From: Megascapheus bottae | Taxonomy: Eukaryota > Chordata > Mammalia > Rodentia > Geomyidae | DNA length: 64,000 bases | Assembly (NCBI GenBank): GCA_024803745.1 | Contig: JANJXV010001829.1 | Coordinates: 1 to 64,000 of the forward strand | Direction of reading: 5' to 3' | In this document: in pieces, positions 1 through 64,000 of the stretch | Layout of the letters: each line of letters opens with the position of its first letter | How positions within the stretch are numbered: the first letter of the stretch is position 1 | Position numbers and translations under genes: made by a program | Notes under the pieces: model-generated | Database searches by the model: none | The model's input: the letters and a program-made list of their open reading frames with translations, nothing else | Told to the model about the DNA's origin: nothing

Positions 1-1799
1 GTGTGTGAAGTCATAGAATGGAGGTGTGTGAAGTCATAGAATGGAGGTGTGTGAAATCATAGAATGGAGGTGTGAGAAGTCAAATAATGGAGGTGTGTGA
101 AGTCATCGAATGGAGGTGTGGGAAGTCATGGAATGGAGGTGTGTTAAGTCACAGAATGGAGGTGTGTGAAGTCAGAATGGAGATGTGTGAACACATAGAA
201 TGGAGGTGTGTGAAGTCACAAGGGAGGTGTGTGAAGTTATAGAATGGAGGTGTGTGAAGTCACAGAATGGAAGTGTGTGAAGTCATAAAATGGAGCTGTG
301 TGAAGTCAGATTGGAAGTGTGTGAAGTCACAGAATGGAGGTGTGTTAACTCAGAATGGAGGTGTGTGAAGTCACAGAATGCAGGTGTGTGAAGTCATAGA
401 ATGGAGGTGTGTGAAATCATAGAATGGAGGTGTGTGAAGTCATAGAATTGATGTTTGTGAAGTCAGAATGGAGGTTTTTGAACTCACAATGGAGGTGTGT
501 GAAGTCAAAGAATGGAGGTGTGTGAAGTCATAGAATGGAGATGTATGAAGTCATAGAATAGAGGTGTGTGAAGTCACAGAAAGGAGTTGTGTGAAGTCAC
601 AGTATGGAATTGTGTGAAGTCACAATGGAGTTGTGTGAAGTCATAGCATAGAGGTGGGTGAAGTCACAATGGAGATGTGTGAGGTCACAGAATGGAGGTG
701 TGTGAAGTCATAGAATGTTGGTGTGTGAAGTCATAGAATGGAGGTGTATGAAGACATAGAATGGAGGTGTGTGATGTCATAGAATGGAGGTGTATGAAGA
801 CATAGAATGGAGGTGTGTGAAGTCAGAATTGAGATGTGTGAAGTCACAGAATGGAGGTGTGTGAAGTCATAGAATGTTGGTGTGTGAAGTCATAGAATGG
901 AGGTGTATGAAGTCATAGAATGGAGGTGTGTGAAGTCAGAATGCAGGTGTGTGAAGTCATAGAATGGCGGCGTGTGAAGTAATAGAATGGAGGTGTGTGC
1001 ACTCATAGAATGGAGGTGTGTGAAGACATACAATGGAGGTGTGTGAAGTCAGAGTGGAGATGTGTGAAGTCACAGAATGGAGGTGGGTGAAGTCATAGAA
1101 TATTCGTGTGTGAAGTCATAGAATGGAGGTGTGTGAAGTCAGATTGGAGGTGTGTGAAGTCACAGAATGGAGGGAGGTGTGTGATCACAGAATGGAGGTG
1201 TGTGAAGTCACAGAATGGAGGTGTGTGAAGTCATAGAATGGAGGTGTGTGAAGTCATAGAATGGAGGTGTGTGAAGTCATAGAATGTTGGTGTGTGAAGT
1301 CATAGAATGGAGGTGTGTGAAGTCATAGAATGGAGGTGTGTGAAGTCACAGAATGGAGGTGTGTGAAGTCATAGAATGGAGCTGTGTGAAGTTAGATTGG
1401 AGGTGTGTGAAGTCACAGAATGGAGGGAGGTGTGTGATCTCAGAATGGAGGTGTGTGAAGTCACGGAATGGAGGTGTATGAAGTCATAGAATGGAGGTGT
1501 GTGAAGTCAGAATGGAGGTGTGTGAAGTCATAGAATTGAGGTGTGTGAAATCATAGAATGGAGGTGTGTGAAATCATAGAATGGAGGTGTGTGAAGTCAA
1601 AGAATGGAGGTGTGTGAAGTCATCGAATGGAGGTGTGGGAAGTCATGGAATGGAGGTGTGTTAAGTCACAGAATGGAGGTGTGTGAAGTCAGAATGGAGA
1701 TGTGTGAAGTCATAGAATGGAGGTGTGTGAAGTCAGAATGGAGGTGAGTGAAGTCATAAAAGGGAGGTGTGTGAAGTCATAGAATGTTGGTGTGTGAAG
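1..1799 (+). repeat. Diverged left part of the array
   Basis: This stretch holds 23-bp units with more scattered point changes than the rest and no long near-identical HOR copy. Two block relations are visible. The segment CATCGAATGG...GGGAAGTCATGG at 104 recurs at 1621 (offset 1517). The block beginning near 690 recurs from about 1759 (offset 1069). The CATCGAATGG/GGGAAGTCATGG pair is also the right half of the L1 landmark found later, so this is an old, partial L1 relative. No gene is seen. Confidence 0.85.
690..1130 (+). repeat. Block duplication, left member (offset 1069)
   Basis: Diagnostic units appear in the same order here and at 1759-2199: AGAATGTTGG (712 and 1781), a GATGTCATAG unit between two GTATGAAG units, GAATGGCGGCGTG (962 and 2031), a GTGCACTCATAG unit, GTCAGAGTGGAG and a TTCGTGTGTG unit. 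The two members differ at several sites (for example GAGGAGTATG in the right copy for GAGGTGTATG in the left), so this is older than the 2651-bp duplication. Confidence 0.85.
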
Positions 1800-2199
1800 T
1801 CATAGAATGGAGGAGTATGAAGATATAGAATGGAGGTGTGTGATGTCATAGAATGGAGGTGTATGAAGACATAGAATGGAGGTGTGTGAAGTCAGAATGG
1901 AGATGTGTGAAGTCACAGAATGGAGGTGTGTGAAGTCATAGAATGTTGGTGTGTGAAGTCATAGAATGGAGGTGTGTGAAGTCATAAAATGGAGGTGTGT
2001 GAAGTCACTATGCAGGTGTGTGAAGTCATAGAATGGCGGCGTGTGAAGTAATAGAATGGAGGGGTGTGCACTCATAGAATGGAGGTGTGTGAAGTCATAC
2101 AATGGAGGTGTGTGAAGTCAGAGTGGAGATGTGTGAAGTCACAGAATGGAGGTGGGTGAAGTCATTTAATGTTCGTGTGTGAAGTCATAGAATGGAGGT
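1759..2199 (+). repeat. Block duplication, right member (offset 1069)
   Basis: Right partner of the block at 690-1130. Most of it was copied again with the 2651-bp duplication, so the same ordered variants appear a third time from 4451 (GAATGGCGGCGTG at 4682). Confidence 0.85.
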
Positions 2200-4450
2200 G
2201 TAAGAAGTCAAAGTATGGTGGTGTGTGAAGTCATAGAATGGAGTTGTGTGAAGTCATAGATGGAGGTGTGTGAAGTCATAGAATGTTGGTGTGTGAAGTC
2301 ATAGAATGGAGGTGTATGAAGTCAAAGAATGGAGATCTGTGAAGTCATAAAATGGAGTTGTGTGAAGTCATATATGGAGGTGTGCAAGTCATAGAATGGG
2401 GGTGTGTGAAGTCAGAATGGAGCTGTGTGAAGTCATAGAATGGAGGTGTGTGAAATCAGAATGGAGGTGTGTGAAGTCACAGAATGGAGGTGTGTGAAGT
2501 CAAAATGGAGTTGTGTGAAGTCATAGAATGGAGGTGTGTGAATTCAAAATGGAGGTGTGTGAAGTCATAGAATGGAGGTGTGTGAAGTCAGAATGGAGGT
2601 GTGTGAACTCATAGAATGGAGGTCTGTGAAGTCACAATGGAGGTGTGTGAAGTCATAGAATGGAGGTGTGTGAAGTCACCGAATGGAGGTGTGTGAAGTC
2701 ATAGAATGGAGCTGTGTGAAGTCAGATTGGAGGTGTGTGAAGTCACAGAATGGAGGGAGGTGTGTGATCAAAGAATGGAGGTGTGTGAAGTCACAGAATT
2801 GAGGTGTGTGAAGTCATAGAATGGAGGTATGTGAAGTCATAGAATGGAGGTGTGTGAAGTCATAATGGAGGTGTGTGAAGTCACAGAATTGAGGTGTGTG
2901 AAGTCACAGAATGGAGGTGTTTGAAGTCATAGAATGGAGGTGTGTGAAGTCATAGAATGGAGGTGTGTGAATTCATAGATTGGATGTTTGTGAAGTAAGA
3001 ATGAAGGTGTGTTAAGTCATAGAATGGAGGTGTGTGAAGGCCCAGAATGGAGGTGTGTAAAGTCATAGAATGGAGCTGTGTGAAGTCAGAATGGAGGTGT
3101 GTGAAGTCATAGAATGGAGGTGTGGGAAGTCATGGAATGGAGGTGTGTGAAGTCACAGAATGGAGGTGTGTGAAGTCAAAGAATGGAAGTGTCTAACGTC
3201 ATAGAATGGAGGTGTGTGAATTCATAGAATGGAGGTGTGTGAACTCATAGAATGGAGGTGTGTGAAGTCACAGAATTGATGTTTGTGAAGTTAGCATGGA
3301 GGTGTGTGAACTCAGAATGGAGGTGTGTGAATCATAGAATGGAGGTGTGTGAAGTCATAGAATGGTTGTGTGTTAAGTCATAGAATGGAGGTGTGTGAAG
3401 TCACAGAATTGATGTTTGTGAAGTCAGAATGGAGGTGTGTGAACTCACAATGGAGGTGTGTGAAGTCAGAGAATGGAGGTGTGTGAAGTCACAGAACTGA
3501 TGTTTGTGAAGTAAGAATGGAGGTGTGTGAAGTCAGAATGGAGGTGTGTGAAGTCATAGAATGGAGGAATGTGAAGTCACAACTCAGTTGTGTGAACTCA
3601 TAGAATGGAGGTGTGTGAAGTCACAGAATGGAGGTGTGTGAAGTCGTAGAATGGAGGTGTGTGAAGTCATAGAATGGAGGTGTGTGAGGTCATAGAATGG
3701 AGGTGGGTGAAGTCATAATGGAGGTGTGTGAAGTCACAGAATTGAGGTGTGTGAAGTCACAGAATGGAGGTGTTTGAAGTCATAGAATGGAGGTGTGTGA
3801 AATCATAGAATGGAGGTGTGTGAATTCATAGAATGGATGTTTCTGAAGTAAGAATGAAGGTGTGTTAAGTTATAGAATGGAGGTGTGTGAAGGCCCAGAA
3901 TGGAGGTGTGTAAAGTCATAGAAGGGAGCTGTGTGAAGTCAGAATGGAGGTGTGTGAAGTCATAGAATGGAGGTGTGTGAACTCACAATGGAGGTATGTG
4001 AAGTCAAAGAATGGAGGTGTGTGAAGTCAAAGAATGGATGTGTGTGAAGTCATAGAATGGAGATGTGTGAAGTCACAGAATTGATGTTTGTGAAGTTAGA
4101 ATGGAGGTGTGAAAACTCAGAATGGAGGTTTGTGAAGTCATAGAATGGAGGTGTGTGAAGTCATGGAATGTAGGTGTGGGAAGTCAAAGAATGGAGGTGT
4201 GTGAAGTCAAACAATGGAGGTGTGTGAAGTCACAGAATGGAGGTGTGTGAAGTCACAGAATGGAAGTGTGTGAAGTCAAAATGGATGTGTGTGAAGTCAC
4301 AGAATGGAGGTGTGTGAAGTCACAGAATGGAGGTGTGTGAAGTCAAAATTGTGGAGTGTGAAGTCACAAATGGAGATGTGAAGTCAGAATTTAGCTGTGT
4401 GAAATCATAGAATGGAGGTGTGTGAAGTCAAAGAATGGAGGTGTGCGAAG
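1800..4450 (+). repeat. 2651-bp tandem duplication, left copy
   Basis: From GGAGGAGTATGAAG (1811) onwards the sequence repeats from 4462 with a constant offset of 2651. Anchor pairs: GAATGGCGGC 2031/4682, GGGAGGTGTGTGATC about 2755/5406, AGGTCA 3687/6338, GAAGGGAGCT 3921/6572. In the stretches compared I found only one difference, A at 3065 versus G at 5716. The constant offset means no indel across about 2.1 kb. Right of 3939 this copy continues into sequence that the right copy lacks. Confidence 0.93.
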
Positions 4451-6590
4451 TCATAGAATGGAGGAGTATGAAGATATAGAATGGAGGTGTGTGATGTCAT
4501 AGAATGGAGGTGTATGAAGACATAGAATGGAGGTGTGTGAAGTCAGAATGGAGATGTGTGAAGTCACAGAATGGAGGTGTGTGAAGTCATAGAATGTTGG
4601 TGTGTGAAGTCATAGAATGGAGGTGTGTGAAGTCATAAAATGGAGGTGTGTGAAGTCACTATGCAGGTGTGTGAAGTCATAGAATGGCGGCGTGTGAAGT
4701 AATAGAATGGAGGGGTGTGCACTCATAGAATGGAGGTGTGTGAAGTCATACAATGGAGGTGTGTGAAGTCAGAGTGGAGATGTGTGAAGTCACAGAATGG
4801 AGGTGGGTGAAGTCATTTAATGTTCGTGTGTGAAGTCATAGAATGGAGGTGTAAGAAGTCAAAGTATGGTGGTGTGTGAAGTCATAGAATGGAGTTGTGT
4901 GAAGTCATAGATGGAGGTGTGTGAAGTCATAGAATGTTGGTGTGTGAAGTCATAGAATGGAGGTGTATGAAGTCAAAGAATGGAGATCTGTGAAGTCATA
5001 AAATGGAGTTGTGTGAAGTCATATATGGAGGTGTGCAAGTCATAGAATGGGGGTGTGTGAAGTCAGAATGGAGCTGTGTGAAGTCATAGAATGGAGGTGT
5101 GTGAAATCAGAATGGAGGTGTGTGAAGTCACAGAATGGAGGTGTGTGAAGTCAAAATGGAGTTGTGTGAAGTCATAGAATGGAGGTGTGTGAATTCAAAA
5201 TGGAGGTGTGTGAAGTCATAGAATGGAGGTGTGTGAAGTCAGAATGGAGGTGTGTGAACTCATAGAATGGAGGTCTGTGAAGTCACAATGGAGGTGTGTG
5301 AAGTCATAGAATGGAGGTGTGTGAAGTCACCGAATGGAGGTGTGTGAAGTCATAGAATGGAGCTGTGTGAAGTCAGATTGGAGGTGTGTGAAGTCACAGA
5401 ATGGAGGGAGGTGTGTGATCAAAGAATGGAGGTGTGTGAAGTCACAGAATTGAGGTGTGTGAAGTCATAGAATGGAGGTATGTGAAGTCATAGAATGGAG
5501 GTGTGTGAAGTCATAATGGAGGTGTGTGAAGTCACAGAATTGAGGTGTGTGAAGTCACAGAATGGAGGTGTTTGAAGTCATAGAATGGAGGTGTGTGAAG
5601 TCATAGAATGGAGGTGTGTGAATTCATAGATTGGATGTTTGTGAAGTAAGAATGAAGGTGTGTTAAGTCATAGAATGGAGGTGTGTGAAGGCCCAGAATG
5701 GAGGTGTGTAAAGTCGTAGAATGGAGCTGTGTGAAGTCAGAATGGAGGTGTGTGAAGTCATAGAATGGAGGTGTGGGAAGTCATGGAATGGAGGTGTGTG
5801 AAGTCACAGAATGGAGGTGTGTGAAGTCAAAGAATGGAAGTGTCTAACGTCATAGAATGGAGGTGTGTGAATTCATAGAATGGAGGTGTGTGAACTCATA
5901 GAATGGAGGTGTGTGAAGTCACAGAATTGATGTTTGTGAAGTTAGCATGGAGGTGTGTGAACTCAGAATGGAGGTGTGTGAATCATAGAATGGAGGTGTG
6001 TGAAGTCATAGAATGGTTGTGTGTTAAGTCATAGAATGGAGGTGTGTGAAGTCACAGAATTGATGTTTGTGAAGTCAGAATGGAGGTGTGTGAACTCACA
6101 ATGGAGGTGTGTGAAGTCAGAGAATGGAGGTGTGTGAAGTCACAGAACTGATGTTTGTGAAGTAAGAATGGAGGTGTGTGAAGTCAGAATGGAGGTGTGT
6201 GAAGTCATAGAATGGAGGAATGTGAAGTCACAACTCAGTTGTGTGAACTCATAGAATGGAGGTGTGTGAAGTCACAGAATGGAGGTGTGTGAAGTCGTAG
6301 AATGGAGGTGTGTGAAGTCATAGAATGGAGGTGTGTGAGGTCATAGAATGGAGGTGGGTGAAGTCATAATGGAGGTGTGTGAAGTCACAGAATTGAGGTG
6401 TGTGAAGTCACAGAATGGAGGTGTTTGAAGTCATAGAATGGAGGTGTGTGAAATCATAGAATGGAGGTGTGTGAATTCATAGAATGGATGTTTCTGAAGT
6501 AAGAATGAAGGTGTGTTAAGTTATAGAATGGAGGTGTGTGAAGGCCCAGAATGGAGGTGTGTAAAGTCATAGAAGGGAGCTGTGTGAAGT
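4451..6590 (+). repeat. 2651-bp tandem duplication, right copy (truncated)
   Basis: It is nearly identical to 1800-3939. The left junction is within a unit around 4450, where GTGTGCGAAGTCA is joined to TAGAATGGAGGAG instead of the AAAGGATGG continuation seen at 6971 and 7485. The right junction is near 6590, where the copy skips ahead to a GAATTGATGTTTG unit that lies at 4081 in the left copy (offset changes from 2651 to 2517, so 134 bp is missing). Confidence 0.9.
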
Positions 6591-7524
6591 CACAGAATTG
6601 ATGTTTGTGAAGTTAGAATGGAGGTGTGAAAACTCAGAATGGAGGTTTGTGAAGTCATAGAATGGAGGTGTGTGAAGTCATGGAATGTAGGTGTGGGAAG
6701 TCAAAGAATGGAGGTGTGTGAAGTCAAACAATGGAGGTGTGTGAAGTCACAGAATGGAGGTGTGTGAAGTCACAGAATGGAAGTGTGTGAAGTCAAAATG
6801 GATGTGTGTGAAGTCACAGAATGGAGGTGTGTGAAGTCACAGAATGGAGGTGTGTGAAGTCAAAATTGTGGAGTGTGAAGTCACAAATGGAGATGTGAAG
6901 TCAGAATTTAGCTGTGTGAAATCATAGAATGGAGGTGTGTGAAGTCAAAGAATGGAGGTGTGCGAAGTCAAAGGATGGAGGCGTGTGAAGTCATAGAATG
7001 GAGGTGTGTGAACTCACAATGGAGGTATGTGAAGTCAAAGAATGGAGGTGTGTGAAGTCAAAGAATGGATGTGTGTGAAGTCATAGAATGGAGATGTGTG
7101 AAGTCACAGAATTGATGTTTGTGAAGTTAGAATGGAGGTGTGAAAACTCAGAATGGAGGTTTGTGAAGTCATAGAATGGAGGTGTGTGAAGTCATGGAAT
7201 GTAGGTGTGGGAAGTCAAAGAATGGAGGTGTGTGAAGTCAAACAATGGAGGTGTGTGAAGTCACAGAATGGAGGTGTGTGAAGTCACAGAATGGAAGTGT
7301 GTGAAGTCAAAATGGATGTGTGTGAAGTCACAGAATGGAGGTGTGTGAAGTCACAGAATGGAGGTGTGTGAAGTCAAAATTGTGGAGTGTGAAGTCACAA
7401 ATGGAGATGTGAAGTCAGAATTTAGCTGTGTGAAATCATAGAATGGAGGTGTGTGAAGTCAAAGAATGGAGGTGTGCGAAGTCAAAGGATGGAGGCGTGT
7501 GAAGTCATAGAATGGAGGTGTGTG
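6591..7524 (+). repeat. Two copies of a ~418-bp block at 514-bp spacing
   Basis: The block from GAATTGATGTTTG (TTG at 6598) to AAAGGATGGAGGCGTG recurs with TTG at 7112; AAGGATGG is at 6971 and 7485, both giving offset 514. The about 96 bp between the two copies matches 3960-4080 of the 2651-bp left copy. An uninterrupted version is seen once at about 13330-13900, so this region arose by rearrangement of that arrangement. Confidence 0.88.
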
Positions 7525-10500
7525 AAGTCATAGAATGGAGGTGTGTGAAGTCATAGAATGAAGGTGTGTGAAGTCACAGAATGAAGGTGTGTTAAGTCAC
7601 AGAATGGAGGTGTGTGAACTCAGAATGGAGGTGTGTGAATTCCCAGAATGGATTTGTGGGAAGTCACAGAATGGAGGTGTGTGAAGTCATAGAATGGAGG
7701 TGTGTGAAGTCACAGAATTTAGGTGTGTGAAGTCACCGAATAGAGGTGTGTGAAGTCACAGAATGGATGTGCGTGAAGTCAAACAATAAAGGAGTGTGAA
7801 GTCACGGAATGGAGGTCTGTGAAGTCATAAAATGGAGGTGTGTTAAGTCATAGAATGGAGGTGTGTTAAGTCATAGAATGGAGGTGTGTTAAGTCATAGA
7901 ATGGAGGTGTGTGAAGTCATAGAATGAAGGTGTGTGAAGTCAAAATGGAGGTGTGTGAAGTCACAGAATGGAGGTGTGGGAAGTCACAGAATGAATGTGT
8001 GTTAACTCACAGAATGGAGGTGTGTGAACTCAGAATGGAGGTGTGTGAAGTCCCAGAATGGAGGTGTGTGAAGTCACAGAATGGAGTTGTGTGAAGTCAC
8101 AGAATGTCGTGTGTGAAGTCACAGAATGGAGGTGTGTGAACTCACAATGGAGGTGTGTGAAGTCAAAGAAAGGAAGTGTGTGAAGTCATAGAATGGAGGT
8201 GTGTGAAGCCAGAATTGAGGTGTGTGAAGTCACCGAATTTAGGTGTGTGAAATCAGAATGTAGGTGTGTGAAGTCACAGAATGGAGGTTTGTGAAGTCAT
8301 AGATTGGAGGTGTGTGAAGTCATAGAATGGATGTTTCTGAAGTAGAATGAAGGTGTGTGAAGTCACAGAATGGAGGTGTGTGAAGTCAAAATGGAGGTGT
8401 GTGAACTCATAAAATGGAGATGTGTGAAGTCATGGAATGGAGGTGTGTGAAGTCCAAAAATGGAGGTGTGTGAAGTCAAACAATGGTGGTGTGTGAAGTC
8501 ACAGAATGGAGGTGTGTGAAGTCAAAGAATGGAAGTGTGTGAAGTCAAAATGGAGGTGTGTTTAGTCACAGAATGAAGGTGTGTGAAGTCACAGAACGGA
8601 GGTGTGTGAAGTCATAGAATGGAGGTGTGTGAAGTCACAGAATGGAGGTGTGTGAATTCACAGAATGGAGGTGCGTAAAGTCACAGAATGGAGGTGTGTG
8701 AACTCACAATGGAGGTGTGTGAAGTCACAGAATGGAGGCGTGTGAAGTCAAACAATAGAGGAGTGTGAAGGCACAGAATGGATGTCTGTGAAGTCATAGA
8801 ATTGAGGTGTGTTAAGTCACAGAATGGAGGTGTGTGAAGTCAGAGAATGGAGGTATGTGAACTCAGAATGGAGGTGTGTGAAGTCACAGAACGGAGATTT
8901 GTGAAGTCACAGAATGGAGGTGTGTGAACTCATAGAATGGAGTTGTGTGAAGTCAAAGAATGGAGGTGTGTGAAGTCAAAGAATGGAAGTGTGTGAAGTC
9001 ATAGAATGGAGGTGTGTGAATTCATAGAATGGAGGTGTGTGAAGTCATAGAATGGAGGTGTGTGAATTCACAGAATTGATGTTTGTGAAGTTAGAATGGA
9101 GGTGTGTGAACTCAGAATGGAGGTGTGTGAAGACATAGAACGGAGGTGTGTGAAGTCACAGAATGGAGGTGTGTGAAGTCATAGAATGGAGGTGTGTGAA
9201 GTCACAGAATTGATGTTTGTGAAGTAAGAATGGAGGTGTGTGAGCTCACAATGGAGGTGTGTGAAGTCAGAGAATGGAGGTGTGTGAAGTCACAGAATTG
9301 ATGTTTGTGAAGTAAGAATGGAGGAGTGTGAAGTCAGAATGGAGGTGTGTGAAGTCATAGAATGGAGGAGTGTGAAGTCACAATGCAGGTGTGTGAACTC
9401 ATAGAATGGAGATGTGTGAAGTCACAGAATGGAGGTGTGTGAAGTCGTAGAATGGAGGTGTGTGAAGTCATAGAATGGAGGTGTGTGAAGTCATAGAATG
9501 GAGGTGTGTGAAGTCATAAACTGGAGGTTTGTGAAGTCATAGAATGGAGGTGTGTGAAGTCATAGAATGGATGTTTCTGAAGTAAGAATATAGGTGTGTG
9601 AAGTCATAGAATGAGGTCTGTGAAGTCAAAATGATCGTGTGTGAACTCATAGAATGGATGTTTGTGAACTGATAGAATGGAGGTGTGTGAAGTCATGGAA
9701 TGGAGGTGTGTGAAGTCAAAGAATGGAGGTGTGTGAAGTCAAACAATGGAGGTGTGTGAAGTCACAGAATGGAGGTGTGTGAAGTCACAGAATGGAAGTA
9801 TGTGAAGTCAAAATGGATGTGTGTGAAGTCACAGAATGGAGGTGTGTGAAGTCACTTAATGGAGGTGTCTGAAGTCAAAATTGTGGAGTGTGAAGTCACA
9901 AATGGAGATGTGAAGTCAGAATTTAGCTGTGTGAAATCTTACAATGGAGGTGTGTGAAGTCAAAGAATGGAGGTGTGCGAAGTCAAAGAATGGAGGTGTG
10001 TGAAGTCATAGATTGGAGGTGTGTGAAGTCATAGAATGAAGGTGTGTGAAGTCACAGAATGAATGTGTGTTTACTCACAGAATGGAGGTGTGTGAACTCA
10101 GAATGGAGGTGTGTGAAGTCCCAGAATGGAGGTGTGTGAAGTCACAGAATGGAGGTGTGTGAAGTCACAGAATGTCGTGTGTGAAGTCACAGAATGGAGG
10201 TGTGTGAACTCACAATGGAGGTGTGTGAAGTCAAAGAAAGGAAGTGTGTGAAGTCATAGAATGGAGGTGTGTGAAGCCAGAATTGAGGTGTGTGAAGTCA
10301 CCGAATTTAGGTGTGTGAAATCAGAATGTAGGTGTGTGAAGTCACAGAATGGAGGTTTGTGAAGACATAGATTGGAGGTGTGTGAAGTCATAGAATGGAT
10401 GTTTCTGAAGTAGAATGAAGGTGTGTGAAGTCACAGAACGGAGATTTGTGAAGTCATAGAATGGAGGTGTGTGAACTCATAAAATGGAGGTGTGTGAAGT

Positions 10501-10713
10501 CATGGAATGGAGGTGTGTGAAGTCAAAGAATGGAGGTGTGTGAAGTCAAACAATAACGGTGTCTGAAGTCACAGAATGGAGGTGTGTGAACTCATAGAAT
10601 GGAGGTGTTTGAAGTCATGGAATGGAGGTGTGTGATGTCAAAGAATGGAGGTGTGTGAAGTCAAACAATAACGGTGTCTGAAGTCACAGAATGGAGGTGT
10701 GTGAAATCACAAA

Positions 10714-10914
10714 ATGGAGGTTTGTGAAGTCAAAAAGGTGGTGTGTAGAGTCACAAATGGAGGTGTGTGAACTCATAGAATGGAGGTGTGTGAAGTCAAA
10801 GAATGGAGGTGTGTGAAGTCATCGAATGGAGGTGTGGAAAGTCATGGAATGGAGGTGTGTGAAGTCACAGAATGGAGGTGTGTGAAGTTAGAATGGAGAT
10901 GTGTGAAGTCATAG
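10714..10914 (+). repeat. L1 landmark module, oldest full-length form
   Basis: This 201-bp module is marked by TCAAAAAGGTGGTGTGTAGAG, then CATCGAATGG and a GGAAAGTCATGG unit. It recurs 15 times to the right. Reading from its first ATG, a TGA stop falls in the GGTGTGTGAAC unit, so this form carries no 66-codon frame. It is one of four forms with GTAGAGTCAC (the others start at 17602, 19630 and 22350); later copies have GTAGTGTCAC. Confidence 0.9.
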
Positions 10915-13900
10915 AATGGAGGTGTGTGAAGTCAGAATGGAGGTGTGTGAAGTCATAGAATGGAGGTGTGTGAAGTCAGAATGGAGGTGTGTGAACTCAT
11001 AGATTGGAGGTGTGTGAAGTCACAGTGGAGGTGTGTGAAGTCATAGAATGTAGGTGTGTGAAGTCACAGAATGGAGGTGTGTGAAGTCATAGAATGGATG
11101 TTTGTGAAGTAAGAATGAAGGTGTGTTAAGTCATAGAATGGAGGAGTGTGAAGTCATAGAATGGAGGTGTGTGAAGTCATAGAATGGAGGTGTGTAAAGT
11201 CATAATATATGTGTGTGAATTCACAGAATGGAGGTGTGTGAAGTCACTTAATGGAGGTGTCTGAAGTCAAAATTGTGGAGTGTGAAGTCACAAATGGAGA
11301 TGTGAAGTCAGAATTTAGCTGTGTGAAAGCATACAATGGAGGTGTGTGAAGTCAAAGAATGGAGGTGTGTGAAGTCAAAGAATGGAGGTGTGTGAAGTCA
11401 TAGAATGGAGGTGTGTGAAGTCATAGATTGGAGGTGTGTGAAGTCATAGAATGAAGGTGTGTGAAGTCACAGAATGAATGTGTGTTAACTCACACAATGG
11501 AGGTGTGTGAACTCAGAATGGAAGTGTGTGAAGTCCCAGAATGGAGGTGTGGGAAGTCATAGAATGGAGGTGTGTGAAGTCACAGAATGGAGATGTGTGA
11601 ATTCATAGAATGGAGGTGTGTGAAGTCATAGAATGGAGGTGTGTGAAGTCACAGAATGGAGGTGTGTGAAGTCAGAGAATGTCGTGTGTGAAGTCACAGA
11701 ATGGAGGTGTGTGAACTTACAATGGAGGTGTGTGAAGTCAAAGAAAGGAAGTGTGTGAAGCCATAGAATGGAGGTGTGTGAAGCCAGAATTGAGGTGTGT
11801 GAAGTCACCGAATTTAGGTGTGTGAACTCAGAATGTAGGTGTGTGAAGTCACAGAATGGAGGTTTGTGAAGTCATAGATTGGAGGTGTGTGAAGTCATAG
11901 AATGGATGTTTCTGAAGTAGAATGAAGGTGTGTGAAGTCACAGAATGGAGGTGTGTGAAGTCAAAATGGAGGTGTTTGAACTCATAAAATGGAGATGTGT
12001 GAAGTCATGGAATGGAGGTCTGTGAAGTCACAATGGAGGTGTGTGAAGTCATAGAATGGAGGTGTGTGAAGTCCCCGAATGGAGGTGTGTGAAGTCATAG
12101 AATGGAGCTGTGTGAAGTCAGATTGGAGGTGTGTGAAGTCACAGAATGGAGGGAGGTGTGTGATCACAGAATGGAGGTGTGTGAAGTCACAGAATGGAGG
12201 TGTTTGAAGTCATAGAATGGAGGTATGTGAAGTCATAGAATGGAGGTGTGTGAAGTCATAATGGAGGTGTGTGAAGTCACAGAATTGAGGTGTGTGAAGT
12301 CACAGAATGGAGGTGTTTGAAGTCATAGAATGGAGGTGTGTGAAGTCATAGAATGGAGGTGTGTGAATTCATAGATTGGATGTTTGTGAAGTAAGAATGA
12401 AGGTGTGTTAAGTCATAGAATGGAGGTGTGTGAAGGCCCAGAATGGAGGTGTGTAAAGTCATAGAATGGAGCTGTGTGAAGTCAGAATGGAGGTGTGTGA
12501 AGTCATAGAATGGAGGTGTGGGAAGTCATGGAATGGAGGTGTGTGAAGTCACAGAATGGAGGTGTGTGAAGTCAAAGAATGGAAGTGTCTAACGTCATAG
12601 AATGGAGGTGTGTGAATTCATAGAATGGAGGTGTGTGAACTCATAGAATGGAGGTGTGTGAAGTCACAGAATTGATGTTTGTGAAGTTAGCATGGAGGTG
12701 TGTGAACTCAGAATGGAGGTGTGTGAAGACATAGAACGGAGGTGTGTGAAGTCATAGAATGGTTGTGTGTTAAGTCATAGAATGGAGGTGTGTGAAGTCA
12801 CAGAATTGATGTTTGTGAAGTCAGAATGGAGGTGTGTGAACTCACAATGGAGGTGTGTGAAGTCAGAGAATGGAGGTGTGTGAAGTCACAGAACTGATGT
12901 TTGTGAAGTAAGAATGGAGGTGTGTGAAGTCAGAATGGAGGTGTGTGAAGTCATAGAATGGAGGAATGTGAAGTCACAACTCAGTTGTGTGAACTCATAG
13001 AATGGAGGTGTGTGAAGTCACAGAATGGAGGTGTGTGAAGTCGTAGAATGGAGGTGTGTGAAGTCATAGAATGGAGGTGTGTGAGGTCATAGAATGGAGG
13101 TGGGTGAAGTCATAATGGAGGTGTGTGAAGTCACAGAATTGAGGTGTGTGAAGTCACAGAATGGAGGTGTTTGAAGTCATGGAATGGAGGTGTGTGAAAT
13201 CATAGAATGGAGGTGTGTGAATTCATAGAATGGATGTTTCTGAAGTAAGAATGAAGTTGTGTTAAGTTATAGAATGGAGGTGTGTGAAGGCCCAGAATGG
13301 AGGTGTGTAAAGTCATAGAAGGGAGCTGTGTGAAGTCAGAATGGAGGTGTGTGAAGTCATAGAATGGAGGTGTGTGAACTCACAATGGAGGTATGTGAAG
13401 TCAAAGAATGGAGGTGTGTGAAGTCAAAGAATGGATGTGTGTGAAGTCATAGAATGGAGATGTGTGAAGTCACAGAATTGATGTTTGTGAAGTTAGAATG
13501 GAGGTGTGAAAACTCAGAATGGAGGTTTGTGAAGTCATAGAATGGAGGTGTATGAAGTCATGGAATGTAGGTGTGGGAAGTCAAAGAATGGAGGTGTGTG
13601 AAGTCAAACAATGGAGGTGTGTGAAGTCACAGAATGGAGGTGTGTGAAGTCACAGAATGGAAGTGTGTGAAGTCAAAATGGATGTGTGTGAAGTCACAGA
13701 ATGGAGGTGTGTGAAGTCACAGAATGGAGGTGTGTGAAGTCAAAATTGTGGAGTGTGAAGTCACAAATGGAGATGTGAAGTCAGAATTTAGCTGTGTGAA
13801 ATCATAGAACGGAGGTGTGTGAAGTCAAATTATGGAGGTGTGCGAAGTCAAAGGATGGAGGCGTGTGAAGTCATAGAATGGAGGTGTGTGAAGTCATAGA

Positions 13901-16802
13901 ATGGAGGTGTGTGAAGTCATAGAATGAAGGTGTGTGAAGTCACAGAATGAAGGTGTGTTAAGTCACAGAATGGAGGTGTGTGAACTCAGAATGGAGGTGT
14001 GTGAATTCCCAGAATGGATTTGTGGGAAGTCACAGAATGGAGGTGTGTGAAGTCATAGAATGGAGGTGTGTGAAGTCACAGAATTTAGGTGTGTGAAGTC
14101 ACCGAATAGAGGTGTGTGAAGTCACAGAATGGATGTGCGTGAAGTCAAACAATAAAGGAGTGTGAAGTCACGGAATGGAGGTCTGTGAAGTCATAGAATG
14201 GAGGTGTGTTAAGTCATAGAATGGAGGTGTGTTAAGTCATAGAATGGAGGTGTGTTAAGTCATAGAATGGAGGTGTGTGAAGTCATAGAATGAAGGTGTG
14301 TGAAGTCAAAATGGAGGTGTGTGAAGTCACAGAATGGAGGTGTGGGAAGTCACAGAATGAATGTGTGTTAACTCACAGAATGGAGGTGTGTGAACTCAGA
14401 ATGGAGGTGTGTGAAGTCCCAGAATGGAGGTGTGTGAAGTCACAGAATGGAGTTGTGTGAAGTCACAGAATGTCGTGTGTGAAGTCACAGAATGGAGGTG
14501 TGTGAACTCACAATGGAGGTGTGTGAAGTCAAAGAAAGGAAGTGTGTGAAGTCATAGAATGGAGGTGTGTGAAGCCAGAATTGAGGTGTGTGAAGTCACC
14601 GAATTTAGGTGTGTGAAATCAGAATGTAGGTGTGTGAAGTCACAGAATGGAGGTTTGTGAAGTCATAGATTGGAGGTGTGTGAAGTCATAGAATGGATGT
14701 TTCTGAAGTAGAATGAAGGTGTGTGAAGTCACAGAATGGAGGTGTGTGAAGTCAAAATGGAGGTGTGTGAACTCATAAAATGGAGATGTGTGAAGTCATG
14801 GAATGGAGGTGTGTGAAGTCCAAAAATGGAGGTGTGTGAAGTCAAACAATGGTGGTGTGTGAAGTCACAGAATGGAGGTGTGTGAAGTCAAAGAATGGAA
14901 GTGTGTGAAGTCAAAATGGAGGTGTGTTTAGTCACAGAATGAAGGTGTGTGAAGTCACAGAACGGAGGTGTGTGAAGTCATAGAATGGAGGTGTGTGAAC
15001 TCACAGAATGGAGGTGTGTGAATTCACAGAATGGAGGTGCGTAAAGTCACAGAATGGAGGTGTGTGAACTCACAATGGAGGTGTGTGAAGTCACAGAATG
15101 GAGGCGTGTGAAGTCAAACAATAGAGGAGTGTGAAGGCACAGAATGGATGTCTGTGAAGTCATAGAATTGAGGTGTGTTAAGTCACAGAATGGAGGTGTG
15201 TGAAGTCAGAGAATGGAGGTATGTGAACTCAGAATGGAGGTGTGTGAAGTCACAGAACGGAGATTTGTGAAGTCACAGAATGGAGGTGTGTGAACTCATA
15301 GAATGGAGTTGTGTGAAGTCAAAGAATGGAGGTGTGTGAAGTCAAAGAATGGAAGTGTGTGAAGTCATAGAATGGAGGTGTGTGAATTCATAGAATGGAG
15401 GTGTGTGAAGTCATAGAATGGAGGTGTGTGAAGTCACAGAATTGATGTTTGTGAAGTTAGAATGGAGGTGTGTGAACTCAGAATGGAGGTGTGTGAAGAC
15501 ATAGAACGGAGGTGTGTGAAGTCACAGAATGGAGGTGTGTGAAGTCATAGAATGGAGGTGTGTGAAGTCACAGAATTGATGTTTGTGAAGTAAGAATGGA
15601 GGTGTGTGAGCTCACAATGGAGGTGTGTGAAGTCAGAGAATGGAGGTGTGTGAAGTCACAGAATTGATGTTTGTGAAGTAAGAATGGAGGTGTGTGAAGT
15701 CAGAATGGAGGTGTGTGAAGTCATAGAATGGAGGAGTGTGAAGTCACAATGCAGGTGTGTGAACTCATAGAATGGAGATGTGTGAAGTCACAGAATGGAG
15801 GTGTGTGAAGTCGTAGAATGGAGGTGTGTGAAGTCATAGAATGGAGGTGTGTGAAGTCATAGAATGGAGGTGTGTGAAGTCATAAACTGGAGGTTTGTGA
15901 AGTCATAGAATGGAGGTGTGTGAAGTCATAGAATGGATGTTTCTGAAGTAAGAATATAGGTGTGTGAAGTCATAGAATGGAGGTCTGTGAAGTCAAAATG
16001 ATCGTGTGTGAACTCATAGAATGGATGTTTGTGAACTGATAGAATGGAGGTGTGTGAAGTCATGGAATGGAGGTGTGTGAAGTCAAAGAATGGAGGTGTG
16101 TGAAGTCAAACAATGCAGGTGTGTGAAGTCACAGAATGGAGGTGTGTGAAGTCACAGAATGGAAGTATGTGAAGTCAAAATGGATGTGTGTGAAGTCACA
16201 GAATGGAGGTGTGTGAAGTCACTTAATGGAGGTGTCTGAAGTCAAAATTGTGGAGTGTGAAGTCACAAATGGAGATGTGAAATCAGAATTTAGCTGTGTG
16301 AAATCATACAATGGAGGTGTGTGAAGTCAAAGAATGGAGGTGTGCGAAGTCAAAGAATGGAGGTGTGTGAAGTCATAGATTGGAGGTGTGTGAAGTCATA
16401 GAATGAAGGTGTGTGAAGTCACAGAATGAATGTGTGTTTACTCACAGAATGGAGGTGTGTGAACTCAGAATGGAGGTGTGTGAAGTCCCAGAATGGAGGT
16501 GTGTGAAGTCACAGAATGGAGGTGTGTGAAGTCACAGAATGTCGTGTGTGAAGTCACAGAATGGAGGTGTGTGAACTCACAATGGAGGTGTGTGAAGTCA
16601 AAGAAAGGAAGTGTGTGAAGTCATAGAATGGAGGTGTGTGAAGCCAGAATTGAGGTGTGTGAAGTCACCGAATTTAGGTGTGTGAAATCAGAATGTAGGT
16701 GTGTGAAGTCACAGAATGGAGGTTTGTGAAGACATAGATTGGAGGTGTGTGAAGTCATAGAATGGATGTTTCTGAAGTAGAATGAAGGTGTGTGAAGTCA
16801 CA

Positions 16803-17323
16803 GAATGGAGGTGTGTGAAGTCAAAATGGAGGTGTGTGAACTCATAAAATGGAGATGTGTGAAGTCATGGAATGGAGGTGTGTGAAGTCCAAAAATGGAG
16901 GTGTGTGAAGTCAAACAATGGTGGTGTGTGAAGTCACAGAATGGAGGTGTGTGAAGTCAAAGAATGGAAGTGTGTGAAGTCAAAATGGAGGTGTGTTTAG
17001 TCACAGAATGAAGGTGTGTGAAGTCACAGAATGGAGGTGTGTGAAGTCATAGAATGGAGGTGTGTGAAGTCACAGAATGGAGGTGTGTGAATTCACAGAA
17101 TGGAGGTGCGTAAAGTCACAGAATGGAGGTGTGTGAACTCACAATGGAGGTGTGTGAAGTCACAGAATGGAGGCGTGTTAAGTCAAACAATAGAGGAGTA
17201 TGAAGGCACAGAATGGAGGTCTGTGAAGTCATAGAATTGAGGTGTGTTAAGTCACAGAATGGAGGTGTGTGAAGTCAGAGAATGGAGGTATGTGAACTCA
17301 GAATGGAGGTGTGTGAAGTCACA
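16803..17323 (+). repeat. 521-bp block absent from giant HOR copy 1
   Basis: Flanking offsets to copy 1 are 6367 on the left and 6888 on the right, so 521 bp is gained here or lost at about 10436. Both edges fall in identical GTCACAGAA units followed by CGGAG or TGGAG. Related sequence (GTCAAAATGG, then CTCATAAAATGGAGATG) is at about 8380-8900, which favours loss from copy 1 by exchange between two similar blocks. Exact breakpoints cannot be fixed inside the repeat. Confidence 0.75.
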
Positions 17324-18903
17324 GAACGGAGATTTGTGAAGTCATAGAATGGAGGTGTGTGAACTCATAGAATGGAGGTGTGTGAAGTCATGGAATGGAG
17401 GTGTGTGAAGTCAAAGAATGGAGGTGTGTGAAGTCAAACAATAACGGTGTCTGAAGTCACAGAATGGAGGTGTGTGAACTCATAGAATGGAGGTGTTTGA
17501 AGTCATGGAATGGAGGTGTGTGATGTCAAAGAATGGAGGTGTGTGAAGTCAAACAATAACGGTGTCTGAAGTCACAGAATGGAGGTGTGTGAAATCACAA
17601 AATGGAGGTTTGTGAAGTCAAAAAGGTGGTGTGTAGAGTCACAAATGGAGGTGTGTGAACTCATAGAATGGAGGTGTGTGAAGTCAAAGAATGGAGGTGT
17701 GTGAAGTCATCGAATGGAGGTGTGGGAAGTCATGGAATGGAGGTGTGTGAAGTCACAGAATGGAGGTGTGTGAAGTTAGAATGGAGATGTGTGAAGTCAT
17801 AGAATGGAGGTGTGTGAAGTCAGAATGGAGGTGTGTGAAGTCATAGAATGGAGGTGTGTGAAGTCAGAATGGAGGTGTGTGAACTCATAGATTGGAGGTG
17901 TGTGAAGTCACAGTGGAGGTGTGTGAAGTCATAGAATGTAGGTGTGTGAAGTCACAGAATGGAGGTGTGTGAAGTCATAGAATGGATGTTTGTGAAGTAA
18001 GAATGAAGGTGTGTTAAGTCATAGAATGGAGGAGTGTGAAGTCATAGAATGGAGGTGTGTGAAGTCATAGAATGGAGGTGTGTAAAGTCATAATATATGT
18101 GTGTGAATTCACAGAATGGAGGTGTGTGAAGTCACTTAATGGAGGTGTCTGAAGTCAAAATTGTGGAGTGTGAAGTCACAAATGGAGATGTGAAGTCAGA
18201 ATTTAGCTGTGTGAAATCATACAATGGAGGTGTGTGAAGTCAAAGAATGGAGGTGTGTGAAGTCAAAGAATGGAGGTGTGTGAAGTCATAGAATGGAGGT
18301 GTGTGAAGTCATAGATTGGAGGTGTGTGAAGTCATAGAATGAAGGTGTGTGAAGTCACAGAATGAATGTGTGTTAACTCACACAATGGAGGTGTGTGAAC
18401 TCAGAATGGAAGTGTGTGAAGTCCCAGAATGGAGGTGTGGGAAGTCATAGAATGGAGGTGTGTGAAGTCACAGAATGGAGATGTGTGAATTCATAGAATG
18501 GAGGTGTGTGAAGTCATAGAATGGAGGTGTGTGAAGTCACAGAATGGAGGTGTGTGAAGTCACAGAATGTCGTGTGTGAAGTCACAGAATGGAGGTGTGT
18601 GAACTTACAATGGAGGTGTGTGAAATCAAAGAAAGGAAGTGTGTGAAGTCATAGAATGGAGGTGTGTGAAGCCAGAATTGAGGTGTGTGAAGTCACCGAA
18701 TTTATGTGTGTGAACTCAGAATGTAGGTGTGTGAAGTCACAGAATGGAGGTTTGTGAAGTCATAGATTGGAGGTGTGTGAAGTCATAGAATGGATGTTTC
18801 TGAAGTAGAATGAAGGTGTGTGAAGTCACAGAATGGAGGTGTGTGAAGTCAAAATGGAGGTGTTTGAACTCATAAAATGGAGATGTGTGAAGTCATGGAA
18901 TGG
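16876..18903 (+). repeat. 2028-bp HOR, copy 1
   Basis: The offset to the next copy is 2028 at all anchors checked: ACAATAACGG 17439/19467, GTAATATAT-type unit 18091/20119, L1 start 17602/19630. The GTCGTGTGTG unit 16541/18569/20597 also keeps this offset just left of the formal start. About 115 bp (five units) are inserted between 16222 and 18135 relative to the earlier frame, so homology extends to the left but is no longer in register. Confidence 0.9.
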
Positions 18904-20931
18904 AGTTGTGTGAAGTCCAAAAATGGAGGAGTGTGAAGTCAAACAATGATGGTGTGTGAAGTCACAGAATGGAGGTGTGTGAAGTCAAAGAATGGAAGTG
19001 TGTGAAGTCAAAATGGAGGTGTGTTTAGTCACAGAATGAAGGTGTGTGAAGTCACAGAATAGAGGTGTGTGAAGTCATAGAATGGAGGTGTGTGAAGTCA
19101 CAGAATGGAGGTGTGTGAATTCACAGAATGGAGGTGCGAAAAGTCACAGAATGGAGGTGTGTCAACTCACAATGGAGGTGTGTGAAGTCACAGAATGGAG
19201 GCGTGTTAAGTCAAACAATAGAGGAGTATGAAGGCACAGAATGGAGGTCTGTGAAGTCATAGAATTGAGGTGTGTTAAGTCACAGAATGGAGGTGTGTGA
19301 AGTCAGAGAATGGAGGTATGTGAACTCAGAATGGAGGTGTGTGAAGTCACAGAACGGAGATTTGTGAAGTCATAGAATGGAGGTGTGTGAACTCATAGAA
19401 TGGAGGTGTGTGAAGTCATGGAATGGAGGTGTGTGAAGTCAAAGAATGGAGGTGTGTGAAGTCAAACAATAACGGTGTCTGAAGTCACAGAATGGAGGTG
19501 TGTGAACTCATAGAATGGAGGTGTTTGAAGTCATGGAATGGAGGTGTGTGATGTCAAAGAATGGAGGTGTGTGAAGTCAAACAATAACGGTGTCTGAAGT
19601 CACAGAATGGAGGTGTGTGAAATCACAAAATGGAGGTTTGTGAAGTCAAAAAGGTGGTGTGTAGAGTCACAAATGGAGGTGTGTGAACTCATAGAATGGA
19701 GGTGTGTGAAGTCAAAGAATGGAGGTGTGTGAAGTCATCGAATGGAGGTGTGGGAAGTCATGGAATGGAGGTGTGTGAAGTCACAGAATGGAGGTGTGTG
19801 AAGTTAGAATGGAGATGTGTGAAGTCATAGAATGGAGGTGTGTGAAGTCAGAATGGAGGTGTGTGAAGTCATAGAATGGAGGTGTGTGAAGTCAGAATGG
19901 AGGTGTGTGAACTCATAGATTGGAGGTGTGTGAAGTCACAGTGGAGGTGTGTGAAGTCATAGAATGTAGGTGTGTGAAGTCACAGAATGGAGGTGTGTGA
20001 AGTCATAGAATGGATGTTTGTGAAGTAAGAATGAAGGTGTGTTAAGTCATAGAATGGAGGAGTGTGAAGTCATAGAATGGAGGTGTGTGAAGTCATAGAA
20101 TGGAGGTGTGTAAAGTCATAATATATGTGTGTGAATTCACAGAATGGAGGTGTGTGAAGTCACTTAATGGAGGTGTCTGAAGTCAAAATTGTGGAGTGTG
20201 AAGTCACAAATGGAGATGTGAAGTCAGAATTTAGCTGTGTGAAATCATACAATGGAGGTGTGTGAAGTCAAAGAATGGAGGTGTGTGAAGTCAAAGAATG
20301 GAGGTGTGTGAAGTCATAGAATGGAGGTGTGTGAAGTCATAGATTGGAGGTGTGTGAAGTCATAGAATGAAGGTGTGTGAAGTCACAGAATGAATGTGTG
20401 TTAACTCACACAATGGAGGTGTGTGAACTCAGAATGGAAGTGTGTGAAGTCCCAGAATGGAGGTGTGGGAAGTCATAGAATGGAGGTGTGTGAAGTCACA
20501 GAATGGAGATGTGTGAATTCATAGAATGGAGGTGTGTGAATTCATAGAATGGAGGTGTGTGAAGTCACAGAATGGAGGTGTGTGAAGTCACAGAATGTCG
20601 TGTGTGAAGTCACAGAATGGAGGTGTGTGAACTTACAATGGAGGTGTGTGAAGTCAAAGAAAGGAAGTGTGTGAAGTCATAGAATGGAGGTGTGTGAAGC
20701 CAGAATTGAGGTGTGTGAAGTCACCGAATTTAGGTGTGTGAACTCAGAATGTAGGTGTGTGAAGTCACAGAATGGAGGTTTGTGAAGTCATAGATTGGAG
20801 GTGTGTGAAGTCATAGAATGGATGTTTCTGAAGTAGAATGAAGGTGTGTGAAGTCACAGAATGGAGGTGTGTGAAGTCAAAATGGAGGTGTTTGAACTCA
20901 TAAAATGAAGATGTGTGAAGTCATGGAATGG
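18904..20931 (+). repeat. 2028-bp HOR, copy 2
   Basis: Nearly identical to 16876-18903, with scattered point differences (for example TTTATGTGTG near 18700 versus TTTAGGTGTG near 20730). Its L1 module starts at 19630 and keeps the stop-containing older form. It also shares GTGATGTCAAAG and ACAATAACGGTGTCTG marker units with copy 1. Confidence 0.9.
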
Positions 20932-21640
20932 AGTTGTGTGAAGTCCAAAAATGGAGGAGTGTGAAGTCAAACAATGATGGTGTGTGAAGTCACAGAATGG
21001 AGGTGTGTGAAGTCAAAGAATGGAAGTGTGTGAAGTCAAAATGGAGGTGTGTTTAGTCACAGAATGAAGGTGTGTGAAGTCACAGAATAGAGGTGTGTGA
21101 AGTCATAGAATGGAGGTGTGTGAAGTCACAGAATGGAGGTGTGTGAATTCACAGAATGGAGGTGCGAAAAGTCACAGAATGGAGGTGTGTTAACTCACAA
21201 TGGAGGTGTGTGAAGTCACAGAATGGAGGCGTGTGAAGTCAAACAATAGAGGAGTGTGAAGGCACAGAATGGAGGTCTGTGAAGTCATAGAATTGAGGTG
21301 TGTTAAGTCACAGAATGGAGGGGTGTGAAGTCAGAATGGAGGTATGTGAAGTCAGAATGGAGGTGTGTGAAGTCACAGAACGGAGATTTGTGAAGTCATA
21401 GAATGGAGGTGTGTGAACTCATAGAATGGAGGTGTGTGAAGTCATGGAATGGAGGTGTGTGAAGTCAAAGAATGGAGGTGTGTGAAGTCAAACAGTAACC
21501 GTGTCTGAAGTCACAGAATGGAGGTGTGTGAACTCATAGAATGGAGGTGTTTGAAGTCATGGAATGGAGGTGTGTGATGTCAAAGAATGGAGGTGTGTGA
21601 AGTCAAACAATAACGGTGTCTGAAGTCACAGAATGGAGGT
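20932..21640 (+). repeat. 2028-bp HOR, copy 3 (partial, ~709 bp)
   Basis: It follows the previous copies through ACAGTAACCGTG (21493; ACAATAACGGTG in the others) and the second ACAATAACGG at about 21608. At about 21638 it leaves the HOR: after the GTCACAGAATGG unit it continues GTGTTTAGTCACATAATGG rather than GTGTGAAATCACAAAATGG. It therefore stops just before the position where L1 should be. Confidence 0.85.
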
Positions 21641-24600
21641 GTGTTTAGTCACATAATGGAGGTGTGTGAAGTCATAGAATGGAGGTGTGTGAAGTCATAG
21701 AATGGAGGTGTGTGAAGTCATAGAATGGGTATTTGTGAAGTAAGAATGAAGGTGTGTTAAGTCATAGAATGGAGGTGTGTGAAGGCACAGAATGGAGGTT
21801 TGTGAAGTCATAGAATGGAGGTGTGTGAACTCACAATGGAGGTGTGTGAAGTCAAAGAATGGAGGTGTGCGAAGTCATAGAATGGAAGTGTGTGAAGTCA
21901 TAGAATGGAGGTATGTGAAGCCAGAATTGAGGTGTGTGAAGTCACAGAATTGAGGTGTGTGTACTCAGAATGGAGGCTTGTGAAGTCATAGAGTGGAGGT
22001 GTGTGAAGTCATAGAATGCATGTTTCTGAAGTAAAATGAAGGTGTGTGAAGTCATAGAATGGAGGTGTGTGAAGTCAAAATGGAGGTATGTGAACTCATA
22101 ATGGAGATGTGTGAAGTCATGGAATGGAGGTGCGTGAAGTCCAAAAATGGAGGTGTGTGAAGTCAAACAATGGTGGTGTGTGAAGTCACAGAATGGAGGT
22201 GTGTGAAGTCAAAGAATGGAAGTGTGTGAAGTCAAAATGGAGGTGTGTGAATTCACAGAATGGAGGTGTGTGAAGTCACAGAATGGAGGTGTGTGAAGTC
22301 ACAGAATGGAGGTGCGTGAAGTCACAATGGAGGTGTGTGAAGTCATAGAATGGAGGTGTGTGAAGTCAAAAAGTTGGTGTGTAGAGTCACAAATGGAGGT
22401 GTGTGAACTCATAGAATTGAGGTGTGTGAAGTCAAAGAATGGAGTTGTGTGAAGTCATCGAATGGAGGTGTGGGAAGTCATGGAATGGAGGTGTGTGAAG
22501 TCACAGAATGAAGGTGTGTGAAGTCAGAATGGAGATGTGTGAAGTCATAGAATGGAGGTGTGTGAATTCAGAATGGAGGTGTGTGAACTCATAGAATGGA
22601 GGTGTGTGAAGTCACAATGGAGGTGTGTGAAGTCATAGAATGGAGGTGTGTGAAGTCACAATGGAGGTGTGTGAAGTCATGGAATGGAGGTGTGTGAAGT
22701 CACAGAATGGAGGTGTGTGAAGTCAGAATGTAGATGTGTGAAGTCATAGAGTGGAGGTGTGTGAAGTCAGAATGGAGGTGTGTGAATTCATAGAAGGGAG
22801 GTGTGTGAAGTCACAATGGAGGTGTGTGAAGTCATAGAATGGAGGTGTGAGAAGTCCCAGAATGGAGGTGTGTGAAGTCACAGAATGGAGCTGTGTGAAG
22901 TCAGATTGGAGGTGTGTGAAGTCCTAGAATGGATGTTTGTGAAGTAAGAATGAAGGTGTGTTAAGTCATAGAATGGAGGTGTGTGAAGTCACAGAATGGA
23001 GGTGTGTGAAGTCATAGAATGGAGCTGTGTGAAGTCAGAATGGCGGTGTGTTATGTCATAGAGTGGAGGTGTGTGAACTAACAATGGAGGTATGTGAAGT
23101 CAAAGAATGGGTTTGTGTGAAGTCATAGAATGGAAGTGTTTGAAGTCATAGAATGGAGGTGTGTGAAGTCATAGAATGGAGGTGTGTGAAGTCACAGAAT
23201 TGAGGTGTGTGAAGTCACAGAATTGATGTTTGTGAAGTCAGAATGGAGGTGTTTGAAGTCAGAATGGAGGTTTGTGAAGTCATAGAATGGAGGTGTGTGA
23301 AGTCATAGAATGGAGGTGTGTGAAATCATAGAAAGGAGGTGTGCGAAGTCAAAGAATGGAGGTGTGTAAAGTCATAGAATGGAGGTGTGTGAAGTCATAG
23401 AATGGAGGTGTTTGAAATCATAGAAAGGAGGTGTGTGAAGTCCCAGAATGGACGTGTTGGAAGTCATAGAATGGAGGTGTGTGAAGTCACAGAATGGAGA
23501 TGTGTGAATTCATAGAGTGGAGGTGTGTGAAGTCATAGAATGGAGGTGTGTGAAGTCACAGAATGGAGATGTGTGAAGTCAAAGTATGTAGGTGTGTGAA
23601 GTCACAGAATGGAGGTGTGTGAACTCACAATGGAGGTGTGTGAAGTCAAAGAATGGAGGTGTGTGAAGTCATAGAATGGAAGTGTGTGAAGTCATAGAAT
23701 GGAGGTGTGTGAAGTCATAATGTAGGGGTGTGAAGTCACAGAATGGAGGTGTCTGGAGTCACAGAATTGAGGTTTTTGAAGTCATAGAATGGAGGTGTGT
23801 GAAGTCATAAAATGGATGTTTGTGAAGTAAGAATGAAGGTGTGTTAAGTCATAGAATGGAGGTGTGAGAAGTCACAGAATGGAGGTGTGTGAAGTCATAG
23901 AATGGAGCTGTGTGAAGTCAGAATGGAGGTGTGTGAAGTCATAGAATGGAGGTGTGTGAACTAACAATGGAGGTGTGTGAAGTCAAAGAATGGAGGTGTG
24001 TGAAGTCAAAGAATGGAAGTGTGTGAAGTCATAGAATGGAGGTGTGTGAAGTCATAGAATGGAGGTATGTGAAGTCATAGAATGGAGGTGTGTGAAGTCA
24101 CAGAATTGATGTTTGTGAAGTCAGAATGGAGGTGTGTGAAGTCATAGAATGGAGGCGTGTGAAATCATACAATGGAGGTGTGTGAAGTCACCGAATTGAT
24201 GTTTGTGAAGTCAGAATGCAGGTGTGTGAAGTCACAATGGAGGTGTGTGAATTCAAAGAATGGAGGTGTGTGAAGTCACAGAATTGATGTTTGTGAAGTC
24301 AGAATGGAGGTGTGTGAAGTCAGAATGGTGGTGTGTGAAGTCATAGAAAGGAGGTGTGTGAAGTCATAATGCAGGTGTGTGACCTCATAGAATGGAGATG
24401 TGTGAAGTCACAGAATGGAGGTGTGTGAAGTCATAGAATGGAGGTGTGTGAAGTCACAGAATGGAGGTGTGTGAAGTCATCGAATGGAGGTGTGTGAAGT
24501 CATAGAATGGAGGTGTGTGAAGTCATAATGTAGGTGTGTGAAGTCACAGAATTGAGCTGTGTGAAGTAACAGAATGGAGGTGTTTGAAGTCATAGAATGA

Positions 24601-27388
24601 AGGTGTGTGAAGTCACAGAATGAAGGTGTGTTAAGTCACAGAATGGAGGTGTGTGAATTCAGAATGGAGGTGTGTGAAGTCACAGAATGGAGGTGTGTGA
24701 ACTCACAATGGAGGTGTGTGAAGTCAAAGAATGGAGGTGTGTGAAGTCATAGAATGGAGGTATGTGAAGTCACGGAATTGATGTTTGTGAACTCAGAATG
24801 GAGGTGTGTGAAGTCAGAATGGAGGTTTGTGAAGTCATAGAATGGAGGTGTGTGAAGTCATAGAATGGAGGCGTGTGTAATCATACAATGGAGGTGTGTG
24901 AAGTCACCGAATTGATGTTTGTGAAGTCAGAATGGAGGTGTGTGAAGTCAGAATGGAGGTGTGTGAAGTCATATAAAGGAGGTGTGTGAAGTCATAATGC
25001 AGGTGTGTGACCTCATAGAATGGAGATGTGTGAAGTCACAGAATGGAGGTGTGTGAAGTCATAGAATGGAGGTGTGTGAAGTCATAGACTTGAGGTGTGT
25101 AAAGTCATAGAATGCAGGTGTGTGAAGTCATAGAATGGAGGTGTGTGATGTCACAGAATGGAGGTGTGTGAAGTCAAAGAATGGAGGTGTGTGAAGTCAC
25201 AGAATGGAGGTGTGTGAACTCACAATGGAGGTGTGTGAAGTCAAAGAATGGAGGTGTGTGAAGTCATAGAATGGAAGTGTGTGAAGTCATAGAATGGAGG
25301 TGTGTAAAGCCAGAATTGAGGTTTGTGAAGTCACAGAATTGAGGTGTGTGAACTCAGAATGGAGGTGTGTGAAGTCACAGAATGGAGGTTTGTGAAGTCA
25401 TAGAATGTAGGTGTGTGAAGTCATAGAATGGATGTTTCTGAAGTAGAATGAAGGTGTGTGAAGTCATAGAATGGAGGTGTGTGAAGTCAAAATGGAGGTG
25501 TGTGAACTCATAAAATGGAGATGTGTGAAGTCATGGAATGGAGGTGCGTGAAGTCCAAAAATGGAGGTGTGTGAAGTCAAACAATGGTGGTGTGTGAAGT
25601 CACAGAACGGAGGAGTGTGAAGTCACATAATGGAGTTGTGTGAAGTCATAGAATGGAGGTGTGTGAAGTCACAGAATGGAGGTGTGTGAACTCACAATGG
25701 AGGTGTGTGAAGTCATAGAATGGAGGTGTGTGTAGTCAAAAAATAATGGAGTGTGAAGTCACAGAATGGAGTTCTGGAAGTCATAGAATGGAGGTGTGTT
25801 AAGTCACAGAATGGAGGTGTGTGAAGTCAGAGAATGGAGGTGTGTGAACTCAGAATGGAGGAGTGTGAAGTCACAGAATGGAGATTTGTGAAGTCATAGA
25901 ATGGAGGTGTGTGAAGTCATGGAATGGAGGTGTGTGAAGTCACAGAATGGAGGTGTGTGAAGTCAGAATGTAGATGTGTGAAGTCATAGAATGGAGGTGT
26001 GTGAAGTCAGAATTGAGGTGCGTGAAGTCACAGAATTGATGTTTGTGAAGTCAGAATGGAGGTGTGTGAAGTCACAGAACGGAGATTTGTGAAGTCATAG
26101 AACGGAGGTTCGTGAAGTCATAGAATGGATGTTTCTGAAGTAAGAATGAAGGTGTGTGAAGTCATAGAATGGAGGTGTGTGAAGTCAAAATGGAGGTGTG
26201 TGAATTCATAGAATGGAGGTGTGTGAACTCATAGAATGGAGGTGTGGGAAGTCATGGAATGGAGGTGCGTGAAGTCAAAAAATAGAAGTGTGTGAAGTCA
26301 AACAATAAAGGTGTGTGAAGTCACAGAACGGAGGTGTGTGAAGTCACATAATGGAGTTGTGTGAAGTCATAGAATGGAGGTGTGTGAAGTCACAGAATGG
26401 AGGTGTGTGAAGTCACAGAATGGAGGTGTGTGAACTCACAATGGAGGTGTGTGAAGTCATAGAATGGAGGTGTGTGTGGTCAAAAAATAAAGGAGTGTGA
26501 AGTCACAGAATGGAGGTCTGGAAGTCATAGAATGGAGGTGTGTTAAGTCACAGAATGGAGGTGTGTGAAGTCAGAGAATGGAGGTGTGTGAACTCAGAAT
26601 GGAGGTGTGTGAAGTCACAGAATGGAGATTTGTGAAGTCATAGAATGGAGGTGTGTGAAGTCATAGAATGGAGGTGTGTGAAGTCACAGAATGGAGGTGT
26701 GTGAAGTCACAGAATCTAGGTGTGTGAACTCACAATGGAGGTGTGTGAAGTCATAGAATGGAGGTGTGTGTGGTCAAAAAATAAAGGAGTGTGAAGTCAC
26801 AGAATGAAGGTCTGGAAGTCATAGAATGGAGGTGTGTTAAGTCACAGAATGGAGGTGTGTGAAGTCAGAGAATGGAGGTGTGTGAACTCAGAATGGAGGT
26901 GTGTGAAGTCACAGAATGGAGATTTGTGAAGTCATAGAATGGAGGTGTGTGAAGTCATGGAATGGAGGTGTGTGAAGTCACAGAATGGAGGTGTGTGAAG
27001 TCAGAATGTAGATGTGTGAAGTCATAGAATGGAGGTGTGTGAATTCAGAATGGAGGTGCGTGAAGTCACAGAATTGATGTTTGTGAAGTCAGAATGGAGG
27101 TGTGTGAAGTCACAGAACGGAGATTTGTGAAGTCATAGAACGGAGGTGCGTGAAGTCATAGAATGGATGTTTCTGAAGTAAGAATGAAGGTGTGTGAAGT
27201 CATAGAATGGAGGTGTGTGAAGTCAAAATGGAGGTGTGTGAACTCATAGAATGGAGGTGTGTGAACTCATAGAATGGAGGTGTGGGAAGTCATGGAATGG
27301 AGGTGCGTGAAGTCAAAAAATAGAGGTGTGTGAAGTCAAACAATAAAGGTGTGTGAAGTCACAGAATGGAGGTGTGTGAAATCACAGA
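21641..27388 (+). repeat. Transitional region with early HOR of the right-hand type
   Basis: An L1 module of intermediate form starts at 22350 (AAAAAGTTGGTG, GTAGAG). Sequence from about 23.7 kb matches 27.86 kb onward: TGTAGGGGTG 23721/27881 (offset 4160), GAATTGAGCTG about 24551/28734 (4183), ACAATGGTGG 25581/29632 (4051). The changing offsets show block gains and losses of about 23 and 130 bp. This is the first place where CAAAAAATAA and CACATAATGGAGTT markers of the 744-bp module appear (25626, 26348). No gene. Confidence 0.8.
26401..26990 (+). repeat. 294-bp tandem duplication
   Basis: The unit GTGGTCAAAAAATAAAGGAG occurs with CAAAAAATAA at 26481 and again at 26775. The following units (GGTCTGGAAG, GTGTTAAGTCAC, GTCAGAGAATGG, GAGATTTGTG) are repeated in the same order. 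The second copy carries an AATCTAGG variant near 26714. This is a partial doubling of the 744-bp module. Confidence 0.85.
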
Positions 27389-30300
27389 ATGGAGGTTTGT
27401 GAAGTCAAAAAGGTGGTGTGTAGTGTCACAAATGGAGGTTTGTTAACTCATAGAGTGGAGGTGTGTGAAGTCAAAGAATGGAGGTGTGTGAAGTCATCGA
27501 ATGGAGGTGTGGGAAGTCATGGAATGGAGGTGTGTGAAGTCACAGAATGGAGGTGTGTGAAGTCAGAATGGAGATGTGTGAAGTCATAGAATGGAGGTGT
27601 GTGAAGTCAGAATGGAGGTGTGTGAACTCATAGATTGGAGGTGTGTGAAGTCACAGTGGAGGTGTGTGAAGTCATAGAATGCAGGTGTGTGAAGTCACAG
27701 AATCGAGGTGTGTGAAGTCATAGAATGGAGCTGTGTGAAGTCAGATTGGAGGTGTGTGAAGTCACAAAGTGGAGGTGTGTGAACTCAGAATGGAGGTATG
27801 TGAAGTCACAGAATGGAGGTGTGTGAAGTCATAAAATGGAGGTGTGTGAAGTCATAGAATGGAGGTGTGTGAAGTCATAATGTAGGGGTGTGAAGTCACA
27901 GAATGGAGGTGTGTGGAGTCACAGAATTGTGGTTTTTGAAGTCATAGAATGGAGGTGTGTGAAGTCATAAAATGGATGTTTGTGAAGTAAGAATGAAGGT
28001 GTGTTAAGTCATAGAATGGAGGTGTGAGAAGTCACAGAATGGAGGTGTGTGAAGTCATAGAATGGAGCTGTGTGAAGTCAGAATGGAGGTGTGTGAAGTC
28101 ATAGAATGGAGGTGTGTGAACTAACAATGGAGGTGTGTGAAGTCAAAGAATGGAGGTGTGTGAAGTCAAAGAATGGAAGTGTGTGAAGTCATAGAATGGA
28201 GGTGTGTGAAGTCATAGAATGGAGGTGTGTGAAGTCATAGAATGGAGGTGTGTGAAGTCACAGAATTGATGTTTGTGAAGTCAGAATGGAGGTGTGTGAA
28301 GTCGGAATGGAGGTTTGTGAAGTCATAGAATGGAGGTGTGTGAAGTCATAGAATGGAGTCGTGTGAAATCATACAATGGAGGTGTGTGAAGTCACCGAAT
28401 TGATGTTTGTGAAGTCAGAATGCAGGTGTGTGAAGTCACAATGGAGGTGTGTGAATTCAAAGAATGGAGGTGTGTGAAGTCACAGAATTGATGTTTGTGA
28501 AGTCAGAATGGAGGTGTGTGAAGTCAGAATGGTGGTGTGTGAAGTCATAGAAAGGAGGTGTGTGAAGTCATAATGCAGGTGTGTGACCTCATAGAATGGA
28601 GATGTGTGAAGTCACAGAATGGAGGTGTGTGAAGTCATAGAATGGAGGTGTGTGAAGTCACAGAATGGAGGTGTGTGAAGTCATCGAATGGAGGTGTGTG
28701 AAGTCACAGAATGGAGGTGTGTGAAGTCACAGAATTGAGCTGTGTGAAGTAACAGAATGGAGGTGTTTGAAGTCATAGAATGAAGGTGTGTGAAGTCACA
28801 GAATGAAGGTGTGTTAAGTCACAGAATGGAGGTGTGTGAATTCAGAATGGAGGTGTGTGAAGTCACAGAATGGAGGTGTGTGAACTCAAAATGGAGGTGT
28901 GTGAAGTCAAAGAATGGAGGTGTGTGAAGTCATAGAATGGAGGTGTGTGAAGTCACGGAATTGATGTTTGTGAAATCAGAATGGAGGTGTGTGAAGTCAG
29001 AATGGAGGTTTGTGAAGTCATAGAATGGAGGTGTGTGAAGTCATAGAATGGAGGCGTGTGTAATCATACAATGGAGGTGTGTGAAGTCACAGAATGGAGG
29101 TGTGTGAAGTCATAGAATGGAGGTGTGTGAAGTCATAGACTTGAGGTGTGTAAAGTCATAGAATGGAGGTGTTTGAAGTCATAGAATGGAGGTGTGTGAA
29201 GTCACAGAATGGAGGTGTGTGAAGTCACAGAATGGAGGTGTGTGAAGTCACAGAATGGAGGTGTGTGAACTCACAATGGAGGTGTGTGAAGTCAAAGAAT
29301 GGAGGTGTGTGAAGTCATAGAATGGAAGTGTGTGAAGTCATAGAATGGAGGTGTGTGAAGCCAGAATTGAGGTTTGTGAAGTCACAGAATTGACGTGTGT
29401 GAACTCAGAATGGAGGTGTGTGAAGTCACAGAATGGAGGTTTGTGAAGTCATAGAATGTAGGTGTGTGAAGTCATAGAATGGATGTTTCTGAAGTAGAAT
29501 GAAGGTGTGTGAAGTCATAGAATGGAGGTGTGTGAAGTCAAAATGGAGGTGTGTGAACTCATAAAATGGAGATGTGTGAAGTCATGGAATGGAGGTGCGT
29601 GAAGTCCAAAAATGGAGGTGTGTGAAGTCAAACAATGGTGGTGTGTGAAGTCACAGAACGGAGGTGTGTGAAGTCACATAATGGAGTTGTGTGAAGTCAT
29701 AGAATGGAGGTGTGTGAAGTCACAGAATGGAGGTGTGTGAAGTCACAGAATGGAGGTGTGTGAACTTACAATGGAGGTGTGTGAAGTCATAGAATGGAGG
29801 TGTGTGTAGTCAAAAAATAATGGAGTGTGAAGTCACAGAATGGAGGTCTGGAAGTCATAGAATGGAGGTGTGTTAAGTCACAGAATGGAGGTGTGTGAAG
29901 TCAGAGAATGGAGGTGTGTGAACTCAGAATTGAGGTGTGTGAAGTCACAGAATGGAGATTTGTGAACTCATAGAATGGAGGTGTGTGAAGTCATGGAATG
30001 GAGGTGTGTGAAGTCACAGAATGGAGGTGTGTGAAGTCAGAATGTAGATGTGTGAAGTCATAGAATGGAGGTGTGTGAAGTCAGAATGGAGGTGCGTGAA
30101 GTCACAGAATTGATGTTTGTGAAGTCAGAATGGAGGTGTGTGAAGTCACAGAACGGAGATTTGTGAAGTCATAGAACGGAGGTTCGTGAAGTCATAGAAT
30201 GGATGTTTCTGAAGTAAGAATGAAGGTGTGTGAAGTCATAGAATGGAGGTGTGTGAAGTCAAAATGGAGGTGTGTGAATTCATAGAATGGAGGTGTGTGA

Positions 30301-32654
30301 ACTCATAGAATGGAGGTGTGGTAAGTCATGGAATGGAGGTGCGTGAAGTCAAAAATAGAGGTGTGTGAAGTCAAACAATAAAGGTGTGTGAAGTCACAGA
30401 ACGGAGGTGTGTGAAGTCACATAATGGAGTTGTGTGAAGTCATAGAAAGGAGGTGTGTGAAGTCAGAGAATGGAGGTGTGTGAAGTCACAGAATGAAGGT
30501 GTGTGAACTCACAATGGAGGTGTGTGAAGTCATAGAATGGAGGTGTGTGTGTTCAAAAAATAAAGGAGTGTGAAGTCACAGAATGGAGGTCTGGAAGTCA
30601 TAGAATGGAGGTGTGTTAAGTCACAGAATGGAGGTGTGTGAAGTCAGAGAATGGAGGTGTGTGTACTCAGAATGGAGGTGTGTGAAGTCACAGAATGGAG
30701 ATTTGTGAAGTCATAGAATGGAGGTGTGTGAAGTCATGGAATGGAGGTGTGTGAAGTCACAGAATGGAGGTGTGTGAAGTCAGAATGTAGATGTGTGAAG
30801 TCATAGAATGGAGGTGTGTGAAGTCAGAATGGAGGTGCGTGAAGTCACAGAATTGATGTTTGTGAAGTCAGAATGGAGGTGTGTGAAGTCACAGAACGGA
30901 GATTTGTGAAGTCATAGAACGGAGGTTCGTGAAGTCATAGAATGGATGTTTCTGAAGTAAGAATGAAGGTGTGTGAAGTCATAGAATGGAGGTGTGTGAA
31001 GTCAAAATGGAGGTGTGTGAATTCATAGAATAGAGGTGTGTGAACTCATAGAATGGAGGTGTGGGAAGTCATGGAATGGAGGTGCGTGAAGTCAAAAAAT
31101 AGAGATGTGTGAAGTCAAACAATAAAGGTGTGTGAAGTCACAGAACGGAGGTGTGTGAAGTCACATAATGGAGTTGTGTGAAGTCATAGAAAGGAGGTGT
31201 GTGAAGTCAGAGAATGGAGGTGTGTGAAGTCACAGAATGGAGGTGTGTGAACTCACAATGGAGGTGTGTGAAGTCATAGAATGGAGGTGTGTGTGGTCAA
31301 AAAATAAAGGAGTGTGAAGTCACAGAATGGAGGTCTGGAAGTCATAGAATGGAGGTGTGTTAAGTCACAGAATGGAGGTGTGTGAAGTCAGAGAATGGAG
31401 GTGTGTGAACTCAGAATGGAGGTGTGTGAAGTCACAGAATGGAGATTTGTGAACTCATAGAATGGAGGTGTGTGAAGTCATGGAATGGAGGTGTGTGAAG
31501 TCACAGAATGGAGGTGTGTGAAGTCAGAATGTAGATGTGTGAAGTCATAGAATGGAGGTGTGTGAAGTCAGAATGGAGGTGCGTGAAGTCACAGAATTGA
31601 TGTTTGTGAAGTCAGAATGGAGGTGTGTGAAGTCACAGAACGGAGATTTGTGAAGTCATAGAACGGAGGTTCGTGAAGTCATAGAATGGATGTTTCTGAA
31701 GTAAGAATGAAGGTGTGTGAAGTCATAGAATGGAGGTGTGTGAAGTCAAAATGGAGGTGTGTGAATTCATAGAATGGAGGTGTGTGAACTCATAGAATGG
31801 AGGTGTGGGAAGTCATGGAATGGAGGTGCGTGAAGTCAAAAATAGAGGTGTGTGAAGTCAAACAATAAAGGTGTGTGAAGTCACAGAACGGAGGTGTGTG
31901 AAGTCACATAATGGAGTTGTGTGAAGTCATAGAAAGGAGGTGTGTGAAGTCAGAGAATGGAGGTGTGTGAAGTCACAGAATGGAGGTGTGTGAACTCACA
32001 ATGGAGGTGTGTGAAGTCATAGAATGGAGGTGTGTGTGGTCAAAAAATAAAGGAGTGTGAAGTCACAGAATGGAGGTCTGGAAGTCATAGAATGGAGGTG
32101 TGTTAAGTCACAGAATGGAGGTGTGTGAAGTCAGAGAATGGAGGTGTGTGAACTCAGAATGGAGGTGTGTGAAGTCACAGAATGGAGATTTGTGAAGTCA
32201 TAGAATGGAGGTGTGTGAAGTCATGGAATGTAGGTGTGTGAAGTCACAGAATGGAGGTGTGTGAAGTCAGAATGTAGATGTGTGAAGTCATAGAATGGAG
32301 GTGTGTGAAGTCAGAATGGAGGTGCGTGAAGTCACAGAATTGATGTTTGTGAAGTCAGAATGGAGGTGTGTGAAGTCACAGAACGGAGATTTGTGAAGTC
32401 ATAGAACGGAGGTGCGTGAAGTCATAGAATGGATGTTTCTGAAGTAAGAATGAAGGTGTGTGAAGTCATAGAATGGAGGTGTGTGAAGTCAAAATGGAGG
32501 TGTGTGAACTCATAGAATGGAGGTGTGTGAACTCATAGAATGGAGGTGTGGGAAGTCATGGAAAGGAGGTGCGTGAAGTCAAAAAATAGAGGTGTGTGAA
32601 GTCAAAAAATAAAGGTGTGTGAAGTCACAGAATGGAGGTGTGTGAAATCACAGA
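27389..32654 (+). repeat. HOR copy, 5266 bp, starting with L1
   Basis: It runs from one L1 module to the next. L1 here is the first with GTAGTGTCAC and GGTTTGTTAACTC. The left half is the body with TGTAGGGGTG, ACCGAATTGATG and TGTGACCTC units. The right half (about 29.3-32.65 kb) is four tandem copies of the 744-bp module. Offset to the next HOR is 5266 for both L1 and TGTAGGGGTG (27881/33147). Confidence 0.88.
29300..32654 (+). repeat. 744-bp module, four tandem copies
   Basis: Marker ATAATGGAGTT lies at 29678, 30421, 31165 and 31908, giving spacings of 743, 744 and 743; the next L1 follows 747 bp later. Each copy has the same order of variant units: AACGGAGG, CACATAATGG, a GTCAAAAAATAA unit, GGTCTGGAAG, GAGATTTGTG, GTCAGAATGTAGATG, GAATTGATGTTTG, GGTTCGTGAAG and TGGATGTTTCTG. 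The first copy has GTAGTCAAAAAATAATGG and the later ones GTGGTC/GTGTTC with AATAAAGG. About 32-33 founder units make one module. Confidence 0.9.
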
Positions 32655-35600
32655 ATGGAGGTTTGTGAATTCAAAAAGGTGGTGTGTAGTGTCACAAATG
32701 GAGGTTTGTTAACTCATAGAGTGGAGGTGTGTGAAGTCAAAGAATGGAGGTGTGTGAAGTCATCGAATGGAGGTGTGGGAAGTCATGGAATGGAGGTGTG
32801 TGAAGTCACAGAATGGAGGTGTGTGAAGTCAGAATGGAGATGTGTGAAGTCATAGAATGGAGGTGTGTGAAGTCAGAATGGAGGTGTGTGAACTCATAGA
32901 TTGGAGGTGTGTGAAGTCACAGTGGAGGTGTGTGAAGTCATAGAATGCAGGTGTGTGAAGTCACAGAATCGAGGTGTGTGAAGTCATAGAATGGAGCTGT
33001 GTGAAGTCAGATTGGAGGTGTGTGAAGTCACAGAGTGGAGGTGTGTGAACTCAGAATGGAGGTATGTGAAGTCACAGAATGGAGGTGTGTGAAGTCATAA
33101 AATGGAGGTGTGTGAAGTCATAGAATGGAGGTGTGTGAAGTCATGATGTAGGGGTGTGAAGTCACAGAATGGAGGTGTGTGGAGTCACAGAATTGAGGTT
33201 TTTGAAGTCATAGAATGGAGGTGTGTGAAGTCATAAAATGGATGTTTGTGAAGTAAGAATGAAGGTGTGTTAAGTCATAGAATGGAGTTGTGAGAAGTCA
33301 CAGAATGGAGGTGTGTGAAGTCATAGAATGGAGCTGTGTGAAGTCAGAATGGAGGTGTGTGAAGTCATAGAATGGAGGTGTGTGAACTAACAATGGAGGT
33401 GTGTGAAGTCAAAGAATGGAGGTGTGTGAAGTCAAAGAATGGAAGTGTGTGAAGTCATAGAATGGAGGTGTGTGAAGTCATAGAATGGAGGTGTGTGAAG
33501 TCATAGAATGGAGGTGTGTGAAGTCACAGAATTGATGTTTGTGAAGTCAGAATGGAGGTGTGTGAAGTCGGAATGGAGGTTTGTGAAGTCATAGAATGGA
33601 GGTGTGTGAAGTCATAGAATGGAGGCGTGTGAAATCATACAATGGAGGTGTGTGAAGTCACCGAATTGATGTTTGTGAAGTCAGAATGCAGGTGTGTGAA
33701 GTCACAATGGAGGTGTGTGAATTCAAAGAATGGAGGTGTGTGAAGTCACAGAATTGATGTTTGTGAAGTCAGAATGGAGGTGTGTGAAGTCAGAATGGTG
33801 GTGTGTGAAGTCATAGAAAGGAGGTGTGTGAAGTCATAATGCAGGTGTGTGACCTCATAGAATGGAGATGTGTGAAGTCACAGAATGGAGGTGTGTGAAG
33901 TCATAGAATGGAGGTGTGTGAAGTCACAGAATGGAGGTGTGTGAAGTCATCGAATGGAGGTGTGTGATGTCATAGAATGGAGGTGTGTGAAGTCATAATG
34001 TAGGTGTGTGAAGTCACAGAATTGAGCTGTGTGAAGTAACAGAATGGAGGTGTTTGAAGTCATAGAATGAAGGTGTGTGAAGTCACAGAATGAAGGTGTG
34101 TTAAGTCACAGAATGGAGGTGTGTGAATTCAGAATGGAGGTGTGTGAAGTCACAGAATGGAGGTGTGTGAACTCACAATGGAGGTGTGTGAATTCATAGA
34201 ATGGAGGTGTGTGAACTCATAGAATGGAGGTGTGGGAAGTCATGGAATGGAGGTGCGTGAAGTCAAAAATAGAGGTGTGTGAAGTCAAACAATAAAGGTG
34301 TGTGAAGTCACAGAACGGAGGTGTGTGAAGTCACATAATGGAGTTGTGTGAAGTCATAGAAAGGAGGTGTGTGAAGTCAGAGAATGGAGGTGTGTGAAGT
34401 CACAGAATGGAGGTGTGTGAACTCACAATGGAGGTGTGTGAAGTCATAGAATGGAGGTGTGTGTGGTCAAAAAATAAAGGAGTGTGAAGTCACAGAATGG
34501 AGGTCTGGAAGTCATAGAATGGAGGTGTGTTAAGTCACAGAATGGAGGTGTGTGAAGTCAGAGAATGGAGGTGTGTGAACTCAGAATGGAGGTGTGTGAA
34601 GTCACAGAATGGAGATTTGTGAAGTCATAGAATGGAGGTGTGTGAAGTCATGGAATGTAGGTGTGTGAAGTCACAGAATGGAGGTGTGTGAAGTCAGAAT
34701 GTAGATGTGTGAAGTCATAGAATGGAGGTGTGTGAAGTCAGAATGGAGGTGCGTGAAGTCACAGAATTGATGTTTGTGAAGTCAGAATGGAGGTGTGTGA
34801 AGTCACAGAACGGAGATTTGTGAAGTCATAGAACGGAGGTGCGTGAAGTCATAGAATGGATGTTTCTGAAGTAAGAATGAAGGTGTGTGAAGTCATAGAA
34901 TGGAGGTGTGTGAAGTCAAAATGGAGGTGTGTGAACTCATAGAATGGAGGCGTGTGAAATCATACAATGGAGGTGTGTGAAGTCACCGAATTGATGTTTG
35001 TGAAGTCAGAATGCAGGTGTGTGAAGTCACAATGGAGGTGTGTGAATTCAAAGAATGGAGGTGTGTGAAGTCACAGAATTGATGTTTGTGAAGTCAGAAT
35101 GGAGGTGTGTGAAGTCAGAATGGTGGTGTGTGAAGTCATAGAAAGGAGGTGTGTGAAGTCATAATGCAGGTGTGTGACCTCATAGAATGGAGATGTGTGA
35201 AGTCACAGAATGGAGGTGTGTGAAGTCATAGAATGGAGGTGTGTGAAGTCACAGAATGGAGGTGTGTGAAGTCATCGAATGGAGGTGTGTGAAGTCATAG
35301 AATGGAGGTGTGTGAAGTCATAATGTAGGTGTGTGAAGTCACAGAATTGAGCTGTGTGAAGTAACAGAATGGAGGTGTTTGAAGTCATAGAATGAAGGTG
35401 TGTGAAGTCACAGAATGAAGGTGTGTTAAGTCACAGAATGGAGGTGTGTGAATTCAGAATGGAGGTGTGTGAAGTCACAGAATGGAGGTGTGTGAACTCA
35501 CAATGGAGGTGTGTGAAGTCAAAGAATGGAGGTGTGTGAAGTCATAGAATGGAGGTGTGTGAAGTCACGGAATTGATGTTTGTGAACTCAGAATGGAGGT

Positions 35601-38600
35601 GTGTGAAGTCAGAATGGAGGTTTGTGAAGTCATAGAATGGAGGTGTGTGAAGTCATAGAATGGAGGCGTGTGTAATCATACAATGGAGGTGTGTGAAGTC
35701 ACCGAATTGATGTTTGTGAAGTCAGAATGGAGGTGTGTGAAGTCAGAATGGAGGGGTGTGAAGTCATATAAAGGAGGTGTGTGAAGTCATAATGCAGGTG
35801 TGTGACCTCATAGAATGGAGATGTGTGAAGTCACAGAATGGAGGTGTGTGAAGTCATAGAATGGAGGTGTGTGAAGTCATAGACTTGAGGTGTGTAAAGT
35901 CATAGAATGGAGGTGTGTGAAGTCATAGAATGGAGGTGTGTGAAGTCACAGAATGGAGGTGTGTGAAGTCACAGAATGGAGGTGTGTGAAGTCACAGAAT
36001 GGAGGTGTGTGAACTCACAATGGAGGTGTGTGAAGTCAAAGAATGGAGGTGTGTGAAGTCATAGAATGGAAGTGTGTGAAGTCATAGAATGGAGGTGTGT
36101 GAAGCCAGAATTGAGGTTTGTGAAGTCACAGAATTGAGGAGTGTGAACTCAGAATGGAGGTGTGTGAAGTCACAGAATGGAGGTTTGTGAAGTCATAGAA
36201 TGTAGGTGTGTGAAGTCATAGAATGGATGTTTCTGAAGTAGAATGAAGGTGTGTGAAGTCATAGAATGGAGGTGTGTGAAGTCAAAATGGAGGTGTGTGA
36301 ACTCATAAAATGGAGATGTGTGAAGTTATGGAATGGAGGTGCGTGAAGTCCAAAAACGGAGTTGTGTGAAGTCAAACAATGGTGGTGTGTGAAGTCACAG
36401 AACGGAGGTGTGTGAAGTCACATAATGGAGTTGTGTGAAGTCATAGAATGGAGGTGTGTGAAGTCACAGAATGGAGGTGTGTGAAGTCACAGAATGGAGG
36501 TGTGTGAACTCACAATGGAGGTGTGTGAAGTCATAGAATGGAGGTGTGTGTAGTCAAAAAATAAAGGAGTGTGAAGTCACAGAATGGAGGTCTGGAAGTC
36601 ATAGAATGGAGGTGTGTTAAGTCACAGAATGGAGGTGTGTGAAATCAGAGAATGGAGGTGTGTGAACTCAGAATGGAGGTGTGTGAAGTCACAGAATGGA
36701 GATTTGTGAAGTCATAGAATGGAGGTGTGTGAAGTCATGGAAAGGAGGTGTGTGAAGTCACAGAATGGAGGTGTGTGAAGTCAGAATGTAGATGTGTGAA
36801 GTCATAGAATGGAGGTGTGTGAAGTCAGAATGGAGGTGCGTGAAGTCACAGAATTGATGTTTGTGAAGTCAGAATGGAGGTGTGTGAAGTCACAGAACGG
36901 AGATTTGTGAAGTGATAGAACGGAGGTTCGTGAAGTCATAGAATGGATGTTTGTGAAGTAAGAATGAAGGTGTGTTAAGTCATAGAATGGAGGTGTGAGA
37001 AGTCACAGAATGGAGGTGTGTGAAGTCATAGAATGGAGCTGTGTGAAGTCAGAATGGAGGTGTGTGAAGTCATAGAATGGAGGTGTGTGAACTAACAATG
37101 GAGGTGTGTGAAGTCAAAGAATGGAGGTGTGTGAAGTCAAAGAATGGAAGTGTGTGAAGTCATAGAATGGAGGTGTGTGAAGTCATAGAAAGGAGGTGTG
37201 TGAAGTCATAGAATGGAGGTGTGTGAAGTCACAGAATTGATGTTTGTGAAGTCAGAATGGAGGTGTGTGAAGTCGGAATGGAGGTTTGTGAAGTCATAGA
37301 ATGGAGGTGTGTGAAGTCATAGAATGGAGGCGTGTGAAATCATACAATGGAGGTGTCTGAAGTCACCGAATTGATGTTTGTGAAGTCAGAATGCAGGTGT
37401 GTGAAGTCACAATGGAGGTGTGTGAATTCAAAGAATGGAGGTGTGTGAAGTCACAGAATTGATGTTTGTGAAGTCAGAATGGAGGTGTGTGAAGTCAGAA
37501 TGGTGGTGTGTGAAGTCATAGAAAGGAGGTGTGTGAAGTCATAATGCAGGGGTGTGACCTCATAGAATGGAGATGTGTGAAGTCACAGAATGGAGGTGTG
37601 TGAAGTCAGAGAATGGAGGTGTGTGAAGTCACAGAATGGAGGTGTGTGAAGTCATCGAATGAAGGTGTGTGAACTCACAGAATGAACGTGTGTTAAGTCA
37701 CAGAATGGAGGTGTGTGAATTCAGAATGGAGGTGTGTGAAGTCACAGAATGGAGGTGTGTGAACTCACAATGGAGGTGTGTGAAGTCAAAGAATGGAGGT
37801 GTGTGAAGTCATAGAATGGAGGTGTGTGAAGTCACGGAATTGATGTTTGTGAACTCAGAATGGAGGTGTGTGAAGTCAGAATGGAGGTTTGTGAAGTCAT
37901 AGAATGGAGGTGTGTGAAGTCATAGAATGGAGGCGTGTGTAATCATACAATGGAGGTGTGTGAAGTCACCGAATTGATGTTTGTGAAGTCAGAATGGAGG
38001 TGTGTGAAGTCAGAATGGAGGTGTGTGAAGTCATATAAAGGAGGTGTGTGAAGTCATAATGCAGGTGTGTGACCTCATAGAATGGAGATGTGTGAAGTCA
38101 CAGAATGGAGGTGTGTGAAGTCATAGAATGGATATTTCTGAAGTAGAATGAAGGTGTGTGAAGTCATAGAATGGAGGTGTGTGAAGTCAAAATGGAGGTG
38201 TCTGAACTCATAAAATGGAGATGTGTGAAGTCATGGAATGGAGGTGCATGAAGTCCAAAAATGGAGGTGTGTGAAGTCAAACAATGGTGGTGTGTGAAGT
38301 CACAGAACGGAGGTGTGTGAAGTCACATAATGGAGTTGTGTGAAGTCATAGAATGGAGGTGTGTGAAGTCACAGAATGGAGGTGTGTGAAGTCACAGAAT
38401 GGAGGTGTGTGAACTCACAATGGAGGTGTGTGAAGTCATAGAATGGAGGTGTGTGTAGTCAAAAAATAATGGAGTGTGAAGTCACAGAATGGAGGTCTGG
38501 AAGTCATAGAATGGAGGTGTGTTAAGTCACAGAATGGAGGTGTGTGAAGTCAGAGAATGGAGGTGTGTGAACTCAGAATGGAGGTGTGTGAAGTCACAGA

Positions 38601-39816
38601 ATGGAGATTTGTGAACTCATAGAATGGAGGTGTGTGAAGTCATGGAATGGAGGTGTGTGAAGTCACAGAATGGAGGTGTGTGAAGTCAGAATGTAGATGT
38701 GTGAAGTCATAGAATGGAGGTGTGTGAAGTCAGAATGGAGGTGCGTGAAGTCACAGAATTGATGTTTGTGAAGTCAGAATGGAGGTGTGTGAAGTCACAG
38801 AACGGAGATTTGTGAAGTCATAGAACGGAGGTTCGTGAAGTCATAGAATGGATGTTTCTGAAGTAAGAATGAAGGTGTGTGAAGTCATAGAATGGAGGTG
38901 TGTGAAGTCAAAATGGAGGTGTGTGAATTCATAGAATGGAGCTGTGTGAACTCATAGAATGGAGGTGTGGGAAGTCATGGAATGGAGGTGCGTGAAGTCA
39001 AAAATAGAGGTGTGAGAAGTCAAACAATAAAGGTGTGTGAAGTCACAGAACAGAGGTGTGTGAAGTCACATAATGGAGTTGTGTGAAGTCATAGAAAGGA
39101 GGTGTGTGAAGTCAGAGAATGGAGGTGTGTGAAGTCACAGAATGGAGGTGTGTGAACTCACAATGGAGGTGTGTGAAGTCATAGAATGGAGGTGTGTGTG
39201 GTCAAAAAATAAAGGAGTGTGAAGTCACAGAATGGAGGTCTGGAAGTCATAGAATGGAGGTGTGTTAAGTCACAGAATGGAGGTGTGTGAAGTCAGAGAA
39301 TGGAGGTGTGTGAACTCAGAATGGAGGTGTGTGAAGTCACAGAATGGAGATTTGTGAAGTCATAGAATGGAGGTGTGTGAAGTCATGGAATGGAGGTGTG
39401 TGAAGTCACAGAATGGATGTGTGTGAAGTCAGAATGTAGATGTGTGAAGTCATAGAATGGAGGTGTGTGAAGTCAGAATGGAGGTGCGTGAAGTCACAGA
39501 ATTGATGTTTGTGAAGTCAGAATGGAGGTGTGTGAAGTCACAGAACGGAGATTTGTGAAGTCATAGAACGGAGGTGCGTGAAGTCATAGAATGGATGTTT
39601 CTGAAGTAAGAATGAAGGTGTGTGAAGTCATAGAATGGAGGTGTGTGAAGTCAAAATGGAGGTGTGTGAACTCATAGAATGGAGGTGTGTGAACTCATAG
39701 AATGGAGGTGTGGGAAGTCATGGAATGGAGGTGCGTGAAGTCAAAAAATAGAGGTGTGTGAAGTCAAAAAATAAAGGTGTGTGAAGTCACAGAATGGAGG
39801 TGTGTGAAATCACAGA
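32655..39816 (+). repeat. HOR copy, 7162 bp, mosaic
   Basis: It starts with an L1 that differs at one base (GTGAATTCAAAAAGG). Three copies of the same body follow, separated by pieces of the 744-bp module. The GGCGTGTGAAATC marker is at 33624, 34949 and 37329 (spacings 1325 and 2380). Jumps between body and module are visible near 34190, 34945, 36300, 36945 and 38110. From 38110 the sequence is already in register with the 4775-bp HOR. The excess length over the previous copy is about 1.9 kb. Confidence 0.83.
38110..39816 (+). repeat. 4775-bp HOR, leading partial copy
   Basis: Periodicity of about 4775 starts near 38110: GTAGTCAAAA 38456/43229 (4773, a 2-bp indel difference) and ATGGATGTGTG 39413/44188/48963 (exactly 4775). 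Left of 38110 the sequence belongs to the preceding body. It holds two 744-bp modules (ATAATGG at 38327 and 39070) and corresponds to the right part of a beta half. Confidence 0.85.
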
Positions 39817-42408
39817 ATGGAGGTTTGTGAAGTCAAAAAGGTGGTGTGTAGTGTCACAAATGGAGGTTTGTTAACTCATAGAGTGGAGGTGTGTGAAGTC
39901 AAAGAATGGAGGTGTGTGAAGTCATCGAATGGAGGTGTGGGAAGTCATGGAATGGAGGTGTGTGAAGTCACAGAATGGAGGTGTGTGAAGTCAGAATGGA
40001 GATGTGTGAAGTCATAGAATGGAGGTGTGTGAAGTCAGAATGGAGGTGTGTGAACTCATAGATTGGAGGTGTGTGAAGTCACAGTGGAGGTGTGTGAAGT
40101 CATAGAATGCAGGTGTGTGAAGTCACAGAATCGAGGTGTGTGAAGTCATAGAATGGAGGTGTGTGAAGTCATAGAATGGAGGTGTGTGAAGCCAGAATTG
40201 AGGTTTGTGAAGTCACAGAATTGAGGTGTGTGAACTCAGAATGGAGGTGTGTGAAGTCACAGAATGGAGGTTTGTGAAGTCATAGAATGTAGGTGTGTGA
40301 AGTCATAGAATGGATGTTTCTGAAGTAGAATGAAGGTGTGTGAAGTCATAGAATGGAGGTGTGTGAAGTCAAAATGGAGGTGTGTGAACTCATAAAATGG
40401 AGATGTGTGAAGTCATGGAATGGAGGTGCGTGAAGTCCAAAAATGGAGGTGTGTGAAGTCAAACAATGGTGGTGTGTGAAGTCACAGAACGGAGGTGTGT
40501 GAAGTCACATAATGGAGTTGTGTGAAGTCATAGAATGGAGGTGTGTGAAGTCACAGAATGGAGGTGTGTGAAGTCACAGAATGGAGGTGTGTGAACTCAC
40601 AATGGAGGTGTGTGAAGTCATAGAATGGAGGTGTGTGTAGTCAAAAAATAATGGAGTGTGAAGTCACAGAATGGAGGTCTGGAAGTCATAGAATGGAGGT
40701 GTGTTAAGTCACAGAATGGAGGTGTGTGAAGTCAGAGAATGGAGGTGTGTGAACTCAGAATGGAGGTGTGTGAAGTCACAGAATGGAGATTTGTGAACTC
40801 ATAGAATGGAGGTGTGTGAAGTCATGGAATGGAGGTGTGTGAAGTCACAGAATGGAGGTGTGTGAAGTCAGAATGTAGATGTGTGAAGTCATAGAATGGA
40901 GGTGTGTGAAGTCAGAATGGAGGTGCGTGAAGTCACAGAATTGATGTTTGTGAAGTCAGAATGGAGGTGTGTGAAGTCACAGAACGGAGATTTGTGAAGT
41001 CATAGAACGGAGGTTCGTGAAGTCATAGAATGGATGTTTCTGAAGTAAGAATGAAGGTGTGTGAAGTCATAGAATGGAGGTGTGTGAAGTCAAAATGGAG
41101 GTGTGTGAATTCATAGAATGGAGGTGTGTGAACTCATAGAATGGAGGTGTGGGAAGTCATGGAATGGAGGTGCGTGAAGTCAAAAAATAGAGGTGTGTGA
41201 AGTCAAACTATAAAGGTGTGTGAAGTCACAGAACGGAGGTGTGTGAAGTCACATAATGGAGTTGTGTGAAGTCATAGAAAGGAGGTGTGTGAAGTCAGAG
41301 AATGGAGGTGTGTGAAGTCACAGAATGGAGGTGTGTGAACTCACAATGGAGGTGTGTGAAGTCATAGAATGGAGGTGTGTGTGGTCAAAAAATAAAGGAG
41401 TGTGAAGTCACAGAATGGAGGTCTGGAAGTCATAGAATGGAGGTGTGTTAAGTCACAGAATGGAGGTGTGTGAAGTCAGAGAATGGAGGTGTGTGAACTC
41501 AGAATGGAGGTGTGTGAAGTCACAGAATGGAGATTTGTGAACTCATAGAATGGAGGTGTGTGAAGTCATGGAATGGAGGTGTGTGAAGTCACAGAATGGA
41601 GGTGTGTGAAGTCAGAATGTAGATGTGTGAAGTCATAGAATGGAGGTGTGTGAAGTCAGAATGGAGGTGCGTGAAGTCACAGAATTGATGTTTGTGAAGT
41701 CAGAATGGAGGTGTGTGAAGTCACAGAACGGAGATTTGTGAAGTCATAGAACGGAGGTTCGTGAAGTCATAGAATGGATGTTTCTGAAGTAAGAATGAAG
41801 GTGTGTGAAGTCATAGAATGGAGGTGTGTGAAGTCAAAATGGAGGTGTGTGAATTCATAGAATGGAGGTGTGTGAACTCATAGAATGGAGGTGTGGGAAG
41901 TCATGGAATGGAGGTGCGTGAAGTCAAAAAATAGAGGTGTGTGAAGTCAAACAATAAAGGTGTGTGAAGTCACAGAACGGAGGTGTGTGAAGTCACATAA
42001 TGGAGTTGTGTGAAGTCATAGAAAGGAGGTGTGTGAAGTCAGAGAATGGAGGTGTGTGAAGTCACAGAATGGAGGTGTGTGAACTCACAATGGAGGTGTG
42101 TGAAGTCATAGAATGGAGGTGTGTGTGGTCAAAAAATAAAGGAGTGTGAAGTCACAGAATGGAGGTCTGGAAGTCATAGAATGGAGGTGTGTTAAGTCAC
42201 AGAATGGAGGTGTGTGAAGTCAGAGAATGGAGGTGTGTGAACTCAGAATGGAGGTGTGTGAAGTCACAGAATGGAGATTTGTGAAGTCATAGAATGGAGG
42301 TGTGGGAAGTCATGGAATGGAGGTGCGTGAAGTCAAAAAATAGAGGTGTGTGAAGTCAAAAAATAAAGGTGTGTGAAGTCACAAAATGGAGGTGTGTGAA
42401 ATCACAGA
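39817..42408 (+). repeat. 4775-bp HOR: alpha half 1 (2592 bp)
   Basis: L1 followed by three 744-bp modules (ATAATGG at 40509, 41253, 41997). The last module is cut short by 335 bp, ending GAGATTTGTGAAGTCATAG, then GTGTGGGAAGTCATGG. This fits 2183 + 744 - 335 = 2592. It carries the alpha marker CATAAAATGGAGATG (about 40394). It lacks the GAGCTGTGTG unit that the other alpha and beta halves have right after L1. Confidence 0.9.
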
Positions 42409-44591
42409 ATGGAGGTTTGTGAAGTCAAAAAGGTGGTGTGTAGTGTCACAAATGGAGGTTTGTTAACTCATAGAGTGGAGGTGTGTGAAGTCAAAGAATG
42501 GAGGTGTGTGAAGTCATCGAATGGAGGTGTGGGAAGTCATGGAATGGAGGTGTGTGAAGTCACAGAATGGAGGTGTGTGAAGTCAGAATGGAGATGTGTG
42601 AAGTCATAGAATGGAGGTGTGTGAAGTCAGAATGGAGGTGTGTGAACTCATAGATTGGAGGTGTGTGAAGTCACAGTGGAGGTGTGTGAAGTCATAGAAT
42701 GCAGGTGTGTGAAGTCACAGAATCGAGGTGTGTGAAGTCATAGAATGGAGCTGTGTGAAGTCATAGAATGGAGGTGTGTGAAGCCAGAATTGAGGTTTGT
42801 GAAGTCACAGAATTGAGGTGTGTGAACTCAGAATGGAGGTGTGTGAAGTCACAGAATGGAGGTTTGTGAAGTCATAGAATGTAGGTGTGTGAAGTCATAG
42901 AATGGATGTTTCTGAAGTAGAATGAAGGTGTGTGAAGTCATAGAATGGAGGTGTGTGAAGTCAAAATGGAGGTGTGTGAACTCATAACATGGAGATGTGT
43001 GAAGTCATGGAATGGAGGTGCGTGAAGTCCAAAAATGGAGGTGTGTGAAGTCAAACAATGGTGGTGTGTGAAGTCACAGAACGGAGGTGTGTGAAGTCAC
43101 ATAATGGAGTTGTGTGAAGTCATAGAATGGAGGTGTGTGAAGTCACAGAATGGAGGTGTGTGAAGTCACAGAATGGAGGTGTGTGAACTCACAATGGAGG
43201 TGTGTGAAGTCATAGAATGGAGGTGTGTGTAGTCAAAAAATAATGGAGTGTGAAGTCACAGAATGGAGGTCTGGAAGTCATAGAATGGAGGTGTGTTAAG
43301 TCACAGAATGGAGGTGTGTGAAGTCAGAGAATGGAGGTGTGTGAACTCAGAATGGAGGTGTGTGAAGTCACAGAATGGAGATTTGTGAACTCATAGAATG
43401 GAGGTGTGTGAAGTCATGGAATGGAGGTGTGTGAAGTCACAGAATGGAGGTGTGTGAAGTCAGAATGTAGATGTGTGAAGTCATAGAATGGAGGTGTGTG
43501 AAGTCAGAATGGAGGTGCGTGAAGTCACAGAATTGATGTTTGTGAAGTCAGAATGGAGGTGTGTGAAGTCACAGAACGGAGATTTGTGAAGTCATAGAAC
43601 GGAGGTTCGTGAAGTCATAGAATGGATGTTTCTGAAGTAAGAATGAAGGTGTGTGAAGTCATAGAATGGAGGTGTGTGAAGTCAAAATGGAGGTGTGTGA
43701 ATTCATAGAATGGAGGTGTGTGAACTCATAGAATGGAGGTGTGGGAAGTCATGGAATGGAGGTGCGTGAAGTCAAAAAATAGAGGTGTGTGAAGTCAAAC
43801 TATAAAGGTGTGTGAAGTCACAGAACGGAGGTGTGTGAAGTCACATAATGGAGTTGTGTGAAGTCATAGAAAGGAGGTGTGTGAAGTCAGAGAATGGAGG
43901 TGTGTGAAGTCACAGAATGGAGGTGTGTGAACTCACAATGGAGGTGTGTGAAGTCATAGAATGGAGGTGTGTGTGGTCAAAAAATAAAGGAGTGTGAAGT
44001 CACAGAATGGAGGTCTGGAAGTCATAGAATGGAGGTGTGTTAAGTCACAGAATGGAGGTGTGTGAAGTCAGAGAATGGAGGTGTGTGAACTCAGAATGGA
44101 GGTGTGTGAAGTCACAGAATGGAGATTTGTGAAGTCATAGAATGGAGGTGTGTGAAGTCATGGAATGGAGGTGTGTGAAGTCACAGAATGGATGTGTGTG
44201 AAGTCAGAATGTAGATGTGTGAAGTCATAGAATGGAGGTGTGTGAAGTCAGAATGGAGGTGCGTGAAGTCACAGAATTGATGTTTGTGAAGTCAGAATGG
44301 AGGTGTGTGAAGTCACAGAACGGAGATTTGTGAAGTCATAGAACGGAGGTGCGTGAAGTCATAGAATGGATGTTTCTGAAGTAAGAATGAAGGTGTGTGA
44401 AGTCATAGAATGGAGGTGTGTGAAGTCAAAATGGAGGTGTGTGAACTCATAGAATGGAGGTGTGTGAACTCATAGAATGGAGGTGTGGGAAGTCATGGAA
44501 TGGAGGTGCGTGAAGTCAAAAAATAGAGGTGTGTGAAGTCAAAAAATAAAGGTGTGTGAAGTCACAGAATGGAGGTGTGTGAAATCACAGA
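42409..44591 (+). repeat. 4775-bp HOR: beta half 1 (2183 bp)
   Basis: L1 followed by two 744-bp modules (ATAATGG at 43101 and 43845). It carries the beta marker CATAACATGGAGATG (about 42986). The second module is complete, with 747 bp to the next L1, and holds ATGGATGTGTG at 44188, a variant seen only at the end of beta halves. Confidence 0.9.
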
Positions 44592-47183
44592 ATGGAGGTT
44601 TGTGAAGTCAAAAAGGTGGTGTGTAGTGTCACAAATGGAGGTTTGTTAACTCATAGAGTGGAGGTGTGTGAAGTCAAAGAATGGAGGTGTGTGAAGTCAT
44701 CGAATGGAGGTGTGGGAAGTCATGGAATGGAGGTGTGTGAAGTCACAGAATGGAGGTGTGTGAAGTCAGAATGGAGATGTGTGAAGTCATAGAATGGAGG
44801 TGTGTGAAGTCAGAATGGAGGTGTGTGAACTCATAGATTGGAGGTGTGTGAAGTCACAGTGGAGGTGTGTGAAGTCATAGAATGCAGGTGTGTGAAGTCA
44901 CAGAATCGAGGTGTGTGAAGTCATAGAATGGAGCTGTGTGAAGTCATAGAATGGAGGTGTGTGAAGCCAGAATTGAGGTTTGTGAAGTCACAGAATTGAG
45001 GTGTGTGAACTCAGAATGGAGGTGTGTGAAGTCACAGAATGGAGGTTTGTGAAGTCATAGAATGTAGGTGTGTGAAGTCATAGAATGGATGTTTCTGAAG
45101 TAGAATGAAGGTGTGTGAAGTCATAGAATGGAGGTGTGTGAAGTCAAAATGGAGGTGTGTGAACTCATAAAATGGAGATGTGTGAAGTCATGGAATGGAG
45201 GTGCGTGAAGTCCAAAAATGGAGGTGTGTGAAGTCAAACAATGGTGGTGTGTGAAGTCACAGAACGGAGGTGTGTGAAGTCACATAATGGAGTTGTGTGA
45301 AGTCATAGAATGGAGGTGTGTGAAGTCACAGAATGGAGGTGTGTGAAGTCACAGAATGGAGGTGTGTGAACTCACAATGGAGGTGTGTGAAGTCATAGAA
45401 TGGAGGTGTGTGTAGTCAAAAAATAATGGAGTGTGAAGTCACAGAATGGAGGTCTGGAAGTCATAGAATGGAGGTGTGTTAAGTCACAGAATGGAGGTGT
45501 GTGAAGTCAGAGAATGGAGGTGTGTGAACTCAGAATGGAGGTGTGTGAAGTCACAGAATGGAGATTTGTGAACTCATAGAATGGAGGTGTGTGAAGTCAT
45601 GGAATGGAGGTGTGTGAAGTCACAGAATGGAGGTGTGTGAAGTCAGAATGTAGATGTGTGAAGTCATAGAATGGAGGTGTGTGAAGTCAGAATGGAGGTG
45701 CGTGAAGTCACAGAATTGATGTTTGTGAAGTCAGAATGGAGGTGTGTGAAGTCACAGAAAGGAGATTTGTGAAGTCATAGAACGGAGGTTCGTGAAGTCA
45801 TAGAATGGATGTTTCTGAAGTAAGAATGAAGGTGTGTGAAGTCATAGAATGGAGGTGTGTGAAGTCAAAATGGAGGTGTGTGAATTCATAGAATGGAGGT
45901 GTGTGAACTCATAGAATGGAGGTGTGGGAAGTCATGGAATGGAGGTGCGTGAAGTCAAAAAATAGAGGTGTGTGAAGTCAAACTATAAAGGTGTGTGAAG
46001 TCACAGAACGGAGGTGTGTGAAGTCACATAATGGAGTTGTGTGAAGTCATAGAAAGGAGGTGTGTGAAGTCAGAGAATGGAGGTGTGTGAAGTCACAGAA
46101 TGGAGGTGTGTGAACTCACAATGGAGGTGTGTGAAGTCATAGAATGGAGGTGTGTGTGGTCAAAAAATAAAGGAGTGTGAAGTCACAGAATGGAGGTCTG
46201 GAAGTCATAGAATGGAGGTGTGTTAAGTCACAGAATGGAGGTGTGTGAAGTCAGAGAATGGAGGTGTGTGAACTCAGAATGGAGGTGTGTGAAGTCACAG
46301 AATTGAGATTTGTGAACTCATAGAATGGAGGTGTGTGAAGTCATGGAATGGAGGTGTGTGAAGTCACAGAATGGAGGTGTGTGAAGTCAGAATGTAGATG
46401 TGTGAAGTCATAGAATGGAGGTGTGTGAAGTCAGAATGAAGGTGCGTGAAGTCACAGAATTGATGTTTGTGAAGTCAGAATGGAGGTGTGTGAAGTCACA
46501 GAACGGAGATTTGTGAAGTCATAGAACGGAGGTTCGTGAAGTCATAGAATGGATGTTTCTGAAGTAAGAATGAAGGTGTGTGAAGTCATAGAATGGAGGT
46601 GTGTGAAGTCAAAATGGAGGTGTGTGAATTCATAGAATGGAGGTGTGTGAACTCATAGAATGGAGGTGTGGGAAGTCATGGAATGGAGGTGCGTGAAGTC
46701 AAAAAATAGAGGTGTGTGAAGTCAAACAATAAAGGTGTGTGAAGTCACAGAACGGAGGTGTGTGAAGTCACATAATGGAGTTGTGTGAAGTCATAGAAAG
46801 GAGGTGTGTGAAGTCAGAGAATGGAGGTGTGTGAAGTCACAGAATGGAGGTGTGTGAACTCACAATGGAGGTGTGTGAAGTCATAGAATGGAGGTGTGTG
46901 TGGTCAAAAAATAAAGGAGTGTGAAGTCACAGAATGGAGGTCTGGAAGTCATAGAATGGAGGTGTGTTAAGTCACAGAATGGAGGTGTGTGAAGTCAGAG
47001 AATGGAGGTGTGTGAACTCAGAATGGAGGTGTGTGAAGTCACAGAATGGAGATTTGTGAAGTCATAGAATGGAGGTGTGGGAAGTCATGGAATGGAGGTG
47101 CGTGAAGTCAAAAAATAGAGGTGTGTGAAGTCAAAAAATAAAGGTGTGTGAAGTCACAGAATGGAGGTGTGTGAAATCACAGA
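44592..47183 (+). repeat. 4775-bp HOR: alpha half 2 (2592 bp)
   Basis: In register with 39817 at +4775 (ATAATGG 45284 versus 40509). It has the alpha marker CATAAAATGG (about 45169). It shares with alpha half 3 a private AGAAAGGAGATTT (about 45757), where alpha half 1 has AGAACGGAGATTT, so halves 2 and 3 are closer to each other. A private AGAATTGAGATTT occurs near 46305. Confidence 0.9.
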
Positions 47184-49366
47184 ATGGAGGTTTGTGAAGT
47201 CAAAAAGGTGGTGTGTAGTGTCACAAATGGAGGTTTGTTAACTCATAGAGTGGAGGTGTGTGAAGTCAAAGAATGGAGGTGTGTGAAGTCATCGAATGGA
47301 GGTGTGGGAAGTCATGGAATGGAGGTGTGTGAAGTCACAGAATGGAGGTGTGTGAAGTCAGAATGGAGATGTGTGAAGTCATAGAATGGAGGTGTGTGAA
47401 GTCAGAATGGAGGTGTGTGAACTCATAGATTGGAGGTGTGTGAAGTCACAGTGGAGGTGTGTGAAGTCATAGAATGCAGGTGTGTGAAGTCACAGAATCG
47501 AGGTGTGTGAAGTCATAGAATGGAGCTGTGTGAAGTCATAGAATGGAGGTGTGTGAAGCCAGAATTGAGGTTTGTGAAGTCACAGAATTGAGGTGTGTGA
47601 ACTCAGAATGGAGGTGTGTGAAGTCACAGAATCGAGGTTTGTGAAGTCATAGAATGTAGGTGTGTGAAGTCATAGAATGGATGTTTCTGAAGTAGAATGA
47701 AGGTGTGTGAAGTCATAGAATGGAGGTGTGTGAAGTCAAAATGGAGGTGTGTGAACTCATAACATGGAGATGTGTGAAGTCATGGAATGGAGGTGCGTGA
47801 AGTCCAAAAATGGAGGTGTGTGAAGTCAAACAATGGTGGTGTGTGAAGTCACAGAACGGAGGTGTGTGAAGTCACATAATGGAGTTGTGTGAAGTCATAG
47901 AATGGAGGTGTGTGAAGTCACAGAATGGAGGTGTGTGAAGTCACAGAATGGAGGTGTGTGAACTCACAATGGAGGTGTGTGAAGTCATAGAATGGAGGTG
48001 TGTGTAGTCAAAAAATAATGGAGTGTGAAGTCACAGAATGGAGGTCTGGAAGTCATAGAATGGAGGTGTGTTAAGTCACAGAATGGAGGTGTGTGAAGTC
48101 AGAGAATGGAGGTGTGTGAACTCAGAATGGAGGTGTGTGAAGTCACAGAATGGAGATTTGTGAACTCATAGAATGGAGGTGTGTGAAGTCATGGAATGGA
48201 GGTGTGTGAAGTCACAGAATGGAGGTGTGTGAAGTCAGAATGTAGATGTGTGAAGTCATAGAATGGAGGTGTGTGAAGTCAGAATGGAGGTGCGTGAAGT
48301 CACAGAATTGATGTTTGTGAAGTCAGAATGGAGGTGTGTGAAGTCACAGAACGGAGATTTGTGAAGTCATAGAACGGAGGTTCGTGAAGTCATAGAATGG
48401 ATGTTTCTGAAGTAAGAATGAAGGTGTGTGAAGTCATAGAATGGAGGTGTGTGAAGTCAAAATGGAGGTGTGTGAATTCATAGAATGGAGGTGTGTGAAC
48501 TCATAGAATGGAGGTGTGGGAAGTCATGGAATGGAGGTGCGTGAAGTCAAAAAATAGAGGTGTGTGAAGTCAAACTATAAAGGTGTGTGAAGTCACAGAA
48601 CGGAGGTGTGTGAAGTCACATAATGGAGTTGTGTGAAGTCATAGAAAGGAGGTGTGTGAAGTCAGAGAATGGAGGTGTGTGAAGTCACAGAATGGAGGTG
48701 TGTGAACTCACAATGGAGGTGTGTGAAGTCATAGAATGGAGGTGTGTGTGGTCAAAAAATAAAGGAGTGTGAAGTCACAGAATGGAGGTCTGGAAGTCAT
48801 AGAATGGAGGTGTGTTAAGTCACAGAATGGAGGTGTGTGAAGTCAGAGAATGGAGGTGTGTGAACTCAGAATGGAGGTGTGTGAAGTCACAGAATGGAGA
48901 TTTGTGAAGTCATAGAATGGAGGTGTGTGAAGTCATGGAATGGAGGTGTGTGAAGTCACAGAATGGATGTGTGTGAAGTCAGAATGTAGATGTGTGAAGT
49001 CATAGAATGGAAGTGTGTGAAGTCAGAATGGAGGTGCGTGAAGTCACAGAATTGATGTTTGTGAAGTCAGAATGGAGGTGTGTGAAGTCACAGAACGGAG
49101 ATTTGTGAAGTCATAGAACGGAGGTGCGTGAAGTCATAGAATGGATGTTTCTGAAGTAAGAATGAAGGTGTGTGAAGTCATAGAATGGAGGTGTGTGAAG
49201 TCAAAATGGAGGTGTGTGAACTCATAGAATGGAGGTGTGTGAACTCATAGAATGGAGGTGTGGGAAGTCATGGAATGGAGGTGCGTGAAGTCAAAAAATA
49301 GAGGTGTGTGAAGTCAAAAAATAAAGGTGTGTGAAGTCACAGAATGGAGGTGTGTGAAATCACAGA
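47184..49366 (+). repeat. 4775-bp HOR: beta half 2 (2183 bp)
   Basis: In register with 42409 at +4775. Beta marker CATAACATGG is at about 47761. ATGGATGTGTG is at 48963. It has a private AATCGAGGTTTG near 47632 and a private GGAAGTGTGTG near 49010. Confidence 0.9.
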
Positions 49367-51958
49367 ATGGAGGTTTGTGAAGTCAAAAAGGTGGTGTGTA
49401 GTGTCACAAATGGAGGTTTGTTAACTCATAGAGTGGAGGTGTGTGAAGTCAAAGAATGGAGGTGTGTGAAGTCATCGAATGGAGGTGTGGGAAGTCATGG
49501 AATGGAGGTGTGTGAAGTCACAGAATGGAGGTGTGTGAAGTCAGAATGGAGATGTGTGAAGTCATAGAATGGAGGTGTGTGAAGTCAGAATGGAGGTGTG
49601 TGAACTCATAGATTGGAGGTGTGTGAAGTCACAGTGGAGGTGTGTGAAGTCATAGAATGCAGGTGTGTGAAGTCACAGAATCGAGGTGTGTGAAGTCATA
49701 GAATGGAGCTGTGTGAAGTCATAGAATGGAGGTGTGTGAAGCCAGAATTGAGGTTTGTGAAGTCACAGAATTGAGGTGTGTGAACTCAGAATGGAGGTGT
49801 GTGAAGTCACAGAATGGAGGTTTGTGAAGTCATAGAATGTAGGTGTGTGAAGTCATAGAATGGATGTTTCTGAAGTAGAATGAAGGTGTGTGAAGTCATA
49901 GAATGGAGGTGTGTGAAGTCAAAATGGAGGTGTGTGAACTCATAAAATGGAGATGTGTGAAGTCATGGAATGGAGGTGCGTGAAGTCCAAAAATGGAGGT
50001 GTGTGAAGTCAAACAATGGTGGTGTGTGAAGTCACAGAACGGAGGTGTGTGAAGTCACATAATGGAGTTGTGTGAAGTCATAGAATGGAGGTGTGTGAAG
50101 TCACAGAATGGAGGTGTGTGAAGTCACAGAATGGAGGTGTGTGAACTCACAATGGAGGTGTGTGAAGTCATAGAATGGAGGTGTGTGTAGTCAAAAAATA
50201 ATGGAGTGTGAAGTCACAGAATGGAGGTCTGGAAGTCATAGAATGGAGGTGTGTTAAGTCACAGAATGGAGGTGTGTGAAGTCAGAGAATGGAGGTGTGT
50301 GAACTCAGAATGGAGGTGTGTGAAGTCACAGAATGGAAATTTGTGAACTCATAGAATGGAGGTGTGTGAAGTCATGGAATGGAGGTGTGTGAAGTCACAG
50401 AATGGAGGTGTGTGAAGTCAGAATGTAGATGTGTGAAGTCATAGAATGGAGGTGTGTGAAGTCAGAATGGAGGTGCGTGAAGTCACAGAATTGATGTTTG
50501 TGAAGTCAGAATGGAGGTGTGTGAAGTCACAGAAAGGAGATTTGTGAAGTCATAGAACGGAGGTTCGTGAAGTCATAGAATGGATGTTTCTGAAGTAAGA
50601 ATGAAGGTGTGTGAAGTCATAGAATGGAGGTGTGTGAAGTCAAAATGGAGGTGTGTGAATTCATAGAATGGAGGTGTGTGAACTCATAGAATGGAGGTGT
50701 GGGAAGTCATGGAATGGAGGTGCGTGAAGTCAAAAAATAGAGGTGTGTGAAGTCAAACTATAAAGGTGTGTGAAGTCACAGAACGGAGGTGTGTGAAGTC
50801 ACATAATGGAGTTGTGTGAAGTCATAGAAAGGAGGTGTGTGAAGTCAGAGAATGGAGGTGTGTGAAGTCACAGAATGGAGGTGTGTGAACTCACAATGGA
50901 GGTGTGTGAAGTCATAGAATGGAGGTGTGTGTGGTCAAAAAATAAAGGAGTGTGAAGTCACAGAATGGAGGTCTGGAAGTCATAGAATGGAGGTGTGTTA
51001 AGTCACAGAATGGAGGTGTGTGAAGTCAGAGAATGGAGGTGTGTGAACTCAGAATGGAGGTGTGTGAAGTCACAGAATGGAGATTTGTGAACTCATAGAA
51101 TGGAGGTGTGTGAAGTCATGGAATGGAGGTGTGTGAAGTCACAGAATGGAGGTGTGTGAAGTCAGAATGTAGATGTGTGAAGTCATAGAATGGAGGTGTG
51201 TGAAGTCAGAATGGAGGTGCGTGAAGTCACAGAATTGATGTTTGTGAAGTCAGAATGGAGGTGTGTGAAGTCACAGAACGGAGATTTGTGAAGTCATAGA
51301 ACGGAGGTTCGTGAAGTCATAGAATGGATGTTTCTGAAGTAAGAATGAAGGTGTGTGAAGTCATAGAATGGAGGTGTGTGAAGTCAAAATGGAGGTGTGT
51401 GAATTCATAGAATGGAGGTGTGTGAACTCATAGAATGGAGGTGTGGGAAGTCATGGAATGGAGGTGCGTGAAGTCAAAAAATAGAGGTGTGTGAAGTCAA
51501 ACAATAAAGGTGTGTGAAGTCACAGAACGGAGGTGTGTGAAGTCACATAATGGAGTTGTGTGAAGTCATAGAAAGGAGGTGTGTGAAGTCAGAGAATGGA
51601 GGTGTGTGAAGTCACAGAATGGAGGTGTGTGAACTCACAATGGAGGTGTGTGAAGTCATAGAATGGAGGTGTGTGTGGTCAAAAAATAAAGGAGTGTGAA
51701 GTCACAGAATGGAGGTCTGGAAGTCATAGAATGGAGGTGTGTTAAGTCACAGAATGGAGGTGTGTGAAGTCAGAGAATGGAGGTGTGTGAACTCAGAATG
51801 GAGGTGTGTGAAGTCACAGAATGGAGATTTGTGAAGTCATAGAATGGAGGTGTGGGAAGTCATGGAATGGAGGTGCGTGAAGTCAAAAAATAGAGGTGTG
51901 TGAAGTCAAAAAATAAAGGTGTGTGAAGTCACAGAATGGAGGTGTGTGAAATCACAGA
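49367..51958 (+). repeat. 4775-bp HOR: alpha half 3 (2592 bp)
   Basis: In register with 44592 at +4775. It has the alpha marker near 49944 and the shared AGAAAGGAGATTT near 50532. A private GGAAATTTGTG is near 50336 in place of GGAGATTTGTG. Confidence 0.9.
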
Positions 51959-54730
51959 ATGGAGGTTTGTGAAGTCAAAAAGGTGGTGTGTAGTGTCACA
52001 AATGGAGGTTTGTTAACTCATAGAGTGGAGGTGTGTGAAGTCAAAGAATGGAGGTGTGTGAAGTCATCGAATGGAGGTGTGGGAAGTCATGGAATGGAGG
52101 TGTGTGAAGTCACAGAATGGAGGTGTGTGAAGTCAGAATGGAGATGTGTGAAGTCATAGAATGGAGGTGTGTGAAGTCAGAATGGAGGTGTGTGAACTCA
52201 TAGATTGGAGGTGTGTGAAGTCACAGTGGAGGTGTGTGAAGTCATAGAATGCAGGTGTGTGAAGTCACAGAATCGAGGTGTGTGAAGTCATAGAATGGAG
52301 CTGTGTGAAGTCATAGAATGGAGGTGTGTGAAGCCAGAATTGAGGTTTGTGAAGTCACAGAATTGAGGTGTGTGAACTCAGAATGGAGGTGTGTGAAGTC
52401 ACAGAATGGAGGTTTGTGAAGTCATAGAATGTAGGTGTGTGAAGTCATAGAATGGATGTTTCTGAAGTAGAATGAAGGTGTGTGAAGTCATAGAATGGAG
52501 GTGTGTGAAGTCAAAATGGAGGTGTGTGAACTCATAACATGGAGATGTGTGAAGTCATGGAATGGAGGTGCGTGAAGTCCAAAAATGGAGGTGTGTGAAG
52601 TCAAACAATGGTGGTGTGTGAAGTCACAGAACGGAGGTGTGTGAAGTCACATAATGGAGTTGTGTGAAGTCATAGAATGGAGGTGTGTGAAGTCACAGAA
52701 TGGAGGTGTGTGAAGTCACAGAATGGAGGTGTGTGAACTCACAATGGAGGTGTGTGAAGTCATAGAATGGAGGTGTGTGTAGTCAAAAAATAATGGAGTG
52801 TGAAGTCACAGAATGGAGGTCTGGAAGTCATAGAATGGAGGTGTGTTAAGTCACAGAATGGAGGTGTGTGAAGTCAGAGAATGGAGGTGTGTGAACTCAG
52901 AATGGAGGTGTGTGAAGTCACAGAATGGAGATTTGTGAACTCATAGAATGGAGGTGTGTGAAGTCATGGAATGGAGGTGTGTGAAGTCACAGAATGGAGG
53001 TGTGTGAAGTCAGAATGTAGATGTGTGAAGTCATAGAATGAAGGTGTGTGAAGTCATAGAATGGAGGTGTGTGAAGTCAAAATGGAGGTGTGTGAATTCA
53101 TAGAATGGAGGTGTGTGAACTCATAGAATGGAGGTGTGGGAAGTCATGGAATGGAGGTGCGTGAAGTCAAAAAATAGAGGTGTGTGAAGTCAAACTATAA
53201 AGGTGTGTGAAGTCACAGAACGGAGGTGTGTGAAGTCACAAAATGGAGTTGTGTGAAGTCATAGAAAGGAGGTGTGTGAAGTCAGAGAATGGAGGTGTGT
53301 GAAGTCACAGAATGGAGGTGTGTGAACTCACAATGGAGGTGTGTGAAGTCATAGAATGGAGGTGTGTGTGGTCAAAAAATAAAGGAGTGTGAAGTCACAG
53401 AATGGAGGTCTGGAAGTCATAGAATGGAGGTGTGTTAAGTCACAGAATGGAGGTGTGTGAAGTCAGAGAATGGAGGTGTGTGAACTCAGAATGGAGGTGT
53501 GTGAAGTCACAGAATGGAGATTTGTGAACTCATAGAATGGAGGTGTGTGAAGTCATGGAATGGAGGTGTGTGAAGTCACAGAATGGAGGTGTGTGAAGTC
53601 AGAATGTAGATGTGTGAAGTCATAGAATGGAGGTGTGTGAAGTCAGAATGGAGGTGCGTGAAGTCACAGAATTGATGTTTGTGAAGTCAGAATGGAGGTG
53701 TGTGAAGTCACAGAACGGAGATTTGTGAAGTCATAGAACGGAGGTTCGTGAAGTCATAGAATGGATGTTTCTGAAGTAAGAATGAAGGTGTGTGAAGTCA
53801 TAGAATGGAGGTGTGTGAAGTCAAAATGGAGGTGTGTGAATTCATAGAATGGAGGTGTGTGAACTCATAGAATGGAGGTGTGGGAAGTCATGGAATGGAG
53901 GTGCGTGAAGTCAAAAAATAGAGGTGTGTGAAGTCAAACAATAAAGGTGTGTGAAGTCACAGAACGGAGGTGTGTGAAGTCACATAATGGAGTTGTGTGA
54001 AGTCATAGAAAGGAGGTGTGTGAAGTCAGAGAATGGAGGTGTGTGAAGTCACAGAATGGAGGTGTGTGAACTCACAATGGAGGTGTGTGAAGTCATAGAA
54101 TGGAGGTGTGTGTGGTCAAAAAATAAAGGAGTGTGAAGTCACAGAATGGAGGTCTGGAAGTCATAGAATGGAGGTGTGTTAAGTCACAGAATGGAGGTGT
54201 GTGAAGTCAGAGAATGGAGGTGTGTGAACTCAGAATGGAGGTGTGTGAAGTCACAGAATGGAGATTTGTGAAGTCATAGAATGGAGGTGTGTGAAGTCAT
54301 GGAATGGAGGTGTGTGAAATCACAGAATGGAGGTGTGTGAAGTCAGAATGTAGATGTGTGAAGTCATAGAATGGAGGTGTGTGAAGTCAGAATGGAGGTG
54401 CGTGAAGTCACAGAATTGATGTTTGTGAAGTCAGAATGGAGGTGTGTGAAGTCACAGAACGGAGATTTGTGAAGTCATAGAACGGAGGTGCGCGAAGTCA
54501 TAGAATGGATGTTTCTGAAGTAAGAATGAAGGTGTGTGAAGTCATAGAATGGAGGTGTGTGAAGTCAAAATGGAGGTGTGTGAACTCATAGAATGGAGGT
54601 GTGTGAACTCATAGAATGGAGGTGTGGGAAGTCATGGAATGGAGGTGCGTGAAGTCAAAGAATAGAGGTGTGTGAAGTCAAAAAATAAAGGTGTGTGAAG
54701 TCACAGAATGGAGGTGTGTGAAATCACAGA
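51959..54730 (+). repeat. 4775-bp HOR: beta half 3, expanded (2772 bp)
   Basis: It starts as a beta half (CATAACATGG near 52536) but holds three 744-bp modules: marker at 52651, 53240 (variant CACAAAATGG) and 53986. The middle module has lost 155 bp: near 53040 GTCATAGAATG joins AAGGTGTGTG, skipping what lies at 48266-48420 in the equivalent copy. The length is exactly 2183 + 744 - 155. This ends the regular 4775-bp series. Confidence 0.9.
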
Positions 54731-57700
54731 ATGGAGGTTTGTGAAGTCAAAAAGGTGGTGTGTAGTGTCACAAATGGAGGTTTGTTAACTCATAGAGTGG
54801 AGGTGTGTGAAGTCAAAGAATGGAGGTGTGTGAAGTCATCGAATGGAGGTGTGGGAAGTCATGGAATGGAGGTGTGTGAAGTCACAGAATGGAGGTGTGT
54901 GAAGTCAGAATGGAGATGTGTGAAGTCATAGAATGGAGGTGTGTGAAGTCAGAATGGAGGTGTGTGAACTCATAGATTGGAGGTGTGTGAAGTCACAGTG
55001 GAGGTGTGTGAAGTCATAGAATGCAGGTGTGTGAAGTCACAGAATCGAGGTGTGTGAAGTCATAGAATGGAGCTGTGTGAAGTCAGATTGGAGGTGTGTG
55101 AAGTCACAGAGTGGAGGTGTGTGAACTCAGAATGGAGGTATGTGAAGTCACAGAATGGAGGTGTGTGAAGTCATAAAATGGAGGTGTGTGAAGTCATAGA
55201 ATGGAGGTGTGTGAAGTCATAATGTAGGGGTGTGAAGTCACAGAATGGAGGTGTGTGGAGTCACAGAATTGAGGTTTTTGAAGTCATAGAATGGAGGTGT
55301 GTGAAGTCATAAAATGGATGTTTGTGAAGTAAGAATGAAGGTGTGTTAAGTCATAGAATGGAGTTGTGAGAAGTCACAGAATGGAGGTGTGTGAAGTCAT
55401 AGAATGGAGCTGTGTGATGTCAGAATGGAGGTGTGTGAAGTCATAGAATGGAGGTGTGTGAACTAACAATGGAGGTGTGTGAAGTCAAAGAATGGAGGTG
55501 TGTGAAGTCAAAGAATGGAAGTGTGTGAAGTCATAGAATGGAGGTGTGTGAAGTCATAGAATGGAGGTGTGTGAAGTCATAGAATGGAGGTGTGTGAAGT
55601 CACAGAATTGATGTTTGTGAAGTCAGAATGGAGGTGTGTGAAGTCGGAATGGAGGTTTGTGAAGTCATAGAATGGAGGTCTGAGAAGTCATAGAATGGAG
55701 GCGTGTGAAATCATACAATGGAGGTGTGTGAAGTCACCGAATTGATGTTTGTGAAGTCAGAATGCAGGTGTGTGAAGTCACAATGGAGGTGTGTGAATTC
55801 AAAGAATGGAGGTGTGTGAAGTCACAGAATTGATGTTTGTGAAGTCAGAATGGAGGTGTGTGAAGTCAGAATGGTGGTGTGTGAAGTCATAGAAAGGAGG
55901 TGTGTGAAGTCATAATGCAGGTGTGTGACCTCATAGAATGGAGATGTGTGAAGTCACAGAATGGAGGTGTGTGAAGTCATAGAATGGAGGTGTGTGAAGT
56001 CACAGAATGGAGGTGTGTGAAGTCATCGAATGGAGGTGTGTGAAGTCATAGAATGGAGGTGTGTGAAGTCATAATGTAGGTGTGTGAAGTCACAGAATTG
56101 AGCTGTGTGAAGTAACAGAATGGAGGTGTTTGAAGTCATAGAATGAAGGTGTGTGAAGTCACAGAATGAAGGTGTGTTAAGTCACAGAATGGAGGTGTGT
56201 GAATTCAGAATGGAGGTGTGTGAAGTCACAGAATGGAGGTGTGTGAACTCACAATGGAGGTGTGTGAAGTCAAAGAATGGAGGTGTGTGAAGTCATAGAA
56301 TGGAGGTGTGTGAAGTCACGGAATTGATGTTTGTGAACTCAGAATGGAGGTGTGTGAAGTCAGAATGGAGGTTTGTGAAGTCATAGAATGGAGGTGTGTG
56401 AAGTCATAGAATGGAGGCGTGTGTAATCATACAATGGAGGTGTGTGAAGTCACCGAATTGATGTTTGTGAAGTCAGAATGGAGGTGTGTGAAGTCAGAAT
56501 GGAGGTGTGTGAAGTCATATAAAGGAGGTGTGTGATGTCATAATGCAGGTGTGTGACCTCATAGAATGGAGATGTGTGAAGTCACAGAATGGAGGTGTGT
56601 GAAGTCATAGAATGGAGGTGTGTGAAGTCATAGACTTGAGGTGTGTAAAGTCATAGAATGGAGGTGTGTGAAGTCATAGAATGGAGGTGTGTGAAGTCAC
56701 AGAATGGAGGTGTGTGAAGTCACAGAATGGAGGTGTGTGAAGTCACAGAATGGAGGTGTGTGAACTCACAATGGAGGTGTGTGAAGTCAAAGAATGGAGG
56801 TGTGTGAAGTCATAGAATGGAAGTGTGTGAAGTCATAGAATGGAGGTGTGTGAAGCCAGAATTGAGGTTTGTGAAGTCACAGAATTGAGGTGTGTGAACT
56901 CAGAATGGAGGTGTGTGAAGTCACAGAATGGAGGTTTGTGAAGTCATAGAATGTAGGTGTGTGAAGTCATAGAATGGATGTTTCTGAAGTAGAATGAATG
57001 TGTGTGAACTCATAAAATGGAGATGTGTGAAGTTATGGAATGGAGGTGCGTGAAGTCCAAAAATGGAGGTGTGTGAAGTCAAACAATGGTGGTGTGTGAA
57101 GTCACAGAACGGAGGTGTGTGAAGTCACATAATGGAGTTGTGTGAAGTCATAGAATGGAGGTGTGTGAAGTCACAGAATGGAGGTGTGTGAAGTCACAGA
57201 ATGGAGGTGTGTGAACTCACAATGGAGGTGTGTGAAGTCATAGAATGGAGGTGTGTGTAGTCAAAAATAAAGGAGTGTGAAGTCACAGAATGGAGGTCTG
57301 GAAGTCATAGAATGGAGGTGTGTTAAGTCACAGAATGGATGTGTGTGAAGTCAGAGAATGGAGGTGTGTGAACTCAGAATGGAGGTGTGTGAAGTCACAG
57401 AATGGAGATTTGTGAAGTCATAGAATGGAGGTGTGTGAAGTCATGGAATGGAGGTGTGTGAAGTCACAGAATGGAGGTGTGTGAAGTCAGAATGTAGATG
57501 TGTGAAGTCATAGAATGGAGGTGTGTGAAGTCAGAATGGAGGTGCGTGAAGTCACAGAATTGATGTTTGTGAAGTCAGAATGGAGGTGTGTGAAGTCACA
57601 GAACGGAGATTTGTGAAGTCATAGAACGGAGGTGCGTGAAGTCATAGAATGGATGTTTCTGAAGTAAGAATGAAGGTATGTGAACTCATAGAATGGAGGT

Positions 57701-57830
57701 GTGTGAACTCATAGAATGGAGGTGTGGGAAGTCATGGAATGGAGGTGCGTGAAGTCAAAAAATAGAGGTGTGTGAAGTCAAACAATAAAGTTGTGTGAAG
57801 TCACAGAATGGAGGTGTGTGAAATCACAGA
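54731..57830 (+). repeat. HOR copy of the body type, 3100 bp
   Basis: L1, then a body that matches 32655 onward with constant offset 22076 (TGTAGGGGTG 33147/55223). Body variants such as ACCGAATTGATG and TGTGACCTC follow. Near 56995 a GAATGAATGTGTGTGAACTC junction shows loss of about two units relative to 36240. One 744-type module follows (ATAATGG at about 57131). Confidence 0.85.
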
Positions 57831-60800
57831 ATGGAGGTTTGTGAAGTCAAAAAGGTGGTGTGTAGTGTCACAAATGGAGGTTTGTTAACTCATAGAGTGG
57901 AGGTGTGTGAAGTCAAAGAATGGAGGTGTGTGAAGTCATCGAATGGAGGTGTGAGAAGTCATGGAATGGAGGTGTGTGAAGTCACAGAATGGAGGTGTGT
58001 GAAGTCAGAATGGAGATGTGTGAAGTCATAGAATGGAGGTGTGTGAAGTCAGAATGGAGGTGTGTGAACTCATAGATTGGAGGTGTGTGAAGTCACAGTG
58101 GAGGTGTGTGAAGTCATAGAATGCAGGTGTGTGAAGTCACAGAATCGAGGTGTGTGAAGTCATAGAATGGAGCTGTGTGAAGTCAGATTGGAGGTGTGTG
58201 AAGTCACAGATGGAGGTGTGTGAACTCAGAATGGAGGTATGTGAAGTCACAGAATGGAGGTGTGTGAAGTCATAAAATGGAGGTGTGTGAAGTCATAGAA
58301 TAGAGGTGTGTGAAGTCATAATGTAGGGGTTTGAAGTCACAGAATGGAGGTGTGTGGAGTCACAGAACTGAGGTTTTTGAAGTCATAGAATGGAGGTGTG
58401 TGAAGTCATAAAATGGATGTTTGTGAAGTAAGAATGAAGGTGTGTTAAGTCATAGAATGGAGGTGTGTGATGTCAGAATGGAGGTGTGTGAAGTCATAGA
58501 ATGGAGCTGTGTGATGTCAGAATGGAGGTGTGTGAAGTCATAGAATGGAGGTGTGTGAACTAACAATGGAGGTGTGTGAAGTCAAAGAATGGAGGTGTGT
58601 GAAGTCAAAGAATGGAAGTGTGTGAAGTCATAGAATGGAGGTGTGTGAAGTCATAGAATGGAGGTGTGTGAAGTCATAGAATGGAGGTGTGTGAAGTCAC
58701 AGAATTGATGATTGTGAAGTCAGAATGGAGGTGTGTGAGTCGGAATGGAGGTTTGTGAAGTCATAGAATGGAGGTGTGTGAAGTCATAGAATGGAGGCGT
58801 GTGAAATCATACAATGGAGGTGTGTGAAGTCACCGAATTGATGTTTGTGAAGTCAGAATGCAGGTGTGTGAAGTCACAATGGAGGTGTGTGAATTCAAAG
58901 AATGGAGGTGTCTGAAGTCACAGAATTGATGTTTGTGAAGTCAGAATGGAGGTGTGTGAAGTCAGAATGGTGGTGTGTGAAGTCATAGAAAGGAGGTGTG
59001 TGAAGTCATAATGCAGGTGTGTGACCTCATAGAATGGAGATGTGTGAAGTCACAGAATGGAGGTGTGTGAAGTCATAGAATGGAGGTGTGTGAAGTCATA
59101 GACTTGAGGTGTGTAAAGTCATAGAATGGAGGTGTGTGAAGTCATAGAATGGAGGTGTGTGAAGTCACAGAATGGAGGTGTGTGAAGTCACAGAATGGAG
59201 GTGAGTGAAGTCACAGAATGGAGGTGTGTGAACTCACAATGGAGGTGTGTGAAATCAAAGAATGGAGGTGTGTGAAGTCATAGAATGGAAGGGTGTGAAG
59301 TCATAGAATGGAGGTGTGTGAAGCCAGAATTGAGGTTTGTGAAGTCACAGAATTGAGGTGTGTGAACTTAGAATGGAGGTGTGTGAAGTCACAGAATGGA
59401 GGTTTGTGAAGTCATAGAATGGAGGTGTGTGAAGTCATCGAATGGATGTTTCTGAAGTAGAATGAAGGTGTGTGAAGTCATAGAATGGAGGTGTGTGAAG
59501 TCAAAATGGAGGTGTGTGAACTCATAAAATGGAGATGTGTGAAGTCATGGAATGGAGGTGCGTGAAGTCCAAAAACGAAGGTGTGTGAAGTCCAACGATG
59601 CTGGTGTGTGAAGTCACAGAATGGAGGTGTGTGAAGTCACATAACGGAGTTGTGTGAAGTCATAGAATGGAGGTGTGTGAAGTCACAGAATGGAGGTGTG
59701 TGAAGTCAAAGAATGAAAGTGTCTAAAGTCATAGAATGTAGGTGTGTGAATTCATAGAATGGAGGTGTGTGAAGTCATAGAATGGAGGTGTGTGAAGTCA
59801 TAGAATGGAGGTGTGTGAAGTCATAATGGAGGTGTGTGAAGTCACAGAATTGAGGTGTGTGAAGTCACAGAATGGAAGTGTTTGAAGTCATAGAATGGAG
59901 GTGTGTGAAGTCATAGAATGGAGGTGTGTGAATTCATAGATTGGGTGTTTGTGAAGTAAGAATGAAGGTGTGTTAAGTCATAGAATGGAGGTGTGTGAAG
60001 GCCCAGAATGGAGGTGTGTAAAGTCATAGAATGGAGCTGAGTGAAGTCAGAATGGAGGTGCGTGAAGTCACAGAATTGATGTTTGTGAAGTCAGAATGGA
60101 GGTGTGTGAAGTCACAGAACGGAGATTTGTGAAGTCATAGAACGGAGGTTCGTGAAGTCATAGAATGGATGTTTCTGAAGTAAGAATGAAGGTGTGTGAA
60201 GTCATAGAATGGAGGTGTGTGAAGTCAAAATGGAGGTGTGTGAACTCATAGAATGGAGGTGTGTGAACTCATAGAATGGAGGTGTGGGAAGTCATGGAAT
60301 GGAGGTGCGTGAAGTCAAAAAATAGAGGTGTGTGAAGTCAAAGAATAAAGGTGTGTGAAGTCACAGAACGGTGGTGTGTGAAGTCACATAATGGAGTTGT
60401 GTGAAGTCATAGAATGGAGGTGTGTGAAGTCAGAGAATGGAGGTGTGTGAAGTCACAGAATGGAGGTGTGTGAACTCACAATGGAGGTGTGTGAAGTCAT
60501 AGAATGGAGGTGTGTGTAGTCAAAAATAAAGGAGTGTGAAGTCACAGAATGGAGGTCTGGAAGTCATAGAATGGAGGTGTGTTAAGTCATAGAATGGAGG
60601 TGTGTGAAGTCAGAGAATGGAGGTGTGTGAACTCAGAATGGAGGTGTGTGAAGTCACAGAATGGAGATTTGTGAAGTCATAGAATGGAGGTGTGTGAAGT
60701 CATGGAATGGAGGTGTGTGAAGTCACAGAATGGAGGTGTGTGAAGTCAGAATGTAGATGTGTGAAGTCATAGAATGGAGGTGTGTGAAGTCAGAATGGAG

Positions 60801-61133
60801 GTGCGTGAAGTCACAGAATTGATGTTTGTGAAGTCAGAATGGAGGTGTGTGAAGTCACAGAACGGAGATTTGTGAAGTCATAGAACGGAGGTGCGTGAAG
60901 TCATAGAATGGATGTTTCTGAAGTAAGAATGAAGGTATGTGAAGTCATAGAATGGAGGTGTGTGAAGTCAAAATGGAGGTGTGTGAACTCATAGAATGGA
61001 GGTGTGTGAACTCATAGAATGGAGGTGTGGGAAGTCATGGAATGGAGGTGCGTGAAGTCAAAAAATAGAGGTGTGTGAAGTCAAACAATAAAGTTGTGTG
61101 AAGTCACAGAATGGAGGTGTGTGAAATCACAGA
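57831..61133 (+). repeat. HOR copy, 3303 bp, with a left-array block
   Basis: The L1 here has GTGAGAAGTCATGG instead of GTGGGAAGTCATGG. The body matches the copy before it (TGTAGGGG 55223/58322, offset 3099). At about 59700-60050 it carries a block typical of 2855-3080 in the far left of the window (AAGGCCCAG at 59999). From about 60051 it continues into a 744-type module with ATAATGG at about 60387. Confidence 0.85.
59700..60050 (+). repeat. Left-array type block inside the right array
   Basis: Ordered units GTGTCTAAAGTCATAG, GTCATAATGG, GAATTGAGG, GTGTTTGAAG, GAATTCATAGATTGG, GTGTTAAGTC, GTGTGAAGGCCCAG, GTGTAAAGTCATAG and a GAGCTG unit match 2855-3080, 5506-5731 and 12260-12480. AAGGCCCAG is at 3038 and 59999. 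A second right-hand copy is at about 63000-63355. Small differences (GTGTCTAAAG for GTGTCTAACG; ATTGGGTG for ATTGGATG) show the copy is not brand new. Confidence 0.85.
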
Positions 61134-64000
61134 ATGGAGGTTTGTGAAGTCAAAAAGGTGGTGTGTAGTGTCACAAATGGAGGTTTGTTAACTCATAGAG
61201 TGGAGGTGTGTGAAGTCAAAGAATGCAGGTGTGTGAAGTCATCGAATGGAGGTGTGAGAAGTCATGGAATGGAGGTGTGTGAAGTCACAGAATGGAGGTG
61301 TGTGAAGTCAGAATGGAGATGTGTGAAGTCATAGAATGGAGGTGTGTGAAGTCAGAATGGAGGTGTGTGAACTCATAGATTGGAGGTGTGTGAAGTCACA
61401 GTGGAGGTGTGTGAAGTCATAGAATGCAGGTGTGTGAAGTCACAGAATCGAGGTGTGTGAAGTCATAGAATGGAGCTGTGTGAAGTCAGATTGGAGGTGT
61501 GTGAAGTCACAGATGGAGGTGTGTGAACTCAGAATGGAGGTATGTGAAGTCACAGAATGGAGGTGTGTGAAGTCATAAAATGGAGGTGTGTGAAGTCATA
61601 GAATAGAGGTGTGTGAAGTCATAATGTAGGGGTTTGAAGTCACAGAATGGAGGTGTGTGGAGTCACAGAATTGAGGTTTTTGAAGTCATAGAATGGAGGT
61701 GTGTGAAGTCATAAAATGGATGTTTGTGAAGTAAGAATGAAGGTGTGTTAAGTCATAGAATGGAGGTGTGAGAAGTCAAAGAATGGAGGTGTGTGAAGTC
61801 ATAGAATGGAGCTGTGTGATGTCAGAATGGAGGTGTGTGAAGTCATAGAATGGAGGTGTGTGAACTAACAATGGAGGTGTGTGAAGTCAAAGAATGGAGG
61901 TGTGTGAAGTCAAAGAATGGAAGTGTGTGAAGTCATAGAATGGAGGTGTGTGAAGTCATAGAATGGAGGTGTGTGAAGTCATAGAATGGAGGTGTGTGAA
62001 TTCACAGAATTGATGTTTGTGAAGTCAGAATGGAGGTGTGTGAGTCGGAATGGAGGTTTGTGAAGTCATAGAATGGAGGTGTGTGAAGTCATAGAATGGA
62101 GGCGTGTGAAATCATACAATGGAGGTGTGTGAAGTCACCGAATTGATGTTTGTGAAGTCAGAATGCAGGTGTGTGAAGTCACAATGGAGGTGTGTGAATT
62201 CAAAGAATGGAGGTGTCTGAAGTCACAGAATTGATGTTTGTGAAGTCAGAATGGAGGTGTGTGAAGTCAGAATGGTGGTGTGTGAAGTCATAGAAAGGAG
62301 GTGTGTGAAGTCATAATGCAGGTGTGTGACCTCATAGAATGGAGATGTGTGAAGTCACAGAATGGAGGTGTGTGAAGTCATAGAATGGAGGTGTGTGAAG
62401 TCATAGACTTGAGGTGTGTAAAGTCATAGAATGGAGGTGTGTGAAGTCATAGAATGGAGGTGTGTGAAGTCACAGAATGGAGGTGTGTGAAGTCACAGAA
62501 TGGAGGTGAGTGAAGTCACAGAATGGAGGTGTGTGAACTCACAGTGGAGGTGTGTGAAATCAAAGAATGGAGGTGTGTGAAGTCATAGAATGGAAGGGTG
62601 TGAAGTCATAGAATGGAGGTGTGTGAAGCCAGAATTCAGGTTTGTGAAGTCACAGAATTGAGGTGTGTGAACTTAGAATGGAGGTGTGTGAAGTCACAGA
62701 ATGGAGGTTTGTGAAGTCATAGAATGGAGGTGTGTGAAGTCATCGAATGGATGTTTCTGAAGTAGAATGAAGGTGTGTGAAGTCATAGAATGGAGGTGTG
62801 TGAAGTCAAAATGGAGGTGTGTGAACTCATAAAATGGAGATGTGTGAAGTCATGGAATGGAGGTGCGTGAAGTCCAAAAACGGAGGTGTGTGAAGTCCAA
62901 CGATGGTGGTGTGTGAAGTCACAGAATGGAGGTGTGTGAAGTCACATAACGGAGTTGTGTGAAGTCATAGAATGGAGGTGTGTGAAGTCACAGAATGGAG
63001 GTGTGTGAAGTCAAAGAATGAAAGTGTCTAAAGTCATAGAATGTAGGTGTGTGAATTCATAGAATGGAGGTGTGTGAAGTCATAGAATGGAGGTGTGTGA
63101 AGTCATAGAATGGAGGTGTGTGAAGTCATAATGGAGGTGTGTGAAGTCACAGAATTGAGGTGTGTGAAGTCACAGAATGGAAGTGTTTGAAGTCATAGAA
63201 TGGAGGTGTGTGAAGTCATAGAATGGAGGTGTGTGAATTCATAGATTGGGTGTTTGTGAAGTAAGAATGAAGGTGTGTTAAGTCATAGAATGGAGGTGTG
63301 TGAAGGCCCAGAATGGAGGTGTGTAAAGTCATAGAATGGAGCTGAGTGAAGTCAGAATGGAGGTGTGTGAAGTCATAGAATGGAGGTGTGTGTAGTCAAA
63401 AAATAAAGGAGTGTGAAGTCACAGAATGGAGGTCTGGAAGTCATAGAATGGAGGTGTGTTAAGTCACAGAATGGAGGTGTGTGAAATCAGAGAATGGAGG
63501 TGTGTGAACTCAGAATGGAGGTGTGTGAAGTCACAGAATGGAGATTTGTGAAGTCATAGAATGGAGGTGTGTGAAGTCATGGAATGGAGGTGTGTGAAGT
63601 CACAGAATGGAGGTGTGTGAAGTCAGAATGTAGATGTGTGAAGTCATAGAATGGAGGTGTGTGAAGTCAGAATGCAGGTGCGTGAAGTCACAGAATTGAT
63701 GTTTGTGAAGTCAGAATGTAGGTGTGTGAAGTCACAGAACGGAGATTTGTGAAGTCATAGAACAGAGGTTCGTGAAGTCATAGAATGGATGTTTCTGAAG
63801 TAAGAATGAAGGTGTGTGAAGTCATAGAATGGAGGTGTGTGAAGTCAAAATGGAGGTGTGTGAACTCATAGAATGGAGTTGTGTGAACTCATAGAATGGA
63901 GGTGTGGGAAGTCATGGAATGGAGGTGCGTGAAGTCAAAAAATAGAGGTGTGTGAAGTCAAAGAATAAAGGTGTGTGAAGTCACAGAACGGAGGTGTGTG
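61134..64000 (+). repeat. HOR copy, at least 2867 bp, cut by window end
   Basis: In register with 57831 at +3303 to +3305 (TGTAGGGG 58322/61625; AAGGCCCAG 59999/63303). L1 has the GTGAGAAG change plus a private AATGCAGG. Near 63360 it loses about 428 bp relative to the previous copy, passing straight to the GTAGTCAAAAAATAAAGG unit (63392 versus 60516). The array continues past the end of the window. Confidence 0.85.

What the first reader, a model, noticed from the sequence alone, without database searches (positions are those of the whole stretch)
38110..54730. Two-part higher-order repeat: 2592 + 2183 = 4775 bp, with alpha- and beta-specific bases
L1 start distances alternate 2592, 2183, 2592, 2183, 2592. 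The halves are told apart by a base: CATAAAATGG near 40394, 45169 and 49944 (alpha) versus CATAACATGG near 42986, 47761 and 52536 (beta). ATGGATGTGTG occurs at 39413, 44188 and 48963, only at beta ends. The dimer was therefore formed first and amplified afterwards, much like the HOR logic of centromeric alphoid DNA but built from a 23-bp founder.
Basis: seen in the sequence. Interest (0 to 1): 0.75.

Follow-up and report, generated by a model that had tools for sequence, protein, structure and literature searches.

The report
Local dimer in 23-bp mammalian satellite
A mammal's long tandem array of a 23-letter DNA repeat holds a 4,775-letter two-part super-repeat, present about three times here and one to two-and-a-half times in three near-identical arrays of the same genome, which looks like ordinary copy-number turnover in repetitive DNA.

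Summary
The window is wholly 23-bp satellite; lag 4775 gives 99.84% identity over 39000-53056, and half-unit starts alternate 2592/2183 exactly. The markers are specific only inside the block: CATAAAATGG occurs at 33 places in the window, ATGGATGTGTG at 13. Genome-wide the 'alpha' base is the default (6,237 of 6,251 exact 33-mers).

Three other contigs carry the same half-units between near-identical flanks, with different dimer number: C268 about 1, C326 2, C533 2.5, window contig 3. One base (40396) separates 9 alpha from 9 beta halves. Another (40985) marks 5 of 5 later alphas and 0 of 4 first alphas, so the dimer and its first duplication predate the split of these arrays. Most other alpha/beta differences mark which 744-bp module is present. 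The predicted alpha and beta clades of modules are not found; modules group by position. All 10,712 monomers read on six contigs are 20-24 bp long, so rearrangements were in register.

Best explanation: recent homologous out-of-register exchange (unequal exchange or break-induced replication) in a large satellite. A known kind; species not identified; no evidence of centromere function.

The parts
1..64000 (+). 23-bp satellite, consensus GTGTGTGAAGTCATAGAATGGAG; 2,845 monomers (one 7-bp edge piece included), all one orientation, otherwise 20-24 bp long, 400 distinct
   Evidence: no ORF of 100 aa or more; no Rfam family at gathering score
38267..53056 (+). 4,775-bp two-part higher-order repeat, about 3.1 copies
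   Evidence: lag 4775 at 99.84% over 39000-53056; left extension with one 1-bp indel; looser homology back to about 38,108
38267..39608 (+). right part of an earlier beta-like half-unit (beta0): short-beta module arrangement but 'A' at the marker site (38209, just left of the strict block)
   Evidence: same on C268 and C326
39609..42200 (+). alpha1 (2592 bp = 744+744+1104)
42201..44383 (+). beta1 (2183 bp = 744+1439)
44384..46975 (+). alpha2
   Evidence: 40985-equivalent = A
46976..49158 (+). beta2
49159..51750 (+). alpha3
   Evidence: 40985- and 40788-equivalents = A
51751..53056 (+). beta3, cut off where the periodicity ends
   Evidence: module spacing 589 instead of 744
40373..42358 (+). 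744-bp modules (33 monomers), about 2.7 copies, in alpha1; also 42965-44610, 45148-47133, 47740-49385, 49923-51908, 53035-54749
   Evidence: lag-744 runs, 97.1-98.6% identity in this block
40396..40396 (+). the one substitution that separates alpha (A) from beta (C) halves
   Evidence: 9 of 9 alpha A, 9 of 9 beta C on four contigs
40985..40985 (+). substitution marking later alphas (C in alpha1; A at 45760 and 50535)
   Evidence: A in 5 of 5 later alphas, 0 of 4 first alphas

Best explanation
This is a local higher-order repeat inside a very large 23-bp satellite of a mammal, made by homologous, in-register, out-of-place exchange (unequal sister or homologue exchange, or break-induced replication). 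Shown: nested levels (23 bp, then 744 bp = 33 monomers, then half-units of 744-bp modules plus a 1104- or 1439-bp linker, then the dimer); dimer number differs between four near-identical arrays; every monomer read keeps the 23-bp register. Inferred: an ancestral array with beta0-alpha1-beta-alpha2-beta; a module loss turned the long beta (about 2926 bp) into the 2183-bp beta; the window's array then duplicated the 4775-bp dimer, C533 carries a version of about 5518 bp, and C268 lost or never gained alpha2. No specific cellular role is needed; the array is most likely constitutive (probably pericentromeric) heterochromatin.
For: Nested identity: 73.5% at lag 23 over the window; in the block 97.1-98.6% at 744, 99.0-99.1% between halves over 2,410 bp, 99.84% between dimers. 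Same half-unit spacings on C268 (2592, 2183, 2927), C326 (2592, 2182, 2592, 2927) and C533 (2592, 2924, 2592, 2926, 2592), with flanking spacings shared with the window contig (2028, 2720, 5039, 5265/5266 and 3303, 3527/3528 on C268). Anchored stretches are 99.93% identical to C268 (8 mismatches in 11,706), 99.84% to C533 (7 in 4,379), 99.77% to C326 (7 in 3,039). The nine alpha half-units form a fork (96/83) and the five later alphas a weaker fork inside it (95/74). 0 of 10,712 interior monomers in the stretches read on six contigs (241,110 bases) lie outside 20-24 bp; the same script flagged 33 of 40 planted random-breakpoint deletions. All four combinations of marker base and module loss occur (beta0 A/short, beta C/short, long beta C/long, alpha A/long), as exchange among half-units would give. 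The unequal-exchange and break-induced-replication models of satellite growth are set out in PMC8997354 (passages).
Against: Unequal exchange and break-induced replication are not told apart. C1829 is a 71-kb contig that is satellite from end to end, so its copy number has no unique flank. Whether the four contigs are alleles or different chromosomes is unknown, and C1758, which shows no dimer in the 30,000 of 78,268 bases read, is as close to C1829 (99.86% over 2,189) as C533 is. The anchors are shared exact 40-mers, which favours high identities. The beta 33-mer also occurs twice on C2221 in another context (no module match), so that base is not unique to this dimer. The 744-bp module could have been lost more than once, which would weaken the four-combination argument. 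One module pair outside the block (30351-31842) is 99.2% identical, so modules elsewhere have duplicated recently too.
Confidence: 0.85

Rival explanations
1. Assembly artefact: the assembler duplicated or misjoined a segment of the satellite on a small unplaced contig.
For: The window contig is 71,110 bp, entirely satellite; dimer copies are 99.84% identical; no reads were at hand to test depth or spanning.
Against: The same half-units recur on three other contigs with their own copy number and own variants; the window's copies carry private differences and a 1-bp indel.
Confidence: 0.1
2. End-joining or non-homologous segmental duplication built the dimer.
For: Half-unit lengths differ by 409 bp and linkers by 335 bp, which are not multiples of 23.
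Against: All 10,712 interior monomers read are 20-24 bp long, while 33 of 40 planted random-breakpoint deletions were visible. The odd lengths can come from the 21-bp monomer variants (632 of 2,845).
Confidence: 0.03
3. The dimer is a functional centromeric repeat kept by selection, as the reader's comparison with alphoid DNA might suggest.
For: Very large arrays of one satellite with higher-order repeats are typical of many mammalian centromeric regions (PMC8997354 passages, and recalled).
Against: No CENP-B box core on either strand of the window; about 1 to 3 dimers per array read, not hundreds; the exact beta 33-mer is at 14 places in the genome. In horse, the 23-bp satellite 2PI is not enriched with CENP-A (PMC4847189 passages), though its relation to this satellite is not shown.
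Confidence: 0.04

Closest known systems
Higher-order repeats with nested sub-blocks ('cascading HORs') in human alpha satellite, PMC11050224 (abstract and outline seen)
   Same: Tandem multi-monomer units containing smaller repeated sub-blocks, with variant copies.
   Different: 23-bp instead of about 171-bp founder; 212 monomers per unit; about 1 to 3 copies per array read instead of hundreds (429 copies of a 15mer in that abstract); no known link to centromere function.
Horse satellite 2PI (e4/1 family), 23-bp repeat, PMC2820525 and PMC4847189 (passages seen)
   Same: 23-bp unit, abundant in a mammal; 2PI lies at centromeric/pericentromeric and terminal sites in Equus.
   Different: The 2PI letters were not at hand, so identity was not tested; globin exons of this genome do not settle whether it is Equus.
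Bovine satellite 1.706 (about 2.35-kb repeat built from 23-bp prototypes), recalled, not seen in any call
   Same: Long repeat built from a 23-bp founder, as recalled.
   Different: Sequence relation not tested.

Membership tests
Higher-order repeat (general sense) | multi-monomer block repeated in tandem, block identity far above monomer identity | tested here: met
   99.84% at lag 4775 in the block against 73.5% at lag 23
Higher-order repeat (general sense) | more than chance order of monomers | tested here: met
   0.178 against at most 0.039 in 200 shuffles
Higher-order repeat, Willard type | all monomers inside one unit are distinct types | tested here: not met
   744-bp modules recur inside each unit at 97.1-98.6%, so it is of the nested or cascading type
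Higher-order repeat, Willard type | large homogeneous array of the unit | tested here: not met
   about 3.1 copies in the window, about 1 to 2.5 in the stretches of C268, C326, C533
Alpha satellite | about 171-bp monomers | tested here: not met
   23-bp monomers
Alpha satellite | CENP-B boxes in part of the monomers | tested here: not met
   0 matches to TTCGnnnnAnnCGGG on both strands of the window (motif recalled)
Centromeric satellite | CENP-A occupancy | not testable with these tools
   needs ChIP-seq or CUT&RUN
Equus 2PI satellite | 23-bp unit | tested here: met
   2PI unit length from PMC2820525 passages
Equus 2PI satellite | sequence identity to 2PI (AY029359) | not testable with these tools
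   the 2PI letters appear in none of the passages seen
Equus 2PI satellite | genome belongs to Equus | tested here: inconclusive
   alpha-globin exon: entries that I recall as horse and donkey rank first among single-chain entries (137.4 and 137.3 bits); beta-globin exon: pig ranks first (146.1), an entry that I recall as horse lower (143.2); none of the 3 + 5 matches printed as alignments is identical

The most novel reading that the evidence does not exclude
The same dimer sits at the same place in several large arrays, possibly on different chromosomes, and has expanded separately into a 4,775-bp and an about 5,518-bp version by strictly in-register exchange; this block would then be a mutation hot spot whose successive copy-number states can be read from a handful of bases.
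Probability: 0.3. Interest if true: 0.45.

Novelty: new member of a known kind. Interest (0 to 1): 0.3.

Why it matters
Satellite turnover is often argued from consensus sequences. Here four near-identical arrays of one genome can be compared base by base: one substitution marks the dimer's halves, another marks its first duplication, and module counts show later gains and losses. The absence of out-of-register monomers (0 of 10,712) argues that homology-directed exchange, not end joining, shapes this satellite. In kind it is an ordinary satellite.

Tried and rejected
Coding: no ORF of 100 aa or more in six frames, stop to stop. RNA families: none at gathering score. Phage records: no match to 2,001 bases of the block; plasmids: one 57-bp match at 86%, E 7e-6, taken as chance. 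Viral contigs and prokaryote genome contigs: 0 exact matches to one 36-base and one 24-base pattern. The consensus letters in held papers: 0 papers. Topic searches: one search listed 1 paper (PMC12722358, listing only, not read), one search listed 20 of 1,696 (none with the phrase '23-bp repeat'), one search listed 13; no listed title names a 23-bp mammalian satellite. The horse lead came from recall. The library holds only open-licence papers, so this is no proof that the satellite is unpublished.

Species: a mitochondrial contig of 16,962 bp with a vertebrate-code COX1 (Pfam check) and globin exons point to a mammal, but no species was reached; one search with a globin locus read on the wrong strand found nothing; a search for the mitochondrial length in print found nothing.

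Divergence from the monomer consensus shows no gradient along the window (1.42-1.70 edits per monomer in 4-kb bins). The first labels were set from the preceding spacing; this mislabelled C268_35554, whose sequence is beta, left 43 of 57 rows unlabelled, and two rows (C1829_51942, C533_28225) run across a break; with those labels alpha and beta each needed 2 changes. I therefore read the forks, not the label counts; the bootstrap of that tree had not settled. (right border of the block) scored only 37 of 3,786 candidates and did not list the query's own place, so it decides nothing. Of the 14 genome-wide places of the beta 33-mer, 9 lie in half-units read here, 2 (C2221) lie in another context, and 3 (C379, C767, C1755) were not read. 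One search lists only the first of its 6,251 places, all on C52.
Full report
WHAT WAS CHECKED. The whole window is one tandem array of a 23-bp repeat (GTGTGTGAAGTCATAGAATGGAG). It splits into 2,845 monomers, 400 of them distinct; 2,101 are 23 bp and 632 are 21 bp long, all in one orientation. GC skew is 0.64-0.72 throughout; CpG is at 0.20 of expectation; TGAAGTCA occurs 1,927 times on the + strand and never on the other. There is no ORF of 100 aa or more and no Rfam match at gathering score.

THE DIMER. Lag 4775 aligns 39000-48281 with 43775-53056 at 99.84% (15 mismatches in 9,282). Allowing one 1-bp indel, the block starts near 38,267 and ends at 53,056, about 3.1 copies. The shared 2,410-bp segment starts at 39609, 42201, 44384, 46976, 49159 and 51751: spacings 2592, 2183, 2592, 2183, 2592 (the last segment is cut at 53,056). 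In monomers the unit is 212 long. With monomers shuffled, the best match fraction over lags 20-1499 was at most 0.039 in 200 shuffles, against 0.178 observed; the longest run of identical monomers was 5 in 50 shuffles, against 61.

THE MARKERS. CATAACATGG occurs only at 42983, 47758 and 52533. CATAAAATGG occurs at 33 places and ATGGATGTGTG at 13; inside 39000-53056 they are at the three expected places each. In the whole genome the 33-mer around the first marker has 6,251 exact places with A or C, of which 14 have C. The 'alpha' base is therefore the common state and the 'beta' base a rare, probably derived one (inference).

INSIDE THE HALVES. Both halves are made of a 744-bp module (33 monomers; lag-744 runs in the block at 97.1-98.6%) and a linker. 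From module spacings: alpha = 744+744+1104 = 2592; beta = 744+1439 = 2183. On C533 twice (module spacings 742-744, 743, 1439), and once each on C268 and C326 (judged from the linker-probe spacing of 2927), there is a longer beta of 2924-2927 bp. So the short beta is the long form less one module, and the linker is 335 bp shorter in alpha. Eighteen half-units from four contigs were compared over 2,146 bp. Site 40396 is A in 9 of 9 alphas and C in 9 of 9 betas. Sites 41542, 41601 and 41759 have the beta base in 4 of 4 short betas and the alpha base in 4 of 4 long betas and in the cut-off last beta of the window, so they mark the missing module. Alpha to long beta is 2-8 differences in 2,146, alpha to alpha 0-8: the two sets overlap, and only 40396 parts them cleanly.

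OTHER ARRAYS OF THE SAME GENOME. The window is bases 1-64000 of contig C1829 (71,110 bp) of a 2.84-Gb, 2,786-contig genome. Using a 300-bp probe from the linker (39800-40099), one search gives these spacings. C1829: 6888, 2028, 2720, 5039, 5266, 7162, 2592, 2183, 2592, 2183, 2592, 2772, 3100, 3303, 3528, 4295. C268 (140000-189999): 2028, 2720, 5039, 5265, 2427, 6689, 2592, 2183, 2927, 3798, 3303, 3527. C533 (130000-169999): 4068, 7192, 2592, 2924, 2592, 2926, 2592, 786, 3732, 3237, 3528. C326 (570000-599999): 4068, 4522, 3570, 2592, 2182, 2592, 2927, 3844, 3237. C1758 (30,000 of 78,268 bases read) and C1187 (20,000 of 178,746 read) have the modules but no dimer there. Stretches of 500 bp or more anchored by exact shared unique 40-mers, a choice that favours high identity, are 99.93% identical between C1829 and C268 (8 in 11,706), 99.92% between C533 and C326 (2 in 2,406), 99.77-99.84% between the two pairs, 99.86% between C1829 and C1758 (3 in 2,189) and 99.33% between C1829 and C1187 (26 in 3,866). 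They are alleles or very recent copies; which, I cannot tell. C268 is satellite in all ten stretches read (five tiles, five samples), including both ends of its 1.42 Mb.

ORDER OF EVENTS. Site 40985 is A in 5 of 5 later alphas (C1829 two, C533 two, C326 one) and C in 4 of 4 first alphas. In the tree of 57 linker-anchored rows the nine alphas form a fork (96/83), the five later alphas a weaker fork inside it (95/74), and the first alphas of C533 and C326 pair (98/91); the bootstrap had not fully settled. So an alpha-beta-alpha order existed before these arrays parted. Left of the first alpha lies another short-beta half (beta0) with the A base, seen on C1829, C268 and C326; on C533 the 33-mer was not found there, but ATGGATGTGTG was. 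Marker base and module loss therefore occur in all four combinations, which exchange among half-units (or repeated module loss) explains.

THE 744-BP MODULE TREE. In a tree of the 28 modules found on C1829, alpha and beta each need 3 changes and are single groups in 0% of 200 bootstrap trees (though 10 and 9 of 500 shuffles were as low); by position (first, second, third) 3 changes suffice, shuffled mean 7.8, as low in 0 of 200. Only 2 of 21 inner branches are well supported. Within the block, identities of 97.1-98.6% (744), 99.0-99.1% (half-unit) and 99.84% (dimer) give the order module, half-unit, dimer; outside it one module pair (30351-31842) is 99.2% identical, so modules have also duplicated recently elsewhere.

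MECHANISM. All 10,712 interior monomers in the stretches read on six contigs (241,110 bases) are 20-24 bp long. In a control with 40 random-breakpoint deletions, 33 left a monomer outside 20-24 bp. Rearrangement therefore kept the 23-bp register, as homologous exchange or break-induced replication would and end joining would not. The two homologous routes are not told apart. Both are set out in PMC8997354 (passages); PMC11034957 was seen only in a search listing with the start of its abstract.

WHAT IT IS COMPARED WITH. It works like a higher-order repeat of the nested kind described as cascading in human alpha satellite (PMC11050224, abstract and outline). It is not alpha satellite: the monomer is 23 bp and there is no CENP-B core in the window. 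The best lead for the satellite itself is horse 2PI, a 23-bp repeat found with 37cen at Equus centromeres and chromosome ends (PMC2820525 passages) and not enriched with CENP-A (PMC4847189 passages). Its letters were not at hand, and the globin exons do not settle the genus: alpha ranks entries that I recall as horse and donkey first among single-chain entries, beta ranks pig first.

SIZE OF THE SATELLITE. In the stretches read the 33-mer occurs once per 4.0-4.3 kb. With 6,251 places this suggests some 26 Mb of this subfamily, an estimate that assumes the same density everywhere.

VERDICT. A real, recent, local higher-order repeat in a large mammalian satellite; the dimer-first order holds, the module-clade prediction does not, and the 'specific bases' are mostly module content. 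Ordinary in kind; the comparison across four arrays makes it a clean example.

Noticed in passing
window 1813-3928 / 4464-6579; 16745-19612 / 18773-21638; 7004-10420 / 13370-16787; 30969-34183 / 53044-56259; 57699-60057 / 61002-63362: Other local duplications with lags 2651, 2028, 6366, 22075 and 3303 (87-99% of monomers identical): the 4775-bp dimer is one of several.
   Followed up: partly
G000:C52, 354577-650624: Pairs of the 33-mer 1,854 bp apart occur 8 times in the part listed, and three places repeat 11,509 bp on (608898, 612552, 614406): another local multi-part repeat of the same satellite.
   Followed up: no
G000: C391, C387, C50, C121, C65, C185, C520, C255, C792, C300, C258, C109, C307, C470, C662: 15 near-full-length COX1 copies outside the 16,962-bp mitochondrial contig, with only TGA as in-frame stops: many large, little-decayed nuclear copies of mitochondrial DNA. 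One of them (C387) differs at 90 of 1,341 bases from the mitochondrial contig.
   Followed up: partly
L050 (G000:C326:400000-401500) and L049 (G000:C533:649927-651426): DNA that is not, or only partly, satellite inside or beside the arrays; by eye L050 resembles a retroviral envelope piece. Not tested.
   Followed up: no
G000:C4:395006-395670: A (TTAGGG)n block about 395 kb from the start of a 67.9-Mb contig; the genome has 20,831 + 21,139 matches to six such units.
   Followed up: no
window 1-64000: Extreme strand asymmetry (G 23,184 against C 4,632), with one repeat orientation in each of the 18 tiles read.
   Followed up: partly
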